In this document: positions 1 to 51,613 of the stretch, piece by piece
How the letters are laid out: each line of letters opens with the position of its first letter
Position numbering within the stretch: position 1 is the first letter of the stretch
IMG/VR virus record: IMGVR_UViG_3300050011_000408
Span: 1 to 51,613 of that record
Direction: 5' to 3' (one strand)
DNA from: a virus
DNA: 51,613 nucleotides
Notes under the pieces: model-generated
What the model saw: the letters and a program-made list of their open reading frames with translations, nothing else
Databases searched by the model: none
What the model was told of the DNA's origin: nothing
Made by a program: the position numbers and the translations under genes

Positions 1-188
1 ATATTGGCCTCTCTGTTTTGACCAGCAAATCCCGATCCATCTACATAAAACTCACCCTCAACGCCATAACCTTCAATATTCCGAGCCACGCGCCTAGTTT
101 CAGACAGTCCCACCAATAGCTTATGTGTCTCGGCATCTAGTTTCTTATTCAGTTTGAAAGTACCAGTAAATTCAGTTGTATAACCCAT
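1..188 (-). CDS. Conserved phage protein, MGYTTEFTG-type N-terminus (partial)
   Basis: The reverse strand reads MGYTTEFTGTFKLNKK and continues out of the left edge, so only the first 62 codons are present. The opening 'GYTTEF.G.F.L.K.L' and the later 'YGVEGEFYVDGSGFAGQ' match a small hypothetical family I recognise from many tailed phages; its function is not known. The start is set by a good Shine-Dalgarno (AAGGAG, seven bases ahead of the ATG). It is the last gene visible in the leftward block and follows the 221-586 gene by 32 bases. Family recognition is from memory of the motif, not a search. Confidence 0.8.
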   Translation of the reverse strand, partial: MGYTTEFTGTFKLNKKLDAETHKLLVGLSETRRVARNIEGYGVEGEFYVDGSGFAGQNREAN

Positions 189-201
189 GACATATCTCCT
201 T

Positions 202-219
202 GGTAAAAAACACTTTTGA
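202..219 (-). promoter_or_regulatory. Repeated 18-bp pre-ribosome-binding element (copy 1)
   Basis: On the leftward strand the spacer between the 221-586 gene and the next gene carries TCAAAAGTGTTTTTTACC just ahead of the AAGGAG ribosome-binding site. Sixteen of 18 bases recur at 600-617 in front of the neighbouring gene. The position suggests an RNA processing or translation signal, or a promoter part. Function is inferred only from repetition and position. Confidence 0.4.
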
Positions 220-220
220 A

Positions 221-586
221 CTATTCAACACGTGTGTCTAAAAACTCTTGGACGGCCCCATACACATCACCATTATGTGTCTGATCTGCCCTATCGTGAA
301 TTCGCTGAAAACTGTTAAGCACGCCCATGTCGAAGGGCATTAGCTCCCTTAAACCAGGATACTCTTCAGCTATACAGTAAGCAGGCAAAACTTGTTTTAA
401 TGCAGGGTGCTTATCGGGAATAAAACAGCCAATAGCGCATCTATTGCCGTCTTTGTTCTCATAGAGACATATAACTCGACTAGTTGATTTATTGCTGATA
501 GGTCTAACCGATTTTGTGCCATCGTTATACTTCTTTACTTGAGCCATTACAGTTTCTTTAGTCCAGCCATTGATTAGCTTATACAT
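221..586 (-). CDS. Hypothetical phage protein (MYKLINGWTKE family)
   Basis: A 121-residue acidic soluble protein. The start 'MYKLINGWTKETVMAQVKKYN' and the central 'GNRCAIGCFIPD' followed by 'PFD...L..FQ..HD' resemble a family of unknown function that recurs in phages and is often annotated only as hypothetical. The two cysteines in CAIGC are the only striking residues. An AAAGGA ribosome-binding site lies nine bases upstream of the ATG. It belongs to the leftward accessory block, 81 bases after the 668-1054 gene. Confidence 0.75.
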   Translation of the reverse strand: MYKLINGWTKETVMAQVKKYNDGTKSVRPISNKSTSRVICLYENKDGNRCAIGCFIPDKHPALKQVLPAYCIAEEYPGLRELMPFDMGVLNSFQRIHDRADQTHNGDVYGAVQEFLDTRVE

Positions 587-599
587 ATAAATCCTTTCA

Positions 600-617
600 G
601 TTAAAAAACACTTCTGA
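600..617 (-). promoter_or_regulatory. Repeated 18-bp pre-ribosome-binding element (copy 2)
   Basis: Leftward strand TCAGAAGTGTTTTTTAAC, 14 bases before the start codon of the 221-586 gene and overlapping the approach to its AAAGGA site. It is nearly identical to the copy at 202-219. Two independent copies at the same place relative to a start codon make chance less likely. Confidence 0.4.
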
Positions 618-667
618 CCTAATCGAAAAATTCACTTCTGGAGAATACTAGAGGTATGGGTCAAATT

Positions 668-1054
668 TTATCCCCCCACCTTATCGTGTCTCCATTGGCA
701 TACAGGATATCCAAGCTTAATGCCCAATTCATCAATAGAGTCGAGAACCAAGCAAGCATCTGAATAAGCAGTGCGTAATTCAGGAATACAAGTCATTAGG
801 GCACTCGTACCCAATCGGCTAGTAATACGATGCCATTCAAGGCTAAGGTTAACATACTCTATTTTACTCATAAGTAGCCTTATCTTATGGATATTCCATA
901 GGTATTCATGCAAGCTTTCAGACTCCCCAATAGCACAAGTTAATGCTTCAACTAGATCGCCAGCATTGACCTCTGTATCTCCATCAATCAATCCAGGATA
1001 TGCGTTAACTAGCTGTTCTAATATGGCCAATGCGTCTGTACTGATATTCACCAT
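668..1054 (-). CDS. Hypothetical protein with LD.ID.LGI.LGY tail
   Basis: I place the start at 1054 (MVNISTDALAILEQL), since an AGGAGG ribosome-binding site lies just upstream; a longer frame to 1099 would run across that site and across an inverted repeat. The 128-residue product is helical by composition and unrecognised. Its C-terminus 'EL..AY..A...LD.ID.LGI.LGY' closely matches the C-terminus of the 64-residue protein at 2624-2818, so the two share a small module. The TGTGTC dyad at 1078-1101 sits 24 bases upstream of the start and could control it. Confidence 0.7.
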   Translation of the reverse strand: MVNISTDALAILEQLVNAYPGLIDGDTEVNAGDLVEALTCAIGESESLHEYLWNIHKIRLLMSKIEYVNLSLEWHRITSRLGTSALMTCIPELRTAYSDACLVLDSIDELGIKLGYPVCQWRHDKVGG

Positions 1055-1077
1055 AAAATCCTCCTGTGTTTTAAACC

Positions 1078-1101
1078 ACATGTGTCTTGGGCGACACATG
1101 T
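1078..1101. promoter_or_regulatory. Perfect inverted repeat, TGTGTC-N6-GACACA type
   Basis: ACATGTGTC and GACACATGT (nine bases per arm) flank the six-base spacer TTGGGC. It lies between the 1304-1582 gene and the start of the 668-1054 gene, in the upstream region of the latter. The same geometry recurs at 1594-1739 and 5433-5450, which suggests a binding site for a dimeric DNA-binding protein. The protein is unknown. Confidence 0.6.
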
Positions 1102-1303
1102 CCTAATTGCCTGTGTCTTTCATAACATGAGTCACGTTTATTTTTACCAGTGTATATGTATATTCCTATTCCGCCGATTAAGGCCTATACCTATACCTGG
1201 ATCAAAGACCGTTTAAAACTCCCGACAGTGCTCTAAAACTCACGTTGACTCTATGAGTCGATCCGCCCACCGAAACCGCACTGACGGTCATTCCAGCCCT
1301 GTT

Positions 1304-1582
1304 TCACTGAACTATAGAATACTCGCGTCCACCGATCTTTATTTGTCTCATGGTATTAAGCCGGATCATCCTATATCCTAGACGCTGAACATCGTAAACT
1401 GTAACTAAGTCATGTTCTGAAGGCTCATAGGCCATTCCGACACTCTTGACGTACCGAGATACGCCCGTGCGACATACCATGTTTCGAATCGAGCCATCAT
1501 TCTTAGCAAAAGAAATTGCAAAGATCATGCCATTAGACGACTTAATTAAATCGATTGCATGCTCGCGTGTTATTTTAGACAT
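1304..1582 (-). CDS. SH3-like / WYL_2 (DUF2693) family protein
   Basis: A 92-residue protein with the pattern 'FAISFAKNDGSIRNMVCRTGVSRYVK', then 'YEPSEHDLVTVYDVQRLGYRMIRLNTMRQIKI'. I recognise this as the small Sm-like/SH3 beta-barrel family (WYL_2, formerly DUF2693) seen in phages and plasmids. It is thought to be a nucleic-acid or ligand-binding barrel, but no function is established here. The start follows AAAGGA by eight bases. Its upstream spacer (1583-1758) is the TGTGTC dyad array, so this gene is the most direct candidate to be controlled by it. Confidence 0.8.
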   Translation of the reverse strand: MSKITREHAIDLIKSSNGMIFAISFAKNDGSIRNMVCRTGVSRYVKSVGMAYEPSEHDLVTVYDVQRLGYRMIRLNTMRQIKIGGREYSIVQ

Positions 1583-1593
1583 ACCTATTCCTT

Positions 1594-1739
1594 TGTGCCA
1601 TAAATGGCACGGTTAGTAAAGAAATGCGTCACAATTGACACATCTCCGCAACTGTGTCATAAAAGACACAAGTACTTGTTTACATATGTCATTTCCGACA
1701 CATGTGTTTTTCCAGACATATTGTGTCATCCATGACACA
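1594..1739. repeat. Array of six TGTGTC-N6-GACACA-type dyads
   Basis: Six imperfect 18-bp dyads with a constant six-base spacer start at 1594 (TGTGCC/GGCACG), 1625 (TGCGTC/GACACA), 1653 (perfect), 1685 (TATGTC/GACACA), 1703 (TGTGTT/GACATA) and 1722 (perfect). They fill the space between the GP88-like gene and the WYL_2-like gene. Conserved arms with changing spacers indicate a protein-binding array, such as operators or iterons, rather than a simple tandem repeat. No intrinsic terminator was seen in this spacer. Confidence 0.75.
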
Positions 1740-1758
1740 TTGTTAAATTTTTGACCTA

Positions 1759-2622
1759 TCAATTAAATAACTCAGGATGCCATTTATAGGCTGCGGCCAT
1801 ATCATCCTGAGTCAATCCAGACACAATGGGAACTGTGTCACGAACGAAGCCAGATGTGTCTTTTTTGGCCCTACCTTTTGCCTTGAGCCCAACAACAACG
1901 CCTTTTGCGTCTAAAAATCTTAGATCGGTAGCATCGCCGTTGACTACAGTATACCCGAATAGGCTGACAGGTAGCTCCGACGTCCTAAACACAGCTGCAA
2001 CACTGCCGCCCTTGTTTAATACATGAATAGCGTCTGAGTCATTGTCTTCTTTAAGACTGAACGTCAAGTGGTAGTTGGCTGGTATCTTAAAATTGTACCG
2101 CTTAGGAATGGCCGTATAATCATAAAAGATCACATCAGGGAATGACTGAATGATATCCGAGTTAAGTTCCCATAAACGATCTGAAGTTCCATTCAATCGA
2201 ATACACAGTGTCAAGCCTTTGTTTCGAGCTTTAACTATACCTGATTTAATTGATTTTTTTACGTTCTTATCAAAACGTAGTTGATCAAATACCATTGCAA
2301 GAGTTTTTACAATACGTGCGCGAGTTACACTGTAAAATCTGCCCCTGCCTGCTGTGAATAGACAAGCAGCGCGGCATCCTGCGCTCGATTTAGGACACAT
2401 ATTGACTCCCGACAAGCTGGCTGGAGCTAAATAAAGTATTCCAGTTAAGTAACCTTTTCCCAGTCCTTTCTTAGTCTTAGCATCAACGGAGAATCCCAAG
2501 ACACATCTATTATAAACCTTTTCAATGTCGTCCATTGTGATCGGCACATGTTTCAGGGGAAATTGAGAACCTAGGTCAACGTTGACCTTATTAATTAAAG
2601 CAAGTCTTTTAATTGTATTCAT
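1759..2622 (-). CDS. GP88-like protein (mycobacteriophage gene product 88 family)
   Basis: I choose the ATG at 2622, four bases from the stop of the upstream 64-residue gene and preceded by GAGG; a longer frame to 2661 would overlap that gene. The 287-residue product has 'CPKSS.GCRAACLF.AGRGR' (Cys76, Cys83, Cys87), followed by 'LCIRLNGTSDRLWE' and 'FYDYTAIPKR', the layout of the GP88 family (PF17338). The clustered cysteines suggest a metal or Fe-S site, and the fold resembles that of radical or barrel-type proteins, but no activity is established. It is the largest gene of the leftward block except for the DUF932 gene nearby in size. Confidence 0.75.
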   Translation of the reverse strand: MNTIKRLALINKVNVDLGSQFPLKHVPITMDDIEKVYNRCVLGFSVDAKTKKGLGKGYLTGILYLAPASLSGVNMCPKSSAGCRAACLFTAGRGRFYSVTRARIVKTLAMVFDQLRFDKNVKKSIKSGIVKARNKGLTLCIRLNGTSDRLWELNSDIIQSFPDVIFYDYTAIPKRYNFKIPANYHLTFSLKEDNDSDAIHVLNKGGSVAAVFRTSELPVSLFGYTVVNGDATDLRFLDAKGVVVGLKAKGRAKKDTSGFVRDTVPIVSGLTQDDMAAAYKWHPELFN

Positions 2623-2623
2623 A

Positions 2624-2818
2624 TCAATTAACCTCGTTGTTTTTAGAGTCAATGTATCCAAGTCTAATTCCTAATCTATCAATATAATCCAATGTAGTGG
2701 ACGCATGTTTATAAGCCTCATTTAGTTCGAAAATGCTAGCTAATTCAGCATCATAGCCTAAATAACCTATAGAATCATATAACATGCGTCTAAGTTTTAA
2801 ATAGTCTTGTTTATTCAT
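2624..2818 (-). CDS. Small protein sharing the LD.ID.LGI.LGY module
   Basis: 64 residues. It starts inside the last codons of the 167-residue gene (ATGA overlap) without its own ribosome-binding site, so translational coupling is likely. Its C-terminal half 'FELNEAYKHASTTLDYIDRL' plus 'GIRLGY' is clearly related to the tail of the 668-1054 product (about 14 of 26 positions identical). Function unknown. Confidence 0.7.
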   Translation of the reverse strand: MNKQDYLKLRRMLYDSIGYLGYDAELASIFELNEAYKHASTTLDYIDRLGIRLGYIDSKNNEVN

Positions 2819-3318
2819 GCTGCACGACGCTTGTTAATAAAATCGTACTTAATAACATCACATGGTATCATATTCCCTGCAATATCCCTGTCAATAGGTT
2901 TAAGAGGCAATACGGGACCCACGACGTGGCGACCCAATTGAAAGTCAACGTGGATCACATTGGACACATCAGGGCTATTCCTAAGTGAAGCGTTATGGCT
3001 TGGGTCGGCATGTTTTTCGCTTAGTTCGTCTAGCACGCGCTGTTTAGAGTATTCGGCATCAGCCGGATCGATCCAAGTGGTATCGGTATAGTACAGATGG
3101 ACCCACTTAAAACCCATTCTACAGCGCTTGTTAGCGGATACAGTCGGATTGTATGCCTGTACGCCATAGGTTCTAAAAACTTCATTAGAGATATCAACAC
3201 CATATAATGAACCAAGGTCACCTTTGTTTTTCAGTTTGGTCCAATACTTGGAATTAACTTGGACGGATACCTTGACTGTGTCATCATTAGAACGATATAC
3301 ATTAGTGATTTTAAACAT
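2815..3318 (-). CDS. Hypothetical protein, leftward block
   Basis: 167 residues with no family I can name. The N-terminus 'MFKITNVYRSNDDTVKVSVQVNS' is beta-rich; the middle has aromatic segments (WVHLYYTDTTW) and the end is basic (NKRRAA). An AAAGGGA ribosome-binding site precedes the ATG, and the start lies one base beyond the stop of the 54-residue gene (TAATATG). The tight junctions on both sides support a single leftward operon from 3639 to 1759. Confidence 0.7.
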   Translation of the reverse strand: MFKITNVYRSNDDTVKVSVQVNSKYWTKLKNKGDLGSLYGVDISNEVFRTYGVQAYNPTVSANKRCRMGFKWVHLYYTDTTWIDPADAEYSKQRVLDELSEKHADPSHNASLRNSPDVSNVIHVDFQLGRHVVGPVLPLKPIDRDIAGNMIPCDVIKYDFINKRRAA

Positions 3319-3319
3319 A

Positions 3320-3484
3320 TTAAATCCCTTTCGTTACGTCATTGTTACCAATTAGGCCAGACCTATCCACCAAGTTACCATCATAGAATACCGCACGAAT
3401 GAATTCAGCGTCAAGTGTGTCAACTAAATACTCTAAACCTATTCCTGTTAGTCCTGAAAGTGTGTCTGAAATATTGGTAGTCAT
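3320..3484 (-). CDS. 54-residue hypothetical protein
   Basis: A short reading frame whose start overlaps the stop of the 52-residue gene (ATGA) and whose stop abuts the next start. It encodes MTTNISDTLSGLTGIGLEYL, then 'DAEFIRAVFYDGNLVDRSG'. The 'AVFYDGNLV' strand resembles 'SVFYKGRLI' in the preceding small protein. Coding status rests on the operon-like spacing; function is unknown. Confidence 0.6.
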   Translation of the reverse strand: MTTNISDTLSGLTGIGLEYLVDTLDAEFIRAVFYDGNLVDRSGLIGNNDVTKGI

Positions 3485-3639
3485 GATCTACCAAACCAAT
3501 CGCCGGACACAGTATAACCCGTAGTAGCTGCACCGAATGAGTTAGACAAAGCAAGGTAGACTAACAAAGCATGATCGTGATTAGTATAATTCTCGTTATG
3601 TATTAGTCTGCCCTTATAGAATACCGATACCGTATACAT
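3481..3639 (-). CDS. 52-residue hypothetical protein, first gene of leftward operon
   Basis: It encodes MYTVSVFYKGRLIHNENYTN and ends VSGDWFGRS. A strong ribosome-binding site (AAAGGAGT) lies six bases before the ATG. It is the promoter-proximal gene of the 3639-to-1759 operon, with the repeated promoter-like element at 3684-3706 about 50 bases upstream. No family is recognised. Confidence 0.65.
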   Translation of the reverse strand: MYTVSVFYKGRLIHNENYTNHDHALLVYLALSNSFGAATTGYTVSGDWFGRS

Positions 3640-3683
3640 GTTAACTCCTTTGTTATGTTCTGACAGATAGATACTAATGCATT

Positions 3684-3706
3684 CAGCATACCAGACAGAT
3701 TAGACT
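3684..3706 (-). promoter_or_regulatory. Leftward promoter-like element with extended -10 (copy 1)
   Basis: On the reverse strand it reads TTAGTCTAATCTGTCTGGTATGCTG backwards from 3701; the core GTCTGGTATGCTG is shared exactly with the site at 4749-4761. TGGTATGCT fits an extended -10 (TGnTATnnT). No good -35 is at the usual spacing. Two copies upstream of the two leftward transcription units support a promoter role. Confidence 0.45.
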
Positions 3707-3811
3707 AATAAGTCAATAATTTCAAGCATTGTGTCATCACAACAACGTATATTTAGTTGACATCGACTAGAAGTTAGACAGTAAATGGGAATAAACTAAT
3801 AAAAATGAAAG

Positions 3812-3858
3812 ATGCCCCATATGGTTTGAATGAGTCGATTGACTCCCATATGAGGCAT
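3812..3858. other. Long imperfect hairpin with nested GAGTC/GACTC stem
   Basis: ATGCCCCATATGG (3812-3824) pairs with CCATATGAGGCAT (3846-3858) with one mismatch, and the loop contains a second stem GAGTC-GATT-GACTC (3832-3845). It lies in the 287-base spacer between the DUF932 gene and the 3639 operon. It has no trailing T-run in either direction, so it is not a classical terminator. Possible roles are an mRNA stability element or a protein-binding cruciform. Confidence 0.55.
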
Positions 3859-3897
3859 TAGGTAGGGTATGGCAGGACTAACGGTTTTTTAAGGGGT

Positions 3898-3915
3898 CGA
3901 CCCTTCCATGGGTCG
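3898..3915. other. Small GC hairpin after the DUF932 gene
   Basis: CGACCC-TTCCAT-GGGTCG, 11 bases past the stop of the 3927-4697 gene. In the leftward transcript it is followed by CCCCTTAAAAAA rather than a U-run, so termination is uncertain. Confidence 0.35.
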
Positions 3916-3926
3916 GGGATTTTAAA

Positions 3927-4697
3927 CTATGCAATTAACTTCAAAGCTACATCAAACAAGCTTTGATTAAAACTAGCATCTTTATCAGAATTAGGCTTAA
4001 TCGCCCTACCTGCCATTCGGCGCACATTAGGCCGTCCTACGGAGTCAATAGATTGAAGCGTATAGGCGATATTGTTACCCTTGACGCTATTTTCCTGTGT
4101 CAAATTGTACGTGCTCCATAGATCCAAGTTCTTATCAGACTCACGGTTAGGAGTTAATAGTCGATGCTTTACTTCAATCGAGTTATCGGGAGTCAATAGC
4201 TTGACTGCCTCTAATGCAAGGAATTCACGTTGACTAGGCGTTAGGATAGTACGCTGCATTAGGCCGATAGTCTCGGATAGTTTGGCTTGCATACCTAATG
4301 CCGCTAGAATGCCCGTGTTCAAATTGGCATATGTGTCGCCATTGTGTCGGATACCATGTTTAAAAAACGAAGTACCAGTGAATAGGCCGTTTGTGCATAC
4401 CATGCGGAATATGCCAACATGAAGCCTATCGACTCCTCGACCCATGTGTTTAGAATCATACACTATGTCTAGGAAGACTCCATCGGCCACTTCGGGACCA
4501 CGATACCTTGACAGGGTCCGCTGAAAGTCTTTCGTTGACTCAAGTCTACCCTTCCCTGAAGAGATGCTAACAGGTAGCAAGCCATTATCTACCATAACTT
4601 GTCCTACCTGGGAAGCTTGGATAACATTAAACTTGTCTGATACCTTGGTATGCCTTTGGTCTTGGATATAAGAGTTTGAAACATTAAGGTTATTCAT
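3927..4697 (-). CDS. DUF932 family protein
   Basis: 256 residues from the ATG at 4697 (MNNLNVSNSYIQ). An upstream ATG at 4754 lies inside the promoter-like TATGCT and lacks a ribosome-binding site, so I reject it. Key family marks are 'LHVGIFRMVCTNGLFTG.SF', 'SQREFLALEAVKLL', 'WSTYNLTQENSVKGN' and 'VRRMAGRAIKPNSD...NQSLFDVA', the order found in DUF932 (PF06067) proteins of phages and plasmids. It is somewhat shorter than typical members (300-400). DUF932 proteins often sit in replication or plasmid-maintenance neighbourhoods, but their activity is unknown. Confidence 0.85.
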   Translation of the reverse strand: MNNLNVSNSYIQDQRHTKVSDKFNVIQASQVGQVMVDNGLLPVSISSGKGRLESTKDFQRTLSRYRGPEVADGVFLDIVYDSKHMGRGVDRLHVGIFRMVCTNGLFTGTSFFKHGIRHNGDTYANLNTGILAALGMQAKLSETIGLMQRTILTPSQREFLALEAVKLLTPDNSIEVKHRLLTPNRESDKNLDLWSTYNLTQENSVKGNNIAYTLQSIDSVGRPNVRRMAGRAIKPNSDKDASFNQSLFDVALKLIA

Positions 4698-4748
4698 ATT
4701 GGTCCATTCCGGCTTATTCAGCCTGTTATGATTGAATACTAAAGCAAG

Positions 4749-4770
4749 CAGCATACCAGACTAATTAGGC
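4749..4770 (-). promoter_or_regulatory. Leftward promoter-like element with extended -10 (copy 2)
   Basis: The reverse strand carries TTAGTCTGGTATGCTG, sharing the exact 13-base core with 3684-3696. It lies 52 bases upstream of the DUF932 start. A second possible promoter just upstream is ATGACA-N17-TATACT (reverse strand, about 4777-4806), whose -35 overlaps a GACACA hexamer; competition between a GACACA-binding protein and polymerase is therefore possible. Confidence 0.45.
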
Positions 4771-4964
4771 TTATAAGTATATGAAACTATTCAAAGTGTG
4801 TCATGGTAGCACTGTCTAAGGATTGCAATTCGACTAAACAATATACAATCTTATGCCTGGGGGAGTGCTTGTATACGCGGTACTTGACTCCCATACCTTT
4901 TATATGCGAGATGACAAATCGCGTAGCATTATAATTTCATTCATTTAAATTGCATCGCATCTTA

Positions 4965-4992
4965 ATTGACTGCGGTGCATACCTGCGTCAAT
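4965..4992. promoter_or_regulatory. 28-bp imperfect palindrome
   Basis: ATTGAC-TGC-GGT-GCAT-ACC-TGC-GTCAAT: the outer six bases and an inner GGT/ACC pair are symmetric around GCAT. The size suits an operator for a helix-turn-helix dimer in the divergent region. Confidence 0.45.
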
Positions 4993-5432
4993 GGATCACT
5001 ATTCAACTAGATCGCTTTCGATATTCACTATTCACTACTGTATCATAAACATTAGTTTTTAAGAATCTGTTTACGCGTTTTGCCACGCTTGGAGTCATTG
5101 ATATAATTTGTATCAAAACCCTGGTATATGAGAACATGGCATCCACCGAGTCGAGCCATGCCATGCGACCCTATAGCATCTCACCGCATCGCGTTATACT
5201 GCCCGCCAGTGCATTCTATCCAATGAATGAAGCTAACGCCTATAGGTTAGCATTGTACCGCACTGCGAGTCAAGCGAGGCGTCCTATACGGCACATACAT
5301 TGCAATAGCACTGTGTCACGCGTGCATGTGTATAGCCCCATTGACGGCCCATGTGTCCAGTCACCGATGACACAGCCACGATTGATTCGAATTCCTTAAT
5401 TGATTCACATATTTACGTGAAACCGGTGTTCC

Positions 5433-5450
5433 TGTGTCCCCCACGACACA
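5433..5450. promoter_or_regulatory. Isolated perfect TGTGTC-N6-GACACA dyad
   Basis: TGTGTC-CCCCAC-GACACA lies about 165 bases upstream of the rightward promoter's -35. It is the rightmost member of the dyad family, and no further copies were noticed in the remaining 46 kb. It may link control of the leftward block to the rightward early genes. Confidence 0.55.
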
Positions 5451-5499
5451 AGCCCCCATATAGTTACAAATAGTCTAATGATATTATAAGGTTATATAA

Positions 5500-5521
5500 A
5501 AATAATTCCTAAAAATTATTT
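5500..5521. other. AT-rich inverted repeat
   Basis: AAATAATT-CCTAAA-AATTATTT, a perfect eight-base-arm inverted repeat inside a roughly 130-base AT-rich tract upstream of the rightward promoter. It could ease strand opening or be bound by a protein; no more can be said. Confidence 0.4.
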
Positions 5522-5596
5522 CCAAATTTTACAACCCTTTACATCTATCCATCTAACCCTTCAATATTATTACATAAAAATTTTTCTATAAAAAAA

Positions 5597-5625
5597 TTGA
5601 CCTACTTTAACAAACCTGCTACTAT
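5597..5625 (+). promoter_or_regulatory. sigma70-like promoter for the rightward block
   Basis: TTGACC (5597-5602), 17 bases, TACTAT (5620-5625). The expected transcript starts near 5632 and begins almost directly with the ribosome-binding site AAGGAG of the 5642 gene. This position shows that the upstream TTG at 5597 is a -35 box, not a start codon. Confidence 0.75.
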
Positions 5626-5641
5626 CCCCTTAAGGAGACTT

Positions 5642-6013
5642 ATGAGTAACTTACTTAAACACGCCGAACAAGAAATGCGCCTAGCTGGTCTTTACGATGA
5701 GGACGCCGATTACGGTGGTATGATCCCCGAAGCCGTCCTAAAAGTGGTTAAAGTCTTCTCTGAAGAAGGCCATTCTGGTTATTCAGCACGCCTTACGGGA
5801 GACATTCTACAAAAGGTTCTAAGGTTTCAAACACTTACCCCTATAAACTCGGATCCTCAATTTTGGATGGAAGTGTCAGCAGAACAAATGGGGAGGCCTG
5901 GAGTTTGGCAATCGACTCGCGACGGAACCTACTTTTCTGAGGACGGCGGCCAAACCTTTTATTGTCTGGATGACCCCGAAAAGAAGAATTTCCCAAAAAG
6001 ATTTCGGGAGTAA
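5642..6013 (+). CDS. Conserved phage hypothetical (LLKHAE...GHSG...DGG family)
   Basis: 123 residues starting MSNLLKHAEQEM after AAGGAG. The layout 'H.E.EM.LAGL', then 'KVFSEEGHSGYSA', 'LRFQTLTPI..DP..W', 'WQSTRDGTYFSEDGGQTFY' is a family I recognise from many tailed phages, always of unknown role. It is first in the rightward early run and two bases ahead of the next gene, so the block 5642-7687 is probably one transcript. Confidence 0.8.
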   Translation: MSNLLKHAEQEMRLAGLYDEDADYGGMIPEAVLKVVKVFSEEGHSGYSARLTGDILQKVLRFQTLTPINSDPQFWMEVSAEQMGRPGVWQSTRDGTYFSEDGGQTFYCLDDPEKKNFPKRFRE

Positions 6014-6015
6014 TC

Positions 6016-6465
6016 ATGTATATCAAAGTTTTAGAAGAAGATCTTCTTCTCCCACAAGAACCCATGTTTTTCGCACAAAGTCTGCACCTCGGTGCTTGGC
6101 CTACTTACCAAGAGCCTATTACTGTAAACGCCTTCATGACAGATACTCCGGAAGAAGTGTCTAAAAAAGTAAGAGAAGCTATTGCCCGATACAATCCCAT
6201 CCTCCCAACCCTTACTGGCGACTTTGTAACCCCCTCAGGGACCGTCTGGACCTCCAATGGACCTAATGCGGATCCTACCTTCCAAACATCCGGACCCCGT
6301 CTCGTAGAAGAGCTTCAACAACTACTTCGAGATTTGGAAAAATCACAGGGGGACATATTCGATTCATCTCCAAATTATCCCAAGGATTGTGCCCATCAGT
6401 GGAAATCTTATGATGGTTTTACTGACAAGTACGACTTCTGTGAGAAATGTGACCTAAAGAGGTAA
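6016..6465 (+). CDS. Hypothetical protein with C-terminal Cys/His knuckle
   Basis: 149 residues. The N-terminal two thirds are not recognised. The end, 'CAHQWKSYDGFTDKYDFCEKCDLKR', has C-x2-H...C-x2-C spacing typical of a small zinc knuckle that is often appended to phage hypothetical proteins. The start is two bases past the preceding stop, preceded by GGGAG. Metal binding is inferred from the residues only. Confidence 0.7.
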   Translation: MYIKVLEEDLLLPQEPMFFAQSLHLGAWPTYQEPITVNAFMTDTPEEVSKKVREAIARYNPILPTLTGDFVTPSGTVWTSNGPNADPTFQTSGPRLVEELQQLLRDLEKSQGDIFDSSPNYPKDCAHQWKSYDGFTDKYDFCEKCDLKR

Positions 6466-6467
6466 AT

Positions 6468-6695
6468 ATGGCAAAACTATATCGCGTAATTTCATACGTT
6501 CTCGACTTAAATGGAAATTGTGAGTCTGACCAAGAACTAATATCTCAGATAGAGAACAATAAATATCCCGAATTCCATCATGTTAGAGAAGTTGACTGTG
6601 TTGAGTTATGTGAATGGAGTGATGACCATCCTGCCAATAGAACAGACTGCGATTTTTCTATATATTTCTCAGGATGTAGTGAATATAATATATGA
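6468..6695 (+). CDS. Small hypothetical protein
   Basis: 75 residues, cysteine-rich toward the end (VDCVELCEWSDDH...DCDFSIYFSGCSEYN). It begins two bases after the preceding stop, with AGAGG upstream, and its end overlaps the next start (ATGA). No family is recognised; the operon packing supports it as a gene. Confidence 0.6.
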   Translation: MAKLYRVISYVLDLNGNCESDQELISQIENNKYPEFHHVREVDCVELCEWSDDHPANRTDCDFSIYFSGCSEYNI

Positions 6696-7174
6696 GGAAC
6701 GTTACCAGCAAAATCATAAATGGTCCCTATGGTTCAATAAAACCGATTACCTTTAAAAACTTCCTTTCTCTAATCGGAACCAATATCCATCCAGATAATA
6801 CGTCTTATGCTATTTTTTCTAAAAAAGTTCTATTCGACAGGTATGTAATCAAGAATCCCGATATTTCCTATCCCTCTTATAACAGTGAAGTTTTATATTT
6901 ACAATACGATAATGTACTACCTTCTGATATTCTTAAGCATTTAAACATAGAAGAATGCGATAAGACCTCTTTATTGGATATGGTCTATGATATCGCAACG
7001 ACTTCCATCTGTAATAATGGGAGTCCATCCCATCTAGTCTTAATGGCACCTCGTCTCTGGATGTGCGCTAATCCTAAGGATTTTGCAATCCACGGGTCCA
7101 ATGTTGGCATGAATATTGCCTGTTTTTATCCACAAAAGACCATTTGTTGGGCTGTAAAGAAGGGTGAGCTATGA
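6692..7174 (+). CDS. Hypothetical protein
   Basis: 160 residues with an ATGA overlap at the start and at the end. It contains 'HPDNTSYAIFSKKVLFDRYVI' and 'LVLMAPRLWMCANPKD', patterns I do not recognise from a named family. The composition is soluble, with no membrane segment. Context: the small-gene early run. Confidence 0.6.
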   Translation: MRNVTSKIINGPYGSIKPITFKNFLSLIGTNIHPDNTSYAIFSKKVLFDRYVIKNPDISYPSYNSEVLYLQYDNVLPSDILKHLNIEECDKTSLLDMVYDIATTSICNNGSPSHLVLMAPRLWMCANPKDFAIHGSNVGMNIACFYPQKTICWAVKKGEL

Positions 7175-7290
7175 AGACTATTATCGCCGGTAGCCGGGGC
7201 ATTGAAAATCAAGATAATGTCAATATCGTTATCGGTAATTCCGGTTTCAATATTTCTGAAGTCGTCTCTATGCAAGTGGTGGCCTCATGA
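7171..7290 (+). pseudogene. Truncated DUF2493/YAcAr-like fragment (39 residues)
   Basis: MKTIIAGSRGIENQDNVNIV followed by 'NSGFNISEVVSMQVVAS'. The first 30 residues look like the start of DUF2493 (SLOG superfamily, PF10686), where 'IIAGSRG' is the nucleotide-binding loop and 'SGF.I.EVVSGGARG' normally follows. Here the frame ends right after EVVS, losing the second glycine-rich motif and the rest of the fold. It overlaps both neighbours by four bases, so the truncated frame is neatly embedded in the operon and may still be translated. It could be a decayed gene or a retained small peptide. Confidence 0.6.
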
Positions 7291-7505
7291 GAGACTATAT
7301 TGAACAAGAATTATACGACGTAATGACCCAATTTATAGGAATGCCTTGTACTGATGGTATTATTCCTAGTATTAACAATGAATTAATGGCTTGTTTGCAT
7401 AGTCTTATCAGTAGAGGAATCTATCTTCCTAAAGAACTTCTAGGGTTCAAACCAGTTGCACTAATAAACGGTCCTCGTGCGGATATCGTATGGGTGAGAG
7501 AATGA
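7287..7505 (+). CDS. Small hypothetical protein
   Basis: 72 residues (MRDYIEQELYDVMTQFIGMP...). It overlaps the fragment upstream by ATGA and the next gene by the same device. Unrecognised; likely a soluble alpha/beta protein by composition. Confidence 0.6.
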   Translation: MRDYIEQELYDVMTQFIGMPCTDGIIPSINNELMACLHSLISRGIYLPKELLGFKPVALINGPRADIVWVRE

Positions 7506-7687
7506 ACTATCTTATTAGGGAAATCACAATTGACCGACAAAGCTATACTTTTCGGGTTAAAGAGCCCAAAGAGGAAAATTATTCAGTTTCCATGGAAGTC
7601 TTTGCCATTTTGGGAGAATGTGTTTGGGAAAAAGGTGTGACCTATGATCCTCCCAAGAAAAGTTACGAACGAAGGGACGCTACTTAG
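7502..7687 (+). CDS. Small hypothetical protein
   Basis: 61 residues from the ATG at 7502 (MNYLIREITIDRQSYTF), which overlaps the previous stop; an ATG 12 bases earlier is less well placed. It is the last gene of the rightward run before a 335-base non-coding segment. Not recognised. Confidence 0.55.
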   Translation: MNYLIREITIDRQSYTFRVKEPKEENYSVSMEVFAILGECVWEKGVTYDPPKKSYERRDAT

Positions 7688-7731
7688 ATTTACTCCTATT
7701 CTAGATAATTGCTTTTTGGGCAACTTAGACC

Positions 7732-7765
7732 TATCACGCCAAACATCACGCCAAACATCACGCCA
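7732..7765. repeat. 12-bp direct repeats (ATCACGCCAAAC)
   Basis: ATCACGCCAAAC occurs twice in tandem, followed by a third partial copy ATCACGCCA. The third copy runs into GCCATTTTGGC, a small hairpin. The repeat sits between the early operon and the tRNA-like element. It is iteron- or operator-like, but too few copies to name. Confidence 0.55.
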
Positions 7766-7789
7766 TTTTGGCATTACCTATACTTATAC

Positions 7790-7825
7790 TTACTTAAATC
7801 ATCGGCACCCATTTGCATTAAGTAA
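7790..7825. other. Inverted repeat in the 7688-8022 gap
   Basis: TTACTTAA (7790-7797) and TTAAGTAA (7818-7825) form a perfect eight-base stem with a 20-base loop. A second small stem, TTCCG/CGGAA, follows near 7834-7852. A T-rich loop but no clear trailing U-run; a weak terminator for the 5642-7687 operon is possible. Confidence 0.4.
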
Positions 7826-7867
7826 TTAAGTAGGTTCCGTTATTTTTCCGGAAGATCTGTAATAGAC

Positions 7868-7896
7868 TTGACCTACCTAAAGATCCGTGAGATATT
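7868..7896 (+). promoter_or_regulatory. sigma70-like promoter ahead of the tRNA-like element
   Basis: TTGACC (7868-7873), 17 bases, GATATT (7891-7896). Transcription would start near 7903, two bases before the acceptor-like GGCAGGT. It can also serve the protein genes from 8023. Confidence 0.65.
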
Positions 7897-7904
7897 GGTT
7901 AGAT

Positions 7905-7999
7905 GGCAGGTGAGTTGGTCAAGTGGAGATATCCACACGTAAGTTCGATTCTTACACCTAGGCGAGGTTGCTATATGGGTTCGATTCCCAGGTCTGCCA
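7905..7999 (+). tRNA. tRNA-like element, possibly degenerate tRNA-Ser(CGA)
   Basis: The ends GGCAGGT (7905-7911) and GTCTGCC (7992-7998) can form a seven-pair acceptor (two G-U). A 17-base T-arm-like segment with loop TTCGATT lies at 7975-7991 (four pairs and one mismatch). A second 17-base arm, GTAAG-TTCGATT-CTTAC (7939-7955), can be read as an anticodon arm with U33 and anticodon CGA (Ser). The following 19 bases would be a long variable arm. Against a working tRNA: the D-region is about eight bases too long, position 37 is U, and no clear CCA follows. It could be a remnant of two fused tRNAs. Confidence 0.35.
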
Positions 8000-8022
8000 C
8001 ACACTTTAACGAAGGAGAGAAC

Positions 8023-8463
8023 ATGAGAAAGCTATTTAGATTCAAATACGAGCCTTGCAACGGCACCTGCTATGCTTGGTGTGATCACTTGCCTCAGGAA
8101 CTTAATAAGATGCCCGATGAGGAATGCCTAACTACGGTAGCTATCATGGTTGAAGCCCACAACCGTCTTTGTGACAATCCAGAGTACTCGTTTGGCGTAG
8201 ATATGGACGATAATACTGGGATGTTTGTGGCCCACTTTCGCACTCCTGCTAGTACTGACACGTTCTTGGGAAATGAGTTCGGATCAATCGTTAAAGAAGT
8301 TTGTAAGATGGTTATGGCAACCTATATTCCCCAAGTATCGGGATCCTGTGTTTACGGAGATAACGGAGCTGAGAGTCTTGGAGAAGAAATTCTTAAGGCC
8401 TGCAAAGATGTGGTTTTTAGAAAAGCTCATCATGACAGCTGCCCTTGTATAAAAACGGCTTAA
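8023..8463 (+). CDS. Hypothetical cysteine-rich protein
   Basis: 146 residues from the ATG at 8023, five bases after AAGGAGAG. The longer frame to 7903 would translate the tRNA-like element and is rejected. It begins MRKLFRFKYEPCNGTCYAWC and ends with 'HHDSCPCIKTA', with nine or so cysteines and a long acidic middle. No family is recognised. It is the first protein gene after the 7868 promoter. Confidence 0.65.
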   Translation: MRKLFRFKYEPCNGTCYAWCDHLPQELNKMPDEECLTTVAIMVEAHNRLCDNPEYSFGVDMDDNTGMFVAHFRTPASTDTFLGNEFGSIVKEVCKMVMATYIPQVSGSCVYGDNGAESLGEEILKACKDVVFRKAHHDSCPCIKTA

Positions 8464-8490
8464 AGATCTCAATGATTCAAAGGAGGAAAC

Positions 8491-8856
8491 GTGATTTGCC
8501 CACAATGCCTAAACGATATGATCAAATCCAAGGCCACAGAGTATGGTGAGGAGTACGATTATTGTCGTACTTGTAAGAAAGAACTTTCTGAGATGGAAGT
8601 TAAAGTAGTTTTGGAGTTGGTGGACGATCCTTTTAAGGGATATCGAGAGGAACTATTAAGAAAAAACATAATTTTCACCCATAGCGTAAACAATTCAATT
8701 ACTACAACAAAGATCTCCGTTCATAACGCCGTATTTGGATCCGATTCCTGTTTTAACACCAATACTAATTATCCCAACCACATCTTTGACAGCAGAAAAA
8801 TTCCCTCGGCACATTTAGGGTTTCGTTGTAATTGTGGTGGAGCAGAACTTGTCTGA
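8491..8856 (+). CDS. Zinc-ribbon-like hypothetical protein
   Basis: 121 residues with a GTG start placed six bases after AAAGGAGG, one of the best ribosome-binding sites in the window. 'CPQC' near residue 3 and 'CRTC' near residue 26 form a C-x2-C...C-x2-C zinc ribbon; a third cluster CNCGG is at the C-terminus. Such ribbons bind zinc and often contact nucleic acid or protein, but no specific function is visible. Confidence 0.7.
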   Translation: MICPQCLNDMIKSKATEYGEEYDYCRTCKKELSEMEVKVVLELVDDPFKGYREELLRKNIIFTHSVNNSITTTKISVHNAVFGSDSCFNTNTNYPNHIFDSRKIPSAHLGFRCNCGGAELV

Positions 8857-8860
8857 CGAT

Positions 8861-9085
8861 ATGTTTGGTATTTCTGGTTTGTGGAAGACTCGTCGTTTCT
8901 GGCTTTGCCGAAGTAGTCTGCCTTTATGGAAAGCATTAAAACTCATTAACATACACTGTATTTTACAAAGGAATCCTACTAGAGAAGAAGAAAAGGAAGC
9001 TATTAGATCTTATCCATACAATGACACCAATAAGTGCAGATGTCGAGATTGTAGATACCATAGATTTTGTAATAAATATTCTTGA
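8861..9085 (+). CDS. Small basic cysteine-rich protein (start uncertain)
   Basis: 74 residues from the ATG at 8861, four bases after the preceding stop; the frame is open back to a GTG at 8834, and neither start has a clear ribosome-binding site. The sequence is basic and aromatic (LWKTRRFWLCRSSLPLWKAL) and ends CRCRDCRYHRFCNKYS, a compact cysteine/histidine cluster. Its stop codon is part of the -35 box of the 9082 promoter. Confidence 0.5.
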   Translation: MFGISGLWKTRRFWLCRSSLPLWKALKLINIHCILQRNPTREEEKEAIRSYPYNDTNKCRCRDCRYHRFCNKYS

Positions 9086-9110
9086 CTGTCTGATCCACCT
9101 TTAGTATCCT
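9082..9110 (+). promoter_or_regulatory. sigma70-like promoter for the structured region
   Basis: TTGACT (9082-9087), 17 bases, TATCCT (9105-9110). The start would be near 9117, at the left boundary of the GC-rich structured stretch. The TGA of the upstream gene is nested within the -35. Confidence 0.7.
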
Positions 9111-9116
9111 GGTTAT

Positions 9117-9544
9117 GTGGTGGATGCGTGGGAACCGGCAATACGGACCAAGCGATTGATCGCCGATATACTCCTTAATTGGAAAGAACTGATCATGGGT
9201 ACGGGAAAGCGGCTTACCCCAATCCCCCTGAACCGAGCAGGTCTCGTGTCATTCAACTGGCACACACTCGGAATGTTGAGGGAGTGGGAACCGCACCAGA
9301 CGCGGACCAAATAGATCCGTAGGGCATTGGGAGCGGCCCAGTAAGAAGTGGATAGAATCTCCCAGCTTGGTCCTAACCCAAACCTTAGGTGGGGGAGGCC
9401 ATTTTGATGCAGACAAACGGCGGACCACTGCGAAGGAAAGTCGCTAACTTACCAGTCCAGATCTCTTTAATCTGCTAGAGCGGTTCGAAACGTAGTCTAG
9501 CCCGGTTTGCCGATGGGATATTCGGCTAAACTTTCGGAGTTAGA
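9117..9544 (+). ncRNA. Candidate large structured RNA or structured leader (~430 nt)
   Basis: This segment is visibly richer in G+C than the genes around it, has no supported reading frame, and begins at a promoter. Helices found by eye: CCG/CGG (9135-9146), GGGTA/TACCC (9197-9219), CCGAG/CTCGG (9233-9271) enclosing GTGTC/GGCAC, CCGC/GCGG (9291-9305), CTCCC/GGGAG (9359-9397) enclosing CCTAA/TTAGG, GCAG/CTGC (9409-9431), GCTAGA/TCTAGC (9474-9501), and CCG/CGG (9502-9537) enclosing GTTT/AAAC and CCGA/TCGG. The motif GTGGGAACCG...CGGACCAA occurs twice (near 9128 and 9284). The last helix overlaps the GGAG ribosome-binding site of the 9545 gene, so a regulatory leader is an alternative to a free RNA. 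I do not recognise RNase P, tmRNA or a group I intron. Confidence 0.55.
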
Positions 9545-9763
9545 ATGGAAAACGAAATCCTTATAATACAGAGCAGCCAGATAACGTATGGTCAGTGCGG
9601 CCATTTCGAGTTCGATAAGATGACCGATCAAGAAATTGAAAAGGTACCAAATGTCCTACAAGGTAGGACCGAATTACATGGCATAGTAAGATTTATTTGC
9701 TGCGAGAAGTGTTTCCATGCTATGGTTTGTACAATGAGTAAGACGTATGGACTTGAGGGATAA
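9545..9763 (+). CDS. Small hypothetical protein with Cys pairs
   Basis: 72 residues, ATG five bases after GGAG at the end of the structured RNA region. 'YGQCGHFEFD' and 'RFICCEKCFHAMVC' provide a C-x2-H/C...C-C-x2-C set that could hold one zinc ion; residue pattern only. It is directly followed (one base) by the nucleotidyltransferase, so the two are likely co-expressed. Confidence 0.65.
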   Translation: MENEILIIQSSQITYGQCGHFEFDKMTDQEIEKVPNVLQGRTELHGIVRFICCEKCFHAMVCTMSKTYGLEG

Positions 9764-9764
9764 G

Positions 9765-10778
9765 ATGAATAAGATACTAGAAATCAAGTTCGGGTCGCAT
9801 TTATACGGCACTAATACTCCAGAATCAGATACTGATTTCAAGGGCATTTATCTTCCTACTGCTAGAGAAATTGTTCTAGGAAATTATAAGAAAACGATTG
9901 CTAAGTCCAGACCTAAAGCTTCCTGCGAGCGAAATACCAAAGACGATATCGATATCGAGATCTTTAGCCTGGATCGCTTCCTTGAGCTTTTAATGGAAGG
10001 CCAAACTGTAGCATTGGACATTCTTTTTGCTCCAAATAAGGTTTATACGAATAATTATTATGGCGGAACGTACGAGCATATTTGGCTAGAAATTTATAGA
10101 AATAAAGAAAAATTGTTAACCCGTAACGTTAATGCATTTGTGGGGTATGCAAGACAACAAGCGGCCAAATATGGAATCAAAGGGTCCAGGTTAGACGCTC
10201 TCAAAAGAGTTGTAGCTTTCCTAGAACCATTGCCTGATTGGGACCGTCTTGGCGCATATACTACAGGGATAGATGAATTAGTGAAGACATGTTCTGACCT
10301 TATTTCTCTAGAAAAGACTCCTTTGGTTGAAATCGTCAATATTCCTGGTCCCAATAAGGTTGACCTAATGCCACATCTTCATGTATGTGGTCGTAAGGTA
10401 GGTTATGGAACTACGGTAAAGCTGGCTAGGGAATGCTACGGTAAGGTGTTGGATGGATATGGTAATAGGGCTCATAAGGCCCATCTAGCGGGTGGGGTAG
10501 ATTGGAAAGCCCTATCTCATGCTGTTCGAGTCAATAGTGAGGCCCTAGAACTTCTTTCTACCGGCTTCATTACCTTTCCTCGACCAGACCGGGAACTTCT
10601 ATTGGCTATTAAGTTAGGCCAAATGCCATACGAACAGGTGGCTGAATTGATCGAACAAGGATTGGCCGACTTATATACGGCTCATGATAAGTCATCTCTT
10701 AGGGATAAGCCAGATCAAGAATGGGCAGATAACTTAGTTTACGAAGTGTATTCTAAAATAGTAAAGGAAACAATATGA
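9765..10778 (+). CDS. RlaP-like nucleotidyltransferase
   Basis: 337 residues from the ATG at 9765, one base past the previous stop. The N-terminal 'FGSHLYGTNTPESDTDFKG' is the diagnostic G-S-x-x-Y-G...S-D-x-D motif of the pol-beta nucleotidyltransferase family PF10127 (RlaP), in which the two Asp bind metal and the GS loop the nucleotide; the third acidic position may be 'DIDIEIFSL' near residue 70. Phages commonly carry this family; the substrate is not known. Stop overlaps the next start by four bases. Confidence 0.88.
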   Translation: MNKILEIKFGSHLYGTNTPESDTDFKGIYLPTAREIVLGNYKKTIAKSRPKASCERNTKDDIDIEIFSLDRFLELLMEGQTVALDILFAPNKVYTNNYYGGTYEHIWLEIYRNKEKLLTRNVNAFVGYARQQAAKYGIKGSRLDALKRVVAFLEPLPDWDRLGAYTTGIDELVKTCSDLISLEKTPLVEIVNIPGPNKVDLMPHLHVCGRKVGYGTTVKLARECYGKVLDGYGNRAHKAHLAGGVDWKALSHAVRVNSEALELLSTGFITFPRPDRELLLAIKLGQMPYEQVAELIEQGLADLYTAHDKSSLRDKPDQEWADNLVYEVYSKIVKETI

Positions 10779-11098
10779 AAAAGAAAACGATTAAAATTGC
10801 TGAAGATGTCCTAGATTTGGTCCCAGATGCTTTCAAGAATCTTCCAGATGTTGACTATCGATTGACCAAGACCGAGAGTTCTAGACCTGGATCTGTTTTT
10901 CAAGGAGACAATGTTGTTGGTCCTGCAAATATTGTCAATGTTATTGGTAAACCTGGAGTTAAAGTATTTCAGCGCGGCGGTGGCGGCTTTGATCTAACCT
11001 ATATTCGTACAAGCCCTATTGTTGAGGTTCTCGATACTACAGATACCACTATTACCTTCAGAACAGAAGGTGGCGTCTATAAACTTGAGAGGGCCTAA
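10775..11098 (+). CDS. Hypothetical protein
   Basis: 107 residues, ATGA overlap with the nucleotidyltransferase gene and TAATG overlap with the next. A basic start (MKKKTIKIAEDVLDLVPD), a glycine run (RGGGGFDLTY) and a beta-rich end. Not recognised; operon context suggests the same expression as the nucleotidyltransferase. Confidence 0.65.
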   Translation: MKKKTIKIAEDVLDLVPDAFKNLPDVDYRLTKTESSRPGSVFQGDNVVGPANIVNVIGKPGVKVFQRGGGGFDLTYIRTSPIVEVLDTTDTTITFRTEGGVYKLERA

Positions 11099-11325
11099 TG
11101 ACCAAAACTAGATTATCCCATTTCCTAGATCACGAGTTCCACAAATGGAGCGTTGAAGAAGATGCCTCACGCGGTTTAATTAGGATTAAGTTTCAAGGAT
11201 CCTTTATGCTAGGAAGCATGGTTATTTTGAATCATATGGTCCCTATGGGAGTAACTCTCAAGTTCTACACCATGGGTTTCTGGGAATCACTTTTTACCAA
11301 AAATGGCAGTTGGAGAACAAAATGA
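11098..11325 (+). CDS. Small hypothetical protein
   Basis: 75 residues (MTKTRLSHFLDHEFHKWSVE...). Starts in the TAATG overlap and ends in an ATGA overlap with the next gene. Contains a hydrophobic, methionine-rich centre (FMLGSMVILNHMVPMGVTL) that is borderline for a membrane segment. Function unknown. Confidence 0.6.
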   Translation: MTKTRLSHFLDHEFHKWSVEEDASRGLIRIKFQGSFMLGSMVILNHMVPMGVTLKFYTMGFWESLFTKNGSWRTK

Positions 11326-11735
11326 GCGGTGGAAGTTACAATCGTGTATATCTTGAAGTGGAAGAAATGTTAAATAATCTTGAACATGTCGATTCCGATC
11401 CTCGTCGTGCAGCCTTTAAAAAATTACTTATACTAGTAGCCAAAGCCATGCATGATATTGATTTTGTAGATTCTTTTGAGTACATACCAGGAGATGACCA
11501 TGAGGCCATAGACGCAGTATTTGCTTTCCTAGGAAATAGTCCAGATAATGTAAAGAAGGCTGCATCCTATGATAGTCTAAAACAAACACTTGAAAATTTC
11601 TTTAGGGTGGTGGATGATAGGGAGACTCCTTTGGAGAAGGCAGAGAAAGCTCGTAGAATTCAGCTGGAGACTTTGGCAGCCAATAAAGAGTTATGTAGGA
11701 AGGGTCTCTGCATACACGTAGATCACTTGGAGTAG
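11322..11735 (+). CDS. MSGGSYN-type conserved phage protein
   Basis: 137 residues from the ATG at 11322, overlapping the previous stop. It opens MSGGSYNRVYLEVEEML, an opening I recognise from small phage and plasmid proteins of unknown role. The rest is helical and acidic, with 'RRIQLETLAANKELCRKGLC' near the end. A frame 12 bases longer exists but lacks the family start. Confidence 0.65.
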   Translation: MSGGSYNRVYLEVEEMLNNLEHVDSDPRRAAFKKLLILVAKAMHDIDFVDSFEYIPGDDHEAIDAVFAFLGNSPDNVKKAASYDSLKQTLENFFRVVDDRETPLEKAEKARRIQLETLAANKELCRKGLCIHVDHLE

Positions 11736-11737
11736 TT

Positions 11738-12343
11738 ATGACTATTTGGTTCACATCAGACGAACATCACGGGCATCGAAATATTATTACTTACAGTAAT
11801 CGCCCATTTAATTTTATTGAGGAAATGAGTGAGGTTCTCATCGCAAACCACAATTCTGTGGTTAAGACCGACGACATCGTTTATCATTTGGGCGACTTCT
11901 CTCTGAATAAAACCGCTCCGGGGCTAATCTTGCCAAGACTTAATGGTATCCATCACCTAATTGCTGGTAATCACGATCATTGTCATCCAGTACATGCCAA
12001 GAATCCTGCAAAACTTGAAAGGTTTAGAAAAACATATTTTGATGCTGGCTTTAAAACTGTTGAACTCAGTGACCAGTTTACGTTTGATATTAAGGTGGTA
12101 AAAATGTCCCACTTTCCTTATTTTGACGAAAATGCTCTTTTTGATCAAAGATATCCCAAACTTAGACCTATTGATGATGGAAGTATTTTACTGCACGGCC
12201 ATGTTCATAATGCTTGGAAAACTCAATTATCTCCTAAGGGTAGCCTTATGATTAACGTGGGTGTGGATGCATTTAACTATTTTCCAGTAGCTCTAAAAGA
12301 GATTGAACTGTTAATTAGAAAACATATTGGTCTGAGTGTGTAA
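11738..12343 (+). CDS. Calcineurin-like metallophosphoesterase
   Basis: 201 residues, starting two bases after the previous stop. The metal-ligand motifs of the calcineurin-like fold are in order: 'FTSDEHHGHRNII' (D-x-H), 'YHLGDFS' (GD), 'IAGNHDH' (GNHD) and 'LLHGHVHNAW' (GHxH). This pattern, with DEHHGH, is common in phage phosphoesterases; they hydrolyse phosphodiester or nucleotide bonds, but the substrate cannot be read here. It ends the 9545-12343 operon. A second, unrelated-looking phosphoesterase lies at 20521-21183. Confidence 0.9.
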   Translation: MTIWFTSDEHHGHRNIITYSNRPFNFIEEMSEVLIANHNSVVKTDDIVYHLGDFSLNKTAPGLILPRLNGIHHLIAGNHDHCHPVHAKNPAKLERFRKTYFDAGFKTVELSDQFTFDIKVVKMSHFPYFDENALFDQRYPKLRPIDDGSILLHGHVHNAWKTQLSPKGSLMINVGVDAFNYFPVALKEIELLIRKHIGLSV

Positions 12344-12441
12344 GAACAAGTTCAATAAAATCAAATATTTGTGATAAGTACACGAGTATTATCCAATCTT
12401 AACCATGCACTCATATAAGAGTCAAACACTAGGAGTATCAA

Positions 12442-14106
12442 ATGTCGCTATCTTTAGAATCTAAGTCCTATCTTATCTCTGGAATGGGATCTACCCCAGC
12501 TGGTAACGAACTCATTAACGCAATCCAAAACGAATCTGTCCTTTCCGCTGATTCCTTTACGCGCCTTAGAAGCGCCCTTGATGAGGACGATGTTGCATCA
12601 AATTTTCAGGCATGTATCCTTGGAACTTATTCGCTCTCCCCACGAGATATTCAGTTCGTTAAGGATGGCTTCTCCCTTCCTGTTTCTGCCTTGCAGTCAG
12701 TGTTGGATAATTTGGCCGGTGGAGTTCAATCAGCTCCCGCTTTCCCCAATTTTCTTCCTAACATTACTCCAAATGCCTTTCCTAATGCCTTCTTCAACAC
12801 TTCTCCAGTAAACGTCTCCATGCCTGCTGGCTTTGGATTTGCAGTTCAATTCACAGGCCCCGCCCTTCAGCAATGGGACGTTTTGACCTTCCCAGCAGGT
12901 AGCGCCTTCGCTTCCACTGGTCCTGGTAAGTATTTTGAATTGTTTACGGGTGCAAATACCAATCAATACTATGTTTGGTACAATGTTACTGGCGGAAGTA
13001 ATACTGATCCAGCCCCAGCCGGATTTACTGGTATCGAGGTTACTATTGGTGCCCTTGATTCTGCCGCTACCGTTGCTACTAAAACAAATACCGCTTTTGC
13101 AGCTTCCGTAGCTCCTGTGAGTCTATTGGGTGTGGCCGCTACTTATGCCGCACTAGCCTATTCCGCAGTCACAGGCTCTACGGTTGGTTCAGGAAGTACT
13201 ATTACCGGCAATATTGGTATCTATCCTACTGCTGGAACTTTCATCACTAATTTCCCCCCAAGTACCTTTACTGGCGAAGAAGATACTCCTACGCTTAATG
13301 TACCTAAGGCTCAAGTTGCTCAAGCTGCTGCTCAAGCTGCTTATACCTCACTTCAGGGAATGACTCCTACCGGTACTTCTGGAGGCCACATTAATTCCGA
13401 ACTTGGTGGCCAAAGTTTAGCAGCCGGTGTTTATGTTGCTACTTCCGGAACAGCCGGAACATTTACTTTGAATGGAACCCTTACTCTTACTGGTTCTGCA
13501 ACTGACGTTTACGTCTTTCAGACGGCAAGTACTCTTATTACTGGCGGAACTCTCACACCCGTTATTTCTTTGGGTAGTGTATTACCCGGTAATATTTATT
13601 GGGTTGTTGGCTCTTCTGCTACCATCAATGACAGTTTTCCTGGAACTTTCCAAGGTAACGTGATTGCTCAAGCAAGCATTGGTGAAACTTTAGGCGGTAC
13701 CATAAACGGTAGCATGATTGCTCTTACTGGCGCGGTAGTTTTTACTGGCGAGGGTGCTGTCAATGTGACTTCTAGTGGTCCAGGAAGTCCTGGAATGGAT
13801 GATGCCGCTTCTTTTGTTAATGGTAACGCGGTTACGGTTGTTTTGGCTCCATTTACCGCAGCTGTAGCAAGGCCTTTCTTCTCTCTTATTGATGGAACCT
13901 ATCATGGAACTCAGACGGTAACGATCTCTTCTGGTACTCCTGGAACAGCGTTCTACTACACAACGGATGGATCTATTCCAACTGTTGCCAGCACGCTCTA
14001 TTCTGGACCAATCTCTGTGGCTGCTAGCAGGACCATCAGAGTTCTGGGAACTTTGGATGATTTTGCAAATTCTGCCATTGCCAGCGCGACTTACGTAATC
14101 ACCTAA
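12442..14106 (+). CDS. DUF3494 ice-binding-like plus chitobiase-C-domain protein
   Basis: 554 residues, TAGGAG ribosome-binding site, and a terminator after the stop, so it is probably monocistronic. Residues 1-95 are an unrecognised helical region. Residues ~165-225 carry the 'KYFELF.G....YYVWYNV.GGSN' module shared with three tail proteins. Residues ~227-441 match DUF3494 (PF11999, the ice-binding-protein fold): 'AATYAALAYSAVT', 'TGNIGIYP', 'FPPSTFTG', 'DLGGQ'-like 'ELGGQSLAAGVY', 'NIYWVVGSSATI' and 'GTINGSMIALTGAV'. Residues ~475-553 match the chitobiase C-terminal type repeat CHB_HEX_C_1: 'TPGTAFYYTTDGSIPT..STLYSGPI'. I infer a virion surface or fibre-like adhesin; ice binding itself is not shown. 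Confidence 0.85.
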   Translation: MSLSLESKSYLISGMGSTPAGNELINAIQNESVLSADSFTRLRSALDEDDVASNFQACILGTYSLSPRDIQFVKDGFSLPVSALQSVLDNLAGGVQSAPAFPNFLPNITPNAFPNAFFNTSPVNVSMPAGFGFAVQFTGPALQQWDVLTFPAGSAFASTGPGKYFELFTGANTNQYYVWYNVTGGSNTDPAPAGFTGIEVTIGALDSAATVATKTNTAFAASVAPVSLLGVAATYAALAYSAVTGSTVGSGSTITGNIGIYPTAGTFITNFPPSTFTGEEDTPTLNVPKAQVAQAAAQAAYTSLQGMTPTGTSGGHINSELGGQSLAAGVYVATSGTAGTFTLNGTLTLTGSATDVYVFQTASTLITGGTLTPVISLGSVLPGNIYWVVGSSATINDSFPGTFQGNVIAQASIGETLGGTINGSMIALTGAVVFTGEGAVNVTSSGPGSPGMDDAASFVNGNAVTVVLAPFTAAVARPFFSLIDGTYHGTQTVTISSGTPGTAFYYTTDGSIPTVASTLYSGPISVAASRTIRVLGTLDDFANSAIASATYVIT

Positions 14107-14131
14107 TCATTAAATAGTTCAACAATATCGT

Positions 14132-14166
14132 GGACTCGGGATTTCTCTCCGGGTCCATTTTTATTT
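14132..14166 (+). terminator. Rho-independent terminator
   Basis: GGACTCGG (14132-14139) pairs with CCGGGTCC (14149-14156; one T-G pair), followed by ATTTTTATTT. It ends the 12442-14106 transcript. This is the clearest intrinsic terminator in the window. Confidence 0.85.
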
Positions 14167-14194
14167 GTACTTCTTTGGTTTTTCATGATATACT
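14165..14194 (+). promoter_or_regulatory. Promoter directly before the HNH gene
   Basis: TTGTAC (14165-14170), 18 bases, TATACT (14189-14194). The -10 ends eight bases before the ATG at 14203, giving almost no leader. The -35 overlaps the T-run of the terminator, so the gene is an insulated unit. Confidence 0.6.
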
Positions 14195-14202
14195 AATGAG
14201 TG

Positions 14203-14781
14203 ATGTTCAAACCCTCTGGAAATCCAAAAGTTTTAGAACTTACTAAGTCTATTAGGGAAAGATCTTACAATCTCTCTTGCCTTAAACCTATCAAATTAGA
14301 AGAGCTAAACGATAAGGGCAAACCCAGAAGACTTTGTGCCTGGTGTGCCGTGGAAGAGATCTTTGGTGGCAACCAGAAGTATTGCTCCAACAATTGCTCC
14401 ACTTCGGCTATGGCTTGGAGCTACCCACAAAAAGAAGACGCTCTGAGATACCTCTTGCTTAGGCAGGACTGGAAGTGTGCCCATTGTGCTTACGACTATA
14501 TGCCATTCCTAGAGAAAATAGTTGAAAGAGATAGAGAACGGAACCGCAGTTGTGCGGTAACCTGTTTTCTTGACTTTGCAACTCTTCCTTGGTACTACTT
14601 CAAGAGGCTAAAGGCCAAGGTTCCTGGAGACAGGAAACCTGAGGTCGATCATGTGCTAGCCATTAGCAAAGGCGGCCATTCTCTTGGATTGGAAAATCAT
14701 CAAGTATTATGCTATACTTGCCATAAGATCAAGAGCAAGATCGACAATTCTGGAAAAAGAATTAAAAAAGTTGACATTTGA
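14203..14781 (+). CDS. HNH endonuclease
   Basis: 192 residues from the ATG at 14203 (a GTG just before adds one residue). A C-terminal HNH core, 'PEVDHVLAISKGGHSLGLEN', continues to 'HQVLCYTCHKIKS', with DH as the catalytic pair, N in the middle and H at the end. Upstream cysteines (CAWC...CSNNC and CAHC) form zinc-binding ribbons. The protein may act as a homing-type or restriction-type nuclease. It sits between a terminator and a promoter, with no sign of splitting a known gene, so it looks like an inserted autonomous unit. Confidence 0.88.
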   Translation: MFKPSGNPKVLELTKSIRERSYNLSCLKPIKLEELNDKGKPRRLCAWCAVEEIFGGNQKYCSNNCSTSAMAWSYPQKEDALRYLLLRQDWKCAHCAYDYMPFLEKIVERDRERNRSCAVTCFLDFATLPWYYFKRLKAKVPGDRKPEVDHVLAISKGGHSLGLENHQVLCYTCHKIKSKIDNSGKRIKKVDI

Positions 14782-14799
14782 CCGACATCTTGGTAAATT
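14771..14799 (+). promoter_or_regulatory. Strong promoter inside the HNH 3' end
   Basis: TTGACA (14771-14776), 17 bases, TAAATT (14794-14799). The predicted transcription start falls on the A of the ATG at 14806, so the message would be leaderless. The promoter overlaps the last codons of the HNH gene. Confidence 0.7.
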
Positions 14800-14805
14800 A
14801 ATTAT

Positions 14806-15207
14806 ATGAGTTATACAGAACAAGAGTTCAAAAAAATAATCTATGCCAAATATCCAAATAAATATATTACCGTAGATATAGATCCTATAGACTCAAAGAT
14901 CTACGTGTGTGCATTTGATGTAGCGGCAGAGTGTAGAAAGAGCCTTCCTTTAAAACTAGTATTGGCCACTCATATATTGTATGATGGACAAGTGTGTAAG
15001 GATTCGGATAATTTATTTTCTTTTCCTCCAAAAGTTATGACTGGATCGAAAGCAACTTTCACTATAAATGGTCAACATGTTGGTTTTATGGATGGAGATT
15101 ATTTTACTATTGATGACCCCCATTCTGTTCCGGTATGCCAATGTGGTAAAGAAAAACATGGTTTCGCCAAGCATTCCGATTGGTGTGATATTAAGGAAGG
15201 TGCCTAA
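14806..15207 (+). CDS. Hypothetical protein with leaderless start
   Basis: 133 residues (MSYTEQEFKKIIYAKYPNKY...). No ribosome-binding site precedes the ATG because the -10 box of the 14771 promoter lies six bases upstream. The C-terminus has 'VCQCGKEKHGFAKHSDWC', a C-x-C...H...C cluster that could bind zinc. Family unknown. It leads the next operon and overlaps the following start as TAATG. Confidence 0.7.
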   Translation: MSYTEQEFKKIIYAKYPNKYITVDIDPIDSKIYVCAFDVAAECRKSLPLKLVLATHILYDGQVCKDSDNLFSFPPKVMTGSKATFTINGQHVGFMDGDYFTIDDPHSVPVCQCGKEKHGFAKHSDWCDIKEGA

Positions 15208-15416
15208 TGTGGGTAATTAAGCAAAAGAAAAGTGGAGAGTTCTATCTAACTTATGATAGGGAGAGAAGACTTTCTTATAATTTGAGAGGTTTGTGGGAGT
15301 ATATCTGTCCACAGGATAGTACACAAGCCTCTTATTTGATCAGGGTTAATCAAGAAGCCGGTTATCTCTGTTGTAATGATGATGAAAATGGCGTTCGAAT
15401 GTTAGTATTGGAGTAA
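15207..15416 (+). CDS. Small hypothetical protein
   Basis: 69 residues (MWVIKQKKSGEFYLTYDRER...). TAATG overlap with the preceding gene. Unrecognised; beta-rich, with a cysteine pair near the end (GYLCCNDDE). Confidence 0.6.
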   Translation: MWVIKQKKSGEFYLTYDRERRLSYNLRGLWEYICPQDSTQASYLIRVNQEAGYLCCNDDENGVRMLVLE

Positions 15417-15419
15417 AAT

Positions 15420-15794
15420 ATGAGTTATGCCCTATATGCTGTAATAGCGTTTTTAGTATTGTTTGCGATTCTTCTTCCATTCGCCATTGATTGGTTTTTC
15501 CATGATAGGGAATTGGAGAATGCATTGCCAGACAGTTTACCAGAGTATTCGCCTGCTGAGTCTGCGGCAAATATTGGTATGGTGGGTCTATCGAAACAAA
15601 TTGCGAAAGATCTATACAAATCTAAAGATTCAGAGCCAGCAAATCCCGACCTTGCCCCATATCTTGATTCGAGCACCTATACCCTTTCTTGGACACCAGG
15701 TGGAACGGATCTTCGCGCAAGTCATTCTACAACTAAAAAGAAGTCTAAGAACAAGAAAAAGGCTAAGAAAAAGACCAAGAAAACCAAGAAGTAA
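15420..15794 (+). CDS. Membrane-anchored protein with Lys-rich tail
   Basis: 124 residues. Residues 3-24 (YALYAVIAFLVLFAILLPFA) form one strong membrane helix, probably an N-terminal anchor. The central part is acidic. The last 24 residues are almost all Lys, Ser, Asn and Thr (TTKKKSKNKKKAKKKTKKTK). The polybasic tail would lie at the membrane or nucleic-acid face depending on topology. No family is recognised. Starts three bases past the previous stop. Confidence 0.65.
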   Translation: MSYALYAVIAFLVLFAILLPFAIDWFFHDRELENALPDSLPEYSPAESAANIGMVGLSKQIAKDLYKSKDSEPANPDLAPYLDSSTYTLSWTPGGTDLRASHSTTKKKSKNKKKAKKKTKKTKK

Positions 15795-15795
15795 T

Positions 15796-15897
15796 ATGGT
15801 TTTTGGGCTATTTCTATTAATTATTTCTTTTACTTTATTTGTGCCTAAAAAGAAAAAGAAGACCAAATTAATCCTGCACAAGGGCGGGAAAGTATAA
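15796..15897 (+). CDS. 33-residue membrane microprotein with Lys-rich tail
   Basis: It encodes MVFGLFLLIISFTLFVPKKK followed by KKTKLILHKGGKV: one membrane helix and a basic tail, a miniature of the preceding protein. It begins one base after the upstream stop (TAATATG), the spacing used by most genes of this operon. Too short for family assignment. Confidence 0.5.
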   Translation: MVFGLFLLIISFTLFVPKKKKKTKLILHKGGKV

Positions 15898-15904
15898 CTC
15901 TATT

Positions 15905-16054
15905 ATGTCGAATATTATCTGCTGGATCTGCAATGACAATTTTTCTTTCAAGGATTACAAGGAAGCCAAGCTATTGGATGAAAATGGAAATAAACCTTGT
16001 CTTGAATGTATACTTGAATCAGAAACCCTATCTCCTGAGGAAGAAGAGCAATGA
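15905..16054 (+). CDS. 49-residue zinc-ribbon microprotein
   Basis: It encodes MSNIICWICNDNFSFKDYKE, then 'GNKPCLECILESETLSPEEEEQ'. C-x2-C at residues 6-9 and again at 32-35 make a treble-clef or ribbon-like zinc site. Its stop overlaps the next start (ATGA). Confidence 0.6.
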   Translation: MSNIICWICNDNFSFKDYKEAKLLDENGNKPCLECILESETLSPEEEEQ

Positions 16055-16227
16055 GTTCTGATAAAATTTATCTTAATAGGGATGAGCAGGTCTTTCTGAC
16101 GGAAATGTTAGAAATAGGTAATGTCGAGGATGCAGTTGACAAGTTTGCTAACTTGTTAGTATTAGAAGGAGCAGATCCTACAAAATTAAAGAAGTACCTT
16201 GCCGCAATTATGAAAAGGATGCCATAA
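16051..16227 (+). CDS. 58-residue hypothetical protein
   Basis: It encodes MSSDKIYLNRDEQVFLTEML, then a helical stretch ending KYLAAIMKRMP. Overlaps on both sides (ATGA, TAATG) indicate coupled translation. Function unknown. Confidence 0.6.
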   Translation: MSSDKIYLNRDEQVFLTEMLEIGNVEDAVDKFANLLVLEGADPTKLKKYLAAIMKRMP

Positions 16228-16799
16228 TGTTCCAATCCAAAGCTTTAAAAGAATGGCCAGGTCAGAAAAAATCTAAGATCTATGATTGGTGGATCGATAC
16301 CACTATGTCTAAATGGTACTATGACTTTATGCATAAGTTCATTGAGAACCCATTTTTTCAATTGAAACGGCTTTGTCAGTGGTATCTTAATGTATTTAGG
16401 TATGATTATGACTTCGACGGTCACTCCTTATTTGGTATCATTGAGTACAAATTGAAACGATTAGAAAAATGTCTTATCAATGGGCATGCATTCCAAGAAC
16501 CCATAGATATGAAAGCTCTTAGTCTGGCAATTAAACTTGCTGGAAGACTCAAAGACGACAAATACGAAGAAGTTGGATATAATAGGATAGATAAAATTTG
16601 GGGTGAAATCAATCTGAATTGGGATGCACCAGAAGGTGTTAGCCTAGCTTCTAGGCCCAATGTCAAAACCGATGAAGATAAGGAACAAGAACGAGCCTAT
16701 TCCATGATACAGTATAGGGCCTCTGAGTACAGGATGAAGCGCGAAGAGCGTTGGCTCTATGCCATTTTGCACAAGTATCTTAGAAATTTGTGGGATTAA
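16227..16799 (+). CDS. Conserved phage hypothetical (YDYDFDGHSLF family)
   Basis: 190 residues. The segment 'WYLNVFRYDYDFDGHSLFGI' followed by 'IEYKLKRLEKCLINGHA' and 'DMKALSLAIKLAGRLKDDKYE' is a pattern I know from large phages, annotated only as hypothetical. The C-terminus again is Arg/Trp-rich helical. No catalytic motif is evident. TAATG overlap at the start. Confidence 0.75.
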   Translation: MFQSKALKEWPGQKKSKIYDWWIDTTMSKWYYDFMHKFIENPFFQLKRLCQWYLNVFRYDYDFDGHSLFGIIEYKLKRLEKCLINGHAFQEPIDMKALSLAIKLAGRLKDDKYEEVGYNRIDKIWGEINLNWDAPEGVSLASRPNVKTDEDKEQERAYSMIQYRASEYRMKREERWLYAILHKYLRNLWD

Positions 16800-16800
16800 T

Positions 16801-17115
16801 ATGGAAGAACTTAAGAAGTGGGAAGAACTGACTAAAGAAGAGCAAGTGGCTATGACAAAGTTGCTCAGCAAGGCTAGATTTGGCCTACTATTTGCAGCAT
16901 TTAAGTTCCTTCTAGGCCTTTTTGTATCCAATATTCTTACCTTGGCCTTTGGTCATTACCTTTTAGGCGACCCAAGCGAGACTACCTGGTTCTGGTTTTG
17001 TCTTGTTACATCAATCGTCAATAGTATTTTTCTATCTAGATATTTTAGTTCTCAAATGGACAAGAACAATGATATATTAATGAGTAAGATTAAAGAAATT
17101 TTGAAAAAGCAATAA
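16801..17115 (+). CDS. Two-helix membrane protein
   Basis: 104 residues from the ATG at 16801 (MEELKKWEELTKEEQ), one base after the previous stop; the frame is longer upstream but that part lies in the preceding gene. Residues ~28-50 and ~60-80 are hydrophobic and separated by 'GDPSETTW', giving a hairpin in the membrane; both ends are charged and helical. The shape resembles small holin- or SdpI-like membrane proteins, but nothing else supports a lysis role. Confidence 0.65.
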   Translation: MEELKKWEELTKEEQVAMTKLLSKARFGLLFAAFKFLLGLFVSNILTLAFGHYLLGDPSETTWFWFCLVTSIVNSIFLSRYFSSQMDKNNDILMSKIKEILKKQ

Positions 17116-17128
17116 AAAGGGAATCTCA

Positions 17129-18754
17129 ATGAAAAATGAGTTCGATGTATTTTCTAGTAAGTTTTCGCACGATATTTATTTGCAGAAGTATTCAAAAGAT
17201 GGAGTAGAAACATGGAGTGATACGGCTAAACGAGTTACAGAAGCGGTATGCTCCCAACTCTTAGATACGAAAACTAAAGAGAAGATCTATAACATAATCT
17301 TGGAACGAAAATTTATTCCAGGTGGACGATACCTATATGCTGCTGGTAGAGAGTTTCACCAAGTAAATAACTGTTTCTTATTTAAGCCAGAAGATACCAG
17401 AGAGTCTTGGGCAGAATTGATGAATAAGGGTACCGCATCTTTGATGACCGGAGGTGGTATTGGTGCCCCATATTGTAAGCTAAGGGAAAAGGGAAAGAAA
17501 ATCACTAGGACTGGTGGCGTATCTACTGGACCGATTGCCCTCATGAACATGGTCAATGAAGCTGGTCGCTACATTATGCAAGGGGGCGCTCGTAGGAGCG
17601 CGATATGGGCCGGTCTTTCTTGGTGGCATGGTGATGTAATGGACTTCATTCATATGAAGGACTATTCTGATGCCCTCAAGGCGGCTAAACTTGCCGACCT
17701 AACATTTCCACTTCCAATGGAAGGAACCAATATTTCTGTTATTTACGATACGGAATTCTTTATTGCAATAGAGAATGAAGAGCATCCAAAACACGAATTG
17801 GCCAAAAAGGTATGGCTTGAAAATTGTAAACAAGCCTTCTCTACGGCAGAACCAGGTATGAGTTTCAATTTTCGTAAAGATAACGAGAGTTTGCGTAATG
17901 CTTGTACCGAAGTCGTCAGCGAAGATGATAGCGATAAATGTAATTTGGGAACTCTCTGGCTCAATCGAATGAAAGATAAGAAAGATTTGGCTGAAGCAAC
18001 CAAATATGCCACGTTATTTCTTCTTTGTGGGGGTATTTACAGTGACACTCCTACACAAAAGATCAAGGAAGTCGGGTTAAAGAACAATAGGATTGGCCTC
18101 GGCCTCGGTGGTATCCACGAATGGCTCATGGCAAAGGGACAGAACTATGAAGTAACTCCCGAATTGCATAAATTGCTTTCTGTTTATGAACAAGAAAGTG
18201 ACTCTGCAGCCTTTATGGGAGCCAAACAACTCGGAGTATCGGTTCCCAAGGGAGTGAGAGCTATTGCTCCCACAGGAACGATTGGGATCATATCAGAGAG
18301 CACTACCGGTATCGAACCCTTGTTCTGTAAGGCCTATAAGAGACGGTACTTTAAAGATGGCAAATGGATGTTCCAATACGTTGTTGATGGGTCTGTTAAG
18401 AGATTGCTAGAACAGGGAATTAAGATAGAAAATATTAAGGATTCAGGAGACTTGACTTTCAAGCAACGAGTAAAATTTCAGGCAGATGTTCAAAATTATG
18501 TCGATATGTCAATTTCTAGCACCTGCAATATGGATAGTTGGGGATCTCCTTCAAATAATGAAGGCAATTATGAAAAAAATGCAGCAACATTGCTTAAGTA
18601 TGCAAAGCGTCTTCGTGGGTTTACTGTTTATCCCGATGGTGCTCGCGGAGGACAACCTCTTACTAGAGTTAGTCTTGAGGAAGCATTGTTAGATGAAGGA
18701 AAGGTATTTGAGGACCAAGAAAGAGAATGTTTGAATGGGGTATGTGGCCTATGA
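17129..18754 (+). CDS. Ribonucleotide reductase, class II (B12-dependent), small phage type
   Basis: 541 residues with the glycyl-barrel layout of ribonucleotide reductase. Cys in 'VNNCFLF' starts the active region; 'GGGIGAPYCKLREKGKKI' is the glycine-rich loop; 'RNACTEVVSEDDSDKCNLGT' carries the N-x-C-x-E catalytic loop (thiyl Cys and Glu) and the second CNLG cysteine; 'AIAPTGTIGIISESTTGIEP' is the late substrate-binding segment; the C-terminus ends with a Cys pair (ECLNGVCGL) for re-reduction. No NrdB partner is present nearby, which fits a B12-dependent single-chain enzyme. It supplies deoxynucleotides for phage replication. It is shorter than most cellular class II enzymes (600-800). Confidence 0.9.
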   Translation: MKNEFDVFSSKFSHDIYLQKYSKDGVETWSDTAKRVTEAVCSQLLDTKTKEKIYNIILERKFIPGGRYLYAAGREFHQVNNCFLFKPEDTRESWAELMNKGTASLMTGGGIGAPYCKLREKGKKITRTGGVSTGPIALMNMVNEAGRYIMQGGARRSAIWAGLSWWHGDVMDFIHMKDYSDALKAAKLADLTFPLPMEGTNISVIYDTEFFIAIENEEHPKHELAKKVWLENCKQAFSTAEPGMSFNFRKDNESLRNACTEVVSEDDSDKCNLGTLWLNRMKDKKDLAEATKYATLFLLCGGIYSDTPTQKIKEVGLKNNRIGLGLGGIHEWLMAKGQNYEVTPELHKLLSVYEQESDSAAFMGAKQLGVSVPKGVRAIAPTGTIGIISESTTGIEPLFCKAYKRRYFKDGKWMFQYVVDGSVKRLLEQGIKIENIKDSGDLTFKQRVKFQADVQNYVDMSISSTCNMDSWGSPSNNEGNYEKNAATLLKYAKRLRGFTVYPDGARGGQPLTRVSLEEALLDEGKVFEDQERECLNGVCGL

Positions 18755-19236
18755 GAGTAATTTTTTTAGATTTTGATGGAGTGTTAAGATCGGTTTCTTC
18801 AATGATTTACAATAATCGCCTCAAACTTTTGAGTCTTACCGATACTCCAACCCATGAATCTTTCTGTCCAATTGCTTCCTCCAATCTTCAATATATTTTG
18901 GAAGAACGTCCAGATGTACAAGTTGTGGTTAGCTCTGATTGGCGTAAGAATAAAACACTCAAGGCCCTTCAACATATATTTAAGGTAAACAATATCCTTC
19001 CTGAAAGAATGATAGGAACCACTCCAATCGCCAAAGATGGTTATAGGGGTGACGAGATTAAGGCCTATCTTAAGGATCATCCAGAAGTAACCAAATTTGT
19101 TATTATTGATGACCATGACGGTGTGAAACCATATCTGAAAAGGCTAGTAAAAGTGGATGGTAGGAATGGACTGACATTCACTGATGCCGATAAAGTAATT
19201 GAAATGCTGGGAGGCAAATATGAAGAAAGTAAATAG
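18751..19236 (+). CDS. HAD-superfamily phosphatase (HAD_SAK_2-like)
   Basis: 161 residues starting MRVIFLDFDGVLRS in an ATGA overlap with the RNR stop; an upstream ATG inside the RNR gene is rejected. HAD motifs: 'FLDFDGVL' (nucleophile Asp, motif I), 'VVVSSDWRKN' (motif II), Lys in the following helix, and 'FVIIDDHDGV' (motif IV Asp pair). The 'VSSDWR' plus 'GTTP...RG.EI' pattern matches the HAD domain of the Swiss Army Knife RNA-repair set (PF18143). Substrate is unknown; a nucleotide or RNA-end phosphatase is plausible. Confidence 0.85.
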   Translation: MRVIFLDFDGVLRSVSSMIYNNRLKLLSLTDTPTHESFCPIASSNLQYILEERPDVQVVVSSDWRKNKTLKALQHIFKVNNILPERMIGTTPIAKDGYRGDEIKAYLKDHPEVTKFVIIDDHDGVKPYLKRLVKVDGRNGLTFTDADKVIEMLGGKYEESK

Positions 19237-19483
19237 TAAAGTAGTTAAAAGTATTAAGAAAACTGAAAAAAATAATAGCTATAATCTCTTGATGTATACT
19301 GAGGATTCCTCGCCCAAGATTAAGAGGTTCAATACCTTGCAGCAGGCCCAGGATTTTGTGGATAAGTTTAATAAAAAGTATCCAGACCACATGTCATTTG
19401 ATTCTGGCAGTTGGATCGATTATTTGGTAACAGAAGTATCGGGAAATGTTCACTTCTTCACAGACGGAATTACAGTGGAATGA
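19220..19483 (+). CDS. Small hypothetical protein
   Basis: 87 residues from the ATG at 19220, preceded by GGGAGG. Lys-rich start (MKKVNSKVVKSIKKTEKNN), later 'TLQQAQDFVDKFNKKYPDH...WIDYLV.EV'. It overlaps the end of the HAD gene and the start of the next. No family is recognised. Confidence 0.6.
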   Translation: MKKVNSKVVKSIKKTEKNNSYNLLMYTEDSSPKIKRFNTLQQAQDFVDKFNKKYPDHMSFDSGSWIDYLVTEVSGNVHFFTDGITVE

Positions 19484-19815
19484 GATCCTATGGAGATATC
19501 CCTCTATCTCACAGGAAACATATAGAGGAATTGGAGAGCCTAGAGCATTGGCTTAATGTCCATAGCTCTTCTACTCCGGCGTTAACTATGGCAAAAGGTA
19601 TGGTTTGCATGGCATGCGACTACTACTCTATGCAGATGGAAGAAAATGGGGATCGACTCTTAAAAGTCGCAGAAAGTACTTGTCCTGGTTACTTTAAGGG
19701 TCCGTTCCTGATTCATATAGAAAATGACGAAGAGTTCGCTTTTTTGGTAGCAATGTTGGCACAAAATCCGCTATGCTTACAAATGATGATGTCCTTAGGA
19801 CTCGAAGATGAATGA
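19480..19815 (+). CDS. Hypothetical protein
   Basis: 111 residues from the ATG at 19480 that overlaps the previous stop (the frame is open further upstream but without an operon-consistent start). It opens MRSYGDIPLSHRKHIEELES and has methionine- and cysteine-rich stretches (GMVCMACDYYSMQMEEN). Function unknown. Confidence 0.6.
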   Translation: MRSYGDIPLSHRKHIEELESLEHWLNVHSSSTPALTMAKGMVCMACDYYSMQMEENGDRLLKVAESTCPGYFKGPFLIHIENDEEFAFLVAMLAQNPLCLQMMMSLGLEDE

Positions 19816-19990
19816 GTTTACTTGCCAATACTGTGGACATCATTGGGAACGTAAGAGTATGCCTAAAGAAGTTGTTTGCCCTAAGTGTAACGATACCAAT
19901 ATAAAGCTGGTGATCCGTAGTAAGAAGATAGACTACTATGCCGGATCGCCTCCATTTGAGAAAGAGGACCCGGACAAATGGAATTTATAG
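19808..19990 (+). CDS. Zinc-ribbon small protein
   Basis: 60 residues: 'FTCQYCGHHWERKSMPKEVVC' ends with 'CPKCNDTNI', a C-x2-C...C-x2-C ribbon. The rest, 'YYAGSPPFEKEDPDKWNL', is a short acidic tail. Overlaps the preceding gene by eight bases. Typical of phage or bacterial small ribbon proteins; partner unknown. Confidence 0.7.
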   Translation: MNEFTCQYCGHHWERKSMPKEVVCPKCNDTNIKLVIRSKKIDYYAGSPPFEKEDPDKWNL

Positions 19991-19991
19991 A

Positions 19992-20147
19992 ATGAGACAT
20001 TTGAAGGTTAAATCAATTTTATTTATCTTTATGATTTGGGCCAGTCTCCTTTCTTTCTTGGTTTATTCCGTTTATAAAGAATTGAGTAATTTTGAAAGCA
20101 CTGTTCTGCATAGGCCACTGAAGCTTGATGAGATAGTCAATCCGTGA
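19992..20147 (+). CDS. 51-residue single-pass membrane protein
   Basis: From the ATG at 19992: MRHLKVKSILFIFMIWASLL, then 'SFLVYSVYKELSNFESTVLH'. One N-terminal membrane helix preceded by a basic flank (R-H-L-K-V-K), so a cytoplasm-in N-terminus is expected. Starts one base beyond the previous stop. Function unknown. Confidence 0.6.
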   Translation: MRHLKVKSILFIFMIWASLLSFLVYSVYKELSNFESTVLHRPLKLDEIVNP

Positions 20148-20172
20148 TATAAAGAATTAGGAGGATCCCCAA

Positions 20173-20385
20173 ATGACTTTACCCGATGAGAGAACAAGAT
20201 CTATACATAACACCAGAGAATTCCTAAGGAGCTTATTGGATCCTAGCAAGACTCCAAGGGTGCCTAAAGAGGTCAGAAAACAGGCTTATTGGTGTTTAAA
20301 GCACTTTCCAAGCGATCATGATATGGAGTATGCTGCAGATGGCGCACCCGATCATTTTGGTTTTATAGAAGAAAGAAAGAAATAG
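20173..20385 (+). CDS. BPSL0761-like small protein
   Basis: 70 residues: 'MTLPDERTRSIHNTREFLRSL' then 'VPKEVRKQAYWCLKHFPSDHDM'. 'PDERTRA(L/I)..TR.FL..L' with 'P..VR..A...L.H.P' is the BPSL0761 family signature known from Proteobacteria and their phages; its role is not established. TAGGAGG ribosome-binding site upstream. Confidence 0.75.
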   Translation: MTLPDERTRSIHNTREFLRSLLDPSKTPRVPKEVRKQAYWCLKHFPSDHDMEYAADGAPDHFGFIEERKK

Positions 20386-20389
20386 TATT

Positions 20390-20497
20390 CTACAGCGGGG
20401 CTGGGCCTCAACTCTCCGACGCCGTAGATATCTGGGGAAGCTTTTAGTGTCAGAAGCCCCTCTTAGTTGGAGGGAAGAAGTTGGTTGAATTCCAACC
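20390..20497 (+). other. Compact three-hairpin leader element
   Basis: Between the BPSL0761-like gene and the phosphoesterase gene lies a G+C-richer non-coding stretch. Stem 1: CTAC-A-GCG / CGC-C-GTAG (20390-20397 with 20420-20427). Stem 2: GCTTTT-AGTGTC-AGAAGC (20440-20457) with flanking GGGG/CCC. Stem 3: GGTTG/CAACC (20483-20497), or alternatively GTTGG (20466-20470) with CCAAC (20492-20496). Mutually exclusive pairings ahead of the 20521 ribosome-binding site suggest a regulatory leader; no known riboswitch class is recognised. Confidence 0.4.
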
Positions 20498-20520
20498 CCC
20501 GGAAATATTTAAGGACTAAT

Positions 20521-21183
20521 ATGACAAAGATTTGTGTAATTTCTGATACCCACTGTAAGTGGAACAAGCTAATTATTCCTCCATGCGATATTCTCATTTC
20601 TGCGGGCGATTACTCGTTTCGGGGAGAACTTCATGTTGTAAAAGACTTCCATAAGTGGCTTCATAAACAGCCAGCCAAGCACATTATCTCTTTGCAGGGC
20701 AATCATGAAAAAATGGTAGAAAGCAACTTTGCTATATCTAAGCAAACAGCAGAAGAGGTTTGTCCTGGAGTTATCTTTATAGATGAGGGATTGGTTGAAT
20801 TGGAAGGTCTAAAGATCTATACTTCAGCAATTACGCCTTTTTTCTTCGATTGGGCTTGGAATAGATATCCAGGTGAAGAGATACAGAAACATTGGGACCT
20901 AATACCTAGTGGTATGGACATCATTGTAACGCATGGTCCAGTTTTCGGCATTTTGGATGGAGTTTTAGAATTCGATAAGAGTATGGGTGAAATGGGACTC
21001 AGACATTGTGGGTGTCCATCTTTGTTGAAAAAAGTGTTTGAAATCAAACCCAAATACCATATCTGCGGTCATATACATCCTGGTTACGGCAGAGAAGAAT
21101 TGGATGGCATCAATTTTATCAATGCCTCCATTTGTGATGACGACTATAGAGCAGTAAACGCTCCCATTACTTTCGAGATTTAG
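20521..21183 (+). CDS. Calcineurin-like phosphoesterase (MPPED-like)
   Basis: 220 residues from the ATG at 20521 after AAGGA; the longer frame would translate the leader hairpins. Motifs: 'ICVISDTHCKW' (D-x-H), 'LISAGDYSFRG' (GD), 'LQGNHEK' (GNHE), 'IIVTHGPVFGILD' (H) and 'HICGHIHPGYG' (GHxH), the order of metallophosphatases related to the MPPED family. Metal-dependent hydrolysis of a phosphodiester is expected; substrate unknown. It converges with the leftward operon and overlaps its last gene by 17 bases at the 3' ends. Confidence 0.9.
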   Translation: MTKICVISDTHCKWNKLIIPPCDILISAGDYSFRGELHVVKDFHKWLHKQPAKHIISLQGNHEKMVESNFAISKQTAEEVCPGVIFIDEGLVELEGLKIYTSAITPFFFDWAWNRYPGEEIQKHWDLIPSGMDIIVTHGPVFGILDGVLEFDKSMGEMGLRHCGCPSLLKKVFEIKPKYHICGHIHPGYGREELDGINFINASICDDDYRAVNAPITFEI

Positions 21184-21577
21184 TCTTCTTTACTGCAACT
21201 AAGTCCTTCTCGTATACATAGACTCCGTCTACAATATTTCCAAATCCAGTCCTTAGTGTAAATTCAACCCAAACATTTTTCCTATCGATGCCCTCATCGT
21301 TGTCTTCAGCGCCGTAATGCATTACAACGCCCACCGGACTCTTCCGGCTCAATTTGGCCCAGGACCATATGTACAATTTGGGTAGATCTTCCGTACCAAT
21401 TTCTTTCTCTCCTTCGCCGTAGCTGTCATCGTTTTGGATCTTTTTACCGTAGGACCAACTAAAGTGGCTAGAAAACCAATCAACCAAATTCTGTTTGGCC
21501 TTAACTTTTTGACCAATCTTAAGCTTATTTTTCTTACCCTTAGTCTCGTCTTCATCTGAATCATACCTAAAACTCAT
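21167..21577 (-). CDS. Hypothetical acidic/basic protein, end of leftward operon
   Basis: 136 residues. Charged start (MSFRYDSDEDETKGKKNKLK), then 'KVKAKQNLVDWFSSHF' and a beta-rich SH3-like end with 'VGVVMHYGAEDNDEGI....VWVEF'. The end resembles small SH3/KOW-type barrels seen in phage proteins, without a firm family. Overlaps the dUTPase stop by four bases. Confidence 0.6.
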   Translation of the reverse strand: MSFRYDSDEDETKGKKNKLKIGQKVKAKQNLVDWFSSHFSWSYGKKIQNDDSYGEGEKEIGTEDLPKLYIWSWAKLSRKSPVGVVMHYGAEDNDEGIDRKNVWVEFTLRTGFGNIVDGVYVYEKDLVAVKKTKSRK

Positions 21578-22059
21578 TTCGTTACTCCTTCATTCGTGCT
21601 ACCAAATCCACCCGCTCCACGTTCAGTATCCGAAAGAATATCAGCGAACTCGGGCTCAATAGTTGGATAAGGAACAATTATTAACTGGCCAATCCTATCT
21701 CCCTTTTTATATACATCGGGAGACCAAAGCATACTAGATTGTTGGCATACTCCAAGATCTATCTTAAATCTGAAACAAATTTCTCCACGAAAAGATGAAT
21801 CGATGACCCCGACAGAATTAGCGAGAATAAGAGCGGACTTACTGATAGAAGATCTGGGAAACAATAGTCCAACAAAACCTTCTGGTATCTCGACAGACAA
21901 TCCGGTTTTATACTCGACATAATACCACTGAGACTTACCTTCCTCAGAATCTACGGCTATACCATTTGAAACAGCAGTAATATCTAACCCGGCATCCCCT
22001 GGCTTGGCATAACTGGGCAAAACTGCTTCTTCATGTAACTTCTTAAACTTAACTTTCAT
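21574..22059 (-). CDS. dut: dUTP diphosphatase (dUTPase)
   Basis: 161 residues with all five trimeric dUTPase motifs: 'PGDAGLDITA' (1), 'GLLFPRSSISKSAL' (2), 'GVIDSSFRGEI' with the uracil-binding loop (3), 'KKGDRIGQLIIVP' (4) and 'ERGAGGFGST' (5, the C-terminal P-loop-like arm). It hydrolyses dUTP to dUMP and keeps uracil out of DNA while supplying dUMP. A segment of about 15 residues (SEEGKSQWYYVEY) between motifs 1 and 2 is longer than in the core family. Third gene of the leftward operon. Confidence 0.95.
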   Translation of the reverse strand: MKVKFKKLHEEAVLPSYAKPGDAGLDITAVSNGIAVDSEEGKSQWYYVEYKTGLSVEIPEGFVGLLFPRSSISKSALILANSVGVIDSSFRGEICFRFKIDLGVCQQSSMLWSPDVYKKGDRIGQLIIVPYPTIEPEFADILSDTERGAGGFGSTNEGVTK

Positions 22060-22067
22060 ATTTTCTC

Positions 22068-22550
22068 CTAAAATCGAATTTCTAACCCCACAATGTCGCG
22101 ACCAACATTTGGAGTTTCCAAACCAGCCGAACTGATATGCCTATAGTACACCCCGATGTAGTTTAAGTCCATATCTTGTACTCCCCAATGTACATCGCTC
22201 ATAAATTGAAACGGACCTCCCAAATAAGAATCTGGAATGGAAATTAGGGCTGGTCCAGTAAATATGGATACTACCGTTCCATTACTATTCACTTCAAAAC
22301 CTAGTTGGCCAGAAATAAAAGCACTGCTATTTCTACCATTTCCTGAGTCATCTATCCAAAAACCACCCATACCTCTTTGCTTTAAGGTGCCCCATAAGTC
22401 CTCTTGAATGCCCAAGGAAACCATCCTAGTGCCATAACTATTGGAAACACCGATACCTACGTTGGTGATGACCTGGTCGTCTTGAGCATAGGAAGCAGTA
22501 CTTAGGAATATTCCAATAAGTACTATCCAATGTAAATTTCTATAACTCAT
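22068..22550 (-). CDS. Secreted outer-membrane beta-barrel, PagL-like
   Basis: 160 residues. Residues 1-22 are a signal peptide (basic start, LHWIVLIGIFLSTASYA then Q). The rest alternates hydrophobic/polar as in a beta-barrel and ends in Phe, the usual outer-membrane signal. The C-terminal 'RHISSAGLETPNVGRDIVGLE' parallels the lipid A 3-O-deacylase PagL signature H-x-S-N-A-G-L-x-x-P-N-x-G: His138 and Ser140 match the catalytic pair; Ser141 replaces the oxyanion Asn; Asp152 stands where PagL has Glu. I infer possible lipid A deacylation or another LPS change in the infected cell. Activity is uncertain because two of four residues differ. Confidence 0.65.
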   Translation of the reverse strand: MSYRNLHWIVLIGIFLSTASYAQDDQVITNVGIGVSNSYGTRMVSLGIQEDLWGTLKQRGMGGFWIDDSGNGRNSSAFISGQLGFEVNSNGTVVSIFTGPALISIPDSYLGGPFQFMSDVHWGVQDMDLNYIGVYYRHISSAGLETPNVGRDIVGLEIRF

Positions 22551-22738
22551 TGATTTTCCTTAATTTTGTCTATTTTGTCCTGGAGTCTCTTGGCTTGTTC
22601 TTTAAAGGCGGAATCTACTTTTTCAAACTTGCCATCAACCGCACGTAAACTATACTCTATTAAGGTCTCCAAATACTTGATTTCTCTGGAATTTTCTGTT
22701 TCTTTAGGTATGATTTTCTTCTTGGATCTAACTGCCAT
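22547..22738 (-). CDS. Small coiled-coil protein, first gene of leftward operon
   Basis: 63 residues from the ATG at 22738 (MAVRSKKKIIPKETEN). An ATG at 22765 lies inside the spacer of the promoter, so it cannot be used from that promoter. The C-terminal half, 'VDSAFKEQAKRLQDKIDKIK', is a heptad-like helix. It overlaps the PagL-like gene by four bases. The -10 box ends five bases before the start. Confidence 0.65.
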   Translation of the reverse strand: MAVRSKKKIIPKETENSREIKYLETLIEYSLRAVDGKFEKVDSAFKEQAKRLQDKIDKIKENQ

Positions 22739-22743
22739 ACCCA

Positions 22744-22772
22744 AGAATAACTTGATTATGCCCATAAGTCAA
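22744..22772 (-). promoter_or_regulatory. Leaderless-type promoter for the dUTPase operon
   Basis: Reverse strand TTGACT (22772-22767), 17 bases, TATTCT (22749-22744). The ATG at 22738 begins six bases downstream of the -10, so the message has essentially no leader. Confidence 0.7.
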
Positions 22773-22814
22773 GGGATGATATATAGGATATGAGCTAAAC
22801 CGTCAATCTTATGG

Positions 22815-22820
22815 TATAGT
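22815..22820 (+). promoter_or_regulatory. Extended -10 promoter for the tail cluster
   Basis: TGGTATAGT (22812-22820) fits TGnTATnnT; the -35 at the proper distance is weak. It lies 25 bases upstream of the GTG at 22846 and back-to-back with the leftward promoter at 22744-22772. Confidence 0.5.
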
Positions 22821-22845
22821 CCCTAATTGTTTTCGAGGTATTAAA

Positions 22846-25017
22846 GTGGCCGATCAAGAAGTAAAACTTAAAGTTGGTTTAGAAGTCAAAAAACCAAATC
22901 TTTCTGAGACTCAAAAAGCTTTTGAGGATTTGGTAAAAAACACCCAAGCACAACTAGATAAGTTAAAACTTTCTCCTGCTGCAAGTCAAGCCGCGTCAGG
23001 CGGTTCAATCGCAAGAGACAATAATAGGCGTGCTGCTGAAGTAGAAGCGAAACAACATAAGGATAATCTCAAAAGTGTTGGTGACTACCTAAGGATATTA
23101 GAGCAAATAGGTAGAGAAAAAGAAAAACAGAGTCGTCAAGAACATATAGCTCAAGTCCGGAGTACCGGTTTGGCCCAAATTGCTGCTGCGGGTGGTGGCG
23201 GCAGAGGAATGATCCCATATGGAGGAATGGTTCCTTATGGTGCTGGAGGTGGTGGAGGTTCTACTGGAGGAGGAAGTGCTAGATTCAATCCTTTTGGAGT
23301 TCCGGGTTTCACTACAGGAGCCCTAGGTGCTTTAGGAATGGCAGCAGACTATATTGGTCGAAGACCCATCGACATAGCTAGAATGCAAGGTTCGGCTACC
23401 TCCATGACTACGGGCCGCCAATTATCTGAGGCTAGAAGCGGAGAATATACATATGAAAGTATGTATGGTGGGGATAGAAAAAAGGCTCAAGAAACGGCAG
23501 AAACGTCTAGAAAGTGGGGAACAGTAGCGGATTATGCTATGGGTGCTTTAAGCGCGGCTGCAGTGGTGGCCGCTCCTTTTACAGGAGGATTAAGCGGTCT
23601 AGCCCTGGCTGGAGTGGGTGCTGCAGGGTTAAAATCAGCCATATTCGATAAAGGCATCCTAGACCCCCAAAAATATGCTGCATACAGTGGTGAACAAAAA
23701 GCTCAAGATTTTACTACGATGTTGGCGTCTTTACATGAAATGGGCCCATATAGAAAAGATGCTATTGAGAGGCTCAAGGCTACTGGCGAAAGAGATCTAA
23801 ACATGGAGAGGAGGTTAGGATTAAAAGATTTTGGACCCGATGGTAAGACAGGAGGTTACCTGGGTGCTGGTGGCTATTTGCAAAGCCAGATGGACCTTGG
23901 TTTTACAGATGAAATGGTGGTTAATTCATCCAAAGGAATACTAGGCGCTGGCGGATCTACCGCCATGGCGCAACAATCCGGAATTTCATTGCAAGCTCAG
24001 CGCGGTCTCGGGCTAACAAACGCCGATCAACTTTTGGGTCAATTAAGTGGAACACAGAGTATTCCAGAAACTAGTAAAGAATCCTTAATTGATATCTTCG
24101 CTAGAGGTTTTGACGCTTCTAAGTATGCCGAAGAAAATATGAAATATATGCAAGCTGTTACGGAGCAGGTGTATAAGGGTGGCACCACTTCTACAGAATC
24201 TACGGATAGGGTTGCCGATCTTATTCGGGCTGCCATTGGAACTGGTGCTCCAACTACTAGAAAAATAGAAGCTGGTCAGTCTGCCTTTGAAGCATATAAA
24301 GCTGCGAGTTCTTCGACCTCTGGATATTTAGGGGGAATAAATTACACTACGGCATTACAAGATCCTTATTTGAAACAGCTTGGTGATCCGGCAGCAATTA
24401 GTGAAATAATAAAAGAATCTGCTGAAGGTTTCGACGGGACCGATACGGCAGTAATCGAACTAGCCAAAAAGACCGGTTTTCCTGGAGGAGGAAAAGAAAT
24501 GGCGGCCTACCTCAATAAATTGTTTGGAAAGCAAACCTTAGAAAAGGCCATAAATAGACCTAAGGGTTCCCTAGAATTTGGAAGAAGGAACATGATCAGG
24601 GAAAGCGAGGGCTTAACGAACACACCAGCCGTAAAAGCAGCTCAGGATCTGCTTGATGCACCAGAGGGATCAGAACAAAACGATAAGTGGTTCTATGCCG
24701 GTGCAAAGCAAGCAGCAGCAAGAGACATGGCCAATAAGAATACGGGCAAGGCTGGAGATACTGCCGTACAATCCTCTGCCATGAATGCTGAGATTTCTTT
24801 ACAAACACTAAGCGATAGCATAAATAAATTTGCCGCCGATGCTATGGACGCTGCCAAGAAATTGTCTGGTGAAGCCGCTGCCGGAAGGGCCGATGAGAAA
24901 AGTAAAAACGCAAACGATTCGTCATGGGGAGCCAACTATCCTGGGTCTATCCTTAATAGGAGCGTAGACTCTATAAGTAGATTATTTCATCCTAAAAATC
25001 AGGTTACGGGCAAGTAA
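22846..25017 (+). CDS. Tape-measure-like tail protein
   Basis: 723 residues, GTG start after GAGGT. The N-terminus 'MADQEVKLKVGLEVKKPNLS' followed by long helical, Gln/Lys-rich repeats is typical of tail tape-measure proteins; a Gly-rich linker (residues ~125-150) and a hydrophobic Ala/Gly segment (GALSAAAVVAAPFTGGLSGL, residues ~238-257) also fit. It leads the baseplate cluster. Assignment is from composition and position, not a family motif; it is short for a tape measure, so a tail-associated scaffold is an alternative. Confidence 0.5.
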   Translation: MADQEVKLKVGLEVKKPNLSETQKAFEDLVKNTQAQLDKLKLSPAASQAASGGSIARDNNRRAAEVEAKQHKDNLKSVGDYLRILEQIGREKEKQSRQEHIAQVRSTGLAQIAAAGGGGRGMIPYGGMVPYGAGGGGGSTGGGSARFNPFGVPGFTTGALGALGMAADYIGRRPIDIARMQGSATSMTTGRQLSEARSGEYTYESMYGGDRKKAQETAETSRKWGTVADYAMGALSAAAVVAAPFTGGLSGLALAGVGAAGLKSAIFDKGILDPQKYAAYSGEQKAQDFTTMLASLHEMGPYRKDAIERLKATGERDLNMERRLGLKDFGPDGKTGGYLGAGGYLQSQMDLGFTDEMVVNSSKGILGAGGSTAMAQQSGISLQAQRGLGLTNADQLLGQLSGTQSIPETSKESLIDIFARGFDASKYAEENMKYMQAVTEQVYKGGTTSTESTDRVADLIRAAIGTGAPTTRKIEAGQSAFEAYKAASSSTSGYLGGINYTTALQDPYLKQLGDPAAISEIIKESAEGFDGTDTAVIELAKKTGFPGGGKEMAAYLNKLFGKQTLEKAINRPKGSLEFGRRNMIRESEGLTNTPAVKAAQDLLDAPEGSEQNDKWFYAGAKQAAARDMANKNTGKAGDTAVQSSAMNAEISLQTLSDSINKFAADAMDAAKKLSGEAAAGRADEKSKNANDSSWGANYPGSILNRSVDSISRLFHPKNQVTGK

Positions 25018-26969
25018 TGTCTAAAGCATACACTTATTATGTTAATCCCGTAGGTTCTGGTGCAGGAGAAGACGATCAGGTTCATGTTACAAGCTCTTCA
25101 TGGGTTTTGACCTTCATTTGTTGGAAATATAGGGACACTTATAGGGTAGATGATAGTATTAACAATAGCCCAAACCAAAACGTTAATGCATTGAGTGCTT
25201 TAAAGGCCACTCTTGATCCGTTAATAGTAGTCAATGACTGTATAGGCGTGTCTGTAACTTGCAACAAAAACACCTTTACTCCAAATATGGAAGCTACTTT
25301 GCTTCAAACAGACGTTAATTATCTCACAGCTGTAGCTCCAGGCGATTTCGTATTAATCAATATGGTTAATTGGCAATCTAAGGCCGACGATATCTACCAA
25401 AGAGCTAATTCTGAAAAAACAGGTTCAATAAATGGTTTTAGTGATGGATTTAAGGGTATTTTTAAAATTCAGTCAGTTAGGAGAATTACGGCAATAATAG
25501 ATCCAGCGACTGGTAAAAAGGGCGTTGTTTTTAAAATTACGGGACATGCCTTTACCGAATTCAACAACATGTTGTATTTTGATCCATCGGTCGCACTTCA
25601 GACAAAAGATATTGGTATCTTTGCTAAGCAAATAAGTGAAGTATGGGAGCAGTTAATAAATGCCAATAAAGATTTAAGTATACAGGATTTAATAAAGACC
25701 CTAATAGTTAGTTTTATAGGTTCCAGTTCGCCTAAAAGTGCTGGCGCGGCCATCACTGGAAATCAGTTTCAGACCCCAAACGATAAATTTTTTATGCCCG
25801 CAATAATCGGAAACTTATTAAATATACCTAAAGTTACCGTTGCAGCCGACATATACAATTATTGGTTTGGACTACAAAAGTATTCAAATACTGGTCCCCA
25901 TACTTCTCCCCAATTGGGATTAAATCCGGATATGAATGGGGACACTTCAGATGATTTCTATTACACAACCACTCCTGTCGCTGGAAGGGCTATCTTGGCA
26001 CCCGAATATTGGAATCAAGTCAAAGCTTGGGATATATTAAATCAATACACAAACGCACCATTAAACGAATTTTTTACTTGTTTTAGAGCAGACCCAGCCG
26101 ATGGAACCATACTCCCTACAGTTGTGCTAAGACAGATACCCTTCACAAATGAGGATTTTTACACAAATAATAAAATTTCCCCTGGAAGCATTAAAACTAC
26201 TATGTTCTTGAGTATTCCCAGATGGAAGATTTCTCCAACTATGGTCATATCTCAGGATATTGGTAGAGATGAGGCTTTAAGGATCAACTATGTTCAAGTT
26301 TTTGCTAGGATGCTGCAAGTCAGAGAGGGAGGGGCCGATTATACTCTGGAAAGCGCTAATCATAATTACCAGTTTGATATAAACGATATTCAAAGAAGCG
26401 GATTAAAGCCCAAAGTTAGCGCTAGCATGTTTGATCTTTTCTCTATTCCTGCCAATCAGAAAAGCATGAATAGCCCAAATTGGGCCAAGATCCATGCAGA
26501 TGCAATGATTGGTGGCCACCTCAAAATGAGTGGCACTTTCGTATGCGCTGGAATAGAAGATCCAATAGCAATTGGAGACAATTTAGAATTTGAAGACGTA
26601 GTTTATCACATAGAACAAGTTGTTCATACATGCTCTATAGATCCTGCTAGCGGAATCAAGATCTTTAGAACCATCATAGGCGTATCTCAAGGAATATCTA
26701 TTTATAGTAATGCGACTAATGGAACATCTTATCCAGAAATGTCTTACACCAATGCTTATGCTGAAAGAGAGTGGGACAATAAAAATAAGGGAGGCCAAAT
26801 CTTGCCTGGGGTATCTGAAAGTCAGGCCACTCCTGCCAGGCTACCTAATGTGGATGACGTTGAGTCGCCTTTGGATGAACCAAACACTTCTTTACCACAA
26901 CCAAAACAAACTCGGCAAGATAGTACCCCTAATACCAAAAATATCGGCGTTAACGATAGTGGGAAATAA
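25017..26969 (+). CDS. Putative baseplate hub protein
   Basis: 650 residues overlapping the preceding stop by one base (TAATG). N-terminal beta-rich part with 'APGDFVLINMVNWQ' and 'KGVVFKITGHAFTEFNNMLY'; middle 'WDILNQYTNAPLNEFFTCFR' and 'LPTVVLRQIPFTNEDF'; end 'MSGTFVCAGIEDPIAIGDNL' with 'VVHTCSIDPASG...RTIIGVSQGI', the order seen in late-control/gp27-type hub proteins: two oligomer-forming barrels and an insertion domain. It directly precedes the spike gene, as hubs do. The last 70 residues are Pro/Gln/Asn-rich. Confidence 0.55.
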   Translation: MSKAYTYYVNPVGSGAGEDDQVHVTSSSWVLTFICWKYRDTYRVDDSINNSPNQNVNALSALKATLDPLIVVNDCIGVSVTCNKNTFTPNMEATLLQTDVNYLTAVAPGDFVLINMVNWQSKADDIYQRANSEKTGSINGFSDGFKGIFKIQSVRRITAIIDPATGKKGVVFKITGHAFTEFNNMLYFDPSVALQTKDIGIFAKQISEVWEQLINANKDLSIQDLIKTLIVSFIGSSSPKSAGAAITGNQFQTPNDKFFMPAIIGNLLNIPKVTVAADIYNYWFGLQKYSNTGPHTSPQLGLNPDMNGDTSDDFYYTTTPVAGRAILAPEYWNQVKAWDILNQYTNAPLNEFFTCFRADPADGTILPTVVLRQIPFTNEDFYTNNKISPGSIKTTMFLSIPRWKISPTMVISQDIGRDEALRINYVQVFARMLQVREGGADYTLESANHNYQFDINDIQRSGLKPKVSASMFDLFSIPANQKSMNSPNWAKIHADAMIGGHLKMSGTFVCAGIEDPIAIGDNLEFEDVVYHIEQVVHTCSIDPASGIKIFRTIIGVSQGISIYSNATNGTSYPEMSYTNAYAEREWDNKNKGGQILPGVSESQATPARLPNVDDVESPLDEPNTSLPQPKQTRQDSTPNTKNIGVNDSGK

Positions 26970-26971
26970 AT

Positions 26972-27865
26972 ATGACTAATTTTTTAGATAATGGGACTAT
27001 AATACCGCATGGCTTACTATCTTCCTGTGATCCTTCGGACTTTTTAAGGGGGTTTAATAAATCATATAATAATACCTCTCTTAGAGCTGGTGTAATTAAA
27101 CGAACGTATTCTGTTAAAAATCAGAGTAATGTTAGTAAGCTCACCACCGAGTATGATGTAGAGGTTATTGAGCAGGACATGAATAGAGGGATTGCTCCAG
27201 TAACCTATAAAAACTGTATGTCTGTAGATTCATTAGGAGGTATAGCTGATTTTTTTGAGAAGAATTTTAGGGAACAAACAAGGTCAAACAATTTCCAGCT
27301 ACCCCTTACAAAAGGACAAAATGGTGCCACCGTATTAGTTCTTTGCTTAGATGCCACTACAGGAAAAGGGATAATATTGGGTGGACTAAATCATCCCGAT
27401 CGCCCAACTACTTTGGTAGACTCTGAGCCCAGGCTTGCCGGGGAATATAACGGCGTCTCTGTCACAGTTAATCCGGATGGATCTTGTTCTTTGACTTTCA
27501 AAGGCGCTACCGATAGCTATGGGGTTCCTACAGATCCTTCTCAGGGAAATACGGTCTTCCAGATTAAAAAGGATGGATCCTATGAATTTAACCACTCAAC
27601 GGTCATCATCAGTGCAGACAAAAGTGGGGTTCTTACCATCAATGCCAAGTCAGATGCCAATGTCATAGTCGGTGGAAATTCTAACGTAACTACGGCTGGA
27701 GATACCAAAATAACCACTACCGGTAAGACTACCATAACCTCTAAAGAGATTGATTTGAATGGTAGTATTTCAGGGGTAACGAGTGCCCAATCTCACCAGC
27801 AAGTTATCGACCTTATTACAGGAATTCCGTGTATACCAAGTAAAACTGTTCTCATTGATGCATAA
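26972..27865 (+). CDS. Baseplate spike / gpV-like protein
   Basis: 297 residues, two bases past the hub stop. An OB-fold-like N-terminal half ('GATVLVLCLDATTGKGIILG', 'G.NHPDRPTTL') is followed by 'LAGEYNGVSVTVNPDGSCSL', and a repetitive threonine-rich C-terminus ('GNSNVTTAGDTKITTTGKTT') that would form the triple-stranded needle, as in gp5/VgrG/gpV spikes. It would sit at the tip of the tail tube and pierce the outer membrane. No lysozyme domain is inserted. Confidence 0.75.
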   Translation: MTNFLDNGTIIPHGLLSSCDPSDFLRGFNKSYNNTSLRAGVIKRTYSVKNQSNVSKLTTEYDVEVIEQDMNRGIAPVTYKNCMSVDSLGGIADFFEKNFREQTRSNNFQLPLTKGQNGATVLVLCLDATTGKGIILGGLNHPDRPTTLVDSEPRLAGEYNGVSVTVNPDGSCSLTFKGATDSYGVPTDPSQGNTVFQIKKDGSYEFNHSTVIISADKSGVLTINAKSDANVIVGGNSNVTTAGDTKITTTGKTTITSKEIDLNGSISGVTSAQSHQQVIDLITGIPCIPSKTVLIDA

Positions 27866-27870
27866 TTTTT

Positions 27871-28578
27871 ATGTCTATAAGTGGTTCGGCCTTAGCAGCA
27901 CTGATCCAGTCCAATGTAGATAGCCGAATGGCTCTAATTCAGGGTTACCATCCATTGCAACAGAAAAATCCTTTTTATTATATCCAATTCGCGCAAGCTA
28001 TTGGAAATGGTATAGTTTCTGGTGGACCTACCATCTCTTTTACAACAAATGATACGGGTAGTTCCGGAGCCCCATTGATAGCAGGAACTGGAGCAGGAAT
28101 CGGAATAGTTACAGATCCCACCTTTTTTGTACAAGATCTTTATACTAGAGTCAGAGATTACGTATTGCAAGACTTTGGACAAACATTGCACTCACCCTAT
28201 CCACCCGAGCCCGGCAATTCTGGACAATACCTGCTGGCCCTATGTGAAGGAATAAACGATTCCTTTCTGTCTTATTTTCCTACTGCATGGACCTTAGTAT
28301 CATCGGATCCTCAAATCTATCAAGGAACTGGAATTATAAATGTCGGACAATTTTCCGGACTATCTGCAACAGCTATACAGTCAAGTATAGTTTCTGACGC
28401 CCCATCTCTAATGGGAAAGTTTTGGCCAAGGATTGCTCGGGCTATCGCTGAAAGCTATGTTGCTTTAATAGAGCAGCATTCTACGGGAACCGTTACTATT
28501 ACTGGTACTTGCACCACAAGTGATCACCAAGTTTGCGGTATTCCCAGCACTGGAACGGGTTCTGGAACTGCAAGTTAG
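27871..28578 (+). CDS. Structural hypothetical protein
   Basis: 235 residues (MSISGSALAALIQSNVDSRM...). Five bases past the spike stop. It is rich in Ser/Thr/Gly and ends 'TSDHQVCGIPSTGTGSGTAS'. No family is recognised; position between spike and baseplate wedge genes suggests a baseplate part. 'FYYIQFAQAIGNGIVSGGP' near residue 30-50 is similar in style to tail-completion proteins but this is weak. Confidence 0.55.
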   Translation: MSISGSALAALIQSNVDSRMALIQGYHPLQQKNPFYYIQFAQAIGNGIVSGGPTISFTTNDTGSSGAPLIAGTGAGIGIVTDPTFFVQDLYTRVRDYVLQDFGQTLHSPYPPEPGNSGQYLLALCEGINDSFLSYFPTAWTLVSSDPQIYQGTGIINVGQFSGLSATAIQSSIVSDAPSLMGKFWPRIARAIAESYVALIEQHSTGTVTITGTCTTSDHQVCGIPSTGTGSGTAS

Positions 28579-28585
28579 GAGCAAT

Positions 28586-28846
28586 ATGGAAAAGAAATCT
28601 GTTTATTTGGGGTATACAGAAGAAGAAGTAAAAAGGATGGAAAACAACTACTTTGTTCTTCAATTTGGTGGCGATTTTGTTCTGGAAGACAGCTATTACT
28701 TATTCTCTAAAGGAGAGGCGTCAAAACTCTACAATAAAACTCTGAAGAACTTAATCAGTTTGATTGCGGATGGATCGGAAAAAGATAAGAATTTTGCGCT
28801 CAATCTCATCGGAGGATTGGCTATAAAACCAGTCAGGCTTCATTAG
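28586..28846 (+). CDS. Small hypothetical protein
   Basis: 86 residues from the ATG at 28586, after TAGGAG; the longer frame lies in the preceding gene. It reads MEKKSVYLGYTEEEVKRMEN...FALNLIGGLAI. The 3' end overlaps the convergent reverse gene by four bases. Function unknown. Confidence 0.6.
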   Translation: MEKKSVYLGYTEEEVKRMENNYFVLQFGGDFVLEDSYYLFSKGEASKLYNKTLKNLISLIADGSEKDKNFALNLIGGLAIKPVRLH

Positions 28847-29190
28847 ATTGAAAAGATCATCCCAAGATCGCTCATAACTATATAATATGTTAAGATATAT
28901 CTGTTTTTTTCATGTAATTCTTCAGTATCAATATAAAGGTTCAGTATTGCCTCAACAGATTCTAAGATATATGGGGCAAAGCAATGAATTTGTTGATGAT
29001 TTTGGTTACACCTAAACTCACTCTTACAATGGATTTCGTACTTAATAGTAACTTCTTTTATTAACTCTGAATCGGATAAATATGAGCAATATTCTATATT
29101 TTCATCAATTGCTGTCCATTCGTCCGATTCGCTATCTATGAATCTAGAATAGACCAATTTTACTGTTTTTACTTGTTCTTCGGTCATCAT
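28843..29190 (-). CDS. Reverse-strand hypothetical gene inside the tail cluster
   Basis: 115 residues (MMTEEQVKTVKLVYSRFIDS...), acidic and cysteine-containing, unrecognised. It is transcribed against the structural genes from its own promoter (29197-29225), with the -10 six bases before the ATG and no ribosome-binding site. This makes it a candidate 'moron': an accessory gene with self-contained expression inserted between structural genes. Confidence 0.65.
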   Translation of the reverse strand: MMTEEQVKTVKLVYSRFIDSESDEWTAIDENIEYCSYLSDSELIKEVTIKYEIHCKSEFRCNQNHQQIHCFAPYILESVEAILNLYIDTEELHEKNRYILTYYIVMSDLGMIFSI

Positions 29191-32096
29191 TGTCTAATTA
29201 TATCATACCTGAGGATTACCGACAATCTTATAGGTACAGAGGTTATATGCCAGGTATTCTAAATTTACTGACTTCAAGCGGCTTGACCGGACCTTCAGCG
29301 GTACCTATGGTATCTCTTACTGGGACCCTACCATGGTCAGCGAGTACGTCAGCAGGAAAAGTTACTCCTAGCGGTCTTGAAGCGGGATTTGTCGTTACCG
29401 ATAGCTCCCCAATCCTTCCCGTAACTAGTAGTTTTTTCCCTTTTTTGACTCCTAAAGGACAACTTTGGGATAAATTGATACCCTATAGATTAGTGGTAAT
29501 GGATGTTTCCCACGATCCCCCAGTAGTAGTAAGCGGATCTAAGCCTTCTGCAGTCTCCGTTAATCCATTGGGAAACGGAACCCTATCTTTTGAGGCTGTC
29601 ACCTCAGCGTGGGAATTTTTTCTGCCAATTACCCCCCAACAATTGTCCATTACCGACGCTTATGCTATCAATACTTCTGCAACCTTGCGCGGTGTTCTGG
29701 AAGAGCATTCTGGGGTTAGATTTAAGAACATAACGATTCAGGGAACCTTCGGAGTATGGCCTGGGAGAGCAAGCATCTATACCGCTAGTCCTCAACAAGG
29801 TGGAGCATTAGGAGCATTGCAATCTGTTTTTGGTGGAACTATTTCCGCAATCAATGATTCATTAAGTAAACTTAATTCTATAGCCACAGCCTTTACTACC
29901 GGATCTCTATCGTCTAAACCCAAAACGGTAAGACCGGGAGATTCAGGAGATCCGGATAATGGCCTCAGTACTAGTTATTATCAAACTCTGATGCTGACGC
30001 AATTTCTGGAACAATATGCGGAAGCAAAACGCAATCCTGCTAATGCTGGATGGCGTCTGGTTTTTGATATCCCTAAACAAAATCAAAGTTTTGTAGTTAC
30101 TCCGGTCGGTTTTACTTGGAATGAGAACGTCAATAAGCCCATGGAGATTAATTACAATCTGCAGCTTAAAGCTTGGCGTAGAATAAACCTAAAAGATAAG
30201 TTGCCAAGCGTTCCTTTACAAGTAACACCTTTATCTCCTAACATATTACAACAAATAACTAACACTATTTCTGCTGCACAAATTACTGCAGCTTCAGCAG
30301 TAAATCTAATAGGAGCTGTTAGGTCGGATGTTGATAACATTCTTAATATAATTAGACAAACTGGAATTTTTGTTAAACAGCTGTACGGAATAGGAATGGC
30401 AGCAAGCGATATGGCTAACGGACTTGTTAAGGATTGTAACAGTACGATCAGTCAGTTTGCTTCAACCTTGTCTATCTCAGGGCTTACGGGAAAGGCTGCT
30501 ACAGATACTACAGTCCTAGGTGCCATTGCGGCAATGAAAACTCAAAATGCAACAAATGAAGGAGTACCGACACCTATAAATCCTCCTCCTCTCACATCTG
30601 CACAATTTGCTTTAAATGCCGCAGCAGGTAAGGCACTAAGCGCCCAATTAGCTGCAGCGGCGATTGCAACGAATGCTGCTTCATCGGTAGCCCAAATTGC
30701 AGCGGCAAAGGCTGCTGCTGCGTCAGCCGCATTGGCTGCCGCACAGCAAGCTAATGAATATAACAATATAGTTGCACAGATCAACGCCCAAACTTTAGCT
30801 TCTACAAATCCAGCTAGCATAGCTTTTCAAAATCCATTAAGAAATCCGTTACTATTCAGTCAGGTGCCTATTAGCGCCTTAACTTTAAATCCAGCACAAC
30901 AAGCTGCACTCCAAAATGAAGTAGATACGGTCAATAGTTTTACTGTGGCGGACTTAAAGATAATGCGTGGAACTATCCTTACACTTTGTACCCAGTTATC
31001 CAATTCTTTTGGTGCGGGAAATGCATACTATAGCGTCCTGTTTAATCAACCAACCCCTCTAGTTCGTAACGAGCCCATGACTTTGGATGAGTATAATATC
31101 TTACAATCATTTTACGAATTAGTTCAAGCCTATGACGTTCTCACCGCTACTAACCAGATAGACAATAACCAAATCCTAAACAATATGGAATACGTCAGTG
31201 CCTTGGCAGCTACTTCCGGAATTCCTTTCTCGACTCCAAATTCTAAAATACAAGTTCCGGTTCCATTTGGCTTAAATATTGAACAAATATCCATGAGATA
31301 CCTGAATGATCCTCAGAGATGGATTGAAATAGCGACCCTTAATTTCTTAAGAGAGCCCTATATTGATGAGAATGGTTTCGTTTACTCTCTTTTGTCCAAC
31401 GCAGATGGTAGGAATATAGTAATTGGGAGCATCCAGGATCTTTTTGTTGGTCAAACCATTTATCTAAATTCCAATACTCAGTCAGCAACAGCCAGGACTA
31501 TCATAAATATTGTTACTTTATCCCAAACAAGCTTTCTTTTGACTTTGGATGGGTTACCGAATTTAGATGGGTTCGCTACGATAGATCAGGCATATATCCA
31601 AGCTTACTTGCCAGGAACCGTAAACTCACAAAATGTCATTTGGATGCCTAGTGACTTACCCACCTCACCAGACGATCAGATTAACATTCCTTCTTCTGTA
31701 GCCAATGTAAAACTGGTCGGGTTAAGTAAAGTGGACTGGTTATTAACTCCGCAAGGCGATATAGCCATTGATAATGTTGGAGATTTTAGATTAGCGGCAG
31801 GAATTACCAATTTAGTGCAAGCCCTAACTATTAAGTTTTCTACACAAGTTGGGACTTGTCTTCTTAACCCAGACTTTGGGCTAAATGTTAAACCGGGGAT
31901 AATGGTCTCAGATACGAGCGCTTCCGATGTTTATAACGAGATAGTGGGCATGATCACTGCAGATCCTCGTTTTAGCGGCATTAGCGGCCTTCAGGTAACT
32001 ATTCAGCCCCCAAGTATGGGTATTAGCTTGGGAATAGGTCTATCGGGCATACAAGGTATTTTCCCCGTATCATTTCAATTACCTATGTCTTCGTAG
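29190..32096 (+). CDS. Baseplate protein with C-terminal gp25/gpW-like domain
   Basis: Up to 968 residues. The open frame can start at TTG 29190 without ribosome-binding site, or at ATG 29247 behind AGAGG; the latter clears the divergent promoter, but the first 19 residues look coding, so the start is unresolved. Parts: N-terminal ~330 residues beta-rich; ~430-540 Ala-rich helical (AAGKALSAQLAAAAIATNAA); ~690 'MRYLNDPQRWIEIATLNFL', a LysM/gp53-like element; ~845-968 'VDWLLTPQGDIAIDNVGDFR', 'LVQALTIKFST', 'LNPDFGLN', as in GPW_gp25 wedge proteins. A fusion of parts usually encoded separately. Confidence 0.7.
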   Translation: MSNYIIPEDYRQSYRYRGYMPGILNLLTSSGLTGPSAVPMVSLTGTLPWSASTSAGKVTPSGLEAGFVVTDSSPILPVTSSFFPFLTPKGQLWDKLIPYRLVVMDVSHDPPVVVSGSKPSAVSVNPLGNGTLSFEAVTSAWEFFLPITPQQLSITDAYAINTSATLRGVLEEHSGVRFKNITIQGTFGVWPGRASIYTASPQQGGALGALQSVFGGTISAINDSLSKLNSIATAFTTGSLSSKPKTVRPGDSGDPDNGLSTSYYQTLMLTQFLEQYAEAKRNPANAGWRLVFDIPKQNQSFVVTPVGFTWNENVNKPMEINYNLQLKAWRRINLKDKLPSVPLQVTPLSPNILQQITNTISAAQITAASAVNLIGAVRSDVDNILNIIRQTGIFVKQLYGIGMAASDMANGLVKDCNSTISQFASTLSISGLTGKAATDTTVLGAIAAMKTQNATNEGVPTPINPPPLTSAQFALNAAAGKALSAQLAAAAIATNAASSVAQIAAAKAAAASAALAAAQQANEYNNIVAQINAQTLASTNPASIAFQNPLRNPLLFSQVPISALTLNPAQQAALQNEVDTVNSFTVADLKIMRGTILTLCTQLSNSFGAGNAYYSVLFNQPTPLVRNEPMTLDEYNILQSFYELVQAYDVLTATNQIDNNQILNNMEYVSALAATSGIPFSTPNSKIQVPVPFGLNIEQISMRYLNDPQRWIEIATLNFLREPYIDENGFVYSLLSNADGRNIVIGSIQDLFVGQTIYLNSNTQSATARTIINIVTLSQTSFLLTLDGLPNLDGFATIDQAYIQAYLPGTVNSQNVIWMPSDLPTSPDDQINIPSSVANVKLVGLSKVDWLLTPQGDIAIDNVGDFRLAAGITNLVQALTIKFSTQVGTCLLNPDFGLNVKPGIMVSDTSASDVYNEIVGMITADPRFSGISGLQVTIQPPSMGISLGIGLSGIQGIFPVSFQLPMSS
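29197..29225 (-). promoter_or_regulatory. Leaderless-type promoter for the reverse gene
   Basis: Reverse strand TTGTCG (29225-29220), 17 bases, TGATATAAT with perfect TATAAT (29202-29197) and extended TG. The ATG at 29190 follows after six bases. Confidence 0.7.
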
Positions 32097-32157
32097 AGAT
32101 ATGATATATTGATTATAGTAAATAAAACAATAGTTTTTAACCCCCAATCTTATACCT

Positions 32158-35100
32158 ATGGCAACTAATCCAATACCACCAAGCTCAACTCTCCCACAGC
32201 CTCTTTCGTACGAGGCTATTCTTGGTCAAATGTTATCTAGCTATGCGAGTTCATTGGGAATTAATGATTTAAATACGGGTTCGGCCAATACCGCTTTCAT
32301 GCAACTAGTTGCCTTAATGGTCGCCCGTTCATCTGGGGACATATTCCAAATCCTTCGTGATTTTAGTTTAGATAGAGCAACTGGTCCAGCCCTTAAGAAT
32401 TTGGGTATTGAGTACGGCGTCCCCCCAATAGGTTCTGCCACAGCTACCAGTTCTATTACCGTTACGGACCTATCCTTTCAAAAAATTGCTACCGTTATCT
32501 ATGCTGGAACAAACCCTCCAATCCCAGGATCTACCACAATCAATGTAAGCGACGCCTCACAATTCCCAGCAACAGGTACTATCTATCTAGGTAGAGGTAC
32601 TGTTAATATTGAAAGTCGCCCATATACCCTAATAACTCCTATTGGATCTTATTATGCAATAACCCTTTCTTTGCCAACTACCAGGTTCCATAATATTGGT
32701 GAATCCATAATCCTATCTCAAGGTGGCGTTAGAACCGTTCCTATAAATACAGTAGTCGTCTCTCCCGGTGTTGGCACTACCGCTAGCGTTCAATATTTCG
32801 TAACTAATGCTGGTATCATCTTAGATGGCGAAACAGTTGTTACCAATGTTCCAATCACTGCCCAGCTCCCTGGTGCCACTAATGGCAATGTTCCAGGTGG
32901 CGCTATTTCAAAGTTTTCTGCTAATCCTCCTGGTCTATCCAATGCCAGCGTTACAAACCCTTTGGCAGTAACTACTGGCAGAGATGCAGAAACGGATGAA
33001 CAGTATAGGGTTCGTATTAAAAATGCTTTAGCTTCTACCGGGCTGGGCACAGTTACGGCCATTGAATCGGCCCTCCAGGGAGTTCAGGATCCTACTGGAT
33101 CTGATTCAATAGTTAGTACCGATGTTCTGAATTCTGCTACCAATACTACGGTTTATATTGACAATGGGGCAATTTTAGAAGCAACTCATACAGGAGTGGC
33201 TATTGAGGCCATAGTTAATTCGGCGCTAGGCGGAGAAAAGTTTTTCCAACTAGTAACGGGTGGAACACAAACTTCTGTAACTAAAGCTATTCTCCAAAGC
33301 GTTGCCGCTGAACCCTTTGCTCTTTTCGGTGGTGAATATTTAGAAGTGATTGTTGGTAATGTTACCTATCCCCATGTTTTTGTTGCAGCTGATTTTGCTA
33401 ATCCTGGAAGTGCAACAGCCTATGAAGTTTGCGCTAGTATAAACGGGGACACTTCCCTCAATTATGAAGCAGTTACAGCTGGCAATGGAACTTATGTAGT
33501 TATTCGTCCTGAAGATCAAGTTACCGATATAATTCAGGTAACTACTCCTCCTGTAATCATTCCTCCATTAACTGACGCTAATACTGTCTTACAGTTTCCT
33601 TCACAAAAGGGTGAAACGCTAAGACTGTTTAAAAATGGTCGCCTTCTAACTGAAGATGGCGTGACGGCATCTATATTTACGCAAGACCAAGGACTTTGGT
33701 CTTCAAATTTAGCAACTAATGTAACATTTGGCCTTTCTGTGGATGGTACTGCTCCTGTCACGTACATACTGACAGATGCGATGTTTTTGGCCGAAGGCAC
33801 CTACACCACTTTATCTCGCACAAATAACCTGCAATCTTGGGTAAACGTTCTTAATACCAATATTGCCGGAATTACAGCCTCTATCGTTGGATCAACAATA
33901 GAAATTAGTAGCAATTTAGGTGCCATAGATAGAGCTAAAATTACAGTTGTTCCTACGGCCTTTCCTTCTCTAACAGATGAGGGAGTGATTAGTTCTACCG
34001 ACCTTACTTCTACCGGAATAGCGTCAGACTATATTTTAGACAGGAATACCGCACAAATTGAATTGACTAGCGCCCTAGTAAAAAAAGATTTGCTTTCAGC
34101 TGGTACTTACATTACACAGGCGAACATTCAAGCAGGAAATATACCTTCCGGCCTAGTTACCTTAACTTCAGATGCACATGTTTGGATTTCTATAGATACG
34201 AATGCTACCATCATTCCTACTATACAAAGAGGATCGACTCTATCTGTTTCCACCATATCCCCAACCATTGTTAGATATACTAGCAATGCCAATTCTTTTT
34301 TAAATGTTTTGCCAGGAGATTACGTCATCATTTGGTCAACAGAAATTCATTCCACAGATGATCTGGAAGGAAGAGTCCATGCTGTTTCTGGGAACACGTT
34401 AGACATAAAAATAACTGTTGCCGAGTATTCTCTGGTCACTCCAGTTTCAAATGCCCCATTTGTTCAAGGTTTTGTGGTTGTCAGGACCGCTAATGTTCCT
34501 CAAAAGTTTAAGGTCCAATCGTCTATTTCGGCACAAGATATCTATGCTATTGCCGCCGAGCTTCAACTTCAAACGGACGAAGTTACTTTTGGAGTCGTTA
34601 ACGACGCCAATATTACGGTAACAACAAACACTCTAGGCAATGAAGGCCAGATTACAGTTGTTACTGCCGATTCTTTTGGGGCTCTTTTAGGGTTTGTCGG
34701 TGGAACTAACAGTGTTAGTCAGGAGGCACTAACGGCTTTCTATGAAACTAAAGCTACAACTGCAGAACTTCCATTATTTTTCCATTCTACTATCAGTGCT
34801 GATTCCTATGCTGAACCAATTGATACCTATTTGACCAATTTTTCTTCTACACTTTCTCTGTCTTCTTTTGATCCAAATGAACTTATTAATTTTCTAAATC
34901 CCTATGGAGTTCAACCGGTAATTTCTGGTGGCTCATCGTCTAGCTTATTGGGATCAGCGGCCACCTTTGCCCTCTTGGCAACTTCAATGATAACTAATAC
35001 AGGGCCTAGCACTATTACTGGTGATGTGGGTGTAACTCCTAGTGGTTTTATTACTCCTGGTGGGTGGACGTTAGTAGGGACAACTCATACCAATGATGGA

Positions 35101-38100
35101 GCGGCTGCAACAGCTCGTACCGATGCTCAGACCGCCTATACCTCTCTCATGGGAATGACTCCTACCGGTACTTCTGGAGGCCACATTAATTCCGAACTTG
35201 GTGGCCAGTTTCTTGGTCCTGGCGTGTACGTAGCCACTTCTGGAACAGCCGGAACCTTCACTTTAAACGGAATCCTCACCTTAACCGGAAACGGCGTTTA
35301 CGTATTTCAAGCCCCATTAAGCACTATTATAACTGGTGGAACGGGAACTCCAGTTATTACACTAGCTGGTGGAGCTTCAGCATCCAACATCTATTGGGTA
35401 GCAAATTCTTCAATTACCATAAATTCTGGCTTTACGGGAATTTTCGAAGGTACTGCCATTGCTTCTGCTAGCGTTGGTGACACACTAGGGGGAACTGTAA
35501 ATGGTAGATTAATTGCTCTTACAGCTGCAGTAACTTTGAGCGCAACAACTATAGTTACCGCCCCCGCATCTCTTCCAGCGGGTGGCGTTCTGACATTGGT
35601 GAGTGGTACGGGAGATACAACGATTGCCTATTCTGCATTTACTATACCGTTACAACCTCTTCAGTATGCCTTTACAGTAACTTCTGCAAATGCCACTGTT
35701 GGCGCAGTTTATAGCACCAATGGATTGTTTTTTACAGTTTCTACAACAATTGTAGGTGGTACGACACTAACCTTAGTTGGTGCTGGTCTTATTGATGACG
35801 AACAGCCATCGGAAGAAACCGTCCAAATGTGGGCAACTGCTGGAACTTCAGTAACAATTCTTCCAGAATACCCAGACGTAAGACGCCTTAGGGTTGCCGA
35901 TAGATACTACGTAGCCAACCCCCTAGATTTTGGATATAACGATACTGTTGTCGTTATTGTGGACAACAATACGGTTGGTGAAACTTATACGATGCCTCTC
36001 TATAGGAGAGCTATCGTCAATAGTCTTTGGCCAGCAAACGATTACAGCTTTGACGCTTACGATGTAGATGCGGGGGCAACCGCAAGCTTCGACGATAACT
36101 TTACTGGATTTGATTTCTCAAACTTCAAAGCATTAATGCAAGCCAAATACGTTATCCAATCAGCATTGGTGCCACAAACAGCGCTCTTGCTTAGGTCTAT
36201 TCTTTGGGGTCGTAGTGGTGAAAATATAAATGTTTCCTATGTTTACCCAACATCTGCTAATCAACCTATTGGTTCCAATGTCACCATTACTAGTGCTGAT
36301 AATGTCAGTATAGAAATTAGCTTAATGTCCGGCAATCCAATTAATTTTCCAGGTATTACCTCCAATACACAGTGGAATGTGAGCACAACGGGGCAACGTA
36401 CTTTCACAGTACCAACTGCTGCAGCCGCTACTGTTGGTGCGGTTTATACCAACAATGGCCATATATTCACGGTAACTACTACAAAGGTTACTAGTGTAGG
36501 AACTACTTTAGTTACGACTAGTTCTGGAGTACCCTCGGCTTCTGGAATTCTTACAAAAATTACTGGCACGGGAGATGCAACAATTGCTTTCTCAGCGTTT
36601 GTTTTTTCGGGAATTGATGAAGTAACGTACACCTATGCGGGAAACTATACGTTTACGGTACTACTTGCCGCCGCCGCTACTGTTGGCGCAGTTTATACCA
36701 ACAACGGTCAAACATTTACCGTTACGACCACGAAAGCTGGTGGAACGGGAACTACACTAGTTGCTACCAATTCTGGCGGCGCGCCCACAGCTTCTGGAAC
36801 CCTAACGAAAGTTAGTGGAACTGGCGATACCACAATTGCTTTCTCAGCATTTACTTTTTTAGGCGCAGGCACAGCTCCAAACCTAACTTTAAGTGGGGGA
36901 GAATATGTAACAATTCTTCCTTCTACTGGATTTAATATAGAAGACACGGGAACATTTAGGGTATCTACGGCTGTAGGATTTACTCCCACTTCTACTTCTT
37001 TTAGCGTCCAGGTACCAGCAGGAACTGCATTTGCTCAATCAAATGTTTTGACTATCGCCGCATCAGGCATGAGTTTCTACAACTCTTCCCCAACAACTGC
37101 TGCAGCTATAAATACCTACATTAATAACAACCTAACCCAATACATTACTTCTTCAATAGTAAATGATGGCGGAACTTCCGGATCTGGAGTTATCGCGTTA
37201 AGTAGTTATGAAGACAGCGGTTTCGTAACTCCATTTTACTACCTAAATGACGGCATTAACTGGATAGCAAATGATGGCCAATACGTATTTACCGTAACTG
37301 CTGCAAATGCAACTGAGGGCGCTCTATATACTACCCTGAATAGCAACAATCAGTTACAATACTTTACGGTTATTACGACCATTAGCGGTGGCACGTCACT
37401 TAATATGGCCGGTTCAATTGGAACACCTCCTGTATCAGGAATACTAGTTCTCGTAAGAGGAGATGGAGATGCTGCGATTACCTACTCAGCTGTCTCTCCA
37501 AGACCACAATTTACTTTTAAAGAGCCACTCACTTACGCTACCCCTCCACTTGCTCCTGGATATAGCTTTTTTACGAGTGGGGATGAAGTAAGGCTCATTC
37601 CAACTACCATGGATCAAGTCCAAAGACTGTGGTCTATTTTAGCTGTGACCGGTTTTACTACGGTTGGAACCGTGGAAGTAGTGGATCGCGGTACAAAACT
37701 CCAATTAGCTACGAATACATTAGGATCAGTAGGGGCTATTCAAATTGTTGGTGGAAGCGGAAACGAATACACTGTTCCTGTACTGACTTCCGGTGAACTT
37801 CTCGGCAACAACGAAATGCTAGTTTCTGCAAACAATATCGCAAGTCAGGCTATGGCCAGTGATCAATGGTTCAGGCTTCAAGCGCAAAACTATCAGAATA
37901 AAGATACGGGAATCGGCAATAATACCAGTGTGGCTATTGTAAATAATAACCCTAGTGGTGGAGATTCTACCATAACCCTTCTAAATCAAGAATTGGGCCA
38001 ATTGTATTTCGGTGGTCCTAGAAATAACGTTAGTGTGGAAGGAAGAACTTTTAGAATAGAGAAACAAGGATCCCTCGCTTGTTTGAGTTGGAACGGAGTC

Positions 38101-40917
38101 GGCACTTCTCCTGGTTTTAGCTCTTCTGTAAACTTTAATGACTTAGGAGGTTGGGTAGTTAACGTGTCCGCATTGGGAGTTTATTCCATATCTTCTACTC
38201 CAGCTCCCACCCCAAGCATATTAGCTTCTGCAGCAACATATGCCGCATTGGGAGCTTCTGCAGTTGTGGGATCTGCTATAGCATCGACTCTTACTGGTAA
38301 CTTAGGTATTTACCCTAATAACGTTTCCTCTATTACGAATCTTCCTCCAAGTACTTATACTGGAACAGAAAATGCTGGTAACGCTGCTGCTCAGACCGCT
38401 CAAGCTGATGCTTTGGTTGCGTACAATACTATGGCGGCTGAGGTAGCAACTCCAATTCCTGCCATTTTGGATGGCCAGACTCTTACTCCTGGAGTTTATA
38501 CCGAAATTACGGGAACTTTTAATTTGGCGACTTCCACAGCTGGAACCCTGACCTTTAATGGCGCTGGAACTTACATCATACATGCAACAAGTACGCTTGT
38601 TACCGGTGCCGGTGGAACTCCAACGATGACCCTCATTAATGGAGCCTTAGCGAGCAATATTTACTGGATCGTGGGTAGTTCTGCTACCATTAATTCTGGT
38701 CATACTGGAACCTTCCAAGGTAACGTTATTGCTTCTGCATCCATAGGCGTTACTCTTGGTGGTACTGTAAACGGAAGCCTTATAGCTCTCAATGCCGCAG
38801 TAACATTGAGTGCTGCTACCATTATCAATTCACAGTCTACTTCTGCTCCTTTAGTTGCCGGACATACCAGTTTTTCAGGTCTCACAGTTGGCGATTTAAT
38901 CACTATTTCTGGCCTACTTAATGCTAGTAATAATGGAACTTTCTTCATAACAAGTGTTTCTCCTGACGGACTTTCTTTTACTGTTTCAAATTCATCAGCA
39001 GTTGTAGAAACTGGAACAGCGGTTCTATCTGGAGCTTTTACGGCTACTTCCTCTGTTTCTGAAGGAGATACTTTAATAATCTATCCTCCATTTGCTCCCA
39101 TTAATCAGGGACAATATAGAGTTATCCGTATGTCCGAGGATAGTGTTTGGTATGAAGATCCAAGAGCAAAAGCATTTCCTACGGTTGTAAATATACTTGA
39201 AGAGGAAGTTACCTGTATCGCAAATCCTGTAACTACCACGTTCGACGCTACAACTGGTTTTAACGTCTCCATTTTGAATGGAATTGAGACAATAAGCTGG
39301 AATGGCACCGGAACTCCTATGATGTTCCCCTTTAATCTCCCCATTCAAGGGAATGTCGCTACATTTGGATCAGGATTCCTTAATACTTATACGTTTACTG
39401 TAACATCTGCTACGGCAAATGCTCTTGATACGTACACCGATGGATTAGGCAACACCTTTACCGTAGTAACCTCTATTGCTTCTGGAACCACTTTAGTTAC
39501 TACTAGTCCTGGAGCCCCAACTACTTCCTCTGGAAGTTTAGCTAGAGTTACTGGTTCCGGAACCAACCCAATCCTATTCAGTTCAGTAACAATCACTCCT
39601 GTAAATCAAGGAAGCTTCGTAGTCGTAGGATCTGGTTCAACTCAGCCACAAATTGCTCAATTTATTTTCCCTCTTGCAACAAGTTTCACTCCTTCTGGTC
39701 CTGGACAATATTTTGAGTTATTTAGCGGAACTCCTGGCAATAAATACGCTATCTGGTACAATGTTAGCCCTGGAAGCAATGTAGCCCCTATAGTTCCTGG
39801 ATTTACTCTTATAGGGGTTACTATCAATAGCGGAGATAGTGCCGCCACAGTTGCTTTAAAAACATATACTGCCATTAATGGGTTCATGGTCGGATTAACG
39901 GCTTCCTATGTTTCTCTAAGCAATGTAGTAGCAGTAACAACAACGGCTTCTGCTACTACCTTTCCGCCCACTATCCCCGTTTCTATGCCAACAGGTTTCA
40001 GTTTTGCAATCACACAACTTGGCCAAACAGCATTCATAAGCGTTATAAACCCATCTGCTGTTGTACAAACTGGGATTTCTTCTGTAACTTTTTCAATAAA
40101 TAACCCACAAATTCAATTTTTCCCATATGAATCAACCGTTCCAGGAGACAAATTGGTGGTTAATGGGAACGCTCTTGGTGCAGGGAATGCCGGGACATAT
40201 CAGATTCTATACGTTACTAGCCCAACAACTGTAGTTGTTTCCGGAAATGTCTTTTCAACAATTAGTCCCATAAATTTGGCTGGGAATTCTACTTCTGTGG
40301 CCGTTCAAGAAGGTGTCGCTTATACTGGATACAAACAGGTAGACTTTATATCTCCACAAGAAGGTGTTGCTAATTTTAACAATATTGTGTTTAATACCTC
40401 TGCACAATATGAAAAAATTGATCCAGCTGCAGATATTGGGATGGTCGCTCTCAATAAGTTAAATTTTCCAGTGACCGTAAGAACCGGGATAGATGCCTAT
40501 AACTATGACACGGGTTTGATCGGACAAGCCAATAGGGTTATTTATGGAGATCCACGAGATCCTGTGACATATCCAGGAGTTAATGCTGCAGGAACAAATA
40601 TTTTTATTAGAGAGCCGCTATTAAAAAGAGTCTTTATTGCTCTAGCCATTAGAACGAATATCGGGGTTAGTTTTGCACAGATTGCCAATCAAATACGGTC
40701 CTCCGTTTATGCTCTGGTATCATCCAATTTGATTGGTGAATCGATTGATTTGTCTTCTATAGTGGAAACTGTTAGACTAATACCTGGTGTGACATCTGTC
40801 GTGTTAACTAGCCCTACTTATGATGTAGCTAGCGACGAAATTGTTTTGGTTACTGGACAGAAGGCCATAATAATTAACCAGACATCCGATATCACCGTAA
40901 GCCTCATAGGGTCATAA
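32158..40917 (+). CDS. Giant baseplate J/gp6-like protein with two DUF3494 domains
   Basis: 2919 residues; no clear ribosome-binding site before the ATG. Residues ~1-320 are baseplate-J-like: 'ANTAFMQLVALMVARSSGDI', 'TGRDAETDEQYRVRIKNALA'. Residues ~2750-2919 ('GVSFAQIANQIRSSVYALVS', 'SSIVETVRLIPGVTSVVL') are the matching C-terminal part. Between them are at least 2,400 residues of inserted beta modules: DUF3494 at ~930-1135 and ~2020-2225; five ~70-residue 'VGAVYTNNGQ.FTVTTT..GTTL' repeats (~1171, 1416, 1498, 1709, 2412); and the 'FELFSG....WYNV.PGSN' module at ~2499-2581. A wedge subunit normally has 300-650 residues; the insertions may be displayed on the baseplate surface. Confidence 0.85.
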   Translation: MATNPIPPSSTLPQPLSYEAILGQMLSSYASSLGINDLNTGSANTAFMQLVALMVARSSGDIFQILRDFSLDRATGPALKNLGIEYGVPPIGSATATSSITVTDLSFQKIATVIYAGTNPPIPGSTTINVSDASQFPATGTIYLGRGTVNIESRPYTLITPIGSYYAITLSLPTTRFHNIGESIILSQGGVRTVPINTVVVSPGVGTTASVQYFVTNAGIILDGETVVTNVPITAQLPGATNGNVPGGAISKFSANPPGLSNASVTNPLAVTTGRDAETDEQYRVRIKNALASTGLGTVTAIESALQGVQDPTGSDSIVSTDVLNSATNTTVYIDNGAILEATHTGVAIEAIVNSALGGEKFFQLVTGGTQTSVTKAILQSVAAEPFALFGGEYLEVIVGNVTYPHVFVAADFANPGSATAYEVCASINGDTSLNYEAVTAGNGTYVVIRPEDQVTDIIQVTTPPVIIPPLTDANTVLQFPSQKGETLRLFKNGRLLTEDGVTASIFTQDQGLWSSNLATNVTFGLSVDGTAPVTYILTDAMFLAEGTYTTLSRTNNLQSWVNVLNTNIAGITASIVGSTIEISSNLGAIDRAKITVVPTAFPSLTDEGVISSTDLTSTGIASDYILDRNTAQIELTSALVKKDLLSAGTYITQANIQAGNIPSGLVTLTSDAHVWISIDTNATIIPTIQRGSTLSVSTISPTIVRYTSNANSFLNVLPGDYVIIWSTEIHSTDDLEGRVHAVSGNTLDIKITVAEYSLVTPVSNAPFVQGFVVVRTANVPQKFKVQSSISAQDIYAIAAELQLQTDEVTFGVVNDANITVTTNTLGNEGQITVVTADSFGALLGFVGGTNSVSQEALTAFYETKATTAELPLFFHSTISADSYAEPIDTYLTNFSSTLSLSSFDPNELINFLNPYGVQPVISGGSSSSLLGSAATFALLATSMITNTGPSTITGDVGVTPSGFITPGGWTLVGTTHTNDGAAATARTDAQTAYTSLMGMTPTGTSGGHINSELGGQFLGPGVYVATSGTAGTFTLNGILTLTGNGVYVFQAPLSTIITGGTGTPVITLAGGASASNIYWVANSSITINSGFTGIFEGTAIASASVGDTLGGTVNGRLIALTAAVTLSATTIVTAPASLPAGGVLTLVSGTGDTTIAYSAFTIPLQPLQYAFTVTSANATVGAVYSTNGLFFTVSTTIVGGTTLTLVGAGLIDDEQPSEETVQMWATAGTSVTILPEYPDVRRLRVADRYYVANPLDFGYNDTVVVIVDNNTVGETYTMPLYRRAIVNSLWPANDYSFDAYDVDAGATASFDDNFTGFDFSNFKALMQAKYVIQSALVPQTALLLRSILWGRSGENINVSYVYPTSANQPIGSNVTITSADNVSIEISLMSGNPINFPGITSNTQWNVSTTGQRTFTVPTAAAATVGAVYTNNGHIFTVTTTKVTSVGTTLVTTSSGVPSASGILTKITGTGDATIAFSAFVFSGIDEVTYTYAGNYTFTVLLAAAATVGAVYTNNGQTFTVTTTKAGGTGTTLVATNSGGAPTASGTLTKVSGTGDTTIAFSAFTFLGAGTAPNLTLSGGEYVTILPSTGFNIEDTGTFRVSTAVGFTPTSTSFSVQVPAGTAFAQSNVLTIAASGMSFYNSSPTTAAAINTYINNNLTQYITSSIVNDGGTSGSGVIALSSYEDSGFVTPFYYLNDGINWIANDGQYVFTVTAANATEGALYTTLNSNNQLQYFTVITTISGGTSLNMAGSIGTPPVSGILVLVRGDGDAAITYSAVSPRPQFTFKEPLTYATPPLAPGYSFFTSGDEVRLIPTTMDQVQRLWSILAVTGFTTVGTVEVVDRGTKLQLATNTLGSVGAIQIVGGSGNEYTVPVLTSGELLGNNEMLVSANNIASQAMASDQWFRLQAQNYQNKDTGIGNNTSVAIVNNNPSGGDSTITLLNQELGQLYFGGPRNNVSVEGRTFRIEKQGSLACLSWNGVGTSPGFSSSVNFNDLGGWVVNVSALGVYSISSTPAPTPSILASAATYAALGASAVVGSAIASTLTGNLGIYPNNVSSITNLPPSTYTGTENAGNAAAQTAQADALVAYNTMAAEVATPIPAILDGQTLTPGVYTEITGTFNLATSTAGTLTFNGAGTYIIHATSTLVTGAGGTPTMTLINGALASNIYWIVGSSATINSGHTGTFQGNVIASASIGVTLGGTVNGSLIALNAAVTLSAATIINSQSTSAPLVAGHTSFSGLTVGDLITISGLLNASNNGTFFITSVSPDGLSFTVSNSSAVVETGTAVLSGAFTATSSVSEGDTLIIYPPFAPINQGQYRVIRMSEDSVWYEDPRAKAFPTVVNILEEEVTCIANPVTTTFDATTGFNVSILNGIETISWNGTGTPMMFPFNLPIQGNVATFGSGFLNTYTFTVTSATANALDTYTDGLGNTFTVVTSIASGTTLVTTSPGAPTTSSGSLARVTGSGTNPILFSSVTITPVNQGSFVVVGSGSTQPQIAQFIFPLATSFTPSGPGQYFELFSGTPGNKYAIWYNVSPGSNVAPIVPGFTLIGVTINSGDSAATVALKTYTAINGFMVGLTASYVSLSNVVAVTTTASATTFPPTIPVSMPTGFSFAITQLGQTAFISVINPSAVVQTGISSVTFSINNPQIQFFPYESTVPGDKLVVNGNALGAGNAGTYQILYVTSPTTVVVSGNVFSTISPINLAGNSTSVAVQEGVAYTGYKQVDFISPQEGVANFNNIVFNTSAQYEKIDPAADIGMVALNKLNFPVTVRTGIDAYNYDTGLIGQANRVIYGDPRDPVTYPGVNAAGTNIFIREPLLKRVFIALAIRTNIGVSFAQIANQIRSSVYALVSSNLIGESIDLSSIVETVRLIPGVTSVVLTSPTYDVASDEIVLVTGQKAIIINQTSDITVSLIGS

Positions 40918-40918
40918 T

Positions 40919-43135
40919 ATGGCAGTTACAACACAAAAACAGGAATTGGCTCGTCTAAGAAGTTACCTTAATCCGTTTATTCGTGGGAATACTACTACAG
41001 CCGTACTCAATTCTTTAGCAACCGCTTCCTCTTATTTGGTAAATTCAGTACAGGCCGTAAATGACAGCCTCTATGTTGTAACTGCCCAAGGAGTATACTT
41101 AGACCTACTTCTGGCCAACTACGGCATTTCCAGGGATCCAACAGTCGGTATTGGTGATGAAATCTTTCGTACGATTGGTATTCAAGTTAAGAATCGTAAA
41201 CAAGTTAGGGATCTAATTAACAATATTCTGGATGCCGTTTTTGGAGACGAATTCGTAAAAGCTACTAGCAATGCTCAGAATGTAGAGCCTTATGCTCTTG
41301 TGGATGGCGACACTTTAGTCATAAATTTTGATGGTGCTAATACCAGTACTATTACTTTTGACTCTGCCCAATTTACCAATATTCAACTTGCTACTGCCCA
41401 AGAAGTTGCCGATGCCATTTCTATTGGGTTAAGCGCCCTCAATGTTTCTGGAAGTGCCATCCTAAACAATGATGGTAATGGAAACTATGTTCAATTGCTT
41501 AGCGATACTATTGGAGCAACCTCCACTATCACAGTTTTGGGTGGAAGGGCCCAGAACGTACTCCTTTTAAATTCTCTAGAGCAAACTAACGGCAATTCTT
41601 CCACCCACTGGCAACTTCTTGGTGAATTAGGTGGAATAATGAGATTTACTTGGATCAGTGGCGCTGACCCTAATTTGGGTAAATTGCACATGGGAGACTA
41701 TGTAAATATCTACGGTGGTGGATTTGCGGCATCTTCAAATCAGGGAACTTTCCCCATAGTAAGTTTTGGCGAAAATTATTTTGAAGTTTACAATCCCCAA
41801 GGAACTTCTGGATCGGTAACGCAAGGGCTCTTTGAGCCTGGAAATATTGACAATGTTGTTCAATTCTATTCCCCTCTTAGGGAAACTATTTTAAGCAAAC
41901 AGTATTATGGTGCTGTATATCAGACCCAAAGCAACATATTACAGATTTTCATGCCTGCTACCACTCAGGTTGTGTCCAAAAGTAGGATTGGAGCGGCATT
42001 TTTACATGGGGTAACCGAGCAACCGGTAGTACAGCTTATATTTCCTGCAGGTAACACTCCTGCATTTCCTCCCCCTCCTTCTCCGTATCCTCCTTATCCT
42101 CCATCTCCGTTAGTTCCTCCACCATCTATCGGTCCAGCTGAATATTTCTTAATTGATGATTTGGGAAGTGCCTATCAATATTATGTTTGGCTCAATGTTT
42201 CTGGTGGAAGCAATACGGATCCGGCTCCTAACGGATTTACTGGTATAGAAGTTACCATTAATAGTAGTGATTCAGCCGCTGTGGTCGCCAACAAAGCCTT
42301 TATTGCCATAAGCACTGTTCTTCCAACACTGACATATACTGTAGTGGACAATGTTATAACTATGACGGTCGTTGATCCTCTTACGGTTGCAGACGCAGGA
42401 CCAACTACTCCAACAACATTAGGCCCTTATATTTTTGACACACAGCAAGGATTCGTAGTTGGCGGTGCGGTTACAACTTTAACGGAAAGTGTAAATGGGG
42501 GAGTGAGCAATTCTATAATATTCACCACCCCCAGTACGGCTAATGCTACGGCTGGTGCAAAATATACCAATAATGGCCAAGTATTTACGGCAGAAGATAC
42601 TATTATTGCTGGACAATATCTTACTGCGAATAGCACCGGTAGTCCCTCTCCTTCTGGAACACTCACGTTGATAAGCGGTAGTGGGGATAGCACGATAACC
42701 TTTACAACATATAGTCAAAATAACGGGAATATAATGGCCGTGGTAAGCTCTGATGGATTTCCAAATACTAGCGGATATCTCATAATAGGCTATGGTACTG
42801 AACTGCAAGAAGGGCCAATACCATATATAGCCGTACCATCTAGCGGAACCATCCTCATCAGCCCCGTATATTCAATTCAACAGAACCACCCAGTTGGATC
42901 ATCCGTATTCCTAGTTACGCAAAAGACTCCAATAACGTTACCTGATGATGGAAGCTATTATCAACCCTATTTGACGGATACCGCAGTTGGCAGAGTTTAT
43001 GCACAAAATTTGATAGATTCTATAACTGCGGCAGGAGTTACTGTTATTTATACGATTTTGTATCCCAATCCAATCGGTTTGGGCGGTTGGGAAAATCCAA
43101 TAGCAGACGAGATTGCTTACGTGTACGGACCATGA
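40919..43135 (+). CDS. Large baseplate/tail protein with shared modules
   Basis: 738 residues, one base after the J-like stop. The start 'LARLRSYLNPFIRGNTTTAV' with 'AQGVYLDLLLANYGISRDP' resembles wedge proteins that follow gpJ. Residues ~376-411 are a proline-rich linker (FPPPPSPYPPYPPSPLVPPP). Residues ~404-495 carry the 'YYVWLNVSGGSNTDPAPNGF' module and ~530-600 the 'AGAKYTNNGQVFTAEDT' repeat, both shared with the giant protein. The C-terminus 'YAQNLIDSITAAGVTVIYTI' is again of the gpI/gp7 style. Probably a wedge-fibre connector. Confidence 0.6.
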   Translation: MAVTTQKQELARLRSYLNPFIRGNTTTAVLNSLATASSYLVNSVQAVNDSLYVVTAQGVYLDLLLANYGISRDPTVGIGDEIFRTIGIQVKNRKQVRDLINNILDAVFGDEFVKATSNAQNVEPYALVDGDTLVINFDGANTSTITFDSAQFTNIQLATAQEVADAISIGLSALNVSGSAILNNDGNGNYVQLLSDTIGATSTITVLGGRAQNVLLLNSLEQTNGNSSTHWQLLGELGGIMRFTWISGADPNLGKLHMGDYVNIYGGGFAASSNQGTFPIVSFGENYFEVYNPQGTSGSVTQGLFEPGNIDNVVQFYSPLRETILSKQYYGAVYQTQSNILQIFMPATTQVVSKSRIGAAFLHGVTEQPVVQLIFPAGNTPAFPPPPSPYPPYPPSPLVPPPSIGPAEYFLIDDLGSAYQYYVWLNVSGGSNTDPAPNGFTGIEVTINSSDSAAVVANKAFIAISTVLPTLTYTVVDNVITMTVVDPLTVADAGPTTPTTLGPYIFDTQQGFVVGGAVTTLTESVNGGVSNSIIFTTPSTANATAGAKYTNNGQVFTAEDTIIAGQYLTANSTGSPSPSGTLTLISGSGDSTITFTTYSQNNGNIMAVVSSDGFPNTSGYLIIGYGTELQEGPIPYIAVPSSGTILISPVYSIQQNHPVGSSVFLVTQKTPITLPDDGSYYQPYLTDTAVGRVYAQNLIDSITAAGVTVIYTILYPNPIGLGGWENPIADEIAYVYGP

Positions 43136-43144
43136 GGATAATTT

Positions 43145-43573
43145 ATGGCTAATTCATTAGTAGTAAGCGCAGGACTATGTAGGCTTTACGTGAACAACGT
43201 TATTTATCCCGTTACTCAAAATATTTCAGTTAGCGTCGATACTGGAGAGTACTCCATTTATGGCATCAATAGCCCATACCCTCAGGAGATAGCTGGTGGT
43301 GGACAGAATGTAGTCAGAGGGTCTGCTGGAATTCTTAGGACCAAAAACTCAGGTGGAGTTCAAGCTGTGAATTTGAGACCGTTATTTAGCGATGTTGCCG
43401 CATCTAGTTACGTTTCCTTAAGATTAGAGGATAGAAGTACTGGAGAGACGCTTTGGAGTATACCTAAGGCTAAAATTTCTAACGTTAAGGAATCGGTAGC
43501 CACCAAGGGTACATACCACATCACTTTTGATTTCATTGGTCAGATTCTATTTTGGCCTTTAGATCTGTCTTAA
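43145..43573 (+). CDS. Putative tail-tube-like structural protein
   Basis: 142 residues after GAGGA. 'ISVSVDTGEYSIYGINSPYP' followed by 'QEIAGGGQNVVRGSAGI' and 'TYHITFDFIGQI' gives a compact beta-sandwich reminiscent of tail tube or tube-initiator proteins of contractile phages. Family identity is weak; position at the end of the baseplate set agrees. Its stop overlaps the stop of the convergent transglycosylase gene by four bases. Confidence 0.5.
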   Translation: MANSLVVSAGLCRLYVNNVIYPVTQNISVSVDTGEYSIYGINSPYPQEIAGGGQNVVRGSAGILRTKNSGGVQAVNLRPLFSDVAASSYVSLRLEDRSTGETLWSIPKAKISNVKESVATKGTYHITFDFIGQILFWPLDLS

Positions 43574-44007
43574 TTATCTACCAACTCTCCAAAGGTGCCG
43601 CAATTGAGCTTTTCTTGCAAATTCAAAGGTAGTTTATTTCGTACTAACCTGACGTATCTCGCATTTCTTGGACATCCGTTTCTACCCAGACTATACGATC
43701 CACTATTATAGCTAGAAACTATCTTGATCCAATTATTCCCATATCTTTTTTGTTGATATCTTAGATAAAGTGCGGCGTATTTTACACCCACTTCAGGTCT
43801 CATCAGTTCTATAGGCAATCCCTTAAACCCCAATTGTAATGCCGTATTGTACTTAATTTGACAGCTTCCATAACTAGGAGTTCCGTGGTCCATAGGAGAA
43901 TAACTCTGCATAAACCCACCACTTTCATGGTTACAGATGGCTAAAAGTAAGGTTCCAGAGACCCCAACAGACTTGGCAATAGATATAATTGTAGTTATTA
44001 CTTCCAT
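43570..44007 (-). CDS. Lytic transglycosylase-like protein (SLT domain)
   Basis: 145 residues. 'SGTLLLAICNHESGGF' gives the catalytic Glu (residue 28) with the E-S-G-G motif; 'SYGSCQIKYNTALQLGFKG' is the G-x-x-Q-I motif; 'PEVGVKYAALYLRYQQKRYG' and 'IVSSYNSGSYSL' complete the family order of goose-type/SLT lytic transglycosylases. It cleaves peptidoglycan without adding water. No signal peptide is seen, so it may be an endolysin released by a holin, or a virion-associated enzyme. Expressed from its own leaderless-type promoter, against the structural genes. Confidence 0.85.
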   Translation of the reverse strand: MEVITTIISIAKSVGVSGTLLLAICNHESGGFMQSYSPMDHGTPSYGSCQIKYNTALQLGFKGLPIELMRPEVGVKYAALYLRYQQKRYGNNWIKIVSSYNSGSYSLGRNGCPRNARYVRLVRNKLPLNLQEKLNCGTFGELVDN

Positions 44008-44012
44008 TCCAC

Positions 44013-44041
44013 ATAATAACCTAACAGAATGGGAAAGTCAA
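44013..44041 (-). promoter_or_regulatory. Leaderless-type promoter for the transglycosylase
   Basis: Reverse strand TTGACT (44041-44036), 17 bases, TATTAT (44018-44013), five bases, ATG at 44007. The upstream gene's stop codon TGA is nested in the -35. Confidence 0.75.
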
Positions 44042-44259
44042 TCGGTACGAACAGATCTAGTCTTTTCTACCTTTTCTACATTTAGTGGGCACGATTCCAA
44101 ATCGGCCTTATCTTGGGGCAACCTGATCGCATGTGTTTGTCCTACCCAGATGTCTCCATTTTGTAATAGCACCCAGACATCTTTCCCAGCCAATTGTGCC
44201 AAACTTCCCGCCTGGCCAGATCCACAGATAACAACATCACCTTCTACAAATTCGTTCAT
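44038..44259 (-). CDS. Small hypothetical beta-rich protein
   Basis: 73 residues (MNEFVEGDVVICGSGQAGSL...) with 'KDVWVLLQNGDIWVGQTHAI', a short SH3-like barrel pattern. It overlaps the upstream gene by four bases and its stop overlaps the transglycosylase promoter. Function unknown. Confidence 0.6.
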   Translation of the reverse strand: MNEFVEGDVVICGSGQAGSLAQLAGKDVWVLLQNGDIWVGQTHAIRLPQDKADLESCPLNVEKVEKTRSVRTD

Positions 44260-44633
44260 TGCTTGATAATTCCCTTTACTGATTCACTATCGTATCTCTG
44301 ACCCTTAGTACGTTTAAAACAATTGTTACATTTTCTAAAGTAAAACGTTTGATTCAATTTGGTATAAAGAGATATCTCTAAAACCCCTACGAAACATTCC
44401 TTACATGCCCATGCTTTCTTCAAGTCTTCTGTGATCGAGTTGGCATCTTTCACAAATCCTTGAAATTGTTCTTCATCTTCAGCAGACATTTGCTTTAAGG
44501 TCTCAAAACTATCACCATCAAGTTTAGCAATTTGCTTCCTTAAGTGACTAAGTTCTCGTTTTAATTGCTTATTTTCTTTTGAAAGTCTTTGTTCACGAGT
44601 AAATTCCTTTGCGCCACGCGTATTTTTAGCCAT
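44256..44633 (-). CDS. Coiled-coil plus zinc-ribbon phage protein
   Basis: 125 residues from the ATG at 44633 (MAKNTRGAKEFTREQRLSKE); an upstream ATG at 44660 lies in the promoter. An N-terminal coiled coil (ENKQLKRELSHLRKQIAKLD) is followed by 'CKECFVGVLEISLYTKLNQT' and 'YFRKCNNCFKRTKGQRYD', a C-x2-C...C-x2-C ribbon. I recognise this combination from phage hypothetical proteins. Role unknown; a nucleic-acid-associated factor is plausible. Confidence 0.75.
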   Translation of the reverse strand: MAKNTRGAKEFTREQRLSKENKQLKRELSHLRKQIAKLDGDSFETLKQMSAEDEEQFQGFVKDANSITEDLKKAWACKECFVGVLEISLYTKLNQTFYFRKCNNCFKRTKGQRYDSESVKGIIKQ

Positions 44634-44645
44634 TTGTGACCTCAC

Positions 44646-44674
44646 ATAATACCCTATCATAAGATTGACCCCAA
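44646..44674 (-). promoter_or_regulatory. Reverse promoter before the coiled-coil gene
   Basis: Reverse strand TTGGGG (44674-44669), 17 bases, TATTAT (44651-44646). The ATG at 44633 lies 12 bases beyond the -10, with GAGG between. It overlaps face-to-face with the rightward promoter at 44665. Confidence 0.55.
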
Positions 44675-44693
44675 AAGCAAGACCCTATGATAT
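44665..44693 (+). promoter_or_regulatory. Rightward promoter for the fibre genes
   Basis: TTGACC (44665-44670), 17 bases, TGATAT (44688-44693); TATAAG follows immediately. The fibre gene starts at 44733 after AAGGGA. It shares DNA with the divergent reverse promoter. Confidence 0.6.
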
Positions 44694-44732
44694 AAGAATA
44701 ATGACAATCTTAATAGGTAAGGGAACCTATCA

Positions 44733-47714
44733 ATGGCAATACTTTCTACAGGAAATCTTCTTTCCGAACAACGCTACGATATAAGCGACGCCAGGCGTGT
44801 CGAATCTGCTGTACGCAACGATTTTGATACCACTGTAACGTCCATATTCACCAATACTTCCCAAGGCTATATAATCAGAGGGTTTTATCTAAATACTGCC
44901 GGAACTATTGGTTCTGCAGCCAATAATCTACAGTTGGTTGTCGATCCAGGCGCTGTCCTCCATATTGCGGCTTCTGTCTCAGGTACGATCTTTCAGACTC
45001 CAGTTGGAACTCCACCCCAGACCCTAAACAACACCACTAATACCAATGTTTCCGGATCTTTCACCCCAGGTACCAATAATTACGTTGGAATCGACTATAA
45101 TCGTTTTGCGGATCCTACTACAGATGTGACCAAATATATTTGGAATGCTTCTGCTAACGATGACTTGCCAACCATAGCTCCTGCCGCCCAGACCCTAACT
45201 TATAAGATCGTCATAACCAATTCCGTATGGGCCGCAAACGTTCTCCCTATAGCCATAGTAAATGTGGGCTTTAATGGGGAGGTACTGTACATTACAGAGG
45301 CCAGATGGATGCTTTACAGTCTGGAGACTGGTGGCCTTAATCCTAATCCCAACTTCGTCTATCCTTGGACTGCTGGACGCCTTCAGCCTGCTACTACACT
45401 ATCCTCTCTCAATCCTGCAGCCACTCCTTTTATAGGTGGTGATAAGCAGATTACCTGTTTCAAGGATTGGGCTGATGCTATAATGACAGAATTGTTGGGA
45501 ATCAAAGGAACACCTTATTGGTTTTCCGGACCTAACGTAGGCCCTGGCGGCGGACCTTTACCAACAATTCAATCCTTGTTTCAAGATCTTGGTAATACGG
45601 TTATTACTGGCAGCGGAGAAATATCTAATGGTATTTTGCCAGACTCCGTACCTGTTTTGGCCACAACTGGAAATATTATAGCTAATAGCAACCAACTTAC
45701 TAATTTAGGTTCTACGGTAGGTTTGTTGATTGGGCAATCTATTTTTGGTAATGGCATTCGTCCAGGAAGCACAATCGTTAGTATTATTGGCACAACTGTA
45801 ACGATGTCTCAAGTTGCAGCTTTCAATGGCACTGGAATTGGTGCATCTTTTTATTCTCCTGGCGTTATTACGGCTCCTGGACAGATTAATTGGGACAAGC
45901 CGATTGATATTAGAGTTATTGGTTCTTCCCTTACATATGTTTTAGCTGCTAATCCCACTTCTACTGACATTACTCTTGCAGATGATGAAGTTGCCTACAT
46001 AGTTCTTGATAGAGAACAGGTGATTGCCCCAAATTTGATCTTTACTACCGGATCCAAAGTAGTGTCATCTGTGGGAAGCGTAGTTTGGACTACCGGACTT
46101 CTTCCTGGCGACTATATTAAAATCTCTACCGATACTACTTCTGGTTATTACCAAATTGCCCCAATAAGAGATATTACATATCCATCTGGCGGTATTCTTA
46201 GTGGCTTTGCCGTTGGACTTGCCACTGCTGTTTTGGTTGCGGATAGTACTGGTCCAACTGGCACTCAAGCGCAATTTGCTTTTGGCAGCTATTCTACTTC
46301 TCCTTTTCCTTCAACAAACAGAGACATCTTTATTGCTCCTCGTGCATTAGTCCCTGTGAATGGAAATATTTTCTGGCTATTTCTACGAGAAGATAATAGT
46401 GGCAGTCCAAGAGTATACATAAGATTTTTAGCTCAAGAACTTGACAATGGCGAATCTGTTGAGGTTAGTGGGACCACCTCTTTAGAGGTTCTCCAATATA
46501 TTGGATCTCCATCTGCTAGCACTTCTTCACCGCAATATGTGGCGACGTTGACCCCAGGATCTTTGGCCCAGATCACCAATATTACTATTGGTTCTGCTGC
46601 AACTATTACTAGTAATCAATATTTTACTCTCTATTCCGCTGGTGATTTCAGAAAATACTATGTTTGGTTCAATAAAGACGGTACTGGCGTCGATCCTATG
46701 GTTCCTGGATATAACGATCAGATCCAGGTCGCCATTTCTACTGGTATGACCAGCACTTCAGTCGCCGCAGCATTAGCCGCCGCATTCAATGCTGCACCAG
46801 ATTCCGATTTCTATGCAGTCGCCGGAGCAGGTACTGTAGTTGTAACAAATAGATCTTCTGGAGCTTCTACAAGTCCTTCCAATTTTAATGTGGGCGCACC
46901 ATTTGCCATCTCTGTGTCTCAATCTGGGACTGGAACTGGAAATTTTGTTATTAGAGATGGAGACAGCCTAACTCTCGCTATTAAGAAATTAGATGAAGCT
47001 ATCGGAGTTGCTGTAGCTCTTTACGATGAATCGATAGATATCGTTGCCTCTGGTGGAACTCCCCCAGCTACCCCTTCTAATTCCCCAGTTTCCATAAATG
47101 GACCTCTTCCTTCAGGTACAATTATCGCTCTCCCTAATAATTCTAGAATGTCGAATATTGGTGAGTTCTATGTTGTAGGAGATGGAAGACTAGAAATTTA
47201 TCTAAATGGAGTGCATCTAAGGCTGGGTGATGGGTGGTCAGAGGTAGGTGCTTTTGGGTCTTCCAGTAATTTAATTCAAATCTTAAGTACTTACGCAGAA
47301 GCCCTTGTAGTTGGCGACTATCTTGAATTCATAATTCATCCTGTCGGTGGTTCTCAGGGTCTTGGAACTCCCGGTCCTGCAGGACCAACCGGCGCAACTG
47401 GATCTCCAGGTGCAGATGCATTAAATGGCCCAATTACGATCTCTACTAAAACCTCAAACTATCCTGTCCTCTTAACGGACAAATTCTTATTGGCCGATTG
47501 TACTACTGGTCCATTAACGTTTACTCTCCCTACTGCGGCTAGTGCCATGAGCAAGGTGTTCTACTTTAAGAAGATAGGGTCTAGTTTAACTAATGCTATG
47601 ACGATACAGGCAAACGGAGCAGAACTTATCGACGGATTTAATACTAAATCTACTACAATATTGTATAAAGAATATGCAGCTGTAAGCGATGGTGTTTTTT
47701 GGTGGATTTTTTAA
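44733..47714 (+). CDS. Tail fibre protein with collagen-like segment
   Basis: 993 residues. The first 350 residues are beta-rich ('NTSQGYIIRGFYLNTAGT', 'YKIVITNSVWAANVLPIAIV'), as in fibre attachment domains. Residues ~630-700 hold the shared 'YYVWFNKDGTGVDPMVPGYN' module. Residues ~879-895 are collagen-like G-x-y repeats (GTPGPAGPTGATGSPGA), followed by a short C-terminal knob ending 'VSDGVFWWIF'. Collagen-like trimer segments plus a C-terminal knob are classic for receptor-binding fibres. Confidence 0.8.
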   Translation: MAILSTGNLLSEQRYDISDARRVESAVRNDFDTTVTSIFTNTSQGYIIRGFYLNTAGTIGSAANNLQLVVDPGAVLHIAASVSGTIFQTPVGTPPQTLNNTTNTNVSGSFTPGTNNYVGIDYNRFADPTTDVTKYIWNASANDDLPTIAPAAQTLTYKIVITNSVWAANVLPIAIVNVGFNGEVLYITEARWMLYSLETGGLNPNPNFVYPWTAGRLQPATTLSSLNPAATPFIGGDKQITCFKDWADAIMTELLGIKGTPYWFSGPNVGPGGGPLPTIQSLFQDLGNTVITGSGEISNGILPDSVPVLATTGNIIANSNQLTNLGSTVGLLIGQSIFGNGIRPGSTIVSIIGTTVTMSQVAAFNGTGIGASFYSPGVITAPGQINWDKPIDIRVIGSSLTYVLAANPTSTDITLADDEVAYIVLDREQVIAPNLIFTTGSKVVSSVGSVVWTTGLLPGDYIKISTDTTSGYYQIAPIRDITYPSGGILSGFAVGLATAVLVADSTGPTGTQAQFAFGSYSTSPFPSTNRDIFIAPRALVPVNGNIFWLFLREDNSGSPRVYIRFLAQELDNGESVEVSGTTSLEVLQYIGSPSASTSSPQYVATLTPGSLAQITNITIGSAATITSNQYFTLYSAGDFRKYYVWFNKDGTGVDPMVPGYNDQIQVAISTGMTSTSVAAALAAAFNAAPDSDFYAVAGAGTVVVTNRSSGASTSPSNFNVGAPFAISVSQSGTGTGNFVIRDGDSLTLAIKKLDEAIGVAVALYDESIDIVASGGTPPATPSNSPVSINGPLPSGTIIALPNNSRMSNIGEFYVVGDGRLEIYLNGVHLRLGDGWSEVGAFGSSSNLIQILSTYAEALVVGDYLEFIIHPVGGSQGLGTPGPAGPTGATGSPGADALNGPITISTKTSNYPVLLTDKFLLADCTTGPLTFTLPTAASAMSKVFYFKKIGSSLTNAMTIQANGAELIDGFNTKSTTILYKEYAAVSDGVFWWIF

Positions 47715-47715
47715 T

Positions 47716-48462
47716 ATGTTTGGGATATTATATATAATTACTAATAAGATTAATGGTAAAAGGTATGTTGGACAAACTATACAGACCCTGCAGAAGCGCT
47801 GGATTGCTCATTGTTGCAACAGTAATCCTAGTTCTCTAATAGGGAAATCCATCAATAAACGGGGAAAAGAAAATTTTGATATAAGAATATTATCTATATG
47901 CAATTCCTTAGAGGAAATGAATAGTAGGGAAATCTATTATATAAAATTGTTCAATACCTTGAATCCAAATGGATACAATCTAGCTCCGGGTGGAAGAAAT
48001 TCAATAACATCAAAAGAGACAAGGGTTAAACAGTCTAATTCAGCAAAAGGAAGAATAGTTTCTTTACAGACAAGAGAAAGAATATCCATTTCCAATAAGG
48101 GCAAAAAAAGAAGTTTAGACGCCATTCGTAAAACGGCAGAAAAAAATATTGGGAGAAAGGCCTCAAATGAGACTAAGGTTCGCCTATCAGAATCCCATAT
48201 GGGCTATAAAATGCCGGAATCACAAAAAAATAATATTTCAAAACACAATAAAGGCAAAAAACGCACAGTGGATCATAAGAAAAAATATTCTAATTCTAAA
48301 AATCATCTAAAGATTAAAGTTTTTTGTCCAGAGATCGATATGGTGTTTGAATCCATAGGAGCGGCAGCGGAATATACAGGTGCCTGGCGTACCAATATCG
48401 GTAAGGTATTAAGCGGAGAATTAAGAAAAACTAAAGGACTTACCTTTTCGAGGATTACCTAA
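47716..48462 (+). CDS. GIY-YIG homing endonuclease
   Basis: 248 residues from the ATG at 47716, one base after the fibre stop. 'GILYIITNKINGKRYVGQT' is the GIY-YIG catalytic motif (here GIL-Y...YVG), with 'RWIAHC' (Arg) and 'NSREIYYIKLF' (Glu) completing the nuclease site. Three DNA-binding NUMOD3-like stretches follow ('KETRVKQSNSAKGR', 'QTRERISISNKGKK', 'NETKVRLSESHMGY'), and a NUMOD1-like end ('FESIGAAAEYTGAWRTNIGK'). AT-richer and Lys/Asn-richer than its neighbours, which agrees with recent transfer between two fibre genes. Confidence 0.92.
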   Translation: MFGILYIITNKINGKRYVGQTIQTLQKRWIAHCCNSNPSSLIGKSINKRGKENFDIRILSICNSLEEMNSREIYYIKLFNTLNPNGYNLAPGGRNSITSKETRVKQSNSAKGRIVSLQTRERISISNKGKKRSLDAIRKTAEKNIGRKASNETKVRLSESHMGYKMPESQKNNISKHNKGKKRTVDHKKKYSNSKNHLKIKVFCPEIDMVFESIGAAAEYTGAWRTNIGKVLSGELRKTKGLTFSRIT

Positions 48463-48463
48463 T

Positions 48464-49294
48464 ATGTCTTATGATCCACAAGCTGTAGATACAAGTGTTT
48501 TGATCTCAACGTCCCCAGCAGGATCCACGTTGGTTGGAGATGACAATACCTATACCCATTTTACTCCCCTAACGGCTACCGTAAAAGGTGCTTTAACGGC
48601 AATCGATGCTGCTTTAGTGGGTGGTTCTTTTAGTTACGCAACTGGAAATATTACTGCGTTTACCTCTAGTGGTACTTTTACTACTCCCGTAGGTAGCTCT
48701 ACTTCCACCGTATATGGATTTCAGATCATGGGTGCTGGCGGCGGCGGCGGCGGAAGTTCTGGAACTGCTGCAGCTAGCGGTGGCGGGGGATCAGGTGCTT
48801 ATTGTGAAGGAACTTTTACGGGTATTGCACCAAGTACCGGTATTGCTGTTACTGTTGGCGTTGGTGGAACATCTGTAGCGGCTGGAACGGCGGCATCTGG
48901 TGGAACAGGTGGAACATCCAGTATTGCCGTTACCGGAACCCCAACATGTAGTGGTGGTGGCGGCGGTGCTGGCAGCAGTGCTTCTATTGGTGATTATTCC
49001 AGTTCTAGTGGTGGTTTTGGCGGTAGTGTAAGCGGATCTGGTTTCACTTTTGGATTTGGTGGTACCTATGGAATATCTAGTTTGTCAGGTATAGCCACTT
49101 CTGCTTATGGCGGAACAGGAGCTTCTTCTTATTTCGGCGGCGGTGGTCAAGCAGGAACCAATGGTGTCGGTAGTTTTGGAACTCAGCCATTCGCATATGG
49201 AGCCGGTGGGGGTGGCTGTGTTAGCATTCCTACAACGGGAGCATCTGGTGCAGGTGGCAACGGTATAGTTATTATCAGGCAGCTAACTCCATAA
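48464..49294 (+). CDS. Glycine-rich tail fibre / adhesin protein
   Basis: 276 residues, one base after the endonuclease stop. N-terminal ~75 residues beta-rich; then the tail-fibre glycine-rich domain 'YGFQIMGAGGGGGGSSGTAA' with repeated GGGG/GGTGG blocks to the C-terminus 'GASGAGGNGIVIIRQL'. This resembles polyglycine-helix adhesin tips of phage fibres, in which short loops between Gly runs bind the receptor. The four cysteines are unusual in such a domain. Confidence 0.8.
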   Translation: MSYDPQAVDTSVLISTSPAGSTLVGDDNTYTHFTPLTATVKGALTAIDAALVGGSFSYATGNITAFTSSGTFTTPVGSSTSTVYGFQIMGAGGGGGGSSGTAAASGGGGSGAYCEGTFTGIAPSTGIAVTVGVGGTSVAAGTAASGGTGGTSSIAVTGTPTCSGGGGGAGSSASIGDYSSSSGGFGGSVSGSGFTFGFGGTYGISSLSGIATSAYGGTGASSYFGGGGQAGTNGVGSFGTQPFAYGAGGGGCVSIPTTGASGAGGNGIVIIRQLTP

Positions 49295-49312
49295 AAATTT
49301 GATGGGACAATT

Positions 49313-50557
49313 ATGAAAGATGTAGACGCAAGACAATCAATTTTCAGAGGAACGCTTCAGCAGTTGGACCCTTATGCTCCTAGTCAAACTACGGATAGGG
49401 TTTATTCTGCCGATCAAACCGTAGATAAACTTTTGTCTGCTATTGATACTGATTTGACTGTTCCACTTAATGTAACCGCCAGTAATCCAGCAAGTTTGAT
49501 GGTACATGTAGGCAGTGATCTAATTGCTAATCCAGTATCTCTTAGAAATAGATCTATTAGTTTTATCAATGGTTTGATACCTGTATTTACTTCTGGAACA
49601 GTAACCTTTCCAACTACTATTAACGGAGGCTCTTCCATAAGCCAAAACACTTCCGGAACCACCTATCCCCTTACCTCCACTCTTCTGCCTTCTTCCAATT
49701 ATGTACAGGTGCTCCTATCTTTGGACCAAACTGGGAAAATAGTGGCAACCGTTGGAGTCTCCGGTGTCAGCCCATCGGCAGCTTTAGTACCAGCTCCAGT
49801 ATTGGACACTCTCCCATTTTCCTACGTCACGGTCCACAATAGTGGTGGAACTTTAGACACTATTGCCCAAAGCTTTATTTTTCAATTTTCAAACCCCACT
49901 CTTTTTCCTACCATCAATAACTCTCAACTTGCACAAATGGCACCCGATACATTGCAGGGAAACAATACTGGATCAACAACCAACCCTTCAGCCTTAACCG
50001 TAGCACAAGTCAAAGACATGTTAAACATTCCCAGCACTATAGATCTCACGGGAGCTGTTACTGGTTCCAGTTCCGTAGTTTTTGGTACGACTACCATAAA
50101 TACAACTGCTGCTGCTCTAAACATATCTCAGAGTGGTAGTACTACTACGGTAGGTACTACTACATCTTCCACCCCAGTAGAACTTATTAACACGCTCCTA
50201 TCGATAACTACGACCGGTAGAAAAGTGTGGATCGGATGTATTCCAGATGGAAGCGGAAACGATGCTTTTTTTGAAATAATAAATGGAGCCGTAGTTCAAG
50301 CTACCGTTTATGCTTTTATTTATAGGGATGGTGTAGAAATAGGAAGATTTCCTCTCAGAAATAATGCCGGAGTTAATTCTGGTAATAGCACCGACAACTC
50401 TAATGGGGTTATAGCCATTCCAGTAAGCACCATTCAGACAATAGATTTTGGAGCGACTGCAGGAGGACACACCTATGCTGTTTGGATATCGGCTCCAGAT
50501 ATCGGTATATCTACGTGTAACCTATTTTATGCCAGATTAGTGGCGTACGAACTTTAA
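49313..50557 (+). CDS. Tail fibre protein
   Basis: 414 residues. 'DTLQGNNTGSTTNPSALTVA' is the standard fibre motif 'LLGNNTGS.A.P..LT', preceded by Thr/Ser-rich beta stretches and followed by a C-terminal beta domain (KVWIGCIPDGSGNDAFFEII...AGGHTYAVWISAPDI). Last of the fibre set. Ribosome-binding site is weak (GATGGGACAATT). Trimeric beta-helix structure is expected by family. Confidence 0.75.
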   Translation: MKDVDARQSIFRGTLQQLDPYAPSQTTDRVYSADQTVDKLLSAIDTDLTVPLNVTASNPASLMVHVGSDLIANPVSLRNRSISFINGLIPVFTSGTVTFPTTINGGSSISQNTSGTTYPLTSTLLPSSNYVQVLLSLDQTGKIVATVGVSGVSPSAALVPAPVLDTLPFSYVTVHNSGGTLDTIAQSFIFQFSNPTLFPTINNSQLAQMAPDTLQGNNTGSTTNPSALTVAQVKDMLNIPSTIDLTGAVTGSSSVVFGTTTINTTAAALNISQSGSTTTVGTTTSSTPVELINTLLSITTTGRKVWIGCIPDGSGNDAFFEIINGAVVQATVYAFIYRDGVEIGRFPLRNNAGVNSGNSTDNSNGVIAIPVSTIQTIDFGATAGGHTYAVWISAPDIGISTCNLFYARLVAYEL

Positions 50558-50573
50558 AATCAGGAAATTTTTT

Positions 50574-50768
50574 ATGAAACTGGTTCTCATTAATAACAAT
50601 ATCGTTCAACTCGTAGTAATAATATCCGGAATAGATGATCCCATAATAGGCTCCGCATCTTCTGGATTTGATTCGCACGTAACATGCGATAACACGACAA
50701 GGGTGAATACCGGTTATACAGCGAATAGTGATGGTAGCTTTCAAGCGCCCGTATGCTTAAAGATCTAA
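50574..50768 (+). CDS. Small fibre-associated protein
   Basis: 64 residues: 'MKLVLINNNIVQLVVIISGI' and 'VNTGYTANSDGSFQAPVCLK'. The end 'GY....DG.F.AP' is the pattern of short proteins encoded behind tail fibres, some of which are assembly chaperones. The 3' end overlaps the next small gene by 16 bases in another frame. Assigned by motif and position only. Confidence 0.6.
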   Translation: MKLVLINNNIVQLVVIISGIDDPIIGSASSGFDSHVTCDNTTRVNTGYTANSDGSFQAPVCLKI

Positions 50769-50866
50769 AATCTCTTCTTTTATTGTCCGTAGTATTGTTG
50801 ATAGTTTACGCTATTGGCCAAGGCCTAATAGATGCCTTTGAATGTATCTCTAGCGCTTTTCGTTAG
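50753..50866 (+). CDS. 37-residue membrane microprotein
   Basis: It encodes MLKDLKSLLLLSVVLLIVYA, then 'IGQGLIDAFECISSAFR'. One membrane helix with a basic N-terminal flank. It overlaps the preceding gene by 16 bases and ends exactly one base before the convergent aminotransferase. Position after the fibres would suit a lysis-associated membrane protein, but size and lack of family make this tentative. Confidence 0.45.
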   Translation: MLKDLKSLLLLSVVLLIVYAIGQGLIDAFECISSAFR

Positions 50867-51613
50867 TTACCTTAAAGCTGCTTTAATTGCTGCCCTAGTT
50901 GTTTCCCTGGTTTGGCCCAAACTCAATCTGGCCCAAGAATCGTCTTCTCCCCAGGTATTTCCGGGTTGCCATATGATGTGGGCTTTCTCTAAAGCCTTTC
51001 TTTCGGCCTTACCTAGTTCCAATATTGAGAACATTCCTCTACTTGGCACATCCCCTTGCCCAAACCTATTGAGAAGTCTTTGCATTTCTTCCCTATTGCT
51101 GTCCAGATAGCCTGCAGAACGAAGCTCAAACCTATCTTGGTTCAAAGCACCCAAGATCTCTTCTGCAGTGCTCATAGAGAGGCTGGAAAGGCCTACGCAA
51201 CTCGCTATAACATGCTTTCCTAGACTATCAGCCAGACCGTCATCATCGGTACTAACCCAACCAAGTCTAAGTCCTGGTAATCCTAAAGTTTTTGATAAAC
51301 TCCCACACATAATACGAAAACCAGAAGGCCTATGACCACCCTTGCCATAAGTTTTGGATGCATATGCAGAATCCCAAATATCCGTAGGTTCGAATGGATA
51401 TACCAATCCCTCTGGAGCTGATGGGCTGGCGGTCAATGAAATAAAATTGTGCTCTGATAAACCAGAGACAATTAAGGATTGTTTCTTGTTCCTGTCAATC
51501 ATTATCATATCGGTCATACCGATAATGGCAGGATACATTGGATAGTGCCGTCTTTCCGTAACCACCCAATCAGTTTTCAGAGTCTTTACGGCATACAGAG
51601 CTGCATTAATAGC
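50867..51613 (-). CDS. PLP-dependent aminotransferase, class I/II-like (partial)
   Basis: The frame stays open to the right edge; 249 codons are visible with the N-terminus missing. 'CGSLSKTLGLPGLRLGWVST' is the pyridoxal-phosphate lysine motif of fold-type I aminotransferases; 'ISLTASPSAPEG' parallels the substrate-loop 'NP.NPTG' (here degenerate: SPSAPEG) and 'DIWDSAYA' holds the ring-stacking Asp/Tyr. The C-terminus 'WARLSLGQTRETT...IKAAL' ends the family fold. An aminotransferase in a phage may serve amino-sugar, nucleotide or modified-base synthesis; the rest of the neighbourhood is outside the window. Confidence 0.85.
   Translation of the reverse strand, partial: AINAALYAVKTLKTDWVVTERRHYPMYPAIIGMTDMIMIDRNKKQSLIVSGLSEHNFISLTASPSAPEGLVYPFEPTDIWDSAYASKTYGKGGHRPSGFRIMCGSLSKTLGLPGLRLGWVSTDDDGLADSLGKHVIASCVGLSSLSMSTAEEILGALNQDRFELRSAGYLDSNREEMQRLLNRFGQGDVPSRGMFSILELGKAERKALEKAHIIWQPGNTWGEDDSWARLSLGQTRETTRAAIKAALR

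Follow-up and report, generated by a model that had tools for sequence, protein, structure and literature searches.

The window, the whole 51,613-nucleotide stretch of a 51.6-kb virus record that we analysed, has six copies of a short dyad packed into the gap between two genes, and we asked what these repeats are for. Judging by matches to tail sheath, baseplate, ribonucleotide reductase and homing endonuclease proteins, the window is evidently part of the genome of a large phage with a contractile tail. A leftward block of genes at its left end holds GP88, DUF932 and WYL_2 and is headed by a 0.85-kb non-coding region. We presume this block to be early, given its gene content and its divergence from the remaining genes. 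An ORF of 2919 amino acids at 32158-40917, inside the tail and baseplate gene cluster, received no identification. The genes around the dyads are as follows.

1304..1582, minus strand: WYL_2 gene (PF10902, 27.6 bits, cut-off 26.7), directly downstream of the array
1759..2661, minus strand: GP88 gene (PF17338, E 6e-41), directly upstream of the array
2815..3318, minus strand: leftward gene of family A2, with homologs in the related phages G001, G009 and G012
3927..4754, minus strand: DUF932 gene (PF06067, E 3e-9), first large gene of the leftward set

Six dyads occupy the gap between GP88 and WYL_2

A sequence-only reading had described six TGTGTC-N6-GACACA dyads at 1594-1739, upstream of the WYL_2 gene. 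We recovered all six, starting at 1594, 1625, 1653, 1685, 1703 and 1722, with the start-to-start distances of 31, 28, 32, 18 and 19 bp that had been given, and they lie between WYL_2 and GP88 as described. Two are perfect, and the mismatches to the consensus number 3, 1, 0, 1, 2 and 0 from the first dyad to the sixth.

1594..1611: dyad 1, TGTGCC-ATAAAT-GGCACG, three mismatches, adjoining the WYL_2 ribosome-binding site
1625..1642: dyad 2, TGCGTC-ACAATT-GACACA, one mismatch
1653..1670: dyad 3, TGTGTC-ATAAAA-GACACA, perfect
1685..1702: dyad 4, TATGTC-ATTTCC-GACACA, one mismatch, with a 24-bp extended form at 1682-1705 that has one mismatch
1703..1720: dyad 5, TGTGTT-TTTCCA-GACATA, two mismatches
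1722..1739: dyad 6, TGTGTC-ATCCAT-GACACA, perfect

Five dyads with at most two mismatches lie in the 176-bp gap, compared to a maximum of one in 1000 dinucleotide shuffles. Window-wide, there are nine such matches against 1.3 expected, and none of 100 shuffles gave nine. The inner T-to-C/A-to-G change in dyad 1 is symmetric between its arms. The spacings of 18, 19, 28, 31 and 32 bp have no helical phase common to all. As in an operator array, the gap contains multiple copies of one dyad, with fixed arm spacing, in a control region and above chance.

The motif extends over the left 5.5 kb of the window

Two isolated dyads, at 1078-1101 and 5433-5450, had also been proposed to belong to the set. 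Both are real, and the set reaches further: of the 37 exact half-sites (GACACA/TGTGTC) in the window, 32 lie in the left 5.5 kb, and the remaining 46 kb have 5. Among all hexamers, the half-site ranks first for enrichment in the left 5.5 kb (p 1.7e-26), and the array is the densest part of the set. Some dyads are located inside ORFs. Beyond the array, the members are:

1078..1101: perfect 24-bp extended dyad with 9-bp arms, ACATGTGTC-TTGGGC-GACACATGT, about 30 bp upstream of the likely start of the next leftward gene
1808..1825: dyad with one mismatch, within the 3' end of GP88
5352..5374: TGTGTC-N11-GACACA pair
5433..5450: perfect 18-bp dyad in the 0.85-kb non-coding head region of the leftward genes

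Related phages carry dyads in the corresponding region

Relatives were recovered in part through the pattern and in part through proteins; they measure about 116-177 kb and have dyads in the matching region. The double-dyad pattern alone retrieved five public viral contigs, one of which (G009, 170 kb) is a relative by protein, with a GP88 that is 70% identical and a DUF932. Searches with tail-sheath and nucleotidyltransferase proteins found G001, G011, G012, G013 and others. A scan of viral contigs with DUF932 as the single protein returned no relatives, and megablast of the window against named phages gave no match.

The sequence-only reading had named relatives with the same genes and no dyads as the finding that would count against it. 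We observed dyads upstream of the WYL_2 homolog in both G013 (perfect, at 93 bp) and G011 (one mismatch, at 373 bp), in each case within a small ORF. Between GP88 and the next large gene, G009 has three dyads, two of them perfect and the third weaker and degenerate; they reach the ribosome-binding site of that large gene, which comes after GP88 and two short ORFs. G012 has an array of four CGTGTC-type dyads. The motif is thus kept at corresponding places, with exact arms that vary in G011 and G012, and the 24-bp form is perfect in the window, G009 and G013. GP88 phages at greater distance are without dyads. By eye, widely spaced pairs like that at 5352..5374 occur at the matching place in G001 (N10) and G009 (N13).

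Early-region enrichment of the half-site hexamer is strongest of all hexamers in G009, with 21 copies in the 7.8-kb early region versus 12 in 162 kb (p 1.6e-20). The hexamer ranks fourth in G001, its enrichment is weak in G011, and the exact hexamer is not enriched in the early region of G012, which uses CGTGTC. In every one of five phages, half-sites are most often arranged inward-facing at N6 (29 pooled versus 6 for the next arrangement, with exact reciprocal pairs counted twice). Beyond the early region, half-sites of either orientation are few, and of 60 hexamers with the same composition TGTGTC is the rarest or the next to rarest there in five of five phages. These low counts match Markov expectation in four of the five, with a weak avoidance signal in G009, and avoidance is therefore not proven.

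Two further features of these regions were observed. The early region of G009 (L034 6800-14600) has its own word usage, with GCTAAA, GCCTAA and GGGTTA strongly enriched relative to the rest of the genome. Two genes beside dyads in G001 (L035 15660-15790 and 17990-18170) contain in-frame short tandem repeats, of GNALVS type and pentapeptide-like.

Similar dyads occur outside the group

The four other viral contigs retrieved by the strict pattern, and nearly all new matches to a relaxed pattern, are unrelated phages. That similar double dyads occur in unrelated phages counts against an operator function. No common regulator was found beside the dyads in the unrelated phages, where shared neighbours come mostly from near-identical or closely related phages. 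When bacterial genomes were scanned for the double dyad, seven unrelated places came up, of which three are near NtrC-type regulator or TPR-type genes and have the form TGTGTCC-N4-GGACACA; we took no evidence of membership from these.

In bacterial MAGs (L082, L087 and L088), dyads resembling TGTGTCC-N4-GGACACA occur in pairs close to NtrC-type response-regulator and TPR-type genes; they are possibly sigma54 enhancer sites. One unrelated phage has a TGTGTC-N6-GACACA pair in a lambda O-type-like replication ORF, with a Cro-like small ORF nearby (L098:3338-3397).

The array as probable operators of a presumed early block

A cooperative operator array and replication iterons had both been suggested for the six dyads, and the operator half of that suggestion stands up better. 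An operator array fits because the motif recurs at control points of the same region in relatives, is more enriched in the early region than any other hexamer in two phages and has half-sites that are scarce elsewhere. We infer, with a probability of roughly 0.64, that the array consists of DNA operators through which a dimeric protein regulates early genes. Such a sequence-specific regulator would recognise the 18-bp dyad, whose core is TGTGTC-N6-GACACA and whose full form is ACATGTGTC-N6-GACACATGT; in the gap between GP88 and WYL_2, several of its dimers would sit next to one another on strong as well as weak copies. The same protein would bind single dyads and half-sites across the leftward block and its head region, and would thereby control transcription of the presumed early block as one unit. 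This would define the early control system of an uncultured group of large phages.

A live sub-case of this reading is repression of the stoperator kind, in which a phage-encoded repressor on many scattered sites would stop transcription of the early block at initiation and at elongation alike, in the manner of cluster A mycobacteriophages. We consider this particular form unlikely, although the sites are many and are confined to a single transcribed block. Among isolated half-sites, GACACA is the commoner form in the sense strand (16:4 in the window; 25:7 with G009, p 0.002), but this count rests on isolated and paired half-sites that were sorted by hand, and codon use may cause the bias. One orientation also predominates among cluster A stoperators (PMC6550527). 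However, stoperators are asymmetric, whereas symmetric dyads dominate here; no repressor or integrase was identified in an unsystematic search, and no sign of lysogeny was seen.

Replication-origin iterons, where an initiator would bind dyads beside AT-rich DNA as in the lambda ori, are doubtful. Dyads of the head region do adjoin AT-rich tracts in the window, G001 and G009, and the unrelated phage mentioned above has the same dyad pair within a replication-like ORF. In addition, the minimum of cumulative GC skew in G009 is near the dyad region, but divergent transcription would also produce such a minimum. This reading is less supported because the sites are spread through 5-8 kb of early sequence, gene interiors included, and form no single compact cluster as at an origin. 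Moreover, the six-copy array lies outside the head region and no initiator was seen.

We also weighed RNA hairpins in the early mRNA, with a 6-bp stem and a 6-nt loop near ribosome-binding sites, that would be read by an RNA-binding protein or by ribosomes. The gap's RNA has a folding energy of -59.7 kcal/mol (z -5.6) in the sense and -48.3 (z -4.5) in the antisense direction, and several dyads are near start codons. By our own count of the printed dyads, seven of nine with a single change retain a wobble pair in the sense strand, but this is not significant (about 0.09). Folding is expected of any dyad array and fails to separate an RNA from a DNA function, and composition explains about half of the strand difference. 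Since partnerless half-sites are enriched too, and the low counts elsewhere hold for both orientations, we regard hairpins as quite improbable.

Least probable are non-regulatory repeats, i.e. recombination or packaging sites or a functionless spreading repeat: the early regions are mosaics of small genes and the dyads move relative to genes between phages, but the arms and the N6 distance are kept across phages of 41-53% GC, and the sequences between the arms are unrelated from copy to copy, so recent duplication did not spread them.

Sigma54-type boxes and candidate regulators

The pattern TGGCA-N7-TGCW has the GG-N10-GC spacing of sigma54, and by this resemblance such boxes are candidate sigma54 promoters. 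Five records have 38 of them versus 8.1 at other spacers (p 2e-14, pooled over the five phages), and part of the 38, especially in the tail genes of G001, lie within coding repeats. Twelve unrelated phage stretches gave 10 versus 8.8, and the window alone has 4 strict boxes versus 1.6. In relatives, TGGCAC...TGCA boxes stand before early genes. The boxes relevant to the window's leftward block are:

4743..4758, minus strand: sigma54-type box TGGTATGCTGCTTGCT, upstream of DUF932, with a GACACA half-site (4797) about 40 bp upstream
3678..3693, minus strand: sigma54-type box TGGTATGCTGAATGCA, with a GACACA half-site (3730) about 40 bp upstream
1517..1532, minus strand: strict sigma54-type box TGGCATGATCTTTGCA, within WYL_2, some 61 bp downstream of the array in the sense direction

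The two intergenic boxes, TGGTATGCTG(CT/AA)TGC at 4758 and 3693, were chosen post hoc with a looser motif, and the strict box at 1517..1532 may be coincidental. In G012, 43 bp separate the end of the four-dyad array from the strict box that follows, and two GACACATG half-sites immediately precede such a box in G011. Half-sites within 80 bp of a strict box number 2 of 18 in G011 (0.33 expected), 2 of 17 in G012 (0.31) and 1 of 22 in G009 (1.48). Over all half-sites, the association of dyads and boxes is modest, a lead and not a result.

Of 30 TAAAAGWT sites in G009, G011 and G012, 10 have a box 54-55 bp downstream, and within 200 bp no other distance is seen; a promoter-like module of about 80 bp therefore exists. 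We rejected the dyads as the general upstream site of G009 and G011 promoters, where the fixed upstream element is TAAAAG in most. The module, TAAAAG[AT]T - 55 bp - TGGCA-N7-TGC, stands before early genes of G009 and G011, with 54 bp in G012. Its sites are:

L034 (G009:18000-37000): 9105-9175, 11778-11848, 15133-15203 and 15594-15664
L042: 187
L071: 19007, 13020 and 9259

Myxococcus phage Mx1, the sole named phage that matches the window's large sheath-like protein, has no perfect dyads and no enrichment of sigma54-type boxes in the 150 kb examined. For a further GP88 phage (IMGVR_UViG_3300029955_000041, L120), the counts are 11 strict TGGCA-N7-TGCW boxes in 17 kb and, for the palindrome CCGGGC(C/G)GCCCGG, 14 copies, many adjoining boxes; it has no TGTGTC dyads.

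The dyad sequence follows the site rule for Fis-type HTH proteins, a 6-N6-6 dyad with G-N14-C, and both TyrR and NtrC carry Fis-type HTH domains. No HTH scored above the Pfam cut-off among the early genes of the window and ten proteins of relatives. A 61-aa protein of G001 (L036:3543-3728) resembles a Fis-type HTH (HTH_8-like) at E 1.7e-4, below the Pfam cut-off; it is stand-alone, with the DNA-binding domain type of NtrC and TyrR without the AAA+ domain. No counterpart was recognised in other phages, with the window, G011 and G012 examined in part. The AAA+ activator domain PF00158 was not found in nine records, nor the RpoN DNA-binding domain in five; the host could supply both RpoN and the activator. 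By eye, G011 encodes a stand-alone response-regulator receiver-like protein (L071:10713-11048).

Our preferred but unproven candidate is a Fis-type HTH regulator of the TyrR/NtrC class, host- or phage-encoded, that would act on sigma54-type promoters; the site data agree just as well with a phage repressor of any other fold. A bolder proposal, which we think rather unlikely, is that a group of T4-sized phages runs its early genes from host sigma54 promoters. The dyads would then be enhancer or operator sites for a Fis-type regulator (of the host TyrR/NtrC class, or a phage mini-protein like the 61-aa HTH of G001) that ties early expression to host state. Should the sigma54 link prove true, early genes of a phage would rely on the sole bacterial sigma factor that needs an ATP-driven activator. 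A limited keyword search of the open-access literature found no case of phage early genes dependent on sigma54.

Comparison with known systems

Short dyads repeated near AT-rich DNA recall lambda-type origin iterons, but the phage dyads are scattered over kilobases and several genes. Cluster A stoperators are likewise repressor-type sites, many in number and with a partial orientation bias, over a transcribed region of a phage; they are asymmetric, in contrast to the symmetric 18-24 bp dyads described here.

The phage dyad also resembles the 17-bp NtrC dyad (PMC8743547), the enhancer site TGCACCA-N3-TGGTGCA found at sigma54 promoters; dyads measure 17-18 bp in the two systems. Sigma54-type boxes occur in the same phages, and the four-dyad array of G012 stops 43 bp short of one. 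However, the arms are different, most phage dyads are at no fixed distance from a box, and the phages tested encode no activator.

The TyrR box is TGTAAA-N6-TTTACA with an essential G-N14-C, and strong and weak boxes lie side by side (PMC4374768). The phage dyad is also 18 bp long, with the 6-N6-6 layout, outer TGT/ACA and G-N14-C. It differs in the inner arm bases, which are AAA/TTT in the TyrR box and GTC/GAC here, and in its setting among phage early genes.

Follow-up and report, generated by a model that had tools for sequence, protein, structure and literature searches.

The window, as we call the whole stretch of 51,613 nucleotides of viral DNA analysed here, encodes on its plus strand a 554-aa protein in which an N-terminal anchor and a module that we term W are followed by a DUF3494 domain and a CHB_HEX_C domain (Table 1). 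Both domain identities had been claimed in a first-pass annotation of this DNA, and the profile search against PF11999 and PF13290 that it proposed returned both above their curated cut-offs: PF11999 at aa 238-434 (6.9e-30; 104.7 bits, cut-off 28.7) in an ORF spanning exactly 12442-14106, and PF13290 at aa 485-546 (1.5e-15; 57.3 bits, cut-off 22), with PF13287 (Fn3_assoc) also above cut-off. As sequence matches only, the window DUF3494 is recovered by the solved ice-binding protein 4nu3 (2.8e-11), and a profile of phage domains matches EfcIBP 6eio (8.5e-39). The anchor has no Pfam match and matches no known family, the W module has no Pfam or NCBIfam match, and the 554-aa protein is without a PHROG match. 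Downstream of the gene, the terminator noted previously corresponds to a terminator-like hairpin of 11 pairs with a T-rich tail; no sigma-70-like promoter was found 5' of the gene on the plus strand.

Table 1. Features of the window that carry or flank the mobile modules
Feature	Position	Strand	Evidence or remark
554-aa protein: anchor + W module + DUF3494 + CHB_HEX_C	12442..14106	+	ORF and Pfam
N-terminal anchor, aa 1-95	12442..12726	+	homologues mostly near major head protein gene; no Pfam match
W module, aa 126-221 (YYVWYNVxGGSNTDPAPAGFTG)	12817..13104	+	shared with baseplate and tail proteins
DUF3494 / PF11999 Ice_binding domain	13153..13743	+	Pfam, tree and B-face mapping
CHB_HEX_C_1 (PF13290), overlaps Fn3_assoc	13894..14079	+	Pfam
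Terminator-like hairpin, then T-rich tail	14130..14158	+	hairpin of 11 pairs
2919-aa baseplate-J protein with inserted modules	32158..40917	+	Baseplate_J match (Pfam)
Insertion missing in G003 orthologue: DUF3494 copy 1 (34975-35553) and V-module pieces	34918..35790	+	comparison with G003
V module, ~70 aa, inserted relative to G003	36379..36609	+	
V module, inserted relative to G003	36640..36861	+	
V module, inserted relative to G003	37273..37485	+	
DUF3494 copy 2 of baseplate-J protein	38248..38823	+	domain search
V module, inserted relative to G003	39379..39594	+	
W module copy, baseplate-J protein	39616..39921	+	match to aa 126-221
W module copy, 738-aa tail protein	42131..42295	+	match to aa 126-221
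993-aa collagen-type fibre protein, without the DUF3494 insertion found in G003 orthologue	44733..47714	+	

Inserted modules in the tail genes

The module that the 554-aa protein had been said to have in common with tail proteins is the W module: it has counterparts in the 2919-aa baseplate protein (match at 1e-17) and the 738-aa protein (9e-16), and a weak one in the 993-aa fibre protein (0.007). The baseplate protein itself contains two further DUF3494 domains, absent from the earlier annotation. Relative to its counterpart in the syntenic contig G003, it carries one extra DUF3494-bearing insertion and four extra V modules of about 70 aa, while the fibre protein of G003 holds a DUF3494 inside a V module that its window counterpart is without. 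The V module (FTVTxAxATVGAVYTNNGQxFTV...GTLTKVSGTGDTTIAFSAF) returned nothing above a Pfam cut-off and no NCBIfam match; it also occurs in the loop of the tail sheath proteins described below (L281, L289 and L297). Among other features of the window, a homing endonuclease (phrog_314, 3e-45) lies at 47689-48462 between tail fibre genes, and the sole tRNA found, a tRNA-Thr with anticodon AGT (20431-20504), overlaps the start of a phosphoesterase-like ORF at 20467.

Homologues of the anchor protein

The architecture of the window protein recurs in two anchor proteins, L019, of 543 aa on a contig of 162 kb, and L044, of 536 aa; the surroundings of L019 are syntenic with the window. Elsewhere the anchor is joined to other combinations of domains. 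L004 and L005 (641 aa) comprise the anchor, W, CHB_HEX_C, an Ig-like stretch recognized by eye and a different DUF3494; L230-L232 have the anchor, W, two CHB_HEX_C domains and a bacterial-type DUF3494; L107 and L109 (322-325 aa) consist only of the anchor and a bacterial-type DUF3494 that joins cellular rows of the tree with 100% support; and in L066 and L067 a circularly permuted DUF3494 is placed within the W module. CHB_HEX_C stands beside DUF3494 in most anchor proteins, and DUF3494 is present in all nine IMG/VR contigs retrieved by scans with the anchor sequence, one of which used a narrower alignment, that of nine divergent members being too variable. Going by architecture and tree placement, the DUF3494 domains of the anchor homologues were acquired from several sources.

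The gene context of these homologues points to the capsid. Two places before the anchor gene of L004, a 467-aa gene encodes a major head protein (phrog_752, 1.6e-41), and homologues of this protein (81-99% identity) are encoded a few kb or less from the anchor gene in G002, G013, G021, G035, L066, L230, L231 and L232. No head gene was seen next to the anchor gene in the window, G010, G023 or G027; IMG/VR contigs are often fragments. By a simple hydrophobicity heuristic, rather than a signal-peptide predictor, a signal-peptide-like N-terminus was detected in none of nine phage anchor proteins, versus 31 of 35 cellular DUF3494 proteins.

Circularly permuted domains in the tail sheath

A group of DUF3494-bearing proteins of 900-960 aa matches the tail sheath family phrog_279. 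Their DUF3494 is circularly permuted, the N-terminal coil following the C-terminal coil at a distance of 0-3 residues; the permutation test covered 15 proteins, two of them the anchor proteins L066 and L067, and gave i-E-values of 4e-10 to 6e-17 for the N-terminal part. In the solved fold the coils stack in the order 1-6-5-4-3-2 (PMC7277481), so that the first and last coils are adjacent, which suggests why permutation works. Sheath scans yielded 100 distinct full-length proteins, 25 with DUF3494 (typically about 925 aa) and 75 without it (about 721 aa); the permuted order was observed in 22 of the 25, the N-terminal part being undetected in the other three. Two sheaths that are 71% identical over 709 aa (L233 and L241) differ by one clean 202-aa loop insertion, and on the sheath tree the presence of DUF3494 changes at least four times (seven by parsimony). 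The loop (L233 aa 178-379 and homologues) is an insertion hot spot, occupied by DUF3494 in 25 of the 100 proteins and by V modules in others. A second sheath family (phrog_2839, L092 385-3717) carries DUF3494 in its normal, unpermuted order, apparently through an independent insertion.

Phylogeny and exchange of the phage domains

A profile built from five phage copies retrieved 68 IMG/VR loci, and only ten loci, at no more than 41% identity, from the cellular genomes of the genome_contigs collection. Trees were obtained by 'quick' searches; of the 104 rows in one such tree, 52 from phages fall into one clade (SH-aLRT 95), joined there by only one MAG row, L103, on a long branch. The domain was also acquired separately, to judge from several further phage rows placed among cellular ones. 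The L103 domain (426-1826) lies on a contig of a Bacteroidota MAG and may be phage DNA that entered the MAG in binning. Deposited phages in INPHARED gave no DUF3494 match with either a phage-type or a bacterial-type query, and CHB_HEX_C matches only; a homologue reported in Synechococcus phage S-SKS1 was not recovered with PF11999. One structural protein of an Acidobacteriota phage, Tunturi_2 gp17 (L018 10831-14673), contains a pair of CHB_HEX_C-like repeats whose identity to that of the window is about 45%.

Single contigs harbor multiple copies, with about four separate DUF3494 domains in each of three contigs of 162-171 kb (G010, G021 and G027). Identity between the window protein and L019 is 74% in the anchor and 74% in W, yet only 46% in DUF3494 and 55% in CHB_HEX_C; between L019 and L044 it reaches 79% in DUF3494 and 80% in CHB_HEX_C. 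The window DUF3494 groups with 99% support with copy 1 of its own baseplate protein, a sheath copy (L030), L028 and L029, and a single clade for the four anchor-protein copies was rejected (AU p = 0.029), whereas a single origin of the sheath copies was not (AU p = 0.31), in AU tests performed after the tree was seen. On this tree evidence DUF3494 has been swapped between slots, the window copy being nearer to its own baseplate copy and to a sheath copy than to those of its orthologues. Recent DNA-level copying among the DUF3494 domains of the window was ruled out, since their DNA is only 71-73% identical over parts.

Conservation of the binding face

We mapped the ice-binding residues of AnpIBP (PMC7277481) onto the DUF3494 alignment. 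In the phage clade, strand b4 of the binding face (B-face) reads S-S-A-T at 96-100%, and the Thr of column 4 is present at 96% in b1, 96% in b6, 86% in b5, 100% in b4 and 61% in b3. The outward B-face columns have an entropy of 0.65 bit, versus 1.46 bit for other S/T/A columns (0 of 20,000 permutations), a difference to which regional conservation of the C-terminal coils could partly contribute. The window copy retains SSAT in b4 and has V, G and I at column 4 of b6, b5 and b3, with Thr in two of five strands. Ala in column 2 has been tied to efficient ice binding, and S/T/G to soil-type sequences (PMC12337378). Given its conservation, the B-face of the phage clade is likely to be a ligand-binding face; ice is a plausible ligand for the clade and, with fewer Thr, a weaker candidate for the window copy than for the clade.

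Discussion

The domain identities proposed in the first-pass annotation stand, and its suggestion of a role in virions or adhesion is now supported by a capsid-linked anchor family, by copies of the domain within proteins of the sheath, baseplate and fibres, by an N-terminus unlike a signal peptide and by a conserved binding face. Its picture of a single odd fusion protein was too small: the 554-aa protein exemplifies something broader, a mobile domain used across the virion. As far as sequences allow, uncultivated contractile-tailed phages appear to carry copies of an ice-binding-type domain in head-linked, sheath, baseplate and fibre proteins, an arrangement suggestive of an adhesive virion coat whose parts can be exchanged. 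PF11999 has been counted among the adhesive domains of bacterial fibrillar adhesins (PMC8286594).

The 554-aa protein probably belongs to the capsid surface of a contractile-tailed phage, either as a Hoc-like decoration or as a short head fibre. We infer that the N-terminal anchor holds it on the head of the virion, with W, DUF3494 and CHB_HEX_C facing away from the particle and forming a replaceable adhesive payload. Counting also the DUF3494 copies of the baseplate, of the fibres and, among relatives, of every sheath subunit, a particle would present many weak binding sites. The flat Thr/Ser/Ala B-face could bind an ordered, extended surface, and virions might as a result be kept near their hosts or protected while freezing.

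An alternative explanation overlaps with this one, the ligand being the only difference: a host-surface or environmental polysaccharide would be bound, with CHB_HEX_C as partner, and ice would be irrelevant. We consider it quite possible, if not probable, in view of the CHB_HEX_C domains next to DUF3494 in most anchor proteins, of those in a structural protein of Tunturiibacter phages and of the partly degraded B-face of the window copy; the EfcIBP/AnpIBP-like Thr ladder is nevertheless retained across the phage clade, and an insertion in the sheath is unlikely to act in receptor binding. More tentatively, and with some doubt, a contractile phage lineage with contigs of up to about 177 kb may cover its head, sheath, baseplate and fibres in ice-binding domains, and ice binding or recrystallisation control may help it through freeze-thaw or keep it in host-rich liquid veins.

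Alternatively, DUF3494 might be a passive spacer, a stable bulking module without a ligand that has spread by virtue of its close ends and easy insertion into loops. Its insertion into numerous loops, permuted in some and in normal order in others, and the same behaviour of V modules fit such a spacer, which we regard as unlikely because conservation is much higher at outward B-face residues than in other S/T/A columns and because the finding of DUF3494 in all nine matches of the anchor scan, from several sources, suggests selection for the domain itself. Finally, an auxiliary gene, whose ice-binding product would be made in or released from the infected cell and shield the host against freezing, a function suggested for PF11999 in three Arctic marine vOTUs (PMC11515562), would suit a single gene with its own terminator among non-structural genes and a Pfam family already annotated as an AMG, but is very improbable for a protein that lacks a signal-peptide-like N-terminus, has homologues encoded near the major head gene and shares its W module with tail proteins, in phages whose sheath, baseplate and fibre proteins contain the same domain. 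These phages provide a directly testable case of environmental adhesion or freeze protection of virions.

Comparison with known systems

The phage domains resemble DUF3494 ice-binding proteins (EfcIBP 6eio, AnpIBP 7bwx and FfIBP 4nu3) in scoring above the Pfam cut-off and in their profile matches to solved structures, and they resemble AnpIBP in the Thr/Ser/Ala pattern of the B-face, including the equivalents of S153 and T156 (PMC7277481). They differ from these proteins in being phage-borne, without a signal peptide, inside virion-type proteins and in a phage clade of their own, in being permuted in sheaths, and in the fewer B-face Thr of the window copy.

T4 Hoc combines a conserved capsid-binding domain with variable Ig-like domains, and the anchor proteins share with it and with Hoc-like head fibres a conserved end, here putatively capsid-linked, variable surface domains and, probably, an optional adhesion-type role (PMC10385173). 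Unlike in Hoc, the anchor is N-terminal and has no detectable kinship to a known family, and the payload is DUF3494 and CHB_HEX_C rather than Ig-like domains only. A capsid-binding domain homologous to that of Hoc was not found among PHROG matches of the protein or Pfam matches of the anchor. By analogy, the best reading is that the 554-aa protein would work most like Hoc, and we do not claim membership of the Hoc family.

The 'ice-binding-like AMGs' described from phages (PMC11515562) likewise rest on PF11999 matches on phage contigs; they were read as host cryoprotection, whereas the context here is structural. In the library searched, no paper joined 'DUF3494' and 'phage'. Matches of phage contigs to PF11999 should not be read as host-helping auxiliary genes without a check of their context. 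Fraser et al. are said to have described, in 2006, promiscuous Ig-like domains in phage structural proteins. Like those domains, the modules reported here come and go among related phages in proteins of the tail, baseplate and head; unlike them, the exchangeable building block is a domain known for ice binding and expected to fold as a beta-helix, used in part in a circularly permuted form within a loop of the tail sheath.

Follow-up and report, generated by a model that had tools for sequence, protein, structure and literature searches.

The window analysed here, the whole linear IMG/VR virus record IMGVR_UViG_3300050011_000408 (51,613 nt), encodes at 32158-40917 (+) a baseplate wedge (J/gp6-type) protein of 2919 aa with two inserted DUF3494 domains. 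On balance, we favour the reading that this is the J protein of an Mx1-related contractile phage with exchangeable loop modules, in which mobile DUF3494 cassettes would be displayed and would bind an ordered extracellular surface. Labels of the form L### and G### designate environmental virus contigs and records compared with the window.

A J/gp6-type wedge protein from a phage related to Mx1

The gene is a single uninterrupted ORF, whose product matched the Pfam profiles PF04865 (Baseplate_J; 1.2e-11, 44.8 bits, curated cut-off 21.1) and PF11999 (Ice_binding, DUF3494; 3e-56, in two stretches) and PHROG 6, baseplate wedge subunit (2.3e-21). The first-pass annotation had described a 2919-residue baseplate-J-like wedge protein, and PF04865, PHROG 6 and synteny with Myxococcus phage Mx1 agree on that assignment. 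The Baseplate_J match (aa 204-295) falls in the N-terminal J scaffold (aa 1-920; 32158-34917, +), which shows 36% identity to Mx1 and 46-74% to nearer environmental relatives, and the C-terminal J scaffold (aa 2651-2919; 40108-40914, +) is 70-75% identical in the nearest relatives. The scaffold model of a relative gave a weak match to the C-terminal domain of pyocin PA0618 (5ces; TM 0.73, probability 1.00, E 0.019). In T4 and R-type pyocins, J/gp6-type proteins occur twice per wedge, that is, 12 per baseplate, so that the number of J copies per virion is either 6 or 12, and the earlier proposal of six copies of each domain around the baseplate is not established.

Mx1 (170 kb; OR576727), which has a contractile tail (PMC10720576), was the sole annotated phage record matching the whole 2919-aa protein. 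In Mx1, the genes for the baseplate assembly protein, the J-like protein and the 'kelch' protein, with the two that follow them, match window ORFs in order. The Mx1 J-like protein, WNM70274, resembles the window J over aa 12-844 (36% identity) and 2652-2918 (34%) and has syntenic neighbours, but it is only 1925 aa long, and a profile search of the whole Mx1 genome found no PF11999. Upstream of the window J lies a baseplate protein (29190-32096, +; PHROG 975 and PHROG 120) syntenic with Mx1; downstream, a structural protein of 738 aa (40919-43135, +), homologous to the Mx1 'kelch repeat' protein, bears one ~70-aa repeat (aa 535-598) and one KYFELF module, and a 993-aa protein in a fibre-like position (44733-47714, +) has an N-terminus homologous to Mx1 WNM70277. 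From this shared syntenic baseplate module, the window phage is predicted to be Mx1-related, although its host need not be Myxococcus, because G+C content differs (41% in the window versus 55% in the Mx1 stretches read).

No tail sheath gene was identified in the 51.6-kb window fragment. A GIY-YIG homing endonuclease (PF01541, PHROG 314) is encoded at 47689-48462, with the fibre-like gene on one side and a tail-fibre-assembly-like gene on the other, and L005 carries a homologue (50%) between J and the next structural gene. The window also encodes a ribonucleotide reductase large subunit (17129-18754), an RlaP-type nucleotidyltransferase (9747-10778) and a tRNA-Thr (20431-20504).

Three DUF3494 domains in the window

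Scanning the whole record with PF11999 (cut-off 28.7 bits) located DUF3494 at 34975-35553, 38248-38823 and 13153-13743, each with 109-112 bits, and the same scan of 14 control genomes gave no match in any of them. Within J, where DUF3494 domains had been anticipated at ~930-1135 and ~2020-2225, domain 1 occupies aa 931-1134 (34948-35559, +; 112 bits, profile 1-202) and domain 2 aa 2022-2224 (38221-38829, +; 110 bits, with AlphaFold and Foldseek agreeing), both in canonical order; the PF11999 match spans the whole domain (profile 2-207 of 208). The third domain, likewise anticipated, is at aa 229-441 of a 554-aa protein (12442-14106, +) that also contains a KYFELF module (148-221) and a chitobiase-C-terminal-like domain, PF13290 (485-546). 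Since the record is a 51.6-kb fragment, three domains are a minimum for this phage. In another contig, L084:9383-10951 joins a permuted DUF3494 to the same chitobiase-C-terminal-like domain as in the 554-aa protein.

Modules are gained and lost at discrete sites of the J scaffold

Alignment with relatives lacking DUF3494 modules, including Mx1, revealed a collinear J scaffold of ~1,760-1,900 aa, to which the window segments 1210-1410, 1565-1704, 1769-2012 and 2231-2418 belong as conserved parts. Consequently, of the more than 2,400 residues of beta modules previously proposed, only ~1,100 aa are inserted modules, on a scaffold of ~1,760 aa.

Presence and absence across relatives define two insertion sites in the window. 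Site 1 (aa 921-1209; 34918-35784, +) contains DUF3494 in the window, L026 and L159 and is empty in L015, L029, L020, L021, L033 and L037, with window aa 920 joining ~1210 directly in relatives with an empty site. Site 2 (aa 2013-2230; 38194-38847, +) is filled in the window, L026, L015, L029, L159, L166, L214 and L031 and empty in L020, L021 and L033, aa 2012 then joining ~2231 directly. A third area of J, at about 1370-1780, bears DUF3494 in L151, L152, L206 and L076, and a fourth, at about 2310-2483, in L078; across relatives, DUF3494 occupies four or more sites of J. In an AlphaFold model of aa 661-1760 of L034, a relative without DUF3494 (pLDDT 82.8), site 1 corresponds to residue 253, in a loop with pLDDT <50 (250-257) between strands 244-248 and 263-270, and site 2 to residue 721, where strand 715-722 ends. 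Domain gain and loss exactly at predicted loops thus suggest that loops of a fixed J scaffold accept modules.

Two smaller modules recur as well. Five ~70-residue repeats had been reported; a two-seed profile recovered four full copies, at aa 1414-1483 (36397-36606, +), 1497-1567 (36646-36858, +), 1709-1779 (37282-37494, +) and 2411-2478 (39388-39591, +), and the fifth, directly after DUF3494 domain 1 (aa ~1137-1208; 35566-35781), is split or partial. In this last copy the C-terminal half precedes the N-terminal half, as if it were permuted or two truncated units had been joined. The repeats at 1410-1565, 1704-1769 and 2418-2483 are present or absent from relative to relative. The ~75-aa KYFELF module, common to structural proteins of many relatives, is found at aa 2502-2575 of J (39661-39882, +) and at 12883-13104, 42119-42316 and 46581-46793 in the 554-, 738- and 993-aa proteins, respectively.

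The unusual length of the gene is the one feature that could point to an assembly or annotation artefact fusing separate genes, which we regard as practically negligible: L026, L159, L015 and L029, independent contigs from other samples, show the same collinear architecture, ruling out misassembly, and the module-poor version of J (1,760-1,925 aa) exists in Mx1 and others.

Predicted fold and putative binding face

An AlphaFold model of window aa 1765-2420 showed pLDDT mostly >90 in the DUF3494 part, with a bracing helix at model residues 312-329; model residues 1-225, a scaffold part with pLDDT <50, were left out of the analysis. Foldseek matched domain 2 to 6eio (5e-14) and 7bwx (TM 0.88), the TM range to the two being 0.82-0.88, and all PDB matches at E<=1e-3 (31/31) were DUF3494 ice-binding proteins. 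In structural alignment, domain 2 is 34-37% identical to its two closest solved DUF3494 structures. Domain 2 is therefore modelled as a DUF3494 discontinuous beta-helix with a bracing alpha-helix, and domain 1 would be a DUF3494 beta-helix by homology only; the beta-helix expected at these positions by the first-pass annotation is borne out to that extent.

The ice face of AnpIBP consists of six published hexapeptides (PMC7277481), from which we mapped the b-face of the window domains by alignment, the beta-2 strand aligning poorly. Outward b-face positions were A, G, S or T in 21/24, 22/24 and 21/24 cases for domains 1, 2 and 3, as compared with 17/24 in AnpIBP and with 49-52% in the rest of each window domain; none of these outward residues was charged, and the equivalents of S153/T156 were kept. 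Over 35 phage domains, entropy was 0.79 bits at the outward b-face positions versus 1.38 bits elsewhere (permutation p 0.0005, which is not a strict probability because the rows are related). As the whole domain, like the whole protein, is rich in A/G/S/T and the rows are correlated by descent, this conservation may be partly structural.

Ice, the best-known ligand of the DUF3494 fold, is a candidate ligand here. That it is the actual ligand, with virions binding ice in seasonally frozen habitats or gaining protection from freeze damage, seems to us rather doubtful. The uniform set of fold matches argues for it, as do an uncharged b-face that exceeds AnpIBP in small residues and the PF11999 genes that Arctic virome work reported in viruses (PMC11515562). 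However, b-face column 2 is a mixture of A/S/T/G in the window domains, and not the all-alanine type of the strongest ice binders; the mixed type resembles sediment and subsurface sequences, and DUF3494 occurs in ice-free settings too (PMC12337378).

DUF3494 in sheath and other virion proteins of relatives

A dedicated scan of IMG/VR yielded 163 DUF3494-encoding stretches, 80 of which were kept. Separately, whole-record searches of 80 viruses that were related or carried DUF3494 found PF11999 in 24 records (10/50 plus 14/30, the second set including records picked for the domain). The carriers cluster into J proteins, fibre-like proteins of ~1,250-2,290 aa, proteins of ~440 aa and a 21-member group mostly of 900-950 aa. 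This last group is tail sheath, as indicated by PHROG 279 (6e-24, L088) and by the five members tested, which are 31-45% identical to the Mx1 protein annotated as sheath. The sheath genes (L088:9395-12166, L191:5422-8169, L082:4072-6840 and others) have DUF3494 at aa ~120-400, and in L088 it is circularly permuted, with profile 52-202 at aa 190-337 followed by 2-52 at aa 345-397. The sheaths of L087, L207, L195 and L219 have the same permuted order, most others show it less cleanly, and that of L210 is canonical. G012, G084 and G077 (162-171 kb) each contain four to five DUF3494 domains, with sheath and J both among the carriers in one phage. Each tail contains many sheath subunits, and sheath-borne DUF3494 in relatives would number hundreds per virion. 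The virion-borne system proposed in the first-pass annotation hence extends further, to sheath and fibre-like proteins of relatives.

The survey of other phages advised by that annotation found the domain in environmental relatives and in none of 50,697 annotated phage records (tblastn, five domain queries). One of the five queries matched 37 plasmid records, including Streptomyces plasmids, and we thus consider that the domain is missed among cultured phages.

Two readings bear directly on these distributions. DUF3494 domains could be host-range modules that recognize a bacterial cell-surface polymer, as would fit their position on baseplate and fibre-like proteins and, as for receptor-binding modules, their shuffling and their gain and loss between close relatives. 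We judge this unlikely: the putative binding face is conserved, not diversified, and relatives have DUF3494 in the sheath, away from receptor contact. The presence of DUF3494 on baseplate and sheath alike speaks for particle coating and against receptor recognition as its only role. Alternatively, DUF3494 could be one of several easily folded beta modules that pile up in loops by recombination as inert spacers, under no selection for binding; the 70-aa repeat and the KYFELF module also come and go in J, and relatives without DUF3494 exist (Mx1, L005 and L033). This, too, is improbable, since conservation is higher at exposed b-face positions than elsewhere and DUF3494 recurs in virion proteins of several kinds, one of which has it in permuted form.

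Probable exchange of the cassette between virion genes

In the tree, the main phage DUF3494 group (34 rows, support 99/98) excludes the bacterial domains found; bacterial relatives in the genome collection were few and distant (39%), with the Bacteroidetes type nearest among those found. The window site 1 domain is sister to that of the window 554-aa protein (99/96), not to that of L026 site 1, despite about 70% identity between the J scaffolds of the window and L026 around the site. Monophyly was rejected for J site 2 domains (p 4.5e-10) as well as 540-aa carriers (p 5e-4), and its rejection was marginal for site 1 (p 0.039); for the three window domains together, monophyly was not rejected (p 0.09).

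Domains 1 and 3 also share an identical 57-nt tract (35151-35207, +, and 13356-13412 in the 554-aa gene), even though the genes are 22 kb apart and only 66/202 codons are shared. The longest run of identical codons is 18, a value reached by 0/100,000 permutations. Exchange between virion genes is the simplest account of the tract together with the tree pattern. Because neither site nor gene predicts domain kinship, and given the tract, DUF3494 appears to behave as a phage-borne cassette moving between virion proteins.

Discussion

Taken with the insertion sites, the exchange and the preserved b-face, the distribution of DUF3494 leads us to infer its surface display on the particle and adhesion. 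According to the reading that we favour, inter-strand loops of a beta-rich J scaffold of ~1,760 aa would take up exchangeable modules, two of them DUF3494 beta-helices, and a phage-specific DUF3494 cassette would recombine among sites and virion genes (J, the 540-aa protein, fibre-like proteins and tail sheath). The modules would stand out from the tail, where their presumably flat, small-residue b-face could grip an ordered extracellular surface, be it ice, polysaccharide or host envelope, and this adhesion would keep the particle where hosts are. The mixed composition of b-face column 2 and the occurrence of DUF3494 in ice-free settings and on Streptomyces plasmids weigh against this reading. 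In a bolder form, which we advance tentatively, the antifreeze fold might be a general virion coating on wedges, fibre-like proteins and, in permuted form, every sheath subunit, offering hundreds of ice- or surface-binding sites per tail, so that the particle would partition onto ice or another ordered surface. If DUF3494 binds ice or soil surface, freezing and thawing could concentrate, preserve or release virions. The system also exemplifies a single cassette moving between several virion genes, with a natural circular permutation among its forms.

We found no papers linking DUF3494 with phage, in a search thin on subscription literature, so an earlier description is possible. A study of the receptor-binding domain of an eCIS merely cites an ice-binding adhesin and has no bearing here (PMC12923769).

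Arctic virome work found PF11999 on viral contigs, as here, and did not read these ice-binding-like genes as virion parts but as auxiliary genes protecting the host from cold (PMC11515562); Synechococcus phage S-SKS1, named in that work, gave no PF11999 match at E<=0.01. Beyond this precedent, little suggests an auxiliary metabolic gene whose ice-binding product shields the infected host, and we hold it very unlikely overall. For J it is ruled out, as DUF3494 lies within the reading frame of structural proteins and not in a free-standing secreted protein; the free-standing carriers of 320-450 aa in relatives might still be read this way.

Domain 2 resembles the ice-binding proteins EfcIBP (6eio), AnpIBP (7bwx) and SfIBP_1 (6bg8) in its predicted beta-helix, bracing helix and small-residue b-face. 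Nevertheless, characterised DUF3494 proteins are secreted or cell-surface microbial proteins, whereas the window domains sit in a phage wedge protein and form a separate clade. Tailed-phage structural proteins carry Ig-like and other decoration domains, for which a mucus-adherence (BAM) model has been advanced. Like these, DUF3494 cassettes are exchangeable beta domains of virion proteins and may serve to keep the phage at a surface; unlike them, they have another fold and another candidate ligand and, in relatives, are permuted in the sheath.
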